Below are positions 1-64,000 of a DNA stretch of 64,000 nucleotides, one piece after another. The notes below the pieces were generated by a model that saw nothing but the letters and a program-made list of their open reading frames with translations, ran no database searches and had not been told where the DNA came from. The position numbers and the translations under genes are program-made. The stretch spans positions 6,530,501 to 6,594,500 of the forward strand of contig OZ004586.1 in NCBI GenBank assembly GCA_963924555.1, written 5' to 3'. The stretch's first letter is position 1, and every line of letters begins with the position of its first letter. This stretch comes from Crambe crambe (Eukaryota; Porifera; Demospongiae; Poecilosclerida; Crambeidae).

Positions 1-1619
1 CTTTAGATATTATGTGGTTGTGATGGAAGGTCATAATGCATGTGGAAGGTCACAGAATAATATCATACTTTATTCACATGATGTGACTGACCTTGAGGTT
101 GATGACTTTGTGTCCTGGGGAATCCAAGCTTCCAAATAGCACCTTGTCCATGTCTTGTCTCTCTGTCGACATTGTTGATGACTTGACACTGTCTGCATGT
201 TATGGGGAATCCAAGCTTCCAGCATAGCACACTTGTCTGCCATTAGTCTCTCTGTCAACATTATTGTCCATTCTCTGTTAGCTAGTCTTAAAATTAATAT
301 GAGATGCCTGACCACAGAAAATATGACTCTCTAATCATCACATGACTAGTGCTGCAGTGGATCTGACCACAAAATCGAATCATGGACACAACATTTTTCA
401 AGTGACTGTGTTATTGAACCATTCAAGAATTCCACAAAAAAACCATCTCTACACACTTGAGTTGTTTGTCTTCTGTAAGTGGATAATTAAGTCTTGAAGA
501 TTATTACTGATCCTATTACGAGTATCTAAGGGGTCCCAAGACCCCATCATTAGGAGTATCTAAGGGGAAGATCCCATCATTAGGAAGACCCTGGCTGTCA
601 TTATAAACAGTTTCAAGCCTCAAGATAGAGAATTCCAATTTGTTGCGTTAGGCTTTGCATTAGAGTTTGCATTAGAGTTCGTAGCTATGTATTTATGTTG
701 GAGTTTTGAGTTGATTGATGACCTGATAATGGTGGAGGTATTTAAGGATTGTGCAGAGGAGGATTTCAATAGCTTCTGTGGTGATAAATATCGAGTGTAA
801 ACAAATCAGTGTTGGTATAGGAATATCAAGATATTTAATGACTCCTTACCAGAGAGAAAAGTATTGGTGTGTATTAATTTATGCTACTGATAGTTATGAC
901 GACCATTACCAACTGTTCAAGTGTTTTGTGGTTACACTCCTGATGATCATTGCCATATTTAATTATCTAAAATGATGCCCACCATGTTAAGCATAATGTA
1001 GTGCATGGTTGCTAGGACATAAACCAACTTTCATATTTGCTCGTGATAATGTCCTGACTTCACCCAAAGCACACCTTGCTGATTGAAATGCAAATCAGTG
1101 ATGGTTTCTTTCGGTGAAGATGTCCCACAGTAAGTGCATCTACTGTATAGAAACTGCTTAGTTATACAGGTGGTTATAGTAATGATGACCCTTACCAACT
1201 GCTTCTATATTAAGTGGTGATAACCTTACCAACTGCTTTGTTATCTGTACATTACCTTGTGGTTATAGTAATGATAACCCTTACCAACTGCTTCTATGTT
1301 AAAGTGGTGACGACCTTACAAACTGCTGTTATCTCTACATAACGTTACCTTGTGGTTATGCTTTTTGTGTCCCCGTGGTTATAGTAATGATAACATTTAC
1401 CAACTGCTCATAATGTTTGCAGTCAGCTCAAGGAATGGCATTAATTTTTCTGTTTATCACAAGCTCATAAATTCACTATGCCCAGGTTAATAGTATATAG
1501 CTCAAATCTCTCCTACAGCTCATTTACATAATAACTGTTGCATATCAATGGTTACATGGTCATTATGGTAAAAAAAAAAAAAACTACATATCTGAAAATG
1601 CACCAACTTACTGGTACTC

Positions 1620-1852
1620 TGAAAGAAATCAAGGACTTAAGGCTATGAGTTCTACACTGCCTTCTTTCTAATGTCCCTCTATTTCCTCCTGGATCCAAAC
1701 TAAGTGTTGTTTCTAGCTGTGGTCAGCAATGCTTTGAAAGAAATCAAGGACTTAAGGCTATGAGTTCTACACTGCCTTCTTTCTAATGTCCCTCTATTTC
1801 CTCCTGGATCCAAACTAAGTGTTGTTTCTAGCTGTGGTCAGCAATGCTTTGA
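1620..1852. repeat. Direct tandem duplication, about 116-bp unit, two copies
   Basis: The segment starting GAAAGAAATCAAGGACTTAA at 1620 recurs almost identically from 1736. Both copies run through the same BamHI-like TGGATCC and end in GTCAGCAATGCTTTGAA. The near-identity suggests a recent duplication. No coding content is recognised. Confidence 0.9.
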
Positions 1853-2124
1853 AGTCAGCTGGCCTCTGGTCATGTCACAGTGGTAGATAATAAATTGGGA
1901 TTCATGACTTGGATATCATGTGATGAATTGACATGTTCTTTGAGGATTCTATTTTAGAAACACACTTTGTAGTATATTCAGTGATGTTTGAGCAATAATA
2001 TACCCACCCTGTGAGCTGTGACATTTCAGGAATACCTTTTACGGTATGCCCAGCTGTTGATGCAACATTACTCACCTTGTATGTATGCATCGCACTCCAA
2101 GTCTACTTGTGATTGATCATGTTA

Positions 2125-2372
2125 CCAGGGTTAACCCCATATCAATGATTTTAATGGGTGTGATAGGATCTCTGGTCCAACTAGTCTTTTTATGTGTAAT
2201 ATAACTTACCCCATATCAATGATTTTAATGGGTGTGTGTGATAGGATCTCTGGTCCAACTAGTGTCTTTTATGTGTAATATAGTCATTGTTTCTGCTCTG
2301 TAACTTGATCTGTTATTACCAGGGTTAACCCCATATCAATTGGTGTGACAGGATCTCTGATCCAACTAGTAT
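2125..2372. repeat. Imperfect tandem repeat, three diverged copies
   Basis: Three copies contain CCCCATATCAAT followed by a TAGGATCTCTGGTCCAACTAGT-like stretch, starting near 2136, 2211 and 2329. Spacing is uneven and the third copy is shorter, so this is an older local duplication series. Confidence 0.75.
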
Positions 2373-5300
2373 TATAGTCACTGTTTCTGCTACCTAACTT
2401 GATCTGTTGGAGTGCTTGTTTCATCAACTAAGCAGACAGTCACTGAATACAGTAGCTGTTATAACAAAGGTGGTTCTTACACAGTAACCTTTGATATGCT
2501 TCTTTCCTTGGAATTTCAATCTTGACTGGCAGAATGTAGGTGACCCTCCTAATTCAGGTGACCCCCAAGTCAGTTGGAATCACTTATTAATGGATTAACT
2601 GGAACAGGGACTGAACATAGCTAGTTGCAGTGACCTAATGAGACAGCTGGATTTCCCATCATAGGTGACTTCATAACTCTGGTGACCACTAGGTCAGGTT
2701 CAAGAAAACCAATGTCTTATTTGCATTCAGACACTTATCCCATATCCCCTGATCATTCATTATAACAATCCTAAAAGCAAATTATAAAAAAAAACAAAAA
2801 AAACCGAGCTCATACAGTGGGTGATCAGCTCTCTGCTGGTGATTAAATTGGTCAAGAATTGAGAGGTTAGTGCAGATATAGTAAAATGATCAATGGGATT
2901 AGGGTTCTTCCTGTAATACTTGGTCTCCCATTATTTAATCATTAGGGTTCTCCGGTCTCCCCATAATGCTTGTTTAATGATAGACTTGTGGGGTGGGTTT
3001 ACACATCCTCAGTGATCCTCAGTGAGAGGCAAGTGCAGTGGCATAGGCTGCTATGCTGTTTGCATGCAGGGGAAAGTACATTGCCTCAGGATCAATTAAT
3101 ATTGTAGTTACCCAGAAGGGGAAATACTAGTATGTCACTTCCATCAAAATTTCTCCCTTGAGATCAATTTTGCCTCCAGAACTCTGACTATGCACCTACA
3201 CCTACACCTAGACTCACTGGCTAAGAGTCTCGCTAACTTCCTGTTTCTGTTCCTCTTTCCTCTCCAACCCCCTCCCACATAACTTCCTTTCAAGAACTGA
3301 ATCTCACCTTCTCCAGAAGCCCCCCCTTTTAGCCCTTTCCTCCACCTGAGGTGACCACAACCTAGTGAGTGAGTGAGTGAGTGTGTAAGAACTGAGTCTC
3401 CATAAGTTGACACCTGGGGAGAGAGAGGTTAGTAATTAAGTTCCTTGTATAGCACAAGGGAAGGTTCCCTGACTCCCTGAGATGTTTACTAGGAAATACT
3501 TAATATTTTAGACTGGTCTAGTTAATACAGCATGGATTACTTGGTCATGACATAGCTAGTATTGGCCATTGATTTGAAATTACTGTTCCAATAATGCTGT
3601 TGCTTAATACATTTCTTTAACTTCAAATCCACTGCAAGGTTCTATTTGTATGACAACAGAACTTTTGATGTGTGAGTGTTAAAAATTGATTTTCTTGCCT
3701 TGCCAATTCATGTGGCATTGGTCAGCTGTGGTGGGATCTCCGAGTCTCAGGTCTGGGTTTAGTTAAAATCCTCATTGCATTCTGGACTTTGCACTCTGTA
3801 TCATGGGTCATTAGATAGTGTGGAAGATTGTGTTTTTCTACTCTTTTGAGTTGTGGGAGGTAATCTGAAAGGTGCTGTGTACCTTCAGCTGTCTCAAGAT
3901 TAACAGCTCTATGTGTTTTTGAGTTCAAAATAAATTACTTGTTTAACCGATTTCCCTGCCCTATTTTGAAATAAATTTAAACTCAGTATACTGCTGTTTA
4001 TCTTTGTATACTAGAACACATGACCATACAGTTGCCATTACAGTAGTATACTGAGGTAGTTTGTTTCATCCTGTAAGAAAGGAGAGAAAAATCCGTTCAA
4101 CAAGTGATTTGTTTGGAACTGCCTTATGTAAGGCTATGCAGCCTGTGCATATACCCTAACCATGTATTTTAACTACCTCTGTGAGAGATAAAAGCATATA
4201 GTGTAATTATTTCATGTTAATAAAATAATTTTCTTACACTTATACTTACAAAAAATGGATTAACTTGATGTAGCTATAAAGAGAAATTGAATATTAATTT
4301 TAATATGAAATGTACAAAAATGATTCATTCTTATTTTGAGAGGCTGCAAGGTTATTAAGGTTAGCAAACTGCCTTTCATCTTCTAGCCTTTTATGGGTTC
4401 ACCCACTGCTCATTGGTTATGAGTGGGTATATAATTTTAATATGAAAATTGTTAGCATGAGTTGAATTGCACAGGCTCTGTCACTAAAAGACACTGAATT
4501 AATTAATGAATCTGATGTGCTTTCATGTCAACTTGATGTGGTTGGGCCATCTGGTCATATGGCATTGTTCTTCATACTCATTAGACTTGCACTCTTTGAG
4601 CCTTTATGTGGTTCCATTCAATCACTTCATTAAGGACTTAGAACTTGGTAGCTGAACTTTGATGACACTTTGCAGGGATGTGAGATCATGTACAAGCTAG
4701 TACTGGGAACTTTACTTACTGGTTGCTGAATGGTGCAGTCTTATGCTCTGCTGGACTTCCTGCTCCTTGAGGTGGTTATGTGTGATGATCTTAAAACTAG
4801 GTGCCTATCAATTCTGTTTTTATTCTGAGTGAAAGGGAGACCTGGGAGCTTGATCTTTGTTCATTTGTGGAAAAAGACAATACCATTATCACCAATTATT
4901 ATTATTTTGACTGAATGAACCAAAAAAAAAACGGAAGTTAAGGTGTGACTGCAGTATAATAATTGTTAAACGTGGGTCAAAAGAATTGCATGTATGAAGA
5001 TCTTGCACCACCTCTAATTACTGTATGCAGTTGTTTTGTTTATATGTGTTTTGCTTTGTTTATTATTGTCATCATTGTTTCCATGTGACAATACAGTTTG
5101 TTGTTGTTTATGTTTTGACCTCATTTGTTTATTATCATCATCATTGTTAGTGTTTGTTTGTTTGTTGTTTTGTTATAGACCTCATTGTTGTCATTGTTAA
5201 TAGTTTATGTTTCTATTTTCCTTCGGCAGTGGCACTAACTGCCCTTGGGACTCTGGCAAAGTGGAGAGGTGGCTCTTTTACTTTTTTGCATAGTAACATG

Positions 5301-7995
5301 GAGGTTTCATATCATTTTCTCTCTTTGTAACATAAGTGACCAACTGCTACTTTACTCTGGTGACTCACTAATCCACTGTTACCCAACATGAAGGTGGTTT
5401 CACTCTGATGGAGGTGGTTCCTATATCACTCTGAGTGCAATTGATAGATTGATTGTGTACTACCAACTGTCTTTACACGCATTACTAAGGCAACCAGCCA
5501 GATAACACTCCACATCATAAAGACCTGATGCCATAACACTATATCAGTTCATAGTGTAGATGCACGATACACCCCTTATATGGCCCACTGGCATATAATA
5601 TTTCATGTTTTCTCATGAAGGGACAGTTTTCTACCTCTTATCTACACCTGCTATGTGTACACTGCAATCAGCATTGTATCTGCTTGTATCTACTCATCTG
5701 GCCAAAATATGGCCCTTTGTGTTGGTTGGGACCGGAGATGGTTTCCCTGGGTGAGCTCTATCAGCTGTCACACTATAGCCACAAATACCCACAGTAAAAG
5801 CTTACGTGGAAAAGCATGTGATCATCTGGTTACGTAGCTATGAAATAGTGTGGGTGAATGTATTTTTGGCGGGATGTTTGAGGGAATCGTTGGATTGGAC
5901 ATGAGTAAATGTGACCTCTATAGCAGCTGGGATGGATCTGAGAGAGAATGGATAATAGCATTGGTCAGTGGTTGCTAACCAGTTGCTATTGTTAAGTATT
6001 TAATTACTGTGCTGTGTGACTCCCCTGAAAAGCAATGCATAGAACTTGACTCAATATCATGTGTATTCACTCCTGAAGTAAGGACAGTTCTCGGATCTAG
6101 AAATAACTGCTAGTTTTCCGATCATGAGCTGACTAAATTTCAGTCTTTAAGTATTAGCTATGTCCCACCAAAATTTATGATATTTTTCTGCGTTAAATTT
6201 CTACTACTGTTATATGTAACTATACATAATTATACATCCGTTCTATTATCGAAGTTCCTCAGCGTGATGACCTTGGGTAAACTGAGCAGGCGCTTGCCCC
6301 ACAATGCTTGCATTTACCCAGTAGGAGTGTTATATTCTAGCAGTATAGCTCTGCAGTCTGTCTCTATTGAATCACATGCATTTAACTACATGATGACAGT
6401 TGTATTTCTCTTTTGGTCTCATGGCACTGGTGTGTAGTTACTCTGGGAAAAGTGATCTTTTAATGGCCAAGTAACTCACTAAGAACTATCACTCAAAGTG
6501 TTGGACTCTGACCTTGTGTGCAACAGTCTAGTAACAGTGTTTCTAGGCTACTAACAAGTTGTGCCAAAACCAGTGATTATAAGATTCATAGTGATCTGTC
6601 ACAATGTCAGACTCTGACGTAATGAACAACTTGTTCTTTGGTTACAAATGGCCAATAAGTGCAATTACAATGAAGGTCATTAGTCCTTTGTCAAAATGTA
6701 CAAGACTTGGATGTAATCATTATGCTTATGGTCTGTGTCTCTTGGTTACGACAATAGTATTAAGGAAATTTAGTTTTCTAATTAAAAAGGTTGTTGGAAC
6801 TCCAGGTAGCCACTTTATTTTGCCCTTTCTTGATCTTGAAATTTAGCTTTTGCGGATGAGTGTATCTGTATCTGCTGGACTCTGATGCAGAGCTGCTCTT
6901 TGTATTAACTGTTGTCAAGACAATTTATGATACCTTTAGAATAGAGAGATCTGTTCACTCTGGTACAGAGGGCTGCTCTTTGCATCTGTGTTTAAGTAGG
7001 TCTAATAATAGACATTCCATCCACATAAAACTATTGAGACAGATTAATAGTCTGAGATCCTATTATTGAAGAGATCTGTTGCAGAGAGTGTCAATACATC
7101 TGTGTTTCTTCCTTATGGAAAGCTATCAAAACAGATAATCGAATAGAGCATTAATCCCTAAATGGAATTGACTTGAAGATGATGTGTTGTTGGAGTGGGA
7201 CCAATGTGTGCCCCAGACAGGGAGAAATAGTAAGCAGTAGTTCTAAGGAGAGATTTGCATGCTTTGCATTTAACCAGTCACACAGGAGGAAATAGTATTT
7301 TGGTGTTGTCTAAGACTCTTGGTTTAGGGCACAGACAATGAGGTCTTTATCACAGACATTTGGAGTAAATACTGGCTCAGATGGTAGACTTTTGATATGC
7401 AGCTCTAAAATTGTAACCTGAAGCCCCAAATTTCCTGCATAACTCCCCATTTGTGGCAAAATATTATTAAATGTGACAGCATCAGAAGTCTCTATTAAAC
7501 CTTTCTGGGTAAGGAGACTGAACACATGATGACTGTGCTAACCAGATGTCATTCCCCCTGTCACTCCTGGAAGAATTTTGCCTTCCTAAGTTACAGGTCA
7601 GGAAATGGCTTCCTATAGTAATCTTGTGCTGCAGCTGGCCTCTCTCCATGGTGATATGCTTTGTAGTGGGGGTGTACAATGTCCCACATAAGGTTGGAAG
7701 GCATTCTCCCCTAGTTGATGCTTGCTTCCAATTCCCTGAGTGTGTGTTATTTTAGGGCTTCTGTGTTCCTGAGTATGCAAGACAGAGTGTCTTTCATGTC
7801 TCCACTGAATTTACATTGTCAGGGGACAGGAAGTTGCAACTTGGTATAGGGTGTGTGCAGGCATCATCATGCATCAATCATTGGCCTGAAACAGGAAGTC
7901 TACAGCTCTTATACTTAACACTTGATACAAACTATATGTTTATGTGCAGGTGGTAGGGTAATCCATAAGTTGTCAACTTGTATGTGTATAAAAAA

Positions 7996-8268
7996 GACCG
8001 GGAACAAGTAAGGGAAAAAACATTTTGTGAAATGAAAAGAAGATGTAGGGATGACCACTGCTCAAAAAAAGTAAGGAAACAAGAAGGATGGAAATGGCTT
8101 TGTTCTGTATATCCAGCCAACAATCCCTACATATACGTACATTACTGCACTATAATCTGAAGCTGCCCGACGTATATGTAGGGATTGTTGGCTGGATATT
8201 GATCCCTTTTCCATCCTTCTTGTTTCCTTACTCTTTTGAGCAGTGACATCTTTTTTCATTTCATGTAT
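7996..8268. mobile_element. Fold-back (long inverted repeat) MITE-like element, copy 1
   Basis: A left arm containing GTAGGGATGACCACTGCTC, AAGTAAGGAAACAAGAAGGA and CCAGCCAACAATCCCTACAT is followed, after a spacer of about 30 bp, by its reverse complement. A second copy lies at 29725-30018. No transposase frame is present, so it is a non-autonomous element or a hairpin repeat. The GTAGGGAT word recurs in several unrelated-looking fold-backs in this window. Confidence 0.8.
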
Positions 8269-8912
8269 ATAATAACAGCAGTGCTCTGTGTATGTGGCAG
8301 CATTCTAATAACAAGCAGTGCTCAGTGTGTGTAATGTGGCAGTAAGTGATGTAGCAGTACTCCAACTTACAACAAGCAATGCTGTACTGGACAAGCAAGT
8401 TGTGTGAACTCTACCTACTTCCTGAGATGATGGACTCCAAGATGAACTCTTGAAAGGTTGCCCTGGCAGTAGGGCGGGGACTGTGTCCTTTACTTCCTGC
8501 CCATGCAAAATTGTAGTCTAAATAGCTCCTTTGAAGTCCCGATCTCTGCATGTGCTGCAACTATAGGCATTACATCATCAGATAATTTGACATAATTTTA
8601 CTTCACTTCCGTGTTTTGGTTGCCATGGCCGTGAAGTCAGCTGGTCAGCTGCACCTGCTGATGCTACCATAACAGGCACTTTATTGTGGCAGTATCAGTA
8701 GTACAGTGTTTACTTAACCTGATTATGAGTAAATTGGCGGCAATTTCTTTTGACCTTTCAGGTACTAAGCTATAAAACAGCAAGCGGTGGCTCATTTTGA
8801 GTTGCTGTAGCCCTAATAGCTAGTTCACTACTCTTAGTTTTGAAAACTGGTACTCTATGCATTGTGATTACTGTGTACTTCGAGTTGATTTCTCCTAGAA
8901 AACTTTGCAATA

Positions 8913-11900
8913 ATGGTGCTATCTGTATTATTCAGTAAGTAAATCAGTTTGTGTGGAATTTGAATGTGGTTTTAAAAAGCAAGAGTCAGAGAAAAGGGTT
9001 ATGGAGAGAGTGTTATTAATAGCAAGATTGATGATACCTTGGACTGCAAAAGATTTAATGGCAAACTGACTGATTATGATGAGTGTATGCAAACTGCATA
9101 GCTAATATCTTCAGTGCATTGCAAGAGGCCATGAATTACATTGCAGAGCTATCTTTTTTTATTTTTTCTTTCTCTCTGTTCTTGTAGAGTTTGATGCCAC
9201 AGCTTTGACCTACGTGGGACACTATGCAGGTCCTTGTCTGATCCAACTCAACGGCCAAGCCATCGTCATATGCCGTGAAAATGGACTTGAAATCAACAAA
9301 TGGCCGTATAATTGCATCAGGCAGTTCCGAGCTGAGGATGAGACTGGGAAATTCAGTTTCGTATCCGGTCGACGGGGACCATGGGGAGTGGCCGAGTACA
9401 ATTTCGGTCTTAGCAACAGCTCACTCGTGTCTTTGCAATCGGCTCTGACAGAGTTCACCGGCGCTCAGTTCAGTGCCGTGGCTCCAGGATCCGGAACAGA
9501 ACAGCAACCGCTTCAGATGCAACAGCCACTCCCTCCATACCCACCAACCATGCCACGTCATGCGAGTGTTGGCTCAGTGCATGCATATAGCACATCCTCC
9601 TCCACCCCACAGCCAATGATAGGTGGGGGTAGCAATCGAGTCAACTCCACCTCCTCATCAGATGTGTTTCCGTCAAGTCGTCCTCAAAATGTCCCTAAGC
9701 TACCCCCCAGGGACTACATCATGACAAACTCCCCTCACGATCAGGTTAACCTCTCCAACAGCACCGATGATTTCTCACGGAGGAACAACTACAGGACCCG
9801 TGCGGCCACTTCGGGGTCTTTATCAAGTAGCACGTCACCCGAAGCTAATAGGCCTTTCCTGCCCCCACCTTATCCCGGCTCAAAGGAGTCCTCTCCCGAG
9901 ACGTGGGTGGCCAAGGGGACTAATTACGAGGAGGCCCAGATTACTAACCTAAAGGCCAACGTTCAGACTCCAGTAAAGCAAAAGAAGAAGTCCTTCTTCG
10001 ATCGTTTTCGAGGATCTAACAGTGGAAGTACAGGGGGAGATGACGAGAGCGAATCTAAGCAGTAAGTCTAATGTCTTCTTTTTGTGTTATGAAAAGTTAG
10101 ATTTTTTAGTATGGGAGCCTCCATATCTGTGTATTCTGTTTTGAAGAAATGGAAAGAAAAAAAACCCTTTTCCCCGTAATTATTGGAATGTATAATATCT
10201 TTATGATACAAAGAAGTGGCCATTTTAGGGAAAGGGATTGCTATGACCTCTATTATCTCGCCTGGTTTTATCATATCTTTTGTCTTGTGAAAAGTGACCA
10301 TTTTAGGGGAAAAAATTAGAGCTGCATCTAAAGTCTTAAGGGTCACCTTTCCCCCTCTTACTGGTGCATGACTTAATCATGATGGCATGGTTATGTTGCT
10401 ATTATAGTTGACCACCTAAAGGTTTGCAACACTATTATGTTTATGTTACTAGTGATCCTTTACCTATTACATTTCATAGCGTTTATAACCCAAACGACCC
10501 TTTACCTATCATTTTCTTGCATTCAGTACCAAAAAGCAGCGAAAGAACTCGGCTGAAGATGAGTCGTCATTGGACAGCCCTATTGTTACAAGACAACAAA
10601 CTCTGAGATCTGAAAAGAAGTCACAAGATAAGTTGCACGATTCCTCACCTAAGAGACTCTCTGGAGAAGAATCTAAAATTCACAATGGGAGCAAGAAGGA
10701 ATCTCCTTACGATCATCTGCCTTCAGAGAAAGATCAGGAGCTTGCACAGGTGAACAACACTGATGCAAATGAAGTCAGTCTTGGACACGATTCCCCCGAC
10801 TCACCTGGCGGAAAACAATCTCCATATTTGGAAGAAGTGATCGAACCTCGTCCCCGAAGTTCCCCCACCATAACCGGAAAGAGCAGCAGACCCATCACAC
10901 CCGAGCATGCACAGGGAGGACGTGTCTCTAAGATCCTGCGGGGTCGCGTGTCCCCACCCACCAAACAAATCAAGAAATATAACACAATGACCTCATTCTC
11001 TGCTCATCATGCACAGATCGACCAAGCATCTGATTTATATAATGTTCCCCGTCCTGTTGAAAGCGATCACACCTCACTATACAATGTACCAAGACAAGCA
11101 ACAGCTACAGATCTATACAATGTCCCTAAATCTGTAATGGAGTCTCCTCCAGAATGCAACAGAATCGGAGAGGCTGATAATATGTATGCTACCCCCCGTC
11201 CTGTGAACCAGTCGAATCTGGACAGTGTGAATGGCGTGAGGTACTCACCTCAAAGTGACGAACTATACAAAGTCCCAAGTTCAGTTGTAGCACAAAATGG
11301 AACTGGAATGGAACATGGTGTTGAGAACATGTATAATGTTCCACGACCATCACAGTCCTCGACACCAGGCAGTCCAACGGGTAAATCCAAATCAAATCCT
11401 ATGAGAAATGGTGATAGACCTCGACTTCGTCCTGCTAGAAGCCTTGAGTCTCTTAGCAAACTTCGTATCAACCCGCCTGCACAGGACGACCCTAAGATAT
11501 TCAGGGGTCACTTAAGTCCACCAGCCTCTGGCAGACCTAGCGGTGTCTATATTGACATTGACCTTCAAAAGGAACTTTCCCCAACATCAAGCGGTCATTT
11601 TAGTCCACCAGCCTCTGGAAGACCTGTAGGTGTCTACATTGACATTGACCTCCAGAAGGAACTTCCCCCGGCTAAAAATGCTCCTCTTCCTCCACTTCCG
11701 ACACCCGGTGGACCCGAGAGAGAAGTCGACAGCGTGTATGCTGAAATTTCAGAGGATGCAATCATCAAGAGCAGAATTGCAAGAAGCAGTAAATCATCAG
11801 ATGGAACAGTAAACCCAGCTTACTCTGTCACTAAAGAAGCACTTACTCAATCAAAGAGCTCTGAAATGCTAGCACTAGAAGGGATGGCTAAAGCTAAAGA

Positions 11901-13118
11901 GCTTGCAGAAGAGGAAGGATATGAACTTTTCATGCCCTCAAGGTATCCAGCAGCGATTCCTCTTTCTAGATGTGCCTCTGACACCCCTCCCCAGCAAACG
12001 ACTGCTAGTGCTCTCTTGGAAAAGTACAAAATTGACATTCACAATTCTTCACCTCGTCTCCGACCTCATTCTGTAAGTGACATTCTAAATGATGATGCTC
12101 CAAATCCTTCAATTTTGGGCTCTTCGATTCCAGTCGTAGAGGACACATCTGATGAGTATGTGATAGTCACCGGACCCGATCATCGACCAAAACCAAATCA
12201 CACCTCGCCTCAAACTGTTCACCAGAATGGATCCATTCCTTCAAGTGGTGTTGTAGAAGAGGATGCTTATGAAGTAATGAATACAGCTCGTGCCAATCTG
12301 ATACTGAACCAATCTCACTATGCAACACCTAATCCCAGTTTAAGAACAGCTTCTTTCAACAAACAAGTTCCAATGTCCACGGATTCCGTGCCACATCAAG
12401 ATGTTTCTCCCCCTTTACCTCCACGGCTGAACAGTGTTGAAGCGGAAGAGAGCATATCAGCTGGCATTGATCTGGATAACATGAGTCCAATGGATGCCCC
12501 CAAGTCATTGGGTTCATCTGTCCAGGAAAGGAGGTCTTTGAGCTTGAGTGTTTCCAGCGACCAGAGTGAAGAGGCTGAAGGAAAAGACACGAGTCTACAG
12601 GGACACGATAATTCACCCTCGGCAAAGCTGATGCTTGTCAAGACTTTTTCAGGAAGTCCGATGGACAGATCGAATTCCATTGAGTTGAGGTCAGTAGAGA
12701 GTGTTATACAATTGAATTGACACATCCTTTTGGTATAGAGTGTATAAAGATTATCATTCAGAGTGTCCTTTATTGGTTTAGTAGTGGGAAATGATACATG
12801 TTGTCAAAAAAAAAAAAAGAAAGTGGTAGTTCCTTGAAAATTTATTAACTTAGCTATGACTGACCATTGTTCTTCGTTATTTCTATTAGAAACCATACTC
12901 GTTCACTTGGAAACGTATTGGAAGAAAAAACTACCTCCTCTCCCCAGAACTCGTCGAACTCACCCCAGACTGCTAAACGACACAATTACATCAACTACAG
13001 TCCCAAGGAAGATGAAGAGATACCACCAAAGGAGAGAACCACACCCATAAAGAAACGCCCCCTCCCCCTGCCTCGCAGCTCTCTGCTAAGAGGAGAGAGT
13101 CTGACTACAGATTTATGA
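8913..13118 (+). CDS. DOK-like scaffold: IRS-type PTB domain plus multi-tyrosine tail (4 exons, 1095 aa)
   Basis: Predicted exons are 8913-8934, 9188-10061, 10527-12689 and 12890-13118. All have GT-AG borders, the phases are consistent (1, 2, 2), and the total is a multiple of three. Exon 1 (7 codons plus 1 base) is the least certain. Residues about 12-105 form an IRS/DOK-type PTB domain, with INKWPYNCIRQF and SGRRGPWGVAEY carrying the conserved arginines. The tail is Ser/Pro-rich. At about residues 468-572 there are six YxxP motifs (four YNVP, one YATP, one YKVP), like the substrate domain of p130Cas. Two 29-residue repeats around GVYIDIDLQKEL follow. Further on come an NPAY near 729 (PTB-ligand form), YEVM near 879 (YxxM, PI3K type), another YATP near 897, and a C-terminal NYINY (YxN, Grb2 type). 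Proline motifs include RPLPLPR. No PH domain is seen, unlike vertebrate DOKs. The likely role is a phosphotyrosine scaffold downstream of tyrosine kinases; partners are inferred from motifs only. Confidence 0.85.
11506..11679 (+). repeat. In-frame coding duplication, 29-residue unit, two copies
   Basis: Within the scaffold tail the segment starting at 11506 recurs at 11593 (87-nt period). Both copies encode SPPASGRP followed by GVYIDIDLQKEL. Synonymous differences between the copies (for example CTTCAA versus CTCCAG) with conserved protein suggest selection on the YIDI motif. Confidence 0.85.
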
Positions 13119-14278
13119 TTCAAGATAACTGAGAGAAAATAACACTTTCATCTCCCACTATTCAGTCCTCATTTCAGTCAGTCCCATGTCTTGTTTTTGT
13201 ACTTATTTTTGTGATAAATTTTTCTGTATAATTATTATGAACACCTGTTGTCAGAATAATTATTGTCGAGTCAAAATTGTTTATTTTTCAAAATTGTTTT
13301 TGTTTATTTTTGTGTTCAGTGTGTGCAAATTCATGATGCTATTAAAAATTACATTAAACTTGTCACTAATATTATTTAAATGGTAGCAAGGCGGCAGCCC
13401 CAGCTCCCTACATGTGTCACTGAGTGCAAGCTAAAGAATTCAGTGTGCACACACATGCTCAATTATTCGGGACTTGCTCTACGCACACCCCAATCTTTCT
13501 TTCTTTCTTTCTTTCTTGCAGTGTAAGTAGCTAACTAACATGGGAAATTAGATCAGCTGCATACAAGTTGTTAGTATTGCACAATCTTCATTAGCTCATT
13601 AGCTATAAGGAATGTAGAAGTCAAGGGTGGGGGAATAAAGGTCTTGAAACAAGTAAACAACTAGCGACAGTGTACAACCAAAAAAGTAAATAGCTGAAAA
13701 TTGATCACTTAGCTAGCACACCATAACTTGAATGCATATTGAATTTCAATCACCTTATCCACCAGACTAGATGAGAGTAAACAATAATCAGGGATAACTA
13801 GCAATATCTTAACAAATCATACAACTGCTAGTCTGTAGTGTAGGGACAGTTATTAAAAACATTGACATCCTAATGCAACTAGCTATGTAGCTCTACAGTC
13901 CTTAGTCCTTGCTTCCTTGATCAGCACACTGATGATCCAGCTATAGCTATCATGCACTGATGATGTCTTGCTGGATCATGCATGACCAGATTAGCTAATT
14001 AGTTGGAAACCTGATAGCCACAGCCCATTGGCACAGGTAAGCTACATATACGTATAGCCAGGTCATGGGGGACTCACCCATAGCTCTGCCTATCAAAACA
14101 AACACATTCTATATAGCTAGCTATGACCATTATATACCTGTGATGTTACCAACACTTGTATCAGCTATTTCCCATAAAGAGGAATAGCCAAAGTACTCAG
14201 TCTAGGTTTTTAGCCATAGCTAGCTATAGGCTACTAGATACAAGTCATTTTGGTTGGTATAGCTAGCTGGCTGAAGTC
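13119..14278. other. Intergenic: 3' region of the scaffold gene and 5' region of the first adaptor
   Basis: ATTAAA words near 13340-13356 are candidate poly(A) signals for the scaffold gene. A TTTC microsatellite lies at about 13496-13516. From here rightward TAGCTA/AGCTAGC words become dense. No exon is recognised. Confidence 0.5.
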
Positions 14279-16103
14279 ATGACTGCTTTTGCACCATATG
14301 TCAGAGGATTTATAGCAGAATGCAATGCTGAATGGTATCATGGCTTGCTAACAAGAGTTAAGGCAGAGAAAGTGCTGGCAGCATTTGAGAACACTGACTG
14401 TTTTCTTATCAGAGAGTGTGAAGAATCCCTCTTCTTGTCCCTCAAAATCCGAAGACTGACTAGATATGACTTCCATCATGTTAAAATACTGTATGGACCT
14501 GGATCGCATGGTGGTTGGTATAAACTGGAAGGAAATGCCTCAGGGAGCATTTCAAATCGTTTTAGTTCCCTGAATGATCTGGTTAACTATCATTATAATC
14601 ATGGCATTGGCTATCGTGTTAAGATTATGCTTGGATCAGCCTGCAGGAGAGCATCACCATCGAGTGAGTTCATGCAGTTATGTCTAGCTACCTACATGCA
14701 TTAACAGCCTCAGGATAGCTATTTTAATTTCACTGGTCATCCAGCTTTAGCTACATTGTAGCTTAAGCTATCATCACTCTAATAGCTACAGTGATAATTT
14801 TTATAAATAGTAGAGTTTCCCTCTCCTGTTAATCCCGGCTTCTAGCTATTTTCCCTCCCTACCTTCTACCTTCTTCCCCTCCCATTCCTCATTCTCATTT
14901 CCTCTCCACACATGCACCTTCAGTGGAGTACTCTTGGCAGTATGCAGAAGGAGCTCTTGGAGATCTCAGAAACTATTACTGGTATTGCGGAAAGATAACG
15001 AAAGAGAAAGCAGAAGCAACTCTACGAAATGGTGGACAAAATGAGAGATTATTCCTGGTCTGGCATTCAGTTGATAACCTTGTCCTATCCACTTCAACTG
15101 TTGGACTTATAAAACACACCAGGATTAACTGCAGTCCTGAGGGATACAGCTTGGGCTCCAGTAATGTGAAGTTCAGGACAGTACTTGGAATGATAAGATC
15201 CCATCTAATTGGTGAGAAACTACTTTTCTTCTTATAAATCACACCCACTAATTTCCATAGACTAGCTGTTGGTTATATTTCACAGTGAGTATGGTATTAT
15301 ATCATAACTGAATATGCGCATTCAAGCAGGATAGTAATAATTCAGTAGCTAATCAGGATCAGAAAACAATCCCAACATTTACATCCACTACCTTTACACT
15401 ACCTTTACCTTAACATGCTTTACCTTAACATGCTTTACCTTAACATGATATACCTTAACATGCTTTACCTTAACATGCTTTACCTTAACATGCTTTACCT
15501 TTACACTACCTTTACCTTAACATGCTTTACCTTAACATGCTTTACCTTAACATGCTTACTTGTAATAAGGATATTACATAGCTAACCATGGATGCATTGA
15601 TTCAATCTGTAGGTTTTTACGTCAAAGCACTGACACCTGTTGGTAATTATACTGATGGTGCCTGTACGATACAACTCAAAGATCACGCCCTGGTCATTTC
15701 CCAAATGAGTGGAGCAGAGATCAACAAATGGCCGTATAACAGCATCAGACATTTTGTTATTTATGCTGAAACTGGAAAATTTGGATTCCAATCAGGTAGA
15801 CGAGGGCCATATGGAGTAGCAGAGTATACCTTTGACATTACTGAAAAGAGGTTAGCTGACTTGCTAAGTGCCTTGGATGGGTTCACAGGAACTCAACTCA
15901 CCAAGTCCGCTAGGCTTGAATTTACCTCCCCAAATGCAACAGAGTCAAGACTGGAGTGTTCTCAATTCCAGCCCTTTTCACCTCTGTCCTGTTCAAGCAC
16001 AAGTTTTGTCTATTCTTATACCAAGTCAAGACACCGTCTTCTAGCTGTACAAACGAGTCCACACTTCAACCCAATGGAGAGAATTGTGGAATCAGTTATA
16101 TAG
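14279..16103 (+). CDS. SH2 - degenerate SH2 - PTB adaptor, first copy (3 exons, 387 aa)
   Basis: Exons are 14279-14663, 14924-15211 and 15613-16103; both introns are phase 1, and the total is a multiple of three. Residues about 17-126 are an SH2 domain (WYHGLLT, then FLIRE with the phosphotyrosine-binding Arg at residue 45). Residues about 135-222 match an SH2 fold (YYWYCGKITKEKAEATL), but FLVR is replaced by FLVWH with Trp at residue 175. Residues about 229-322 are an IRS/DOK-type PTB domain (INKWPYNSIRHF, SGRRGPYGVAEY). The tail is short, Ser/Thr-rich and ends in ESVI. No kinase, SH3, PH or transmembrane segment is seen. It is probably a cytoplasmic phosphotyrosine-reading adaptor. The same three-domain order recurs at 25.2-28.9 kb. 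I know of no standard family with SH2-SH2-PTB order; tensin (SH2-PTB) and SHC (PTB-SH2) are the nearest analogies. Confidence 0.87.
15404..15556. repeat. Minisatellite, about 15-bp unit, in intron 2 of the first adaptor
   Basis: The unit TTACCTTAACATGCT is reiterated about nine times, interrupted by TTACACTACC variants. It ends about 55 bp before the acceptor of the PTB exon. Confidence 0.9.
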
Positions 16104-16985
16104 AAACTGTGGTAGACTAACATTATAAGTATTATTAGTATTGTTTATGTAATCATTATTATTGTAATTATGTAATATTACGTCATTACCGGTATTTTAC
16201 TCCAGACTAAAGTCATTGCTTGTGTCTTTTATGTCAGTTGTGGAGTTGTCTAATATGATATTACTATAACATTTACATATCGTGCGTGCAAGAGTTATTA
16301 CAGAAACTAATTGACACAGTGATCTTGATTTACCATGCTTTAACCAAACAATGTACATATTGAGTGTGTAGCATTCATTCCAATTGTATCAACAGTTAAC
16401 TATTTATGGCTTGTGTGAAATAGGAGGGGAGGGAGGGGGGGGGGGGGGGGGGGGGAATTTTATTCTCCAATTGATTTGGTCAGCATTTTGAAGTGTCCAT
16501 ATACCTAACCTAGTTTGAGTTTCCCCCTCAAGACTACATAGCTAAAGACATTGTCTAGCTATACTCAATTTTCTGCAGCAAGCTTGTGTCATTTTTTCTT
16601 ACATAGCTATTGTACAGATGTGGCATTTAATTTTCCTTTCTATTGATTCTAATGTATGGTTCTTTACTATACGTAGCTGCTGTTAATTATACATACGTAC
16701 ATACTTATCTAGGGTCTTTGCTACAATCCAAGATCATGTACTATAGACCTTGTACTGAATATGAATTCATTGTCATAGCTATATTGTCGATGAAGCAGAA
16801 AACATTAATGGGGCACATCCTCCATAGCTCTTATTATGGCATCTGTTTTGGTTATGGCAAATATCATGTGCAATATAATACATATAGCTACTGACTCTTG
16901 CTGTTTCATTTTATATTGGACTTATCATTGCTTGGATACATGGAATGAGTCAGCAATTCCTTTGAAATATGTCTCCTGCTGAGTT
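16104..16985. other. Intergenic, with a poly-G run
   Basis: No gene is seen. A GGGAGGG-then-G homopolymer lies at about 16422-16455. The rest is AT-rich with scattered TAGCTA words. Confidence 0.5.
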
Positions 16986-17351
16986 ATGACTGCCAAGCTT
17001 TTTGATTTCTACTATCCTCAAGGTGAGCCTAGAGCTCACTGGCATCATGGGAAACTAACCAAATCTGAGGCTGAAGAAGTTCTGAGATCTAGTGATGACA
17101 CCAACTGCTTCCTAATTAGAAAAGAACATGGGGAAGAACTCATTCTCTCTTTGCTCTACGAAGGACAAGTGTATCATATGAGCATAGAATATAACCCTGG
17201 CCAGGGCTTTTCATTGCAAGGAAGTAATGAAACTAACTTTTATACTCTCAGTGAACTTGTTATGAATTATTATACTTGTGGTATTGGTGAGAATCCAAGA
17301 ATGACTCTTGGAAATGCTTGCAAGAAAGTGAATTTAACATGGCAGCATTAG
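16986..17351 (+). CDS. Lone SH2 domain protein or orphan SH2 exon (121 aa)
   Basis: An open frame from ATG encodes a complete SH2 domain (HWHHGKLTKSEAEEVL, then FLIRK with the binding Arg intact) and stops 8 codons after the domain. It aligns end to end with the first SH2 exon of both neighbouring adaptors. No second SH2 or PTB exon follows before the repeat block at 17.7 kb. A possible donor after CAAGAAA (about 17327) would be phase 0, whereas its relatives use phase 1, so splicing into 25873 would break the frame. It may be a stand-alone SH2 protein of SH2D1A/SAP-like size, or the remnant of an adaptor cut by repeat insertion. Confidence 0.65.
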   Translation: MTAKLFDFYYPQGEPRAHWHHGKLTKSEAEEVLRSSDDTNCFLIRKEHGEELILSLLYEGQVYHMSIEYNPGQGFSLQGSNETNFYTLSELVMNYYTCGIGENPRMTLGNACKKVNLTWQH

Positions 17352-17703
17352 CTCTATAGCTAGCTATAGCTCTGCTACATACAGTACATAATTATAGCTA
17401 TCAGTATTACAGCACTGCAAATACCAATTAGCTAACATGTAATAGCTATGAAACTTTGTTGAATTTTTATATACTACACATCACACAACTGGTTACAGCC
17501 TTCCTGTTATGATATCTCATTCATAAAAACACATTGTCTTCAATCACTAGCAACTTCTCCTAGAACATGAACATTCAGAATTTATATAAAGCATTCCTGA
17601 CCTGTCATGCATGAGGAGCAAAGTCAGTACATGGTGTGGTTATTGAATTTAGGAGGGTTTGGTGATGGTAAGGGGTCAATTTCTTGTTCATAAAATTTTT
17701 TAC

Positions 17704-17955
17704 ACCCATCTCTAGATTATCAGAGAGTGCGGTAGCACTCTCTAAGTAGGGATGGCAGGTCAAAGTCCATAGGACAGTATAAACTAAAAACTCTTCTTTC
17801 TCTTCTACCCTTACTCTACAGGTTCTCAGAAGGCTACAGTGAATTATTATATCTACAAAGAAGAGAGGAGAATGTTCAAAAGCCAAAAATTCATTCGCCA
17901 ACATAAGAAAAAAACGAGTTCTAAAATTGACTTTTGGTTCTTTTTCTTTGTAATA
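17704..17955 (-). repeat. 230-bp repeat unit, reverse orientation
   Basis: This is a reverse copy of the unit arrayed at 22075-22900. It contains the terminal palindrome AGAGAGTGCGGTAGCACTCTCT and TAGGGATGGCAGGTCAAAG. The open frame across it (FLAFEHSPLFFVD and so on) recurs only because the repeat recurs, so I do not treat it as a gene. Confidence 0.85.
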
Positions 17956-17960
17956 ATAAT

Positions 17961-19688
17961 AAGTAAGTGCAAAAAATTTCTTCTAAATAAAAAGGTTAAA
18001 TAGGGATAGCTTAAAATCTAGCTGGGCTATATAATGTACTGGAGTCGTATGAAAACAATCCCTACATTTACATCCAATATACCTATAGCTAGCTATGGCA
18101 GTTGTAAAAGTAGGGATTGTTTTCATACGACTCCAGTACATTATATAGCCCAGCTAGATTTTAAGCTATCCCTATTTAACCTTTTTATTTAGAAGAAATT
18201 TTTTGCACTTACTTGTTTCTATCCTTTTTTCTTAGTGCTTGAAGTTTAATATAAGTTTGTGTATGTGGCAGTATTTACTGTCACTTCAACTGAGAGTATA
18301 TGCATGCAGTGATTATTAATTTGACATGAGTATCTTTTTCTTTTGTAGGTAGCAGTCTCTGGTTGAAGAATTTGTTTAGCTATTTAAGTTTTGTCTATTA
18401 TTTAATATAAAACTTTACAGCAACAGCAATGTAAACAGCAATGTAGCTAAATGACATGTGAGCTGACTACACTACAGCAAAGTACTGGCTATAATACTAC
18501 TATAAGATGAGCATCTGTACTGTAATTCAGCAAGGAGTGACTGGAACATCATCAGATAAGACGATTAAGCTAAGCTAAACTCAAGAAGCTTACGTGGCTC
18601 CGCCCATAAGCCCCGCCCCCTAACGACGTGCGCTTCAAAATGGCGTCGAAAGATTAGCTAGTGTTCCGAGTGCTCGAATAGTGAAGTAGAGCCTTAGTCA
18701 AAACTAATAGCAAAAGATCAGCCTCTAGGTGCCGCTCTAACAGATGGCCAAAGCAGAATTTTGATGACTATAGCCAGTAAGTCGGTACGTCGATCTTATT
18801 ATCCTTATTATTATTATTATTATTATTACAAGTGAGTGTAAAAAATTTCTTCTAAATAAAAAGGTTAAGTAGGGATAGCCTAAAATCTAGCTGGCTATAT
18901 AATGTACTGCAGCCTCGTATGAATACAATCCCTACATTTATATCCACTACCTATAGCTAGCTATAGCAGTTGTAAAAGTAGGGATTGTATTCATACGAGG
19001 CTGCAGTACATTATATAGCCAGCTAGATTTTAGGCTATCCCTACTTAACCTTTTTATTTAGAAGAAATTTTTTACACTCACTTGTTTCTATCCTTTTTTC
19101 TTAGTGCTTGAAGTTTAATATAAGTTTGTGTATGTGGCAGTATTTACTGTCACTTCAACTGAGAGTATATGCATGCAGTGATTATTAATTTGAAATGAGT
19201 ATCTTTTTCTTTTGTAGGTAGCAGTCTCTGGTTGAAGAATTTGTTTAGCTATTTAAGTTTTGTCTATTATTTAATATAAAACTTTACAGCAACAGCAATG
19301 TAAACAGCAATGTAGCTAAATGACATGTGAGCTGACTACACTACAGCCAAGTACTGGCTATAATACTACTATAAGATGAGCATCTGTACTGTAATTCAGC
19401 AAGGAGTGACTGGAACATCATCAGATAAGACGATTAAGCTAAGCTAAACTTAAGAAGCTTACGTGGCTCCGCCCATAAGCCCCGCCCCCTAACGACGTGC
19501 GCTTCAAAATGGCGTCGAAAGATTAGCTAGTGTTCCGAGTCCTCGAATAGTGAAGTAGAGCCTTAGTCAAAACTAATAGCAAAAGATCAGCCTCTAGGTG
19601 CCGCTCTAACAGATGGCCAAAGCAGAATTTTGATGACTATAGCCAGTAAGTCGGTACGTCGATCTTATTATCCTTATTATTATTATTA
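17961..19688. repeat. Tandem duplication, about 867-bp unit, two copies, each starting with a long hairpin
   Basis: Unit 1 starts at about 17961 and unit 2 at about 18828. Each opens with an inverted repeat (17961-18215 and 18828-19085; arms about 115 bp). Then come a shared AT-rich segment, a GC-rich segment (GGCTCCGCCCATAAGC, CCCGCCCCC) and a short ATGGCGTCG start. Both end in a TTA microsatellite. Diverged copies of the same unit continue at 20750-21410 and 21590-22075. The GC boxes suggest a captured promoter or first exon; this is inference. Confidence 0.85.
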
Positions 19689-19921
19689 TTATAAAGAAAA
19701 AGAACAAAAGTCAATTTTAGAACTCGCTTTTTTCTTATGTTAGCGAATGAATTTTTGGTTTTTGAACATTCTCCTCTCTTCTTTGTAGATGTAATAATTC
19801 ACTGTAGCCTTCTGAGAACCTATAGAGTAAGGGTAGAAGAGAAAGAAGAGTTTTAGTTCATACAGTCTTATGACCTTTGACCCGCCATCCCTACTTAGAG
19901 AGTGCTAACGCACTCTCGATT
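19688..19921 (+). repeat. 230-bp repeat unit, forward orientation
   Basis: It runs from ATAAAGAAAAAGAACAAAAG to the palindrome GAGAGTGCTAACGCACTCTC. It matches the unit at 22075-22900 with some substitutions. Confidence 0.85.
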
Positions 19922-19924
19922 ATT

Positions 19925-20367
19925 ACAAGTGAATGCAAAAAATTTCTTCGAAATAAAAATGTGAAGTAGGGATGCTATTATAACTGCAGCTTCATTATGA
20001 AAACCAAGTACTGCAGCATCGAAGCAGTATGGCCCAAAAATCTAGCTGGAATATGTATTATAACTGCATGCAAGAGAGTGAACTTAGTGAAGTGACCCTT
20101 ACCCCCATCATCAAGTACGAGATACTATTCCTACTTCACTCCCTTGGCCGAGGAGTGAAGTAGGAATAGTATCTTGTACTTGATGATGGGTAAGGGTCAC
20201 TTCACTAAGTTCACTCTCTTGCATGCAGTTATAATACATATTCCAGCTAGATTTTTGGGCCATACTGCTTCGATGCTGCAGTACTTGGTTTTCATAATGA
20301 AGCTGCAGTTATAATAGCATCCCTACTTCACATTTTTATTTCGAAGAAATTTTTTGCATTCACTTGT
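19925..20367. repeat. Long near-perfect inverted repeat (arms about 215 bp)
   Basis: The arm beginning ACAAGTGAATGCAAAAAATT is mirrored by AATTTTTTGCATTCACTTGT. The centre lies near 20145 (CTTGGCCGAGGAG). A lone right arm of the same element is at about 24600-24818. Transcription would give a hairpin of more than 200 bp. No coding frame is present. Confidence 0.9.
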
Positions 20368-20744
20368 TTGCATTCTTTTTCTTTGTGATTATGAAAATTG
20401 ATAGACACTAAAGGCTTCCTTGATTGAACTAAATTTATTTAATGATCAGTATTTCATTTTGTTCAGGGAGGAGAGTTTGAAGGATGATCATCTGCAGTGT
20501 AATGGAGTACTGAAAGGAGTGAACATTTTAAAAAGTGAACAGCATTAGCTAATTGTTACATATGTGATCACTGAAATAATTATTGAGATGGTACGTATGT
20601 CTTGCTTGAGGGAGGAGTATGGGGAGTTTATGCATTTGGTGTAGTGATCATAATAGTGGATGCCATCAAATGGCCACATCCTGTGCAGGTGTTATATGAG
20701 GAGAACTGCTATTAATTGCCCCACCCCTTTTATGAGGTAATATC

Positions 20745-21410
20745 GCGAAGATTTTTTTCATACGAGGCTGCAGCACATTATAGATAGCCCAGCTAGATTT
20801 TAGGCTATCCCTACTTAACCTTTTTATTTTTTACGCTCACTTGTTTCTATCCTTTTTCTTAGTGCTTGAAGTTGAATGAGGGAGGCTACAGTACAGTACT
20901 ATACAAAGCCAGCTGTACATAAACCTCTTTTGTAGGTACATACAGTGTCTCTGGTTGAAGAATTTGTTTAGCTATTTAAGTTTTGTTGATATAAAACTTT
21001 ACAGCAACAGCAATGTAAATGACATGTACACGGCATGGTGAAGTGAGCTGACTACACTACAGCCAAGTACTGGCTATAATGCTACTATAGGATGAGCATC
21101 TGTACTGTAATTCAGCAAGGAGTGACTGGAACATCATCAGATAATGAATGAAGACCTTGGCTATAGCTAAACTTAAGCTTACGTGGCTCCGCCCATAAGC
21201 CCCGCCCCCTTCAAAATGGCGTAGAAAGATTAGCAGCTGTGTTCCGAGTGCTATCGAATAGTGAAGTAGAGCCTTAGTCAAAACTAATAGCAAAAGATCA
21301 GCCTCTAGGTGCCGCTCTAACAGATGGCCAAAGCAGAATTTTGATGACTATAGCCAGTAAGTCGGTACGTCGATCTTATTATTATTATTATTATCCTTAT
21401 TATTATTATT
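20745..21410. repeat. Third, truncated copy of the 867-bp unit
   Basis: It starts with a half hairpin (CATACGAGGCTGCAG) and continues through CAGCAAGGAGTGACTGGAAC, the GGCTCCGCCC GC box and the TTA microsatellite. Several internal deletions distinguish it from the two copies at 17961-19688. Confidence 0.8.
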
Positions 21411-21672
21411 ACAAGTGAGTGCAAAAAATTTCTTCTAAATAAAAAGGTTAAGTAGGGATAGCTTAAAATCTAGCTGGGCTATAATAATGTACTGCAGCCT
21501 CGTATGAAAACAATCCCTACATTTACATCCACTACCTATAGCTAGCTATGACAGTTGTAAAAGTAGGGATTGTTTTCATACGAGGCTGCAGTACATTATT
21601 ATAGCCCAGCTAGATTTTAAGCTATCCCTACTTAACCTTTTTATTTAGAAGAAATTTTTTGCACTCACTTGT
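21411..21672. repeat. Long hairpin of the 867-bp family, third intact copy
   Basis: The arms run from ACAAGTGAGTGCAAAAAATT to its reverse complement ending CACTCACTTGT, with a loop around CTATAGCTAGCTATGACAG. It is nearly identical to the hairpins at 17961-18215 and 18828-19085. Confidence 0.88.
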
Positions 21673-22075
21673 TTCCATCCTTTTTTCTTATTGCTTGAAG
21701 TTGAATGTAAGTTTGTGTATGTAAAGAATTGAATGGCAGTAGTGATACTACTATAAGATGAGCATCTGTACTGTAATTCAGCAAGGAGTGACTAGAACAT
21801 CATCAGATAAGAATAAAATTAGCTACCTAAACTTGGAAGCTTACGTGGCTCCGCCCATAAGCCCCGCCCCCTACCGACGTGCGCTTCAAAATGGCGTCGA
21901 AAGATTGGCTAGTGTTCCGAGTGCTCGAATAGTGAAGTAGAGCCTTAGTCAAAACTAATAGCAAAAGACCAGCCTCTAGGTGCCGCTCTAACAGATGGCC
22001 AAAGCAGAATTTTGATGACTATAGCCAGTAAGCCGGTACGTCGATCTTATATTTATTATCCTTATTATTATTATT
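21673..22075 (+). repeat. Fourth, shortened copy of the 867-bp unit
   Basis: It retains CAGCAAGGAGTGACTAGAAC, the GC boxes and the ATGGCGTCGAAAGATT start. Here the codon after AAAGAT is TGG, not TAG, so the small frame runs 13 codons rather than 5. Its role is unknown. Confidence 0.75.
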
Positions 22076-22900
22076 ATAAAGAAAAAGAACAAAAGTCAAT
22101 TTTAGACATCGTTTTTTTCTTATGTTAGCGAATGAATTTTTGGTTTTGGAACATTCTCCTCTCTTCTTTGTAGATGTAATAATTCACTGTAGCCTTCTGA
22201 GAACCTGTAGAGTAAGGGTAGAAGAGAAAGAAGAGTTTTTAGTTTATACAGTCTTATGACCTTTGACCCGCTATCCCTACTTAGAGAGTGCTAGCGCACT
22301 CTCTGATAAAGAAAAAGAACGAAAAGTCAATTTTAGAACTCGTTTTTTTCTTATGTTGGCGAATGAATTTTTGGCTTTTGAACATTCTCCTCTCTTCTTT
22401 GTAGATATAATAATTCACTGTAGCCTTCTGAGAACCTGTAGAGTAAGGGTAGAAGAGAAAGAAGAGTTTTTAGTTTATACTGTCCTATGGACTTTGACCT
22501 GCCATCCCTACTTAGAGAGTGCTACCGCACTCTCTGATAAAGAAATTGAACAAAAGTCAATTTTAGACATCGTTTTTTTCTTATGTTAGCGAATGAATTT
22601 TCGGTTTTTGAACATTCTCCTCTCTTCTTGGTAGATGCAATAATTCACTATAGCCTTCTGAGAACCTGTAGAGTAAGGGTAGAAGAGAAAGAAGAGTTTT
22701 TAGTTTATACAGTCTTAGCCTTCTGAGAACCTGTAGAGTAAGGGTAGAAGAGAAAGAAGAGTTTTTAGTTTATACAGTCTTAGCCTTCTGAGAACCTGTA
22801 GAGTAAGGGTAGAAGAGAAAGAAGAGTTTTTAGTTTATACAGTCTTATGACCTTTGACCCGCCATCCCTACTTAGAGAGTGCTAGCGCACTCTCTGATAA
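22075..22900 (+). repeat. Tandem array of the 230-bp unit (three copies, with a triplicated subunit)
   Basis: Copies begin at about 22075, 22312 and 22548, each ending in the AGAGAGTGC-GCACTCTCT palindrome. In the third copy a roughly 65-bp piece (CCTTCTGAGAACCTGTAGAG onward) is repeated three times. The array gives long open frames by repetition, which I regard as non-genic. Confidence 0.88.
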
Positions 22901-22907
22901 TTACATT

Positions 22908-23009
22908 GATACCGTGAAATATCACGAGTCTGTTGGCTAGTATTCACATGAGTGCCGCAGGCACGAGTGAGAATACCAGCCAATCAGACGAGTGATATTT
23001 CACGGTATC
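22908..23009. repeat. Fold-back element
   Basis: GATACCGTGAAATATCAC at 22908 is mirrored by GTGATATTTCACGGTATC ending near 23009, with imperfect inner arms (TTGGCTAGTATTC and GAATACCAGCCAA). Confidence 0.85.
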
Positions 23010-23025
23010 TACGTAATAATCAATT

Positions 23026-23628
23026 TATTATGTAACTACTGAGCATGCGTGGTGCCTTCAGGCCGTTGGATTCGTTTTGTTTATCCGGTGAGTGAGCTTG
23101 ACTTGTTAAAGTTGTAATTGATTTCTACAGCGTTTCTGATTGTAGACACTAGGCTTATAAGTGTCTATTGTAAGCGCTAAGTGCTTTGTGGCTAGCATTA
23201 CAGCTTCCTCTGTATGCAGCTAGTCTCGTGGGCCAGACCCTTTACCAACCGCGCTGCCAGGCTGAACTGCCACTTTAATACTACAGCAGCTAGCTAAGGA
23301 GTTTAGGCACATCTAAAAGGTATAGCTGTACTTGCTTCACTTGCTGTCAAATGTTTTTACTACTTGTTGTCAAATGTTGCACATTGCCATAGTATAATTA
23401 GCTACTGGATTTTTTTTGCTAGGAGTTCAGCATAATTATTTTTTAAACTCTTGAAAAGGAAGTATAGTCTAGTTTTTCACTTTTATTATCATGGCTATAA
23501 AATAAATCATTATGCAAAGATTGCCTAGGGGGACGTAATATGACTACGCGATATGGTAAAATATCACCCTAGTTGTGATACTACTATTCTCTATGGGACA
23601 TGCTCAGTAACTACATAATAATAATAAA
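23026..23628. mobile_element. MITE-like element of about 600 bp with terminal inverted repeats
   Basis: The left end TTATTATGTAACTACTGAGC is matched in inverse by GCTCAGTAACTACATAATAA at about 23605-23624. The interior has no recognisable protein. A target-site duplication is not evident. Confidence 0.6.
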
Positions 23629-23651
23629 TAATAGTTAGACAACGAGACCTA

Positions 23652-23754
23652 GGGATCTAAGTTATTTAGAGACCCGAGGGCCCTGGGCTGTAGTGACCCG
23701 AGCGCAGCGAGGGCGCTACCAAGGGCCCGAGGGTCTCTAAATAACTTAGATCCC
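23652..23754. repeat. Fold-back element
   Basis: GGGATCTAAGTTATTTAGAG is mirrored by CTCTAAATAACTTAGATCCC. The loop is GC-rich (GACCCGAGCGCAGCGAGG). A diverged relative may lie at about 26385-26465. Confidence 0.85.
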
Positions 23755-24123
23755 GTTGGTCAAGTTACCTAACTTATTTAGAACATAGCAACATAGTTTT
23801 GGAACTTAGAAAGGCTTCAAATGAATCGCTAAAGTTTAGCTAGTCAGCCATGAAAGCTTCGTGCACCGAAAATCCAGCAGCTGAAAATCACCAGAACTAA
23901 GGTAGGCTTTCTAGCTTATACGCTTGAAAATATGAACTAACTAAGCTTTCTACGCTGCCTTCGGTACCTTGTTACTCTTTTCTAGGCTTTAGTTGGTACT
24001 CACTAGTGTCAGGAGGCGAGAAACTAGCTTTCACCATTTTTTGACAAGTCTTCTAACACACACCCACCAGGCGGGGTTGGTTGGTTACTATGGATTCATA
24101 ACAATATTTCTAATTGCTGCCCA

Positions 24124-24210
24124 CCACAGGGTACTAAGTGCCTAACCGTAGGTTTACTAAGTGCCCGGGGCACTTAGTAAACCGACTGTTAGGCACTTAG
24201 TATCCCTGTG
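24124..24210. repeat. Fold-back element
   Basis: CACAGGGTACTAAGTGCCTAA is mirrored by TTAGGCACTTAGTATCCCTGTG around a GCCCGGGGC centre, giving a nearly perfect 87-bp palindrome. Confidence 0.88.
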
Positions 24211-24272
24211 ATGCATTATGAGGTTTAGAAGATCTGATTTTGTATTGTGAATATACAGAGCTGTGTTCTAAT

Positions 24273-24597
24273 AATCAGAGAGTGCGGTAGCACTCTCTAA
24301 GTAGGGATGGTAGGTCAAAGTCCATAGGACAGTATAAACTAAAAACTCTTCTTTCTCTTCTACCCTTACTCTACAGGTTCTCAGAAGGCTACAGTGAATT
24401 ATTATATCTACAAAGAAGAGAGGAGAATGTTCAAAAGCCAAAAATTCATTCGCCAACATAAGAAAAAAACGAGTTCTAAAATTGACTTTTCGTTCTTTTT
24501 CTTTATCAGAGAGTGCGCTAGCACTCTCTAAGTAGGGATGGCGGGTCAAAGGTCATAAGACTGTATAAACTAAAAACTCTTCTTTCTCTTCTACCCT
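24273..24597 (-). repeat. 230-bp repeat units, reverse orientation (one full, one partial)
   Basis: A reverse copy at about 24273-24510 is followed by the start of a second, which breaks at CTACCCTTAG where the half hairpin at 24600 begins. Together with the reverse copy at 17704 it flanks the whole repeat block. Confidence 0.82.
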
Positions 24598-24599
24598 TA

Positions 24600-24818
24600 G
24601 GGCCAAGGGAGTGAAGTAGGAATAGTATCTCGTACTTGATGATGGGTAAGGGTCACTTCACTAAGTTCACTCTCTTGCATGCAGTTATAATACATATTCC
24701 AGCTAGATTTTTGGGCCATACTGCTTCGATGCTGCAGTACTTGATTTTCATAATGAAGCTGCAGTTATAATAGCATCCCTACTTCACATTTTTATTTCGA
24801 AGAAATTTTTTGCATTCA
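24600..24818. repeat. Half of the 443-bp inverted repeat
   Basis: It matches the right arm of 19925-20367 from GGGAGTGAAGTAGGAATAGT to TTTTTTGCATTCA, with no left arm beside it. It looks like a deletion or recombination product. Confidence 0.85.
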
Positions 24819-25218
24819 TATATTTAGCTATATAGCTAGCTAATCATTGGGTAGCTATAATGCTATATATAGCTACATGTACAGGGGAGGCTCAGCCACT
24901 CACTGGTTTGGGGGGGGGGGTGAGATTCGTGTACTGGGTCTACACTGATCTACATTGCAAATCAGCAATAATACAGTACTCCACTGTGGAAATGAGTACA
25001 TTATATTATCAGCAACACACTTTTCTTTTAGCTTATTGGATGTGTAGATTATAGTTACATCTGATTGTTTGTGATCTAGTTTTGATATTTTATGCACTCA
25101 ATTTCATTTCCCAAATGTCTGATCTACAGTCTTGTTATGAAAATATAGGCCTAATATTATAGCTATAAACACACATAATAGTGTCTATCTTAGCTAGGAA
25201 GTAGCTAGCTAGTGTCTA

Positions 25219-28200
25219 ATGGCCTCTGACAATGAGTCAAGTGAACCTACATGTAAGTATGCTGAAGTGTATTCCGATTGGCAGCATGAGGATTGGTACC
25301 ATGGAGAACTAACAAGAACAGAAGCAGAGAAAAGGCTTAAAAATGGTGATGAATGCTGTTTTCTCCTTCGAAAAAGTAAGGGGTCATTCATCCTATCCCT
25401 GAAGAATGAACGAAATATCTACCATGTTCTATTGGAGAGTTCTTGTGGGTATAGACTGCAGGGGCATGATGATGACAGCTTCAGTACTCTTAGAGAACTC
25501 GTAATGCATTATATCACTTATGGAATCAGTGATAATCCAAGGATCATTCTTGGAAATGTCTGCAGCAAGGGGAAGAAGACTCCAAGAAAAAGTGAGAGAT
25601 ACATGTGTGCAGCTCAAAAATCATAAGTTATAGAAAGCCAAAGTGTATAGCTGTAGCTATGAAGACTTGGCCAATATTAATATGGGATCTTCAGTTTGCG
25701 GATAAACAGCAGCTGCTGCAATTTAGCCATTGGCTGTACTATTATGCACAGTGGAATATACTGAATAGGCAATGTATGTATAATTTTAGGCCAAATAGCT
25801 AGCTAGCTAACTACAGTAGCTAGTATAAATCTTTAATTATCTTTATTATAACTTAAGCTAATCTTTCTGTAGGATACCCTCAGCATTCAGATAAACCATG
25901 CTCTGGATATTCTAGCATTCGAATGGAGATGAGAGAAGGAAGTGCAACAGATATCACAAAGTGCCACTGGTATGGTGGAAAACTAACCAAGAAGGAAGTA
26001 GAAGCCAGACTAGGAGCAGATGAATGCAGCACCTCCTTCTTAGTGTGGCAATCAGCACCTGATCAACTCACTCTATCCACTAAAACTCAACGACTCTTTT
26101 GCCACACTGGAATTATCAATAGCCCAGAGGGTTTTCACTTGGATACAAGTGAGATGACATTCAAAACACTCACAGATCTGATTGGATACTATGGTCTATC
26201 AGGTGAACCAAAGATATCAACTGGTACGTATGAAAAGTTTATTATTGTCCATATCATTATCAATTCATCAGTATACTACAGTTATATAGTACACGCCTAT
26301 TCCCAAAAAGCACCTTTACTGTGCCCAAGAGAGATACATACGTAATAGCTATAGCTAGTAATAATAATTTCAGGTACTTTAAAAAAACTCAAGGGTCCTG
26401 GGCTGTATTTTTAGTCCGAGTGCAGCAAGGCACGTACTAAGAGCGGCCTAAAGGTTTCCACCAATCAGATTAACTTGAGGAAACCCTAGCCCTCTAGCCC
26501 TAGTCACCCTAACCAAGCCCTAAGGGTGGTCAACCATTCTAGCTCCCCCCCTCCCTCCCCCCCCCCCAAGGGTCCAATCCAGCACTGCCATAGCAGCAAG
26601 CCCCCCTAGCCAAATGCTTGCTAAATTTTTCAATGACAGATATAATAACAGCTATTTACAAATGACAGAATACAGGCATAATAATTAACTTGTTTTTGGA
26701 TGACAGAATATCAACTTATTTTTGAATGCAAGGCTTAAATGACAATTTTTAGCTAATCAATAAGTTCACTGTATTTATAAACTAGCTCTTGCTATGTATA
26801 TACACTGTAGACAGAATATCAACTTATTTTTGAATGCAAGGCTTAAATGACAATTTTTAGCTAATCAATAAGTTCACTGTATTTATAAACTAGCTCTTGC
26901 TATGTATATACACTGTAGACAGAATATCAACTTATTTTTGAATGCAAGGCTTAAATGACAATTTTTAGCTAATCAATAAGTTCACTGTATTTATAAACTA
27001 GCTCTTGCTATGTATATACACTGTAGAAACGAAAGTGTACACTGCACACTTGCAGTGCGTGTATAAGGACAATTTAGTATACACTGCACATCTATAATGC
27101 TTCTGTATAATCATGGCTAAAACACCCACTTTTGACTGCTAAATCAATAAAATTAATTATGGCTTGTTGCTTCTTCTTGTAGCTGCTTCTCTTTCTACAA
27201 TAATTATATACTGCATGCACATACTTGGCTACATTATTAATGGGTCCCCTAAGCCAAATCATCTTCCTCTGCCAGTGTTCAGCATAGCATTGTTCGAACT
27301 AGGATTGTCATAATAATGGATCCTGCACTATGAAAAATAAGAGATTTCCCTTGCGTTTCCAATTAAGAGAAACTTGAAGGAAACACAGTGTAATTTTTGT
27401 AGGATACGCAAGGGCACAGCATATTTAGAATAGGAAACACAGAAATCCTTGCGTATCCTATTAATTTCTTTACCAAGTTTCCTACAGGTTTCATGCTAGG
27501 ATATCTCTTATTTTCATAGTGTTGCTCAGTAAACCAGTAGGGATGGCTAAGTTTTTGCACTTTGATAGTAGTCATCCCTAGATAGCTATGTATATAAAAG
27601 ATTTAATGCTTGCTTAAAATCGTTATTATCATAGATTTTTTATAACCCAGATTTTCAATACAAATATGCAGGCACTTCAGAATTTCTTGGTGAAGCATTG
27701 ACTTCCATTGGCAACTTCACTGGTTCATGTATGATCCAATTGAATGACAAGGCTATAACTATAAAATGTGACGGACAAGAAATCAATAAGTGGCTGTATA
27801 GCAGTATCAGACAGTTCCAAGTGAGAAACATAACTGGTGAATTCAGCTTTATCTCTGGCAGTCGAGGTCCCTATGGAGTTGCAGAATATGTCTTCTGTCT
27901 TTCTGGCAATTCTCTTGTGGATCTAAAACACACCTTAACTCAGCTGACTGGTGCCCAATTCAGTACTTCTACACGTAGTCACATTAAAATGGAACAGCAG
28001 GTAGACAGTTAGCTACCCAATGGATAGGAGTTATGGTTATTTCACTTATATATACTATAACTCTAACATTCAGGCATTTGGGTATTTTTCTTTCAATATC
28101 AATAATTGACCTTATCATAAGGGCCCTGGGGCATGCAGCATATACAAAATTTATTAGGCCTATATATAATATTGATTATGTCAATCTAATTCATACAGGG

Positions 28201-28882
28201 TCACAACATAGCACTGAGTGCACCATCTGGTTCTTTCTTGGATGATCAAAACCTCAACACTACTTCTGAAAAGACCACCATTATAGAGAATAAGCAAAGT
28301 TCTTTATCTGTTGCAAGCCTCCACAGAATTCCAAATTCAGACGAATCTTCTCTGAAAATGTTTAGGGTAGGAGAGAGTAGAGAGTCCCTTGACCTTTTAT
28401 CTACAACTCCAGAAGTCCTCAATGAGACTCTTCCAGACACATTTTCATCGCTAATTGACCCACAAACAGAACCTTTTGGTACACATTCATCTCCCACTTA
28501 TGAGGATATGACTGATTCACCCCTATCTGTAGCTGTATCCACACCTCTTCCACCTCCAATACCTCCAATACCTACATCCAGGAGACTAACTCAAATGGCA
28601 AGGAATATCGATAAGTTGCAACACGATTCAGTTGTGTGCAGTCCAAATGAAGCGTACTCCGTGATACCCAACTCATCTCCCATATGCATTCCACCAAGGA
28701 ATCCGGACACATTGCGGTCACAATGGCAGAAGACAAAAGACAAAGACCTAGGGTGCAGAATTGGCAAATTATCTGATTATTATGCTGCTGGCTCACTGAA
28801 TAACTTTGAACCTCGTCCCTTCATTCATGATACAAATTGTACAACTGCAAGTACGAGAGAATCAAAATGCTGTATCATCTGA
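25219..28882 (+). CDS. SH2 - degenerate SH2 - PTB adaptor with CaaX C-terminus, second copy (4 exons, 578 aa)
   Basis: Exons are 25219-25591, 25873-26223, 27672-28000 and 28199-28882 (phases 1, 1, 0; total divisible by three). The first SH2 (DWYHGELTRTEAEKRL) has FLLR with Arg at residue 51. The second (CHWYGGKLTKKEVEARL) has FLVWQ, with Trp at residue 183 in place of Arg, as in the first adaptor. A PTB domain spans about residues 250-345 (INKWLYSSIRQF); its SGSRGPYG replaces the SGRRGPYG of its relatives. The last exon encodes a tail absent from the first copy, with YEDM at residue 452 (YxxM form), LPPPIPPIP near 468 (SH3-ligand form), and YSVI and YYAA. The protein ends in CCII, a CaaX-type box resembling the C-termini of Ral GTPases. 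Membrane anchoring by prenylation is inferred. The gene converges with the receptor kinase at 30.2-35.4 kb. Confidence 0.88.
26703..27026. repeat. Tandem repeat, 108-bp unit, three near-identical copies, intronic
   Basis: The unit beginning ACAGAATATCAACTTATTTT repeats at 26703, 26811 and 26919. It lies in intron 2 of the CaaX adaptor. The near-identity implies recent amplification. Confidence 0.93.
27326..27521. mobile_element. MITE with CACTATGAAAA termini, copy 1
   Basis: The ends CACTATGAAAAATAAGAGAT and ATCTCTTATTTTCATAGTG are inverted repeats. A second family member is at 60060-60209. This copy has inner inverted segments (GATACGCAAGG / CCTTGCGTATC). It sits about 150 bp before the PTB exon of the CaaX adaptor. 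Confidence 0.8.
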
Positions 28883-29635
28883 ACATTAATTATTGTATGA
28901 ACTACGTAGCTCTTAGTCTTCTTAGCTAATAGCTTATGGAGGAGCCCCCAAATACAATATTTAGTATAGCTAATCAGAGAGTGCGGTAGCACTCTCTAGC
29001 TCTATGTAGGGATGACTCGGACGGCCGCGCGCGCCGCCTATGGACTAATACAAAAGTGAAATTCTAGTTCCCCCACTTAGACCTAACAAAAGCTACTGTG
29101 AATGATTATCCAGCCTACTAGAGCCTACTACAATGTGCAGACCAAGTTTCAGGACCAGGAAGCTTACCGTTTCAGAAATACGGCAAGCAGGTAAATCGCT
29201 TCTTCTGTATTCTTCTTATTATTCTTCTTAGACAACCATATCTCTCGAACCACTCAAGCTACAGCTATGATTTCTGGATAAATCCACTCCAAATTCTACC
29301 AACTACGATCTTTTCTACTCGTTGATCCTCGAAAGAGTCGATGAAAAAGGAGACACTACGGAGCACAGCACTCGACTAATTCAATTAGTGGAAGCCATCT
29401 TTTCTATAATACGCATGCGCATGTATTTGATATCCAATTATTCGAAAATTATAATATTACTCAGTTAGCTAGCTCCAACTCGGGGATTAGATTCACCAAT
29501 CCATCTACCGGGCAGACTCTATTTCAGCATCTTGGACCTCCAAGTATAGCCACGTTGATATGATTGGGCTGATGCTATTGGTGCTTCTTTCATCTGTCCC
29601 TGCATACACATAGAAAGAATGAACTCTATGGCTAG

Positions 29636-29686
29636 TCTGGGCGAGCAGACCTTTCGACGTCGAAAGGTCTGCTCGCCCAGACTACT
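29636..29686. repeat. Perfect palindrome
   Basis: TAGTCTGGGCGAGCAGACC and its reverse complement meet at TTTCGACGTCGAAA, giving a perfect hairpin with about 24-bp arms and no loop. A shorter relative (TAGTCTCGCGCGGGCCAGAC) lies at about 36771-36797. Confidence 0.9.
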
Positions 29687-29724
29687 CTATAGCTACATAG
29701 CTAAAACCATAAAAGAGAGGAAAA

Positions 29725-30018
29725 AAGATCAGGAACAAGTAAGGGAAAAATCATTTCCTGAAATGAAAAGAGATGTAGGGATGACCACTGCTCAAAAAAG
29801 TAAGGAAACAAGAAGGATGGAAATGGGATCAATCTTTGTTCTGTATATCCAGCCAACAATCCCTACATATACGTCGGGTAGCTTCAGATTATAGTGTAGT
29901 AATGTACATATATGTAGGGATTGTTGGCTGGATACATTTCCGTCCTTCTTGTTTCCTTACTTTTTTGAGCAGTGGTCATCCCTACATCTTTTTTCATTTC
30001 AGGAAATGATTTTCCCCT
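29725..30018. mobile_element. Fold-back MITE-like element, copy 2
   Basis: This is the same family as 7996-8268, with ends GGGAAAAATCATTTCCTGAA and TTTCAGGAAATGATTTTCCCC. It keeps GTAGGGATGACCACTGCTC in one arm and its complement in the other. This copy is the more complete of the two. Confidence 0.85.
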
Positions 30019-30239
30019 TATTTATTATTTATTAATGGCAAATCAAGACCCCCTCTTGAAGTCCTGATTCATAAGGAAACAGGATTGTTGTTATTATTTG
30101 TGTGCACGTAACAGCAACTGAGTATAGACAGCTAGCTATAAGCTTAATTCCTGCTTAAATGACTTTATGTGTGATAGCTAGTACATAGCAGTCACAGGCT
30201 GCTGGCTATGAATTGTTGAATGTATTCTAAGGTCAGGAT

Positions 30240-33200
30240 TTATTCTGAGGAATCCAGGTTTCCAGCCTTGTATTGAGTCTGTAGGTCTTTGTAGAGGTCT
30301 TGTCCACACACAAGATCAGCTCCCAGTTGAGCAGCCTTTAAGTGGACTGACTTGTCCTCATCTGACCACCTCAGGAGCTTTGTGTCAGGGAGGGAGAGGT
30401 CCTGGAGGATTTTCTGGAAGTTAGGTCGCTCACAACTCATGGGATTCCTGTAACAACGACAACAACAACAACAATAATATAACAAGTAGCTGAATCATTG
30501 TTAAAAAAACTTAGCTAAAGTCTATATTTGCATTCACCTTGTCTCTTGATCATTCACTAACTGCTATAACTTTCTCAATTCTTAACCAAATTTCTAGTTT
30601 AATGCATCAACAGAGAGCTGATTATCCACTCTCTCTTCTGGTTTTGAAATCTGAAAATTTGGTTAAGAATCGAGAAAGTTATAGCAGTTAGTGAATGATC
30701 AAGGGGCAAGGTGAATGCAAATAGACTTTAGCTACAATACTTTAACTACTTTCCTTGGTGTTTTTCAATTTTAACTATAATAGGCAACATGCTGGTTGTA
30801 CGTACATACCAGCATGATATCATGATGCTGTAGAGAGCACGGGGACAGCCAGGTGGAGGAGGAAGACGAAACCCTGTGTCTATCATCTTGAAGACCTGCA
30901 TAGGTACGTACTGTATTAAACATTAGCTACATTTATACTATACGTACGTACGTATTGTGACCAAACATTATTTGTAAACATCGGCAAAGATAAGATATAG
31001 AAGAGCTATAGAGGCGTTATTGCTTAATAGTGGGCTTTGAAAAAAAACTAGCTAGCTACACTTCTGGAGGGAGCATTCATGGCCTTTTCCTCATTCAGCT
31101 TGCATGATGAATTACTTCATTGTTTGCGTAATCCTCAAATGGTTTACGTCCAACACTCCATATCTCATACATGAGAACTCCATAGCTCCACACATCACTA
31201 GCACTGGAGTACTTCTTATAGTGGAGAGCCTGCATGCAATATCATTGTAGATCTGTAGCAAAGGTATAGCTATGACTATACTTGGGAAATACAGTAGGGT
31301 AGATGTGGGTATTATGAGTCAGCTACGTACGTATAATTTTTATTGTTGCTGTTTTCTTGGAAATGGACTATCTTAGAATGCAGAAAATCGCTCCAGATAT
31401 AAAATAGGTTATGTAGAATGAATGTGGAGAAATTAATAAAAATATTGCATCTTTGTAGATAGGAGTCATGATCTTACATGACATAATTATTCAGGAAGGT
31501 AATATGAGTCAAGGGTGTGAATTATGAGTCACTTGCTTGATTTCTGTTTATGCATGAATAAGAATGATCAAAGGACCCAAAAAATTATTAAGTTTTTCAT
31601 ATCTAAAGTATCAACTCTTGTAGATTCTTATCAAGTGGTGAACCCTAATAGAGACTGACTCATAATACCCGTATCTACTTATGTACATGATGTATGTCTA
31701 AGAGATATACATAGATACCATGAGACAGCACTAGCTAATAGCTACGTAGCAAGCTAGCTATATATACTTTATTAGCAAGAGGGTATAGCTGGCTAACTGT
31801 GTCTTAGCTACACCTCAGGAGCTGTCCACTTCACTGGGATTTTACCACCATGTGAAATATAATAATCTTCATCCATCAGGTCACGTGACATTCCAAAGTC
31901 AGCAATCTATCAATATTTAATGAAAGATGCATCAATGACTAAGTGATACATACAGTACACCCTATTGTATACGTATACTTTTGAATCATATTTACACAAA
32001 TCAAACATTGCTAAAATAATTAGCTTGCATAGAATCAGAATCAGATTGTATTTTATGAAACCTATAGCTGCATGTATAAGTTAGAACTATCTAGAAAAAA
32101 ATTGTAGATGCAGTGATACATAATAGCTATTGGCTATATAGCTTTACAACCTTGCATATTTCATTTTCAGAGACAAGAATGTTCCTTGCTGCCAGATCTC
32201 TGTGGATGAAGGCCTTGCAGGACAGGTAGGCCATACCAGAGGCCACCTGCCGGCAGAAGCTCAAGAGGGTGTGGCCATCCACATCCACACCCATCATCTC
32301 TCTCTCTTCAGACCTCGCATGCAATAAGTGTCCTTTCAGGTCTCCTTTCATCAATAACTCCAGAACTAACAAAATCTACACGGGATTAAGCTTTATACAT
32401 AGTTAATGACCCACTGTCAAAAGCAAGCAAAAAAATTTATTGCTACATATTTTTTCTGGATAGTTCACTTTTCTATATCCCAAAAACCCACAGGCTTTCC
32501 ATCTGTGATGACTCCATGCATGGTGACCACATTAGGGTGCTTGAACTGGCCCATGATGGTTGCCTCCTGAAGGAACTTTACTCTGTCCTCCTCCCCTGAG
32601 CCTTCCTTGAGGGTCTTCACTGCCACATCTATCTCACCCTCAGGAGATTGCAGCACTCCCTTGAACACTCTGCCAAACTGACCAGCACCCAGTAAGTCTC
32701 CAAGTCTATAGTTATATATAAAAGAAATTTTTTATGATGGTGTAACACTGAACAGACCTGCTGTTGTGGACATAGGATTTTATTAACTAGCATTGTCTTT
32801 GGAACTATCTTAGACTACGTATGTAGTCAATCCAAGAACTGTCTAGTTGATCCTAGAACTGTCTAGTTGTATGTATCTACTATTCTGTTACATAGTTATA
32901 CTTAGACTCCTACGAAATTTGCAGTATGACTGTGCTATATACAGTTCTTGATAAAATGGCAAATAAATTGTCGTGTAGCTACGTATTAATTATTGGATTT
33001 ACACCAGGATTACGTATAGCTAGCTGTTGGCAAGTTATATAGAGTTATTGTAGTCTTACTTCACAGAGTCTCGAACTAAGTTCTTTATCATGATATCCTT
33101 CAGCTGTGCATAAAGGTCATTTTCATCTGATGCTGGGATCATGTATATTTTATCCTCTTCCTTCGATGCAGGTAACTGTATAATATTAAGAATTCATACC

Positions 33201-35431
33201 CTATAACAAGTCATGCATACATACATGTATACTTGAGAAAAGGGGTTTTATATTAAAAGCTGATAGGCTTGTACTCATGAGATATACGTAGTTCAATTAA
33301 GTATAACTCAGTAATAAATTTTAGCACCATGTAAAACTCCAGATTAAGAGCTTTAAAAGGATACCAATAGCTAACTCAGTTTTCTCAAATATATCATATA
33401 ATTATGGTGTACGTAGCTAATAAATTAGTGCCTGCCAGTATTTTGGTCATGCAATTTTAATCACACATGTATGCATTGTACTAATGTATGGATTACGCTG
33501 TGCAGTCAGTCATGGACCTTCAGCTAGCTAGTGCACATAGCTTAATTGCTCATAAATGATTTGAATCACCCATGTATGCATGAATGCATGTGCAAGTTTA
33601 GCTACTACGTACCATAGCTAGAAAATCATGACTACTCTATAGTCACGCATGCAATGTCATAATTATGTATGTAGCTACTGACATGTTACTCTATATATAG
33701 CTATCATAATACTGTACCTACGTATAGCCTCATCCCCAGGCCCTCTCTCTCTATTATAGCGTGTAAGATGAAAATAACTATATTATATACAGCCATAATT
33801 AGCTGTATAGCTAATACTTACTGATGGTTTTCCTTCATCAAGATTCTTCAGTGAAGTGGGAGAGGAATGTAGTGAGGGTAGCTAACACAATAATCGTCAT
33901 ATGTAATCAATAATAATAATCAACTGAACACTACAGCCAGCTACTGACTGCTTCTTTATCCTAACAACCTGAAAAATGCTTGTTTCAAATGTATTCTTTC
34001 ACTGAAAAAGACTCCTCTTATTGGTAATAATTACACAGTAGCTAGCTGTACCTGCTAAACTGACAGCCATGCATGTGATTCAAATGAATGCAAACCTAAA
34101 CCTGCATGGACTACAAAATTAGTATGCATACAAATTACTAGCTATGCTACTAGGTCTCCAAGGGAAATGAAACTTGTAAAATTTCATGATTTCATGTATC
34201 TTTCATTAGCTAGCTATGTCAAGACTAGCTATGCATTCACAAATAAAAATTTCTGGTTACATGAGTGAGGCCTGCTAAGGGAAGAACATTCAAAAGTTCC
34301 CTCCAATAAAGAGGATATTTGATGTGAAAATGATGTATATTAATTATTGCATGATAATGTGAACCTCATGTACTATAGCTATCATTAGCTATGTATGTAT
34401 AGCCAATAGTGCATGCATGCAATTTTAGTGTAGTCCACATACGTACACTCACACCAACTGCATCCTTTTCTTCACTGTCAGCATAGCTATACTCATGATT
34501 TTCCTGAAGAAAGAAAAAGCCTGAATTTGGTGCATTCTAGCTGTATATTAATGGCCAAACATAATTATTGAGGGAGTAGATTTTATGATGGGTAGATGGA
34601 CAATAATAAGTAACTATATAGCTATACCCATGTGATTTCACGATTGATTTCAGTCAGAACTTGAGGTCCAATTCCAGCGTAATATCCATCACCTATAATG
34701 ATTCAACATAGGATTTTGTACAGCACTGCATGACATCATAACTTATGCATGTATGAGGTAGCTATTTATCTATAATAGCTATTACGTATTCATTTATCAT
34801 GCATGCAATTTAAGCTGTTTACTATGTGGAATGTTATAGAAATCCATTAAAACCTATAGGAATTACCTCCTCTATATACAGCATTTGAAATATCCCATCC
34901 TGGACCACCTCTTTCTTGGATTCTAGCTGGTTGTTGTCTATGCTGCCTTTTCATCAATATAATTGCTCCACATGATGTTGCAACTATGCATAATATTGCC
35001 AGGACCCCCACAATTCCTCCTACGATGCCACCAATATTATCCATAAAGTCATGTTCTTCATCAGTTGTTGATGTAAGTGTAGTTCTCGTGGTGGTTGTGT
35101 AGGAAGAAGACTTTGATGTAGCATTTTCTGCAAAAGATAAAAGATGCATGATAAGGTTTGGGGCAATTAAACATGTTGCTAATAATTATTAATTAATATT
35201 TTTACCATACTAAATATTTGAATATAAAAATACCGTTTTGGATAGATTTCATATAGATTAAAGGTTGGAGACTCAATTATTATGTATTAGTGTAGTGGTC
35301 ATGACTGCTCAAAACATGCAACAGCTTAATTATTATAGCTAATAGTCATCGAGCTGATAGTGATTGTTCTTACCAGTCTGAGAGAGTTGTACCATCACAA
35401 CTACCATGAAGCATAAATGTATGATAGACAT
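30240..35431 (-). CDS. Receptor tyrosine kinase with a minimal ectodomain (12 exons, 516 aa)
   Basis: Exons in transcript order: 35374-35431, 34867-35127, 34628-34692, 34453-34503, 33822-33881, 33060-33175, 32492-32705, 32151-32375, 31814-31906, 31116-31229, 30810-30895, 30240-30447. All phases fit and the total is 1551 nt. Exon 1 encodes a hydrophobic signal peptide. About 35 Ser/Thr-rich residues follow ([19 protein letters not shown], mucin-like), then a transmembrane helix ([20 protein letters not shown]) and a juxtamembrane region with several tyrosines (VYRGG, YYAG, YSYAD, IYMIP, LYAQL). The kinase domain has [24 protein letters not shown] and PVKW, so it should be active. The C-tail is short. 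No ligand-binding fold is present, so ligand and activation mode are unknown. The donor after exon 7 (GTGGGT) is the weakest. Confidence 0.87.
30512..30734. repeat. Intronic inverted repeat (hairpin)
   Basis: TAGCTAAAGTCTATATTTGC and CACTAACTGCTATAACTTTC are mirrored at 30660-30734. It lies in the last intron of the small receptor kinase, immediately upstream (in transcript sense) of its last exon. Arms are about 75-90 bp. Confidence 0.85.
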
Positions 35432-36960
35432 AGTAACTTGATAATTATTCTATAATGCACAAGTCCTATAGCTAGCTAGCTAGTTACGTACAACTCAGAA
35501 TTGTTATACTGTGATAGCTAATTTTATGCAGCTAGCTTGCTTGCTTTGTATAGCCTGTTATTTTCAATACCTAGCTATATTTATTTATCATGCTATAATA
35601 TTAGGCAATCAATATAGCAGTAACAGTTTTGCTTTATTAGTCACCTGTGATATTAATTACAGCAAAAAATATTTATTATGCTAGCGAATAAAAATAAATT
35701 ATTATAGTTTCCCTACATTAAATATCAAAGCATTTTGAATGTGCATACATGCACTGCCAAAGTCATGATGGCTAGCTGACTAAAATGAATTTTAAAATGC
35801 CATGGAGCCATGTTAAGAAAAAAACAAAACAATAACAACAAGAAACAAAAACAAAACAAAAAACTCATCTGATGTGCATTCTGTCCTTTAAATTAGCTAT
35901 GACTGTTAAACTAATGATTGTGTGGTAGAAGAAGGCCTAAGCATATCAAGCGAATAATGGCATAGGTATGTACTTACTTTCTAACTTTTTTCCAGTCTCT
36001 CTTTCGGATCCATTATGTATAGTTTGGCGTGAATCAGGTGAAGAAATAACTAGTGGTTATTCTTTAGCCAATTAGGTTTATCACATTTTTCAGCTATACG
36101 TACATGATATGAACACCATAGCCTAAGGGTATGCCTTGGTATATGTATGTACGTATTGTAGATCCCATTTGGGAAATTTAGAACATGCAACAGCATGCAT
36201 GTGATATCATACAGCGTAGTTTCATAATACTCTCATCATTAAAGATTCCATAGACTCACAGTATCAGCACTACTAACAATACCAACACTACTAACAATAC
36301 CAACACTACTAACAATACTCACAATACCAGCACTACTCACAATACCAGCACTACTCACAATACCAGTACTACTCGCAATACCAGCACTACTCGCAATACC
36401 AGCACTACTCACAATACCAGCACTACTCGCAATACCAGCACTACTCATAATACCAGTACTACTCGCAATACTCATAATACCAGTACTACTCGCAATACTC
36501 ACAATACAAATAATACCAGCACTATTCACAATACTCACTACTCAATATAAGCACTAGTTACTCACAATACTTATAAGATCATTATTGTAAGAGGAGGGGT
36601 CAAAGTACAAGGCTCAGCCAGCGATTATTCCTGCACATACTGGGATTCGATATATATTGGTAATGGTGGGTGGTCAAGTACAAGCAACTGTCTCCCTGGG
36701 AGATCAACGTATAGACTTTGATCCGGCTGAAAAAGAAACTGCTACTGCAACTCCATGTCCTAGTCTCGCGCGGGCCAGACGCCCGCGCGAGACTATCCAT
36801 GTACGTACGTACGTGTATGTCCATGGACTTGCACACGTGATTGGAATCCTTGCCAGGAATTACCGGCCGGATGACACACCCAACTAATTGAATTCGTGTG
36901 TGCTTATAAAAGACAACTACACAGCTATAGTGCAAAATAAGAGTGCTTACCTTAGTTGGA
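35432..36960. other. Divergent intergenic region
   Basis: The small receptor kinase (-) and the membrane protein (+) are head to head across about 1.5 kb, which must hold both promoters. An A-rich tract lies at about 35815-35862. A foldback of CTAGTCTCGCGCGGGCCAGAC type lies at 36771-36797. No further exon is recognised. Confidence 0.5.
36255..36545. repeat. Minisatellite, 18-bp basic unit
   Basis: The unit CAGCACTACTCACAATAC and variants (CGCAATAC, AACAATAC) are reiterated about 15 times. The long open frames through it (a repeated STGI/SAGI peptide) are repeat artefacts. Confidence 0.92.
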
Positions 36961-39029
36961 ATGGAATTGAGTGCTGAAATCAGGGTGGACTCAGAGGCAA
37001 CAAGAAAGGAACTCATACGACAAGAAACTGTTAAAGGGAATCCATTGAGTATTGATGTTATTTATATGCAAAAATTTGAGCTTTTGCAAGATGATTTAGA
37101 AGAAAATGAGTTCAGGTTGAAAGTTGAGCAATATGCAAAGGATTTACTCAATAATAAGGATATTGGTATTTTATTCTACAAAGTACAAATATTCACCAAC
37201 AGAGGCATTAAAGTTGATGATTCCCTTCTTGTTGGAGATCATGAACTAAAAAGAAAATATATTTTGCATTTCCATGTATATGCTGAAGATTATCTGACCA
37301 AAAACAAGGTTGACAGGATTGCAACTATGTGCCAAAACTTTCTCGGAGGGAATGGTGATCAACAAACTGCAAAGCTGTTGGAAACCCAGCTTATGATACA
37401 CAAGAATACAATTCCTCGAGAGCCAGTTTATATGTAAATATTATTATACACTAGTACTAAGTGCACGGGTTAGCACTTCTACAGGATACACTCTGGCAAG
37501 TAATAACCGCCTCGTGTGTATATAGAAGTGCTAAGCTGAGGTTTATCTACATAAAATCTATATGTAGCTATAGCTACACAGTCTGTGAGACACATGATAA
37601 GTTTATGATCTTCTTTTTCATGCAGAGACACAGATCCCCCTAAGCAAGAGCCGGGCACAGAGGCAGATACATGCTGCAATAAAGTATTTCCTATACATAG
37701 TTTTTCTTCTCTGATTATTTATTAATTTTTTTTGCAGTTTATTAACTTCTGGCTCATTGTTCCTCGAGCACAATTGGACTTCTTCAACCTTGTTTACCAA
37801 ATGTACACCTTTGATATTACCCATCAAGGATTCATGTAAATCTACTCCAGTTTATGAATTATCTTTATGACTATAGATATTCTTATCTTTTAGCCCTAAA
37901 TTCATCCACTTCTTCACAATTCCAATTAACTTGATCCTGTTCTTCATGTTTTTTGCCCAATTCAAGCTACCTGGATCCAATATAGAAGGCACTTTAGTGC
38001 GTCATGGTCCTTTCTTCTTTCCTACCAACTGGAGCTATCTTCCACTTGGATTATTAGTCCTTGCTTATGTGATCATGGGATTTATTCGCAAGTGCAAAAC
38101 CTGGGGCTTTGCTACAGCAGTTGTGATTACAATGTTATGGGGAGTGGTAAGGAAAATTAATTCAACTGAATAGTTCTATAGGAGTGTCATATTGTTGATT
38201 TTTTTTTTTTCACATGCAGGGAAATCTTTTCTATGAGGAAGTTCGTCTCCCAAAGGATGCTAATGCCACTGGGATTTATAGAGAACACTGGCTTAATCCG
38301 GTCTATCTACCATATAACCCCCTCATATGGAGCTACATTGTTTCTTTGGTCCAGGCATTCTCACACGTTTGTTCCACAGATGCCACCGTATATCACTGGA
38401 GTCACCCACTGGGAGAATCTCCATAAGTTTCTTTGGCACTACAATGGTCCTAGACAATGTTGCTTTAAGATTTTGGCTATGTTGGTATTTCCAATTTTGT
38501 CTGTTAGTGTGGCATATTTTTCTTGGCCCCACTTAATCGGAACTGAAGTGTTCTACATAATGGCTGGCATTGGATATGATCATTCTTTCTTTAAGAAGTT
38601 TAAGTTGATAACAGAGAAGGCAGAGTTGAGTGGTAACCCTAGATGTGCTTTTTTTCCAGAGAGTGCTGATACTTTAATGAATGTGAGTGCTCTGTGCTTC
38701 ATCTCTTGTTGTTAATTAATCCACTTCTATCATTATAGCCTGAGAATCCATACAGAGAGCATTTACACAACCATGAAATAATCGATCATGGCAGTCATGA
38801 GGATGAAGGGAAAATAGCCAAACAAGTGGCCTCTTACCATATTTACAATTCTTATTTCCGTGGACGCCATTATGCAACTGACCCTAATTTTCGTGATGCT
38901 CATCTCTATCACTACAAGTAAGATTGCATGCAACCAGCTGCCTTAATAGTAGCTAGCTACTGACTTGAGATATGTAACCAATCATGCAGGGCTGTCAATG
39001 ACCATTATTTTACCCTGAAGAGAAAGTGA
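36961..39029 (+). CDS. Multi-pass membrane protein, unrecognised family (7 exons; one apparent frameshift)
   Basis: Exons by phase are 36961-37433, 37626-37683, 37738-37835, 37894-38146, 38220-38682, 38739-38917 and 38990-39029. The first about 160 residues look soluble and charged. Hydrophobic segments then include INLILFFMFFAQF, LPLGLLVLAYVIMGFI, ATAVVITMLWG, LIWSYIVSLVQAF and ILAMLVFPILSVSVAYFSW. The C-terminus is soluble and rich in His and Tyr and ends LKRK. Within exon 5 the frame changes by one base near 38355-38370, after SLVQAFSH. Either the gene is broken, the assembly has a one-base error, or an unusually short 31-nt intron is removed. Everything downstream stays open and splices in phase. 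A weak likeness to DUF962/Mpo1-type membrane proteins is possible, but I would not assign it. Confidence 0.7.
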
Positions 39030-41078
39030 ATTTGCTGTCAAAAATTGCTGATCTCAATTACATAGATGTGTACATGTTACGTAGCTTATTTAGCAGTGTT
39101 GTGTGTATTATATACGTAGATATGGTTATTATAGCCATTAGTTGAATGTGAACTTGTTCTTAGAGGTACTGAACTGTTAGCCAGTCATTAAATTGTTTGC
39201 TTCATTAAGTGGTAGCTATAGCTATATAACTTAATTGATCTTTTTTCTTGTTCATTAGCTTATAGCTGGAAATTTTGATGATGACTTTTTAGTGATACAC
39301 AGGTTCTCCTAACATTAGCTATAGGTCAGAGTTGGGTTCAATGACATTTCCAACATTCTCATCAGACCTAAAGCTATCAAATATCATTGCCCTTTACAGT
39401 TTTCCTCATAGCTAATATAATTATCAGAGTTCCACGGTTTTCCTCTTGAACTTCAATGACATTTCAAAATTCCATTGCCCTTTGCTTACTGTTATGGTAA
39501 TGGGAAAATTTCCACTAAGACTTCCATAATTAAACATTGCATTGAAATCAGTTGATAACAACTGAGAACTTGTTATGACCAACTATCATCCCCCCCAACA
39601 CACTCCCTATCCTTCAAACACACACACACACACACACACACGAGGTTGCACAGAGGACTTGAAGTTTAGAGGAAAGTAAAGTAAGGTTATATTGCAGCAA
39701 TATCTGTGTCCGATTGGGAGATCATTGCTTTTTGTTGATGTGGTGAAAGGAGAAGCCATAAAGTTAACATGCCTGGATCCTTGTGCCTGCTAATCAGATA
39801 GCTGGTCTGGATGCAAAGATGTGTTGTATGAGAATGATGAAGACTTGCATGCAAACTGCTCCGACACCATAATTTCATATGCTATTCTATTTGATACTCA
39901 AACCTATGGTACATATATATACATAGCTATAGCTACTTGCATAGCTACAGCTACTTGCATAGCTACAGCTACTTGCATAGCTACAGCTACTTGCATAGCT
40001 ACAGCTACTTGCATAGCTACTTGCAAACATAACCACACTTGTTTTCTGGATGCTAGCAAAAGTGATAGTGTGACAACTATAACTTGTGAAAGGTAACAAT
40101 TTCTTTGACAAGTTCAAGTATGAATGCACAAGTAATAACTGCAGTACCACCATGTACTAATATAATTATGTCAATTATCAACTGTCAAAAAGTGGGGGGG
40201 GGGGGGGGGGGGGGGGGGGGGGGCTCTAAAATAAAAGTGGGGGCTACAGCCCCCCTGCCCCCCAGTATCTCTGCCACTGTTAACCCCTTGCTGCATATGC
40301 ATAGCGGGGCAATTATTTGCAAGATGTCTCTGCTAGCTATAACCAGTAAGATGGCTTTGCTTTTAAGTATAGATAAAAAATTCTCACTAACTTCTGTCAT
40401 GTCATGATTAAATGGTTGGATATCTTTATTGAATGGCCAAAAAAATAATCTGTATATGAACATTCCACCCATAATCACCATTGGAGCTAGCTACTCAACA
40501 CCCTCCCTATGGCTAGATTGCTTCAGGAGTCCTAGCTAGCTACCTCAAAATGCTATAGCCATACCCCCTGTAGTTAACTGCCTAGCTGGCTAGCACAGGT
40601 GCATAACAACATAAAGCAGCAGCACCAATTTGATAAAAGGTTATAGGTACACATTGATCGTGTTAATGACTATAGTAGCTATGCTATAGCTAGTGTGTGT
40701 ACATTAGACACATCCAGTGTGTGTATTGGGATACTTTATAGTGTAGTCAGTGCGCAATAATGCTGCACTTTGACTCCATAGCAATACATGTAATTAATTT
40801 AAAAAATAAAATTCTCACACTCTCCTTGTAGTCCCACCACAAATTGACCTGTGAGATAACCTTTAGCTAATTGGTATTTGAACTCAATGTTATCATAATC
40901 AACAACTATTAAAATCACATTCACGTGTTCATACTGTGACTGAGAACTGAAACCACAAGGTGAACTTTGTGGAGCAAGGTATGCCATGCAAGCATGAAAT
41001 TCGATCTTATAACTAGATTGAGTCAGGACATGCACATCCTTCATCAGAGGCAATTAAAGCTCATCACCTAGCAGAAGG

Positions 41079-41134
<56 letters not shown>

Positions 41135-41451
41135 GAGAGAGATATTTCACACTCTATTGCATGTGTGCGTGCATATTAGTAATTGTGTGGGCGTAGAAGG
41201 TCATGCATGAAGTTCAAACCACATATGCTTTTATATTAATGGGTGATAAACTATTAGAACTGTGTACATAAGGTGTCTCTCCTTAAACTAATCTGCAGTT
41301 GCTCATAATGGTGATTCTATTATTCTGCTGTCTTAATTATTGATGTAACACATTAGCTGAACCCATGGCCAATTTTTGATGGGTATATTAAAAAATAGAC
41401 CTGTCCATCAATAATCAATGCTGTAAGGATCATTAATTTTACAGCGTAATT
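39030..41451. other. Intergenic, simple repeats and a solo hAT-like end
   Basis: This holds a CA microsatellite at about 39619-39641, an 18-bp tandem repeat (ATAGCTACAGCTACTTGC, five copies) at about 39930-40025, and a G run at about 40195-40223. The G run is followed by a 3' end reading CAGCCCCCCTGCCCCCCAGTATCTCTGCCACTG, as in hAT terminal repeats, but with no left partner. A GA microsatellite lies at about 41077-41143. No gene is recognised. Confidence 0.6.
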
Positions 41452-41610
41452 AATATTTTAGCATGTGTAATCTATCTGGCGGGATCGAATTCCTTGGAGG
41501 CAGAGCCAGCAAGAAAAATATGCACAAAGAGGGCATTCTTTATGTTATCACCATTATGGCTTCAAGAAAATGTAAGTATGAAATAAGCGCAAATAATCAA
41601 ATTTTGCTGC
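41452..41610 (+). repeat. Dispersed repeat with coding-like conservation, copy 1
   Basis: The segment starting TATTTTAGCATGTGTAATCT reads through LSGGIEFLGGRASKKN and then IMASRKCKYEI. A diverged copy in reverse at 62440-62660 preserves the same peptide pattern ([26 protein letters not shown]). It may be an old exon or a fragment of a mobile element protein; the family is not recognised. Confidence 0.6.
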
Positions 41611-41749
41611 TTCCTACAGGTCTAATTCTTTCACAGCTGTACCCTGCTATAGCTAATTACCACCGAAAATTACTTTATAAGTCTTTGCATTCTGAGCGAC
41701 AGCTCGGTACTCTCTTTCATGCCGATATTTTTGCTTTCCATGACCTATG

Positions 41750-42450
41750 TAGCTAAGTGATGATCCTTTTTCAGTGATGCCACTACAAAAACTGCACTCA
41801 ATAAATCATCAGTATAGGACGACCCAAAACCATCCTCCAATTCATGACACTCTTTGACCAAACATAGCAATTCTACATCATCCATCAGCACTCTGATCAT
41901 CTCTGCACCTATCCCAACATCATTTACCAAAGTCCTCCTCAAGAAGGCTAACTTCCTCAGCAGCAATCTTAATCAACTCCAAATCCAGAGCCACGTGTGC
42001 CGCTGTGCTTTGGGCCACCTAAGGCATCACTTTGCTAATTCACCCAAGAAACTGTTGAGCTGGCTAATCAAGTTCTCCTTCACAACCCAATTCTCACACC
42101 CATACAGGAGAACATGCAGGCATGACACATGTTTCAATCACAGACTTACTTGATGCCGCTGATTATCACCTCACCAGCTGCAGAAAGTTTGCCACACAAA
42201 ACTGCTTCACCAAAATTAATAGAGACTGTTAATAGAGAGACCAAAGCCTGAAGCCTCTACCTCTTGCAGCAATGGGTTCATCATTAGGAGGAAGATGTTG
42301 GAGACAGAACCGACCCTTGCTTTACACCCCAAACTCCTCTGAAAGGCTCCCATCTAATCTCACTCGGCCAACCGTACCCTCATACCAGCTCCATAACAGT
42401 CTCCGTGTCTTGTTAAATAGTACAGGAATTTAACTAAATCAAATGCCTCT
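41750..42450 (-). pseudogene. Decayed LINE (non-LTR retrotransposon) reverse-transcriptase fragment
   Basis: Read on the minus strand in shifting frames, it gives fragments typical of LINE reverse transcriptases: AFDLVKFLYYLTRHG, then GVKQGSVLS-like and LLMMNPLLQEVEASGFGLSI, and farther on a YGCENWVV-like piece. Several stops and frame changes interrupt it, so it is a relic. No ends or endonuclease are seen. Confidence 0.65.
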
Positions 42451-42796
42451 GCAAGTCATTTTAGCTGTGTTTACATGCGCACCCAACCCAGGTTGAGATT
42501 CAATCCAGATTCCGACCCACCTAATTGATGTGGGTTGGGCTACCCGGATTGGAATCCAGGTTGGCACCATTCACATGCGAACAAATCCGGGGGTTAGAAC
42601 CCTGTGTAAATGAGGGCTATAGACACATGCGAACCCTGCTGCCCCTGACTAACCCTTTACCTAGCTAGAAACCCTTTACCTAGGAATGACACTTCATGTA
42701 GCCATGTGCTAGATTTCATATTATCGATTTGTGCTTCATTGGTGACCCCGATGATGACTGACGGTGGAGATACTCCAGTAGCACCACTACAGTTAG

Positions 42797-45676
42797 CAGG
42801 GCCGTAGCTACCATAGGGGCAAGGGGGGCAACTGCCCCCCCCCCCCCCCCCCCCCCCCAAGAGGCTTGACTACGCTTGAACTTGAAGAAATGCGTCCTTA
42901 GGCTCTGCAGGATGACACGAGTTCTAATAAATGCACACTCTAGCTATCATCACATGACAGAAATTGTGCACGTGGCCCATAAACAGTGATGATAATATCT
43001 ATGATGGAGCCTGTAGATATGGATCTGGATTCTAGCGATAATAATGACATAGATAATGACTGTGGTAGTACCGAGCCTAAAAAGAAGCTGTGTCAATCAT
43101 CACTTGCAAGTTATTTTTCAGAAAGGTGAGACATTTAGCATCGTGTAACTGTTAGCTAGCTAAAATATATAATATTTATATAAATATAACTCAGATAGTG
43201 GGTATATATGTAGGGCAAGCTATACACCTGAATTCTGTGAAAGTGATTACAGCATGGATCCTAGCATGAGCTCTTCCACGAACAGTACTCTTAGTGAAAC
43301 ATCTTCCAGTTATACTGACACCCATGATCCAGCAGGCTATATGGGGAAAAGCTTATCCGAAGATGACAAGTTGCAGCTGCTAACTTCCACTTGGAAAACT
43401 CCTACGTACAAGTTTCCTGTAACATCTGGACGAAGATTTAATCCTACTTGGCTGATTAACAGACCCTGGCTACGTTATAGTGTGAAAAATGACAGTATAT
43501 TTTGTATTTCTTGTCTTTGCTTTGGCCCATCTGAATCACCATTTGTGTCTCCAGGGTTTAAGAATTGGAAAAAAGCTCTTGGTAAGAAAGGTTACATTGA
43601 GCTACATAAACGCAGTAAAACTCACAAAGCTGCTGAAGAAAAAGCTGCCTTATTTCTGTTGACACGCCAGCCTGGTATGGATATCCAAGCAAGGATAACT
43701 AAGCAAGTCTCTGATCAGCAAATTCGTACGTACAGGGGCATTTTATCAATAATTGACATAATCATATCATTGGGGCAGAGGGGTATTCCTTTGAGAGGAA
43801 ACTGGAATAGGGTGGAAAAATCTGAAGATGGAAACTTTGCATTCTTTGTGAATTGGAAGTCAGAGTTTCACAGAGATCTTAAAGAACACCTGAAACATGC
43901 AACAGATAATGGAAAGTATACTTCGCCAATGATACAGAATGAAGTCATCCACCTCTGTGAAGGATTTATTCGTGAGAAAATTTTATCGTGTATTCCTAAG
44001 TACTGGAGTCTCATGGCTGATGAAACACAGGATTGCTCTACAGCTGAGCAGCTGAGTATTTGTGTGAGGTATGTTAATGATATAGGTGAAATATGTGAAG
44101 ATTTTATTGGCTTTATTAAGCTTGAGAAGATGGATGCCCAGAGCATATCAGATAAGTTACTATCTGGTGTTGAAGGATGGGGGCTAGATATGTCTTACAT
44201 AGTTGCACAAGGATATGATGGAGCATCAGTCATGAGTTCGAATAAAAATGGTGTGCAGGCAAAAGTCAAGGATAAATATCCCAATGCTACATATGTGCAC
44301 TGTCGCTCTCACGTTTTAAACCTTGCTATTTCAAGTGGATGCAATAATGTCCCACCTATTCGAAACCTTTTTGATAGTGTCGAGAAGTTAACATGGTTTT
44401 TGAGTGGGAGTGCCAAAAGGAAGGAAATTTTTTTACAAATAGCTTCCAGTGAAGGCAATGGTCAGGAGCTATTTGACGTGCTTACCACGGATTCTACAGG
44501 TGATTTATCAGAATCTGCTAAAACTATAAAGGAAGGTGGAAAGAAGAAGACAGTACCTAAACTTTGTGTTACTCGCTGGACAGCCAGAGTAAGTACCCTG
44601 TCAGCTATATTAGCAAAGTACTTTGACATTTTGAGGGCGCTGGAGAAAATTAGAGACTGTAGTACTGGGGATGCAAGAAGTAATGCTTCCTCTTACATAC
44701 GGCTGTTAGAAGATTCTCAATTTATCGTTGCTTTGACTGTTGCACATTATGTATTAAGCTTTCTTGGTAATGTGACCACAGCGCTTCAGACCACGGACTG
44801 TAACTTGGCAGATGCTTATGATGATGTAGCATTAGCAAAAGAGTGTATCCGTGACTCTAGGAATGAAGATTGCTGGAAAAAAATCTGGACCCGAGTAGAT
44901 CAGATAGCATCAACTGTAGGAATCGCTGTTATCAAACCTAGGACAGCTAGGTCACAACAACATCGAGCTAATGCTGGTACTACTGATCAAAGTAACTCTG
45001 ATTATTATCGAATTAATGTTTTTTACCCTTTTATAGACCATGTAATTAAAGAATTAGAGACTCGTTTCTCAAATGACCACGAAGGACTTATTTCGGTTCA
45101 GTACTTGGTACCAATATATTTATCACAACTTACTCGGGACAGGATTGATTTGATAGAGGGTTACTACAATAAGTTTTTAATGCTTGAAGAAAAAGAAAAC
45201 TTTGGTATGGAAATATTGAAGTGGAAGAAATGTTATGAAGCAAAGGCAATCAGGGATAAGCCTAAAAGTGCCATTGAAGCATTTTCTCAATGTAGTCCTC
45301 AAACTTTTCCCATACTACACAAAATTTTTATGATTTTTCTCACAACACCAGTGGGCAGTGTATCTTGTGAGCGGTCCTTTTCTGCTCTCCGTCGACTAAA
45401 GTTGTGGACACGCTCTTCTATGACGGAAGATAGATTGAGTGGTCTTGCCATGATGTTGATACACAGGGGAACTGAATATATACCCACCCCTCAAGAAGTC
45501 TATTCAAGAAAATCTAATTGGAGACAATTTAGCTAACAATATAAATATACCAATTTTTTTTTTATGGGGGAACATTTTAAATGGGCGTAGTCAGGAAAAA
45601 TTTTCTGCGCGCAAGCGCACAGATACTTTCTCCCTTACGTTGCCCCCCCACACCAAAAAACTTAGCTACGGCCCTG
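42797..45676 (+). mobile_element. Autonomous hAT-superfamily DNA transposon (2880 bp)
   Basis: The terminal inverted repeats are CAGGGCCGTAGCTA at 42797 and TAGCTACGGCCCTG ending at 45676. The flanks share a 5-bp direct repeat GTTAG (42792-42796 and 45677-45681), shorter than the usual 8-bp hAT duplication. The left end carries a G-rich stretch then a C run (about 42835-42858); the right end has GCGCGCAAGCGC and TTGCCCCCCCA. The element holds one spliced transposase gene with no stop, so it may be young. Confidence 0.85.
43001..45536 (+). CDS. hAT-type transposase, ZMYM1/TTF-zinc-finger-like (2 exons, 815 aa)
   Basis: Exons are 43001-43125 and 43214-45536 (phase 2 intron, total divisible by three). 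The first exon encodes an acidic N-terminus with a basic KKK patch. A TTF-type zinc-finger region follows (FNPTWLINRPWLRYS, then FCISCLCFG and LHKRSKTHKAA). The RNase H-like core shows LMADETQDCS, AQGYDGASVMS, the CxxH of HCRSHVLNLA and TRWTARVSTL. The C-terminal hAT dimerisation region has PVGSVSCERSFSALRRLK and DRLSGLAMMLIH. These are the expected Asp, Asp and Glu positions, so the enzyme looks catalytically complete. Its role is excision and integration of the element that carries it. It could alternatively be a domesticated host gene, but intact terminal repeats argue for a transposon. Confidence 0.9.
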
Positions 45677-45847
45677 GTTAGCGCCATATCCCTCAAGCTA
45701 TCACCATTCTGGCCCGCAGATCCCGACTTGTGGTTTGCCCAAGTGGAGGCCCAATTCTCAACACGCGCCATTACTGTGGAGAGGACGAAATTCGATTACA
45801 TTGTCTCAGCACTTTCTCCCGACACAGCCATGGAAGTTCGGGACCTG

Positions 45848-46286
45848 CAGAGCCTCCAACTCTACTGATTCATCAGTATTTTTACCGAAATTTGACAAAA
45901 ATACTGAAGAATTATTTTCAAAAATACTGAAATTTAGATAAACTTACTATACACATTCTATATTAGCTACATTACTTATAAAATGGCTGAAAATATTGAA
46001 ATTCATGGTAAAATACTGAAAATAGGAGCATTTTACAGTGGTGGATCTAGGAGTGGGCATTTCAGGCACATGCCCCCCCCCCCCTTTTTGGTGTGGCCAC
46101 TTATAAGAATTACAGTGATGCATGACAGTTTGCAAGTTAGCTGGTTAGCCAAAGCTGGGTAAAAAAATTTTTCGCGCGCAAGCGCGCAGATATTTTTTCC
46201 ATAAGCCTGTGTGCCCCCCCTTTTTGAAAATCCTGGATCCACCACTGTTTTATACTGAAATCAAACTTCATAGGTTGGAGGCACTG
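45848..46286. mobile_element. MITE, hAT-like, 439 bp, 6-bp target duplication
   Basis: The ends CAGAGCCTCCAAC and GTTGGAGGCACTG form imperfect terminal inverted repeats. GACCTG flanks both sides (45842-45847, 46287-46292). It interrupts the Gypsy gag frame and itself contains a second MITE. Confidence 0.8.
46036..46247. mobile_element. MITE nested within the previous one, 212 bp, 5-bp target duplication
   Basis: The ends CAGTGGTGGATCTAGGA and TCCTGGATCCACCACTG are inverted repeats, flanked by TTTTA on both sides. The interior has C and G runs and a GCGCGCAAGCGCGCAGATA segment resembling the right end of the autonomous hAT element at 42797-45676. That suggests a related transposase mobilised it. 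Confidence 0.85.
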
Positions 46287-46517
46287 GACCTGGTTCTGAC
46301 TCCACCCACCGAGAATCCTTACATATGTGTGGTAGTCTGTATCAGTTACGTAACTGTACCCTTTTTTAATCTGCTAAGATGTGGCCACACACTAAGAAAA
46401 TAGGCAAAAGGATGAGGCACATTCTTTATAAAAATTATAGGTGTGTTAATTAAGGCTAGAGGACCCAATTGCTTGTGGTATACAGTGATGCTTTAATACT
46501 TTAAATTTAATTACTAG

Positions 46518-46816
46518 CAGGGGTGGATCTAGAAAAATATATAGTTGGGAGGGGAGTATACGAGGGGGGCAGGGGGCCAGTGCACCCTCTCCTTATACCG
46601 ATCCCCCACAGAATCCACTGATGAACTACAGGCCTGTGACTACTCAGTATTAGAATAGGTGTATATTAGGCACACAGCACTTGAAGCACACCATCTAGGG
46701 GGGTCTGAGGGCATCCCCCAGGAAATTTTAGGGCCTCTTAGATTGAATCTGCTACTGTGGGAGGTTAGTATAAGGAGGGGGCACCAGCCCCCTTGCCCAT
46801 CTTTGTATCTACCCCT
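46518..46816. mobile_element. MITE, hAT-like, about 299 bp
   Basis: The ends CAGGGGTGGATCTAGAAA and CTTTGTATCTACCCCTG are imperfect inverted repeats of the same general type as the element at 46036. I do not see a target duplication. Confidence 0.65.
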
Positions 46817-46983
46817 GCAGTCCATACATAATTATGAAGAAAAAAAAGTTGTCATGACAATAAAATATGTAGACAAGCTAGCACAAAAATCTTTAATACT
46901 GAGTTGGTATTTCATTATAGAGTTAGCATGTGAACATGTGTACTAGATAGATCTATTGATTACTCAGTGAATAAGACATTAAC

Positions 46984-48160
46984 TATAGCACTGATATGGC
47001 TTATCAATTATAATTTGTGGATATTCAGTATTTGATTCAATGACCATGGAATCATTCGAGAAACTTGAAGTAAGAGAAGTAGCATATGTGTTTCCCGAAA
47101 GCCCATTAATGATAGGAGGTAAAGAAATGTTGAACTCTGTGGCACATTTTGCATCCTCCAAGGCTCTCTTGGACATTTGAATGCTGTATGATGGCCGGTA
47201 AATTGCCACAAAAAGCCGACTATTATCGAGTGAAGTATTCCTAACATAGTTTCAGTAGAATCAGACTCTTTCCAGTGGTTTTCTCAACCAATTTTTGATA
47301 AATAGCCAGATTTATACCAACCAGGATCAGGGCGAACAGATACAGTGGTGATTGCTTGGTTTCTTCTATTCTTATTTCAGAGTCACTTGAAAGCCTATTC
47401 CGAATCCTTTCTGGTACTAGCAATTTTAGAAATCCCAAGTTAGGCCTCTGTTCAGATTGCTGATTAGCTTCATTTTGAAGTAAAATTTCTGTTGGTGCAC
47501 CAACTCTTCCTGTGCGGACCTGGTGAGCCCATTCTTGACCATTTTTATCCACATGAAAGTTAGGCACTTTTCCTTCACTCTTCATCATTTTTATATAGCC
47601 TGGGCCAGGTTTTTTTTCCCTGTTTTACAATTGATAGCATCAAGAGCTTCCTTGTGTGGACTATCCTAGTTTTCAATGAACTTATTTTTATCATCAAGTA
47701 ACACCTGGAGTGCTTTATAGTCTGCATCAAGTATGCCTTTCAGCCACTGCTCTCCATCCAAGTTTTTCTTTGAACCCAACCTGATTTTCAGCATCTTTTT
47801 TCTCCTCTTCCATACAACATGTACTGTTGGCAAGTTTTGCTTTAGCAGCTGTAATCTGGCAGTCGATATCACTCAATTCTTGATGATAATGATCAGATTT
47901 AGTTGGGGTAACACTGTTGATCACAGTGGAATAAACCTGAAAGACTTCTTTATCCGAAGGCGCATAATATTGCTTATCTTCTTCCACAGGTTGAGGCATG
48001 TAACCAACAAAGTCATACTCACTCTTATGTAGCCTTCTTTTGCAACAGGCCAGTCCCAATCAATAGGAGTGCTGCAAAGCAGAAATTTTTCAGATCCAGA
48101 TAAATGGATGCTTTCCAGGAGCTTATCATTCAGCTGTTTTTGGAGACTCATTGTGCTAAC
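46984..48160 (-). pseudogene. Intronless decayed reading frame of unknown family
   Basis: On the minus strand a coding-like sequence runs through at least four frames: SLQKQLNDKLLESIHLSGSE, then DFVGYMPQPVEEDKQYYAPS, then DGEQWLKGILDADYKALQVL, then GVNFHVD-like VPNFHVDKNGQEWAHQVRTG, ending in a hydrophobic ALILVGINLAI region. Frameshifts and stops separate the pieces, and there are no clear splice sites. This fits a retrocopy or a degenerate mobile-element protein. I do not recognise the family. A further open piece at 48781-48966 (KALKELYNLHDLEETSITLE) may be its upstream part. Confidence 0.5.
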
Positions 48161-49116
48161 TATACACAGGCACCACAGATTACTTTTGCTTGCATGGATA
48201 TACAGCTCTACAATGAAACCTTTTATAGCAGCCTAAAACTGGAAGTCCCATATATTATCTATGCAGTAACTATAGCCATGGCAAAGGAATTTTTCATAGC
48301 ATTAGTGAACATAATATTATAAGTAGCTGGATTAAGAATGGATTTAATGTTGATACCAGTGGTAGTAAGGGCAATTTTAACATTTCAGATCCTGTTTACA
48401 AAGCTGTAGTTATGATTGTAGTGTAGTTGTAGCAATTGCAATAATAATATTTAACTACCAGGGTGACAGGGAGTTGGTGAACTATAATATCATGATACAC
48501 ATAGTGTATCCATTGCACATCCCCTCCTTAAGTTCAGCCTTGAACATCCAGCATAACTACTGGATTTTATATGTACTAATGACAAGATTCTTGATTGGGT
48601 GCAGCTATAAGGTTCCATTTCTATTCTGAATCTTCACATTGATTTTATTAAAATAACTAATAAAGTAGCTAGCTACGTTTGTTCATTAGACTTAGCTATG
48701 AGTCTTCAAAATGGTGACAGGTCCAGTACACTCCTGGGTGTTTGCAGAATCTTTCTTCTTACGTAGGTTCTTCTTTGAATTCACAAACAGGGTATATGAT
48801 CGTTATCATCGAGCCCAGATCTCCTCATTCGTCTCTTCATAACATTGGCTAGAATGGAATCAGTAGCTAGTTCCAGAGTTATGGAAGTTTCTTCTAAATC
48901 ATGTAAATTATACAACTCTTTTAAAGCCTTGAAGTTTGCTAACATGAATTGGTATGGTTTATACATTAACTTTATTCATATAACAATCTAGCTCTGATAC
49001 AAATTGTTCAGCTGTAATGAACGATGAAATAAAAGCCAGATTACTAATTATGGTATGACAGATACTATCTACGTATGACTAGCTAGCTATATTATGATTG
49101 GCTACAGCTATAGTAT
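48161..49116. other. Intergenic
   Basis: Apart from the small minus-strand frame at 48781-48966 noted with the decayed gene, I see no gene here. It lies downstream of the EGFR-like gene's stop codon. Confidence 0.4.
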
Positions 49117-52100
49117 TCAAATGTAGTCATCTTCATCTTCTGTGTTATTTTCACACTGTTCGCGTAGTGCAGTGTTTTCCTCAAATCTTTCCTGGCTTGC
49201 TGCTCCATCTGCTAATTCTAGCATTGCTCCATATCCCTCATTCACCTTCAATTCTATTCCATCCACCAATCCTTCTAATGCTGCTTCATACAGTTGATTT
49301 TGTGTCATATGAAAAGCACCCTCATTACGACCTGAATAAATTGAACTTTTGTGTAGAACTGGATAATAGTATTTATGTAGCTAACTCTGTCCATGACCTC
49401 TTGCTTCAGCCTTTTTGGAACTTCCCACCACTTTTGATATCAGCCACACAGAACAAGAGATAGCGGGAGCTATACTCATAGCCAGCTACTATGTTACATA
49501 TGAGCTTCTTCCCTTTGCTGCTGCATTGCTATAGTCCAGCCCATCCATTTCTTACCCTGCCCTGCCTTGCCCTGCCAGAATTGAAGCTTAGAAAGGTACA
49601 GGTGCTGTGGGGTGAGCATGTATGCTCAGTGTAGAACTTTTCCAGCTAACTTGCTAGTGTGGGGGCTCACTGCACTCACCCCAATGCAATTATACTGCAT
49701 TAAAATGTGATATGCCATGCCTCGATCCTCCTTTGTGTGTGTCATTGCATCATTGATAAATCATGTGATCTAGTTAGTTTCTTACCTCTTAGCTACTCCA
49801 TCCATTTCTCCAAGCTCTATGGGATTATCATCGCTATCCATCAATAACTAAGCTAGTCATATCTAACATAAAGCCACAAAGCCATCTATGTACAGTATAA
49901 TTAGCTACTTGTAGTAGCTATGCCTATTATTTTTGGTCAAATTATTCATGTATTTGGTGGTTTCATGTTGATACTCACTCATACACACTCGTACACTTTA
50001 CTGACTTACTAAGGAAGGGGTAGTCATAAGTGAGGTCCTCTCTGGTCAGGGCATTTGAAGGAAGTTTGCTGTAGTCTTTCATGATGCCATCTGCTGTTGT
50101 CAGGATATAACGAAGAGGATCTTCCAAGAACTTTGTGAGACGGACCACAATATTAGTAAAACAGGGACGACTTTCAGGTTCAATGAGCCAACCTGGAGAA
50201 CCATGAATGAGATTACCTCTTTATGACCTTCTTTTAGGGGTTGTAAAATCTCTATTGGTAATTTTGTGATTCACTCACATTCCAAGAGTATAGCATAGAG
50301 ATCAATAGTAGCAGTAGCAGGTTGCTCCAGTCTCTGGCCACTTACGAGCAACTTGTAGATCGCTTTGGTACTTTTCCCTTTATATGGATGTGCCCCGAAG
50401 GTCAGGATTTCCCACACTGTCACTCCATAGCTCCACACATCTGATTTGTGTGTGTAGATCTGCTTACATAGACTTTCTGGGGCCATCCAACGAATGGGTA
50501 CCTTTAAAAAACCAAATCAGATATTATTTAGAATTCATGTGAAGATCACAATGTGTGATAATTACATTACATGATCTGTTATTGTTGTTGTTATTGTTGT
50601 TGTTGTTATTCTTTATGGCACTTACTTTTCCTCCAGTTGCTCTGTAATGATCTTCTCCAACAGTGATCAGCTTTGTCAGACCAAAATCTGTGATTTTAAC
50701 ACAGCAATATGATTGGACCAGGATATTTCTTGCAGCAAGGTCTCGATGGACCATCCGCTTCTCCTCCAAGTACTCCATACCCTGTGTGCAAAATCAAACT
50801 CATTATGAGAAAAAGATTCCACGATGGAGACCTCTCCTTCCATCTGCTAGGAAAGGTCTTAGCTAGCTATGTATAGCTAGCTATGGTTAATAGCTATACA
50901 TAATTATTACACATACCAATGCAATTTGCACTGCAAAGCTGAGTATTGTGTGGGCATTGAGAGAATCCTTGTGCTTCTTCAAGTACGAAAGGAGAGCACC
51001 AAAAGGAACAAACTGAGAGACCAGCATCATCTCCTTCCCCATGGACAGAGCATACAGCTGCACCACATTCACATGATCCATGGATGCCATGACCACACCC
51101 TCCTGGAGCAATTCCTTGCTTGCTTCTGCTGTTGCTGTTCCTTTGTTGAGTACTTTAATGGCCACATGATATTGCTCATTATCACCTTCAGGTGTCCAGT
51201 AACCCTGTAATTATGGATTGATTGATTATTTTCACACTGGTTTTGGAACTTTCATGTTTCGTAGCTACAGTAATTATTGTCATTATAAATCCTCAGCAGG
51301 AGCCAATGGTGGCCATGTAGGTGGTGCCTTAAACACTGGAGAGTATCGTCTAGCACAGGTAGCTATATGAAGGCCATAACATTGCATTGCAGGCCATTGC
51401 ATAAGGGGGTGCTTCAGGCCCTTTTGTAACCTCCTTCTACCATTGAGACTTGAAGTATTCTAATGGTGCTAGTAGCTGGCTCAGTAATGGATGTACACAT
51501 ACATAATGCCTTAAGATGCCTAGCACTTGCACACATGCACATGCACCTTGAACCTGCCCATAGTACAAAATCATGATGGCAGCATCCATGGGCAATAGGC
51601 AACACACGCATGCACGCACGCACGCACGCACATACACACACATACGACTGAGTACTGCAACCCTCAAGCATAATTATGTGAGAGTTGATAATGCTACGTA
51701 GCTACACGTACCTCATAAACAGTCCCAAAAGCACCAGAACCCAGGAGCTGTCCAAACACAAGGCTGGACTCAGGAGTGATGACCAGGCGTGCTTGACTGG
51801 GGGGCCTTTTAGGAGGTTGCAGTGTCTGTATAAATAGTTGTAAACCATATACCAGCAGTGTGCTATGTAGATGACCCCAAAGTGGATTAAGCTACTCTAT
51901 TAAAATGTCCCTGATGCTCAAAATGTAGTTTACGTGAAAGGTAACACTATTTTGTGGGCCAATGAACTTTTATCTGTATGAAACCATAGATTGTATAGAC
52001 TACGTAACCGGGATTGGAAACGCCCCATAGCAACAACACAATCTGCGCGGTACAATCCATAATGTGGTGCGTGGAAGAGCTGAAAAAGATGGAGGAATCG

Positions 52101-55100
52101 ACCTCTCGAAGTTCTGAAGTAAGTCCATAGCATAGCTAGTAACTTCATCACCTTACTTGAGCAAAAGCAAATTTTTTGCTGCCATACCAGCCTACTTTAG
52201 CCTGTTTTGATTTTGTGTACCTGTATCCTCTTATACGAAAGTTCAACTTACAGTTTCAGAGTTTAGTATATCACTCTACTTCATGCCCTCATACCTAAAA
52301 TGTAGTGAACTTTGCATGTATTCAAGAGTTTCAGCCAATAGTTCACATTAGCTAGGAGTGTACCTTTTTTGAAAAAGTTAAGTTGTTTCTAGTGCCCCCA
52401 ATTTATATTCATAACAAGTAGTTATTCCTTCATGCCCTGTGCCAAGAAAAAGCTCAATGATTAGAGTACATTAATTTTAATATTATATTCCTCAGGGATG
52501 ATCGACTGAGAGGGAGGCTTCAATATCTTCACTCATAGTTCGGGCAGAGAATAAGAAGGTGCAGAGGTGAAGAAAAAACTGAACGAAATCACCAGGATCA
52601 ATGGCTGCACACTTGATACCCAAATTTGATAATTGTCTTTTTTCTTGTCGTATTAATTAATGTGGGCATGTGCAATAAGGAGTGGCCAGGCAATTTATAT
52701 TGCGTTTCCAATCCCGGTTACATAGTCTATACAATCTACGTATGATATAACCATGCATGGATCCCACGAAATTATTATAATTATGGAATGTGATCCAGAC
52801 CTCTTCAATATTGACTTCATGGGGCATAGTTCCAAAAAGAGGATTGAGATCATATCGTCCCTTTTGTTTGATGGTTCTCTTCTGAATAACACCTGTGACT
52901 ATGATGACCACTACCAGCAAGACCAGCACCAAAATCACGACTCCAACTACTATTCCACCGATAGCACCTCTGCAAGCAATGATAGACAATGAAGAAAGAA
53001 AAAAGACGGCGTCCATAAAAATTACTGTAGTTGAGTTATAGCCTGGCATAGCCGACCCTTTACCTTCCTTTTCTTGGGGCAGGGGAAGGAGAATGGGTCT
53101 GGTGACTCTAGCATATAGTTATGTCATTACATTATTTTTTGAACATTATGTTTAATTTAATTATAGCAATCATAATCCATGACTCATCCCACCAATGATC
53201 TCCTCTTGTTCTGGCTTCATAGACAGCCCAAGCCTGAAAACTTCTCATTGCACTCAAAATGGCCATTTCTCTGCAGCCATGATCCTAGAGAAAGGGCAGG
53301 CTCCAAATTTTCCCACAAAAGCAGATGATTTTAGATATGCAGGTTTATTGCTATATCACATGATGGACCTTAGTGATCTGATTGGCGCATCATTTTTCAT
53401 GCGCGACACAAGTTGTATATATTAGAGTCAACTGACCCTATCTCTTTCCCCTGCCCCTAGGTAAAGGGGACTAGTTGAGTTATTCTCTGATAAAAAATAT
53501 ACAATGTACAAGGAGCTAAAGGCACACATGAGTTTCTCCTGCACATTAGGCAGTTCCAAACAAATCGCTTGTTTAATGGATTTTTTTATCCTTTCTTATA
53601 GGCAGGCAGGACAAAATAAACTTAAACACATAAACTACCTCAGTATAGCTACTATGCATCATATTTATATGGTCATGTGTTCTAGTATATAGAATATACA
53701 AGTTTCAATTCTGTCAAAATAGGGCAGGGAAATCTGTTAAATAAGTAGCTAGCTAATTTATTTTGAACTGCCTTACATGTGTCATTCTTAAAGGGTCATC
53801 AATATACAGTTCAGAGACCTACTTCCTACTTTCATGAAATTAATTATGGCTGTACTTACTCTCCAAGACCTCTTGCTATCAATGTGCAGTTTCCAACACA
53901 GGCCAAGCACTGAATGACAACTGTACCATTGACTTCCATACCATCAGTTTGCTGACTGCATGCAATGACAACATGGTCAAAGTTAATACCACTCTGCAGT
54001 TCCAATACAGTCATGAAATCTATACAACCCATGTGGTGTATGCCATTATGTTGTTTGGGACCTTGAAGGTTGTCCTTTGTAGAAATGTAACGTTTGTCAT
54101 GAATAGACTATAATACTCACAACTGGTTCTTGCATGAAGTGCAGTTGCTAGGACCTGGACCAACACACGCACTACATGACTCATGGCAGTTTATGCATAC
54201 CCCATCCTCTGTCACATAATCCTGAGAGTCACACAGAGAAATACAACTGAAACTGCACAAAGAAGAATAAGCACCTCATCATAACAACAGGACTGTATTA
54301 TATCATTGGGGATTGGTCTTATATATATATATATATATATTGAAGCATTCAGTCAGAGTCCTCTGTACTTGTATAATCAGGCATTCTTCTGTGTCTAACT
54401 GGCTAACCAGGATTCTCTTTCTGGTCCCTGATTTTAGTGCTGGTCACATGACTTGTGACCAATCAGATCCTCTGAAAAGTCTCATAAAGCATGCACACTT
54501 TATGTGCACTAAATGTTTAGAGGAACTGTATCACAGGAGCCTAGTGGATCTTGACCTTACAGCAGTGTCTCTTTTAGACTTGTTACAATGGGTTTCAAAC
54601 AGGAAAACCTCAGGAATTTACCTCATTTGAATATTATTAAATTAGATCAATAATTGCATTCTTACTGAACCCAACATGTGTCAGAGCTTGCTAGGTACTA
54701 GGCTAGGCTAGGGCTAGGGCTAGGGTTCTGTAAGGACCAACTGGAATTTGATTTGATCCAAGTCATGTGATCAGCATTAAAATGTTTAGATCACTCTGAT
54801 CTAGCTCCATGTGTTTTAATGCATGGTGCACTCGAAGGATGCTATAATGCTCATGCAGGCATATTAAAACACTTAGAGCTAGATAAGAAAGAGTGAACTA
54901 AATAATTATTACATAGCTAACATTTCTCCACCACTATTGAATGTTAATACAGTCATGTTTACCTTTCACCATCACTCCTGTATTTTTTGAAGAAGCTAGG
55001 TGCACAGTCAGTGCAGTCATTGGCAGTGGATCCAGTGCAGCCATTGCAGGGAGAGGCACACCTCATGCACACTCTGTTATTCACATCAAGGTATTCTGGA

Positions 55101-58100
55101 ACAACAATGGTGTAGCTATGTATGCAGCGATATCATTTTTAGGTTAGACACATTATGTATCAACAGGTCTATACAGTACATGATGGTACTTTTCAAAAAT
55201 TGCTTTTTATTTATGCAAGAAATTTTCATGGGGATGGAAGTGTTTAACAACTCCAATCACCATTAAGGTTGCATTGAGCCACACATTGGAGGTCCTGGTT
55301 AGCAGCCACGCTGCAGACATGACAATGACTTCTCTCTGTTCCTGGTCCTGAGCACTGAGCACAAAGCTTATTACAGGGCAGGCAAATGTCCGAGCCTAAT
55401 CGAAGGTCACCAACAACTGCATGACTGGCATTTTCAGGGGCCAAGATACCTTTATAGTACCCAGGATAACAGCTACCAGAGACACACTGATCCTATGAAG
55501 GAAATGCAATAACTAGTAAGAGTGAATATGAGTTATTTTACTGAATCTAAATAGAGCAGCAGTATCAGAGGAGCTGCTGCTACCACTCTCTAGATCTTCG
55601 TGTAGGGATGACACCACCCACTCCAAAAAATGAAGCTGGAATATCTTGTATACATACTGAAGCTAATATGGTACAATATCTATTGCAACAAAACATTATA
55701 ATTTCTGTGGTAGTGTTAATTAACAGTACATTCTACACTTCACACTATTATATTGTTATTTTGTTCAAAATTCCATACTAGGGAAATACAAAGCACTGTG
55801 GTGAGCTAAGCTTTAGCCAATGACATCACCATATTGCAAAGGACAAACTGTACATAGCACCCTCTCATTCGACCCACTAGTGGCTTGCTTTGCTCTCAAT
55901 AAAGAGTAAGTTGTAAACCCCCCTTCCCGAATTTTAATCTACTTGTATACAAGTTGTCCTTATGTACCTGTCTTCCATTTCTATAGAGTTGAACCAAGGT
56001 GCACTCCAGACACCCATTTTGAAGGTCAAGGTAAGGGAGTGGCCCGACACACCCCACTCCCCTACTGCAGTATTCATGACAGGGAACACACTCACGGCGG
56101 TCAGAGACCAGATAAGTTCCAACAGGACAAGACCCCAAGCAGGTCTGGACTTGCACACCAGAGGAGTTATTTGAATACAGGGTTAAGTTACGACACATTA
56201 CACAGTGCTCTACCCCCTGTAATGAAACATGATATCAGGATGAATGTTCTCTCTCTCTGTGGAAATACTAAGCAATGAGCCATGACAGTGAGTGAGCAAG
56301 CAAGTAAAGTACAATAGGCTCCAACTCATTTTGTGCTTCAACTCCTTACCCTTAGGCTTAGCTAAGATATTGCTGTCAGAGACAGTCATGTAAGTTGTGG
56401 TCCAACCAGTTGTAATGCTTACCACATAAACACTTAGATAAGAAAGCAAGGAGCAAGTATTTCTAGCTATAGCTTTTGGAGCTGATAATCTATAGCTTCA
56501 AATCTTTGCTGTTGAGTTATGTTGCATTTTGGGTGCCATTTGTATCAAAACTACTTTGTAAAAGTTCTTCCTTCTTTTTGGCCTACTTGGCCAAAAAGAA
56601 GGAAGAACTTTTATAAAGTAGTTTTGATACTTTTTATAGCTGCATGCATAGAAAGCTATAAGCCTAGTAAGGACATTTCTGAAGATGATAAGCAAGCTTG
56701 ACATTGATTTCTATGGCGTATTGTTTTGTCAAAGTGGATTGTAGTGGCACTAGGCTTAGAAATAACCGATTGTTGATCCCTAAGCTTATCTAAGTGGTAA
56801 GCATTACAGGTTTGCTTTTTGCATGCAGCCGCCTGGCTAGAATCAATCAGTCTACCACTTGTCTTACAATTTACACTCAACAAGAGTCATTTATGAATCA
56901 GATTCAAAGCTACATATAATCTCACTATTTTTTTTGCTATGTATGTAGTTAGCTATCATCGATAGCTATTTACAGAATAGCTAATCGTGTAAGCAAATAG
57001 CCTCTATCACATGCTTTTTCGTGCAGTTTGGGTATATATCTAAGATTGCACTTGGCTTCAACCTAATAGGCAATCACATGCTTTAAGTGCAACTTCACCT
57101 CATGCAATTACCCAACCAGTTTCTTATGCAATTATATCCACCCATAATATGATTATGTACCTATTATGTACACTCTTACTGTTCCTCCTTGACATCCCCC
57201 CACACACTGAGGGTGACAGGCCTCACACAAACGCTGCTCCTCATTCTGATACAGTCCAGGGTCATCCATGGGAAGAGTAGCAGAAACCACAGAACAGTTG
57301 GACACACAACGCTTTTGGTAGGCAAAGTGGAGACAGCCATCACACTGGTCATCTCTACGCCCCCAGCAGCTGCTATTGGAACGACACTCAGGATGACACA
57401 AATATCCATCATTGACTGCAGCAAAAACAATAGATCAAAGCATTAAAAAATAAAAATTTTCAGTGGGTGTTTCAGTGGCTTAATAATGAGGTGATCGTGT
57501 GATTAATGTGATACATGGAAATTACAGCATTTCATCCCATCAAATCATGATCTATCAGTGTAGAATTGGGACTTACTGCATTCAGCTGCATCACCTCTCT
57601 GCACTGCAATGCAATTAGGAGAATCAGTGACCACAAATCGAGTCACATTCCCAACAAAACACAGACTAGGATTATTATTCCACACAATTCCAGACCCTCG
57701 AATCTCTTCCAAGGAACTTCTATTTCTTTCAAGTCAAGATTGCTACGAAGATCCAAGACATAGGATGAATCTGAGGAAAATACAATAATTACTAGGGCAA
57801 TGTGCATCACAGTGAGCAAGCGAGCAAGTATTCTAGCTACATATATGCTTTTAGACCGCTGATATTTGTTCATACATCTGTTGAGATATGTAAGTGGCAT
57901 AAAGCTGTAATGCTTACCACAAAGCACTTAGATAAGCCTATTGCCTACAATCCACTTAGATAGCCTAGCCCTACTATCCATCATACAAAAGGCTGTAGAA
58001 ATTAATCAAGGCAATTGCGCATTATGGATGTGCAGGGATTATGCATGTGCAGGGAGCTATTATTGCACGGCACACATATACATACCATACATACATTTTG

Positions 58101-61100
58101 GAGTGTAGACTTCATACGATATATATCTATGATCATGACCTGAAAGTCAGCTCGCTCGCTCACTGAATTAGTTAATTTCTTGATCAGGTTTTAATGATGA
58201 CCCGTAATGAAAGTTATCCTGCATAGTGTAGGACCTATAAGTAGTGAGAAAATACCTAGTAGGGAAATTTTTGTAGGGTTGAGATTTGATGGTTTTGAAA
58301 CAATAACTAGCTACAATACACAGGAATAGCTATATGGTTCACACTAATTTTTGTAAAACTGGAAGTAAAAAATTTCCTTACTTTGGCCACAATTTAGTGC
58401 AAATGCGTCAGTGACATTTTTTGATCCAATAATTCTGAGATTCCTCAAGTAAGGGAAGGATTGTATTCGAAGCCCAGAAATTCTTAGAGATCCTCTGATT
58501 TCCTGTATCGTGGACAGCACCTCTAATCGGCTGTAGCTAAAAGCAGAACAATAAAATGAACTAGATATACACTTGAAATTAATTTTTAGGACTAGTAGCT
58601 CTTTACAACAACTAAGGATTTAATATTGCACCTAGCTCTGCAAGGATGAAAACTACAATATAGCATGAGGTCAAGCATTTCATGGTATAACATGAGGCAG
58701 CCTAGCTGACTTTCCAAGTACTTTTGATTCGATCGATCACCCTATGACATGATGATTATAATGCTGGTCATCATAACTAAATTCAAGTCTCCAACTTTTT
58801 ATCTATGAAATCGGCATTGATTTTCTTATCCAAAAAATTTGTATTCAAATACAGTATTACAAACTATGCATGAAAGTTGACTGTAATATTTTCAGTATTA
58901 ATATTTTAGTTTCAAGTAACAATTAGCTAGCTACTGATAAATCAGAGTATGTAGAGGTCTACTTACTCAAAGTTTAGGACATGTCCAATCTGCACTGATC
59001 CTGCAGTGACAACAGTGCAGCCTCGATACTTCTCCAAAGTACTGTCATCAACTATCTCACCTCCATCAACACCACCAACACATTCTATAATATCATTCAA
59101 TAACAGCTCATTATTACTGTCTAGCTGAAAAATTTGGCAGAGAATTAATTTGACGATTAAGGACTCCCATTATACTACGCAGCTTTTAAATAGTTGGTAA
59201 AGATCATCAAAGTCACACACTAGTAAGCAGTAGATAGTTTGAGATGCAGGATTGAAGGAGCAGGGGAGCCATTTCCCCCTCTTTTCTTGTCAAAGAATGA
59301 GCTAGTTTTATAGCTTGTATATGTATAGCTAATAATTTACTCCACGAAAATTCTGTGCCACTGAGAGTGGAAGCTAATACATGAGACCAGAAGAAAGTGT
59401 AGAGATTTTACATGGGTACATACAATACATACATACATGCGTACCAATGGGACAGAGTCCACCTCTGCATTCAACACACTGTACTCCAGTGTCATCAACA
59501 GTGTAGCCAGTGGGACAGATCTCCACACAGTTCCCAGCCAATTGAAACAGTCTAGCTGTAATGGGATAATATATAGCTCCCTATACTAAATGTTCTAGGA
59601 AAAAATATACATATTTCACTGCCACTGACCAATCTGTTTGCTAGTAGCTAGGTTCTTAGCAGTGAAAAAAGAGGAATAGCACACTTGTTGGTCTGAACTG
59701 AGCATTGACAGACAATGGATCATGAGTGAGACTACAGAATTGGATCTAGCTAGAAAGTTTTCTCTCCTTTCCCTTCCTTGACTTCTACAGTCACACGATC
59801 GACTCACACCAAAAGATTTTGACACTCTTCTGGTATCAACATAGCTATCTCTACCAAGAAAGAAAGAAAGCGAGAATTGAAGATTTATGGACTCTGAGAC
59901 TGTCAGTGAGTAACCAGCATCATACACAGCATTCAGTAGACACTTAATACTGCACTATACTGACACATAATTTTAAAGTTGTGGTGTGTCATGATAAATT
60001 AGCTATATATGTACAGCATTTGTAGGAGTGAAATTTTCACTTGTAATGAGAATGGCAAACACTATGAAAAATAAGAGATGTCCCTTGGAGAAATTTTTTG
60101 CAAGGGCATGGCATATTTTATGACATTTTTAACAGGAAACTTGGAAACGTCATTCCTTATCGAGTTTCCTTCAGGTTTCAGGCTAGGATATCTCCTATTT
60201 TTCATAATGAAATTTCACTCAGCTGCAATTTTATTGCCATTCTCACTAACTTTCAAAATTATCCCAAATTTCACTCCTGCCCCAAAAAGCAGAGTTCTCC
60301 TTATGCTCCAGTTCCCTACATACATCACTTGATTATAATTATAATGACATAAACATGCAATTCTAGGAGTAGACATCTTACGTGAACAGCTCTCAACACA
60401 CAAGCCTCCCTCAGCCAACCTGAAGTCTGGATTGTCCACCAGCTGGAACAGGTTGGGATCATAGATGACTTGAGGAGGACACTGAGAGAGACAAGTCCCG
60501 TTGTAATCAAAGCCACGACAAGCCTAAAGTAATTTTGAAGAAACAATCAGCTCTAGATCTATGCAGCTACATACAAAGTTCTAAGAAGAGGGTCACAAAA
60601 TCATTCTTTGTTACACTGCTTGTTTCTCCTGATCCTAGCATAAGTCACCCCCCTAGTACATGAACATATACACTAAAGGACCCCTCCAATATAACCTCTC
60701 TACATATGTCATAGCTCCAAATTTCTCTAGAAGGGATCCTCAGTGTTCAGATGTTTCACTGTATGTCGGAACCAAGATGTATCATTTCATAGCCATTTTA
60801 AACATGGGACCATTTAGAAATCTAAAAGACTCACTGCAGAGTGATCTTACAGTTTTAAGTGGTAGCTATGTTAAATAAAATGTTGAAGAAACTATTTCTC
60901 ATTCCATTTTAGTACTAGCTATAGTGATAGTGAAGCTGTTAATACTGTTAATAATCTGCCATAAAGATCTAGGGGAGAATTGAAGCATACCCGATTGGGC
61001 ACCACGCAAGGTCATGCTTCTTCATCTCCTTAGCTTAAATTGAATTCTGCAGCATCTTGGCACTGCTGGCTCAGATCTATGGCTCCACGTACAAAACCAT

Positions 61101-63892
61101 TAGAAACTGGAGTCATAATTCAATTGTATGGCTGACATAATTCCAATTCCATGTACCCATTTTCCAGTATTACTACTTCAATATTGAATCCAAAAAGGAT
61201 CTATGTAGCATTATAATAACAAATGTCCATTAACACATTCTTGAGCTTATTGGTACACACAGTCAGCTCAGGCCTCATTAGTGTTGCAATAAAAAATTTA
61301 AATCTGTTCTGATTGGTAGCTGCATTGATTTAACATATCTCTTACGTACAAAGCAGTGGTCTGCAGAAGGTCCATCACAGCCTGCAGAGCAGTGGGGATT
61401 GCAGCACTGGGGTACACCTTCTCTGAAGAAACAGCGATCAACTCCACAGTTGGGACAGGAAGGGTGGGTCTTCCGTACTACAGAGAGAAGTACAGTACCA
61501 TCGTGATTTAACACAATCGCTACTGTCTTACTCGAAACTATCACATTGATTACTACGTATGTATATGACACGATCACTTATCATCAAATTTGTTCTACAT
61601 GAATTACTACTGAGCAAATGGTGACAGACATAATGACTACATGGCCTTCAAAGGACTAACTGCACTTATCATGATCATGACTTAATGGCTGCAGTGATAA
61701 CAACTTGCTGGAGAAGAACCAGCATAAGAAGAAAAGAATTAACCTTCACACTAAAAAATAGATTGTTTAAAAGAGAAGAACATAAGAAGAAAAGAATCAT
61801 CAAAGTTCCATCTACAACCTAATGAAAGAAATGGCAGGTATAACATTATTTTTTTCCCTTGGAACTGGTGATATAGTTATTGGTATACTGTAGGACCCAT
61901 ATCTTCTAAACTCTTTTATGCTATTAAGATGGTTGAAAGTGGTGGAGACGTCGACAAGATTGGGGATGGGGGACAAGCCATTGGTCCATTCCAGATCCAC
62001 GAGGTGTACTGGTCAGATGCTGTGGAATATGACACTTCCCTCAAATCTGGTGGCAATATTTACCAGAACTGCAAGGGAGAAGGCCCTGCAGATGAAGACC
62101 TGGCTAGGATTCACAATGGTGGTCCCAATGGATACCAATACATTAAAGTACTGGGAGAAAGTGCAGAAGTATTTGTAGAGACTCACACCATGAAGTGACA
62201 CACAATTATAATGATGATTAAGGGTACAATTTTTTATGCACTGGAAAGAAAATATTTTAGTTATTAAAATTAATTTTATATAATCAATTTTCTTCAAAAA
62301 GAGTATGTATACTACTTGTATGTATCAGTAAATAGCATGCAAAAAGTTGAGGCACTCGTTGCCCCACTTCGCATGTGCAGCAAGGGGTTAAGCAATCAGT
62401 TGGGACTAGATATTATATTATGTCTGGGGCCAAAAATTTTGAAAACTTGTAATAACTACTAAAATACATGCTTATTCGACACAGTTTGCAACATATTTCA
62501 TACTTGCAACGTTTTCTTGAAGCCATAATGCTGATAGCATTAAGAACAGCTTGGTAGCTTGAATGCGTGTTTTCCTTGCTGGCTCTGCTTCCAAGGCTAT
62601 CAGTTAATTCGATCCTGCCGGATATCGATATAGATTGCACGTGCTAAAATATTAATATAGTAAACTTTCAGTTGAATTGTTTGTTCACCTAGCTACTACC
62701 TTTCAGTTGAATCGTTTGTTCATTCTGTTACAGTATATCTACTGCAATCATAGCTTACAGAAATCATGGCAGGTTGGTCTTTCTCCTTCTCTCCTTAACT
62801 CTCTGAATATGATATGTTCTCTCTCCCTGTGTCACTCACTATAGGACCTATATCTTCTAAACTCTTCTATGCTCTTAAGATGGTTGAAAGTGGTGGAGAT
62901 GTAGATGCTGTTGGAGATGGAGGATTAGCCATTGGTCCATACCAGATCCATGAGGTGTGCTGCAAAGATGCTGCAGAACGTGACCCTTCCCTCAAGTCTG
63001 GCAGCAAGACTTACCAGAACTGCAAGGGAGAAGGCAGCGTGGAGTATTCAGAAAAGGTCATGCAGGTGGATAAGACATAAGAGTGACACTACATGAGATG
63101 GAAGTTATATAATGTTTACTACAGGCCTACATGAGCACATTATTACATATAATGTAGATCTGTCACAGATGCTTCTGCACTTCTTTAATGTAGCTATTGG
63201 GATTCTTGTATCCATTGGGACCACCATTGTGAATCCTACGTAGCCAGGTCTTCATCAGTGTGGGAGTGGCCTAGTCTGGCTTCAGTTGCATAAAGATTCA
63301 GGTGTGGCTTATTTTGGTCAAATTACTGTCAATAACCACACAGATGTAATACTTATTGCTCAGTTACTGGCAGTATGATCATTGCAGTCATGCATGTAAC
63401 ACTAGCTAAGCAGAGTATGGGTTGTTTAATCATTCTCCAATTTGTGACTTCCTGTGGCTAGTATTGTTCATGTAGTTATTAGCTAATTCTCCTCACTTCC
63501 CATAAAGCCACGTAGCTCCCCCTCCACCCCCCCCCTTCCCAATAAAAAATAACATAAACTGCAAACTGTGAGTCTTATATTGAATGAGAATAATAATTAC
63601 ATATTACAATAACTCACAAGTTTGGCAGAAATCTGTTCCGGAGGTCCAGCAAAACCCATCAGGACATTGTGAGCAGTCAGACAATTCTAATGAGGAAATG
63701 GTGCATGTGCATGCAATCAGTCAGATGCTAATCACCCCAGCTTTTTAAATTCAGCATTCTGCTAGAATGCTATAAGTTGCACCCTTGGAATATAAATTAG
63801 ACTCACCTACCAGATTTTTGTTTGTTTTGTATCTCTTTCTTGTGAAAGTTACATTTGTATCCAATATGCTATTATCATTGCCATGTTTATGC
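49117..63892 (-). CDS. EGFR/ErbB-family receptor tyrosine kinase, 5' end beyond the window (about 21 exons)
   Basis: Ectodomain exons (approximate): 63807-63892, 63618-63686, 61350-61477, 60382-60525, 59430-59555, 58975-59125, 58382-58537, 57583-57770, 57170-57418, 55960-56215, 55260-55500, 54965-55100, 54118-54250, 53866-53994. In order they give the end of a first L domain, a furin-like Cys-rich region ([18 protein letters not shown]), a second receptor L domain and a long Cys-rich region IV. The transmembrane exon is 52801-52969. Kinase exons are 51712-51825, 50917-51204, 50626-50781, 50279-50501 and 50010-50192; the tail exon is 49117-49331. The kinase has [31 protein letters not shown] and [10 protein letters not shown], is EGFR-like throughout and looks catalytically complete. 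The short tail has LYEAAL, YGAM (YxxM) and terminal DDYI. Exon 57583-57770 contains an apparent frameshift. The signal peptide and first L domain should lie to the right of the window. Confidence 0.88.
51989..52736. mobile_element. MITE, 748 bp, 35-bp inverted termini, TA target site, intronic
   Basis: The ends GATTGTATAGACTACGTAAC and GTTACATAGTCTATACAATC extend to about 35 bp with one mismatch and are flanked by TA on both sides, as for Tc1/mariner-type elements. No transposase is recognised. It sits between the transmembrane and first kinase exons of the EGFR-like gene. Confidence 0.85.
54318..54341. repeat. TA microsatellite
   Basis: TATATATATATATATATATA lies in an ectodomain intron of the EGFR-like gene. 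Confidence 0.9.
56542..56630. repeat. Fold-back element, nearly perfect
   Basis: TATCAAAACTACTTTGTAAA and CTTCCTTCTTTTTGGCC are mirrored after a TACTT loop. It is intronic in the EGFR-like gene. Confidence 0.9.
60060..60209. mobile_element. MITE with CACTATGAAAA termini, copy 2
   Basis: CACTATGAAAAATAAGAGAT at the left and ATCTCCTATTTTTCATAATG at the right match the family at 27326-27521. The interior shares GGGCATGGCATAT-like and CAGGTTTCAGGCTAGGATAT segments. It lies in an intron of the EGFR-like gene. Confidence 0.78.
61831..62198 (+). pseudogene. i-type (destabilase) lysozyme, copy 1, internally deleted and frameshifted
   Basis: A 7-nt first coding exon at 61831-61837 splices in phase 1 to 61894. 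The protein starts [20 protein letters not shown] and continues through [17 protein letters not shown] and [11 protein letters not shown], the invertebrate-type lysozyme pattern (muramidase, possibly isopeptidase). Between NCKGEG and [11 protein letters not shown] about 25 residues present in copy 2 and its inverted piece are missing. After GPNGY the frame shifts: the expected [12 protein letters not shown] ending is readable one base off. There is no signal peptide. It lies antisense in an intron of the EGFR-like gene. It might still be expressed as a truncated protein. Confidence 0.75.
62440..62660 (-). repeat. Dispersed repeat with coding-like conservation, copy 2
   Basis: In reverse this reads [20 protein letters not shown] and [12 protein letters not shown], matching the copy at 41452-41610 in both nucleotide and peptide pattern. 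It lies between the two lysozyme copies. Confidence 0.6.
62766..63140 (+). pseudogene. i-type lysozyme, copy 2, 5' part, cut by an inversion
   Basis: The 7-nt exon 62766-62772 splices to 62845, giving [31 protein letters not shown] and [16 protein letters not shown]. The likely next exon begins after ACAG at about 63115 with AYMS, then loses homology and stops. The frame reaching 63080 without splicing is probably not the real end. The missing C-terminal part is found inverted immediately downstream. Confidence 0.75.
63163..63305 (-). pseudogene. Inverted C-terminal fragment of the i-type lysozyme
   Basis: On the minus strand the segment reads [17 protein letters not shown] and then, after a 4-bp insertion (ACGT) that shifts frame, [20 protein letters not shown] and a stop. 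This is what should follow AYMS in copy 2, so the block looks flipped in place. No start or splice acceptor supports independent expression. Confidence 0.75.
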
Positions 63893-64000
63893 TTTCAAGT
63901 TATTGTTTGGAAAGGACACATGCTGCCTATGTGCATACATGCTGCCTATGTGCATACATAAATAAATGCTCAATGTTGTCCAACATTCAGAAGACCCAAA

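Follow-up and report, generated by a model that had tools for sequence, protein, structure and literature searches.

Two neighbouring genes of the sponge Crambe crambe are predicted to encode adaptors with an SH2-SH2-PTB domain order

Introduction

Phosphotyrosine signalling expanded at about the time when animals arose, and most of its known adaptors are those of bilaterians. The locus analysed here raises the question of whether a demosponge possesses an adaptor architecture of its own and from which parts it could have been assembled. A preliminary description of a stretch of 64,000 nucleotides of the Crambe crambe genome (the window; contig OZ004586.1 of assembly GCA_963924555.1, positions 6,530,501 to 6,594,500) proposed that two genes encode the same order of three phosphotyrosine-reading domains, SH2, a degenerate SH2 and a DOK-type PTB, and that these are the best candidate for an undescribed signalling module. 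In this work the gene models, the domain residues, the neighbouring genes and related sequences elsewhere in the genome were analysed.

Results

Gene models and coding constraint

Genes A and B of C. crambe are neighbours and each code, in this order, for SH2, SH2 and PTB domains (Table 1), with predicted products of 387 aa from three exons and 578 aa from four. All five predicted introns are of the GT..AG type, both reading frames are uninterrupted to a single stop, and the two introns which separate the domains are in phase 1 in A as well as in B, the last intron of B being in phase 0. The introns of A measure 260 and 401 bp, and the one ahead of the PTB exon of B 1448 bp. Exon models and Pfam searches agree with the preliminary description on the two genes (14279-16103 and 25219-28882), on their common domain order and on the conserved phase-1 introns at both domain joins.

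Table 1. Exons of genes A to D, numbered from the first nucleotide of the window
Feature	Position	Strand	Content
Gene A exon 1	14279..14663	+	Start codon and SH2-1 (FLIRE, betaB5 Arg retained), donor phase 1
Gene A exon 2	14924..15211	+	SH2-2, betaB5 Arg to Trp (FLVWHS), symmetric 1-1 exon
Gene A exon 3	15613..16103	+	IRS/FRS2-class PTB and short tail, ends ESVI, without YxxP
Gene B exon 1	25219..25591	+	Start codon and SH2-1 (FLLRK, betaB5 Arg retained), donor phase 1
Gene B exon 2	25873..26223	+	SH2-2, betaB5 Trp (FLVWQS), symmetric 1-1 exon
Gene B exon 3	27672..28000	+	IRS/FRS2-class PTB (below Pfam cut-off alone; profile and structure model)
Gene B exon 4	28199..28882	+	Proline-rich tail, one YEDM (YxxM) motif, C-terminal CCII
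Gene C	16986..17351	+	One SH2-1-like exon, 49% identical to SH2-1 of B
Gene D PTB exon	9188..10061	+	Same-family PTB, phase-1 acceptor, start of long tail
Gene D last exon	10527..12720	+	Docking tail with YxxP motifs YNVP, YATP and YKVP

The two genes are old duplicates, 38-50% identical. Their comparison gave synonymous differences (pS) of 0.78, 0.60 and 0.81 and nonsynonymous differences (pN) of 0.37, 0.38 and 0.36 for SH2-1, SH2-2 and PTB, respectively. As pN lies under pS, the frames represent constrained coding sequence, most clearly for SH2-1 and PTB; constraint is weakest in SH2-2 (pN/pS 0.377/0.598), which would also fit a slow decay. Chance open reading frames and pseudogenes were ruled out by the open frames, the matching phases and the constrained nonsynonymous sites, and A and B are confirmed as real genes with predicted splice joins. 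Upstream of its exon the PTB frame of gene A extends into the intron and has an in-frame ATG at 25 bases 5', which makes a PTB-only product of this gene possible.

The second SH2 domain

All four SH2 exons matched the Pfam SH2 profile (PF00017) above its curated cut-off, with E-values of 1.6e-8 (A1), 4.7e-9 (A2), 9.1e-16 (B1) and 3.1e-9 (B2). The standard phosphotyrosine arginine at betaB5 is present in SH2-1 of both genes; in SH2-2 of both genes the corresponding FLVR arginine is tryptophan, which bears out the earlier term degenerate for this domain. Among eight aligned rows of second SH2 domains (SH2b) the Trp occurs in two, precisely those joined to a PTB, and the remaining six have Arg. 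SH2-2 of A and of B retains the signature W-Y-x-G-K, a Lys at alphaA2 and a His at betaD4, and at betaD6 there is a basic residue in A and a Gly in B. A single-sequence structure model of SH2-2 (pLDDT 39.9) was too poor and was not used.

The best reading of these residues is that SH2-2 in the PTB branch would no longer read phosphotyrosine in the usual way. An unlikely alternative is that it does so by another route, through the basic residue at alphaA2 and, in A, that at betaD6, and that the proteins are multi-site readers; the retained signature, Lys and His would speak for this, as would the precedent of a RasGAP SH2 described as not using its own FLVR Arg (PMC7530234), but the bulky Trp would occupy the floor of the pocket and betaD6 of gene B is Gly. 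Moreover human SH2D5, which has Trp at the FLVR arginine, is listed in the same source among the SH2s unable to bind phosphotyrosine through this residue (PMC7530234).

The PTB domain

The Pfam IRS-type PTB (PF02174) was the only family to match the PTB exons of A and B up to an E-value of 10, exon 3 of A scoring over the cut-off of 22 bits (3.2e-5, 24.3 bits) and exon 3 of B, taken alone, under it (0.0011, 19.4 bits). The sequence profile of the PTB matched best to FRS3 (1.9e-5) and SNT-1/FRS2 (2.5e-5), as against 0.0034 for DOK1. With an AlphaFold2 model of the gene B PTB (pLDDT 82.8), Foldseek placed the SNT-1 (FRS2) PTB first (1xr0, 3.6e-5) and the DOK1 PTB second (7.5e-5); VIA-align gave DOK1 and IRS-1 no lead over FERM, PH-like and FACT domains, so that the class of PTB is not separable by fold alone. 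The domain is of the IRS/DOK/FRS2 class and leans to FRS2/3 by its sequence profile. The previous label DOK-type holds at the level of this class, within which the profile prefers FRS3 and SNT-1/FRS2 to DOK1.

The phosphotyrosine contacts of the IRS-1 PTB are Arg212 and Arg227 (PMC3507883); a literature search for the arginine numbers of DOK1 gave no result. At the corresponding sites, which we placed by our own reading of the FRS3 alignment from their 15-residue spacing, the first arginine is replaced by Q (B, D and the proteins P0002 and P0003 described below), H (A) or K (E), and the second is Arg in all six sequences. The proposal of three phosphotyrosine-reading domains was not supported, given the Trp at the FLVR arginine of SH2-2 and the replaced first arginine of the PTB.

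A local cluster of PTB genes

The window contains two further genes, C and D, and a third, E, lies outside it; none of them figured in the preliminary description. Gene C may be a truncated copy or a single-SH2 gene: neither an SH2-2 nor a PTB was recognised between it and gene B, and by eye there is no phase-1 donor near its end. Gene E encodes an SH2, a PTB and a YxxP tail. A genome search with the PTB of D scored six candidates: two lay elsewhere (E 0.0025), and D, B, A and E were strong and all inside 96 kb. All four of these genes have a phase-1 acceptor at the PTB exon, and neither the PTB frame of D, which opens at 9106, nor that of B, which opens at 27635, has an ATG before this acceptor.

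These data bear on a reading which we consider quite improbable, namely that tandem-SH2 genes are followed head to tail by independent PTB genes and that the joins are an artefact of exons drawn by eye. The joins of A and B are predicted from genomic sequence, gene A has the ATG ahead of its PTB exon, and in a Kelch array on C5 the visible SH2b donor (phase 1) differs in phase from the acceptor where the Kelch frame begins (phase 0), so that adjacent exons need not clearly form a single gene. However, both of the old duplicates carry these two phase-1 joins, the PTB frames of B and D lack such an ATG, gene E joins an SH2 to a PTB a third time, its donor (placed by eye) and its acceptor again being in phase 1, and the short introns of gene A leave scant room for a second promoter.

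An upstream coding exon of gene D was not found, and no SH2 was recognised in about 19 kb 5' of the gene by a profile search without filters. A match of E 0.9 about 15 kb upstream was not taken as an SH2 exon, and a PH domain ahead of D was rejected, PF00169 giving no match near this gene. When the 390 bp 5' of the D PTB were compared with five queries, SH2-1 of A scored over all 400 control windows and the other four gave mixed results (40, 66, 82 and 230 of the 400 windows as high); an SH2 relic just 5' of the PTB is possible. D-like proteins composed of a PTB and a tail with YxxP were found in two other records, their 5' sides being unsure: P0002, the only match to the B PTB in a protein search of 112 candidates, and P0003, the only match to the D PTB among 140.

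YxxP motifs number seven in the tail of D (shuffled mean 2.83; 13/1000 shuffles as high) and four in that of E (mean 1.3; 26/1000), and there are none in the tails of A or B. The end of the proline-rich exon 4 of B looks CaaX-like by eye; no other genomic copy of this exon was found below E 0.9, and no Pfam family matched it over cut-off, PF02174 being the sole family in exon 3 of A.

One may suppose instead that the three-domain gene was ancestral in the cluster, E having lost SH2-2, D both SH2s and C all that follows SH2-1. The resemblance of the stretch 5' of D to SH2-1 of A would fit this, the uneven scores of the other queries notwithstanding, and symmetric 1-1 exons can drop out as readily as they are inserted; yet PTB-plus-YxxP-tail proteins like D exist in P0002 and P0003 (with the uncertainty at their 5' sides) and no SH2-SH2-PTB protein was found, and the YxxP tails are common to D and E and absent from A and B. 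We regard this ancestry as somewhat unlikely.

The tandem-SH2 cassette elsewhere in the genome

The pair of SH2 domains (SH2a-SH2b) is also present next to Kelch propellers and next to p85-like sequence of C. crambe, and the second SH2s there keep the arginine. In a tree from which the long row E_a was omitted and to which outgroups were added (L006, L027, L029 and L033 not included), SH2b of A and B formed a single clade with six further SH2b rows (99/99, 100% of bootstraps), and the 17 cassette SH2s stood apart from eight other SH2s (100/98); SH2a was not a single clade, the SH2a of B and C falling beside SH2b with modest support. The first tree, with the poorly cut rows L006_og and P1_b, united the SH2b domains in 22% of bootstraps; after P1_b had been recut and L006 and L008 removed, the values were 79/99 (81%) with E_a and 94/98 (95%) without it.

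In the copies on the Kelch and p85 side, phase-1 SH2a donors were seen in all four pairs examined and phase-1 SH2b acceptor candidates in all five copies examined, in both cases among other candidates. A candidate SH2b-to-Kelch junction in L032 would have compatible sites, donor and acceptor both being in phase 0, unlike the visible sites of the C5 array. The best solved relatives found with the cassette profile include SHP2, which scores on two domains, and RASA1. The SH2 pair of A and B is, on this tree, placed in a larger tandem-SH2 family of the C. crambe genome. The undescribed signalling module initially suggested is new in its domain order and is not free-standing, the PTB belonging to a local docking cluster and the SH2 pair to the tandem-SH2 family.

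Discussion

No named family with an SH2-SH2-PTB order was found in the literature listings and protein searches made, and this is in line with what had been claimed before. The search with the whole gene B protein, in which the 8000 candidates sharing the most words with it were scored, returned one distant match with SH2 and RasGAP domains, and no SH2-SH2-PTB protein emerged from searches with whole gene B, the B PTB or the D PTB. The order seen in A and B is a new architecture from known parts. FRS2/FRS3 (SNT) resemble A and B in their IRS-class PTB, which is the top sequence-profile match, and in gene D, too, a docking tail with tyrosines comes after the PTB. The DOK proteins (PH-PTB) share the PTB fold and IRS class (PF02174 over cut-off in A, below it in B; DOK1 second in Foldseek), and a YxxP-type tail is a DOK feature, with which the tails of D and E may be compared. 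In A and B, however, the SH2s occupy the place of the PH domain, the models running from the ATG through the SH2s, and no PH domain (PF00169) was found at E <= 0.001 on C9, 6.52-6.64 Mb; of the two phosphotyrosine-contacting PTB arginines of DOK and IRS, A and B keep the second.

Tensin (SH2-PTB) has its SH2 N-terminal to the PTB, as does gene E, but A and B have two SH2s, a PTB which matches the IRS family alone in Pfam and no PTP/C2 part. SHC (PTB-SH2) unites both domains in one adaptor in the opposite order, and its PTB is of the SHC class. SHP2, RASA1, SYK/ZAP-70, PLCgamma and p85 carry tandem SH2s; unlike tandem-SH2 proteins such as SHP2 and SYK/ZAP-70, in which a phosphatase or kinase domain comes after the SH2 pair, A and B have no catalytic domain, an SH2-2 without the FLVR Arg and a PTB after it. 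In SH2D5 a PTB precedes the SH2, which is single, whereas the PTB of A and B is C-terminal to two SH2s. The Trp at the FLVR arginine is common to SH2D5 (PMC7530234) and to A and B. FRS2/FRS3 have an N-terminal myristoylation site and a PTB (PMC7260276); A and B start with MT and MA instead of Met-Gly, place two SH2s ahead of the PTB and have no YxxP tail.

The best explanation, and in our judgement a reasonably probable one, is that shuffling placed an SH2a-SH2b cassette 5' of a duplicate of an FRS2/DOK-like docking gene and so produced adaptors with a pseudo-reader SH2b. The cassette, whose SH2b exon is symmetric (phase 1-1), would already have been in use elsewhere in the genome and would have been joined ahead of a duplicate of a D-type gene (PTB with phase-1 acceptor, YxxP tail). 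That the PTB gene came first and the SH2s later is suggested by D and E; the weak SH2-like trace 5' of the D PTB would fit SH2 loss in D just as well. As cytoplasmic adaptors, A and B would bind phosphotyrosine on an activated receptor or kinase through SH2a, and through the PTB a juxtamembrane turn motif of the receptor, a contact for which phosphorylation probably matters little or not at all. SH2b, whose pocket holds the Trp, may pack on SH2a, set the spacing or take a non-phosphorylated ligand. Gene B may be membrane-anchored by its CaaX-like end and its YEDM motif and PxxP stretch may serve to recruit PI3K and SH3 proteins, and the almost tail-less product of A may be a competitor of B, D and E at shared receptors.

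More tentatively, and with rather less confidence, the cassette could be a mobile unit on phase-1 exons which was attached as a whole to at least three partners (FRS2-like PTB, Kelch and PI3K-p85-like), in Crambe or a wider sponge lineage, forming a private phosphotyrosine network independent of bilaterian adaptors in which the Trp-plugged SH2-2 of the PTB branch is a pseudo-domain with a new, kept function. A sponge set in which one SH2 pair stands beside different partners makes domain shuffling readable from exon phases, and the visible loss of the phosphate-gripping residue in SH2-2 offers a case of pseudo-domain evolution testable with small purified domains. FRS2 homologues are held to be restricted to Bilateria in the published account, in which XP_003383468.1 is the sponge sequence named (PMC7260276). 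This sequence is from Amphimedon. Gene D bears on the published view: its predicted exons, in which no Met-Gly start was seen, carry an FRS2-leaning PTB and a tyrosine-bearing docking tail in a sponge. On C15 of the same genome a PH match and an IRS-type PTB match lie side by side, as in a DOK-like gene.

Architecture of Genes A and B

The genome searched comprised 143.14 Mb in 119 contigs; the Crambe crambe assembly odCraCram1.1 is described as 143.20 Mb in 124 scaffolds in a genome note that announces a later RNA-Seq-based annotation (PMC12166358). Genes A and B, predicted from the genomic sequence as three and four exons respectively, each encode two SH2 domains (SH2-1 and SH2-2) followed by a PTB domain. 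All five introns have GT..AG boundaries; both genes carry phase-1 introns at the SH2-1/SH2-2 and SH2-2/PTB joins, and the last intron of gene B is phase 0. Pfam recovered all four SH2 domains (E 1.6e-8 to 9.1e-16) and an IRS-type PTB which scored 24.3 bits in gene A and 19.4 bits, below the cut-off of 22, in gene B. An AlphaFold2 model of the latter from five sequences (mean pLDDT 82.8) has seven strands and a C-terminal helix, and its best Foldseek matches in the PDB were the PTB domains of SNT-1/FRS2 (3.6e-5) and DOK1 (7.5e-5), with TM-scores of about 0.6. Comparison of A with B gave pS of 0.78, 0.60, and 0.81 and pN of 0.37, 0.38, and 0.36 for SH2-1, SH2-2, and PTB; on these values SH2-1 and PTB show saturated synonymous sites and plain coding constraint, and SH2-2 is likewise under constraint, but more weakly. 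The tail of gene B contains one YxxM (YEDM; 73 of 1000 shuffles equally high) and five PxxP motifs (42 of 1000) and ends in CCII; no second copy of its last exon was detected in the genome (next match E 0.94).

The order of domains differs from that of tensin (SH2-PTB), of SHC and SH2D5 (PTB-SH2, where A and B have PTB last), of DOK and IRS (PH-PTB), and of FRS2, in which PTB comes first and not after two SH2 domains. No paper on "SH2-SH2-PTB" was found, nor such a family in wider or Kelch searches, among the open-licence papers listed. Protein searches against 5.8 billion sequences, within the limits of the tool, returned no SH2-SH2-PTB protein. In A and B well-known domains are combined in a new order, which has to date been seen in a single genome.

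Coordinates of the features (window positions unless a contig or locus is named; the window is C9:6530501-6594500)
Feature	Location	Strand	Remark
Gene A	14279-16103
Gene B	25219-28882
Gene C	16986-17351		single exon
SH2-like stretch upstream of gene D PTB	9040-9180
Gene E	C9:6635042		about 40 kb past the window
Gene E tail repeats	L021:524-1963
Repeats between genes C and B	17716-24825
hAT-type transposase	43173-45536		long open frame
Receptor tyrosine kinase gene	50274-60523	minus	about 21 kb from gene B
Receptor kinase exons	50890-51210, 50527-50793, 50274-50516	minus
Receptor membrane span	52660-53118	minus	read by eye
Destabilase/i-type lysozyme-like exon	61872-62198
SH2-SH2 pairs interleaved with Kelch (L023, L024, L028, L032, L041)	C5:1.465-1.488 Mb, 1.655 Mb, 2.058 Mb; C6:2.935 Mb
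SH2-SH2 pairs adjoining p85-like sequence (L025, L026, L040)	C12:1.76-1.84 Mb
Three IRS-type PTB matches	G000:C1:678354-679730		single 1061-residue open frame
Three SH2-like matches	G000:C14:3697948-3702252		one 9513-residue open frame

Phosphotyrosine-Reading Residues

The phosphotyrosine-gripping betaB5 arginine is present in the SH2-1 of A (FLIRE), B (FLLRK), and E (YMVRE) and in the single SH2 of C (FLIRK). In the SH2-2 of both A and B this position is Trp, encoded by TGG. In the human set the arginine is described as absent only from RIN2, TYK2 (His), and SH2D5 (Trp), and its mutation as lowering affinity about a thousandfold (PMC7530234). The PTB of IRS-1 contacts phosphotyrosine through Arg212 and Arg227, 15 residues apart (PMC3507883), and an arginine pair with this spacing was placed at "LRRY" and "GRRC" in the FRS3 alignment. 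The first position is Gln in B, D, and the database proteins P0002 and P0003, His in A, and Lys in E; the second is Arg in all six. Because SH2-2 carries Trp and the first PTB arginine is replaced, the sequences indicate full standard equipment in one of the three domains of A and B, and the claim of three phosphotyrosine-reading domains in the preliminary description was too strong.

The SH2 Pair Elsewhere in the Genome

Relatives of SH2-2 were found on contigs C5, C12, and C6 (41 matches with the B query and 46 with the A query at E 0.1). An SH2b-like (second SH2) match lay within 1.5 kb downstream of 17 of the 35 SH2a-like (first SH2) matches, 15 of them on C5 plus A and B, a rough count in which close scores mislabel some C12/C5 pairs, some copies carry stops, and two C5 pairs share one SH2b. 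In the stretches of C5 that were read the pairs alternate with one-exon Kelch propellers (Pfam 6.1e-19 and 8e-26). At locus L032 the SH2b donor and Kelch acceptor are both phase 0, and the agreement of frames suggests that the array possibly consists of SH2-SH2-Kelch genes; in the main C5 array the visible SH2b donor is phase 1 and the Kelch frame-start acceptor phase 0, so either an exon was missed or the SH2 and Kelch genes are separate. The SH2-SH2/Kelch array is a large expansion, and the searches of open-licence papers turned up no description of it. The C12 loci show an iSH2 match under the cut-off (L025, Pfam 5.5e-4), a third SH2 (L026), and an nSH2-like start read by eye and absent from the Pfam matches (L040), pointing to PI3K regulatory subunits that carry additional SH2 domains.

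In a tree of 25 SH2 domains, with six other SH2s of the same genome and two of the database protein P0001 as outgroups, the 17 SH2a and SH2b domains were set apart (100/98). All eight SH2b fell into one clade (99/99), with those of A and B as sisters (89/84), and SH2a did not form one clade. Among the eight aligned SH2b, betaB5 is Trp in A and B and Arg in the other six, as in further SH2b exons read with the motif intact; the motif is absent from a copy at L041.

The Local Cluster and Its Relatives

Searching the genome with the PTB of gene D gave six scored candidates, of which D, B, A, and E all lie within 96 kb; the other two are weak (0.0025) and located elsewhere. In gene D the PTB is followed by a tail of 929 residues in which YxxP occurs seven times (mean of shuffles 2.83; at least as many in 13 of 1000 shuffles). 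Gene E encodes SH2-1 and a PTB, followed by a tail in which the motif occurs four times (mean 1.3; 26 of 1000). No YxxP occurs in A or B, and no SH2-2 was found between SH2-1 and PTB of gene E, whose tail also holds many near-identical SESAVPQSV-type repeats. For gene D no first coding exon was identified, and the frame of its PTB is open from 9106, with no ATG preceding the acceptor. The stretch directly upstream of this PTB shows weak resemblance to SH2 (for one of five queries, none of 400 control windows scored as high) and may be a relic of a lost SH2 exon. Gene C is SH2-1-like; on its 3' side, at 17.7-24.8 kb, lie MITE-like families of 150-330-bp repeats in direct and inverted orientation.

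Two database proteins, P0002 (371 aa, 60% identity to the PTB of B) and P0003 (1184 aa, 77% to that of D), have D-like tails downstream of the PTB, their sole Pfam domain (in P0003 just under the cut-off). P0003 contains ten YxxP (mean 3.74; 3 of 1000). An apparent intron is read into the PTB on the 5' side of P0002 and the start of P0003, MATTYVGN, falls inside the PTB, so both 5' ends are unsure.

Origin of the Architecture

Arg in the SH2b copies that lack a PTB, Trp in A and B, and a single SH2b clade argue that the SH2 pair probably predates its link to the PTB and that loss of the arginine probably belongs to the PTB branch. SH2b is encoded by a 1-1 exon, and in A, B, D, and E the acceptor of the PTB exon is phase 1, so that exon insertion would leave the reading frame intact. 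The simplest order would start from a docking gene with PTB and YxxP tail, which was duplicated, after which SH2a was gained in E and SH2a-SH2b in A and B, the latter two losing the YxxP tail. This docking-gene-first order is favored by D-like genes in other records, where SH2-SH2-PTB was not found; the reverse, with SH2 domains lost from D and E, is a less simple possibility.

Proposed Function and Neighboring Genes

SH2-1 would draw the A or B protein to phosphorylated receptors, and the PTB may hold a receptor turn motif largely independently of phosphate, much as FRS2 is said to be constitutively linked to FGFR (PMC7260276). SH2-2 is best seen, from its residues, as a pseudo-SH2. Gene B could add PI3K partners, SH3 partners, and a lipid anchor, and the product of gene A could be a competitor without the tail.

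An EGFR/ErbB-like receptor tyrosine kinase gene lies in the same window. The best PDB matches of its kinase exon are EGFR and ErbB4 (4e-40 for a single chain aligned over two segments, followed by 1.1e-19 and 7e-19), and catalytic-loop exons, Cys-rich exons, and a juxtamembrane "NPLF" after the membrane span were read by eye. That its product and the A/B adaptors meet is speculation. The window also contains a transposase (DUF4371 and Dimer_Tnp_hAT) and a lysozyme-like exon whose score of 24.2 bits falls short of the Pfam cut-off (26.2). Elsewhere in the genome, the triple PTB matches on contig C1 and weak triple SH2-like matches on C14 (6.3e-4), spaced by 2058 bp, each occupy one open frame.
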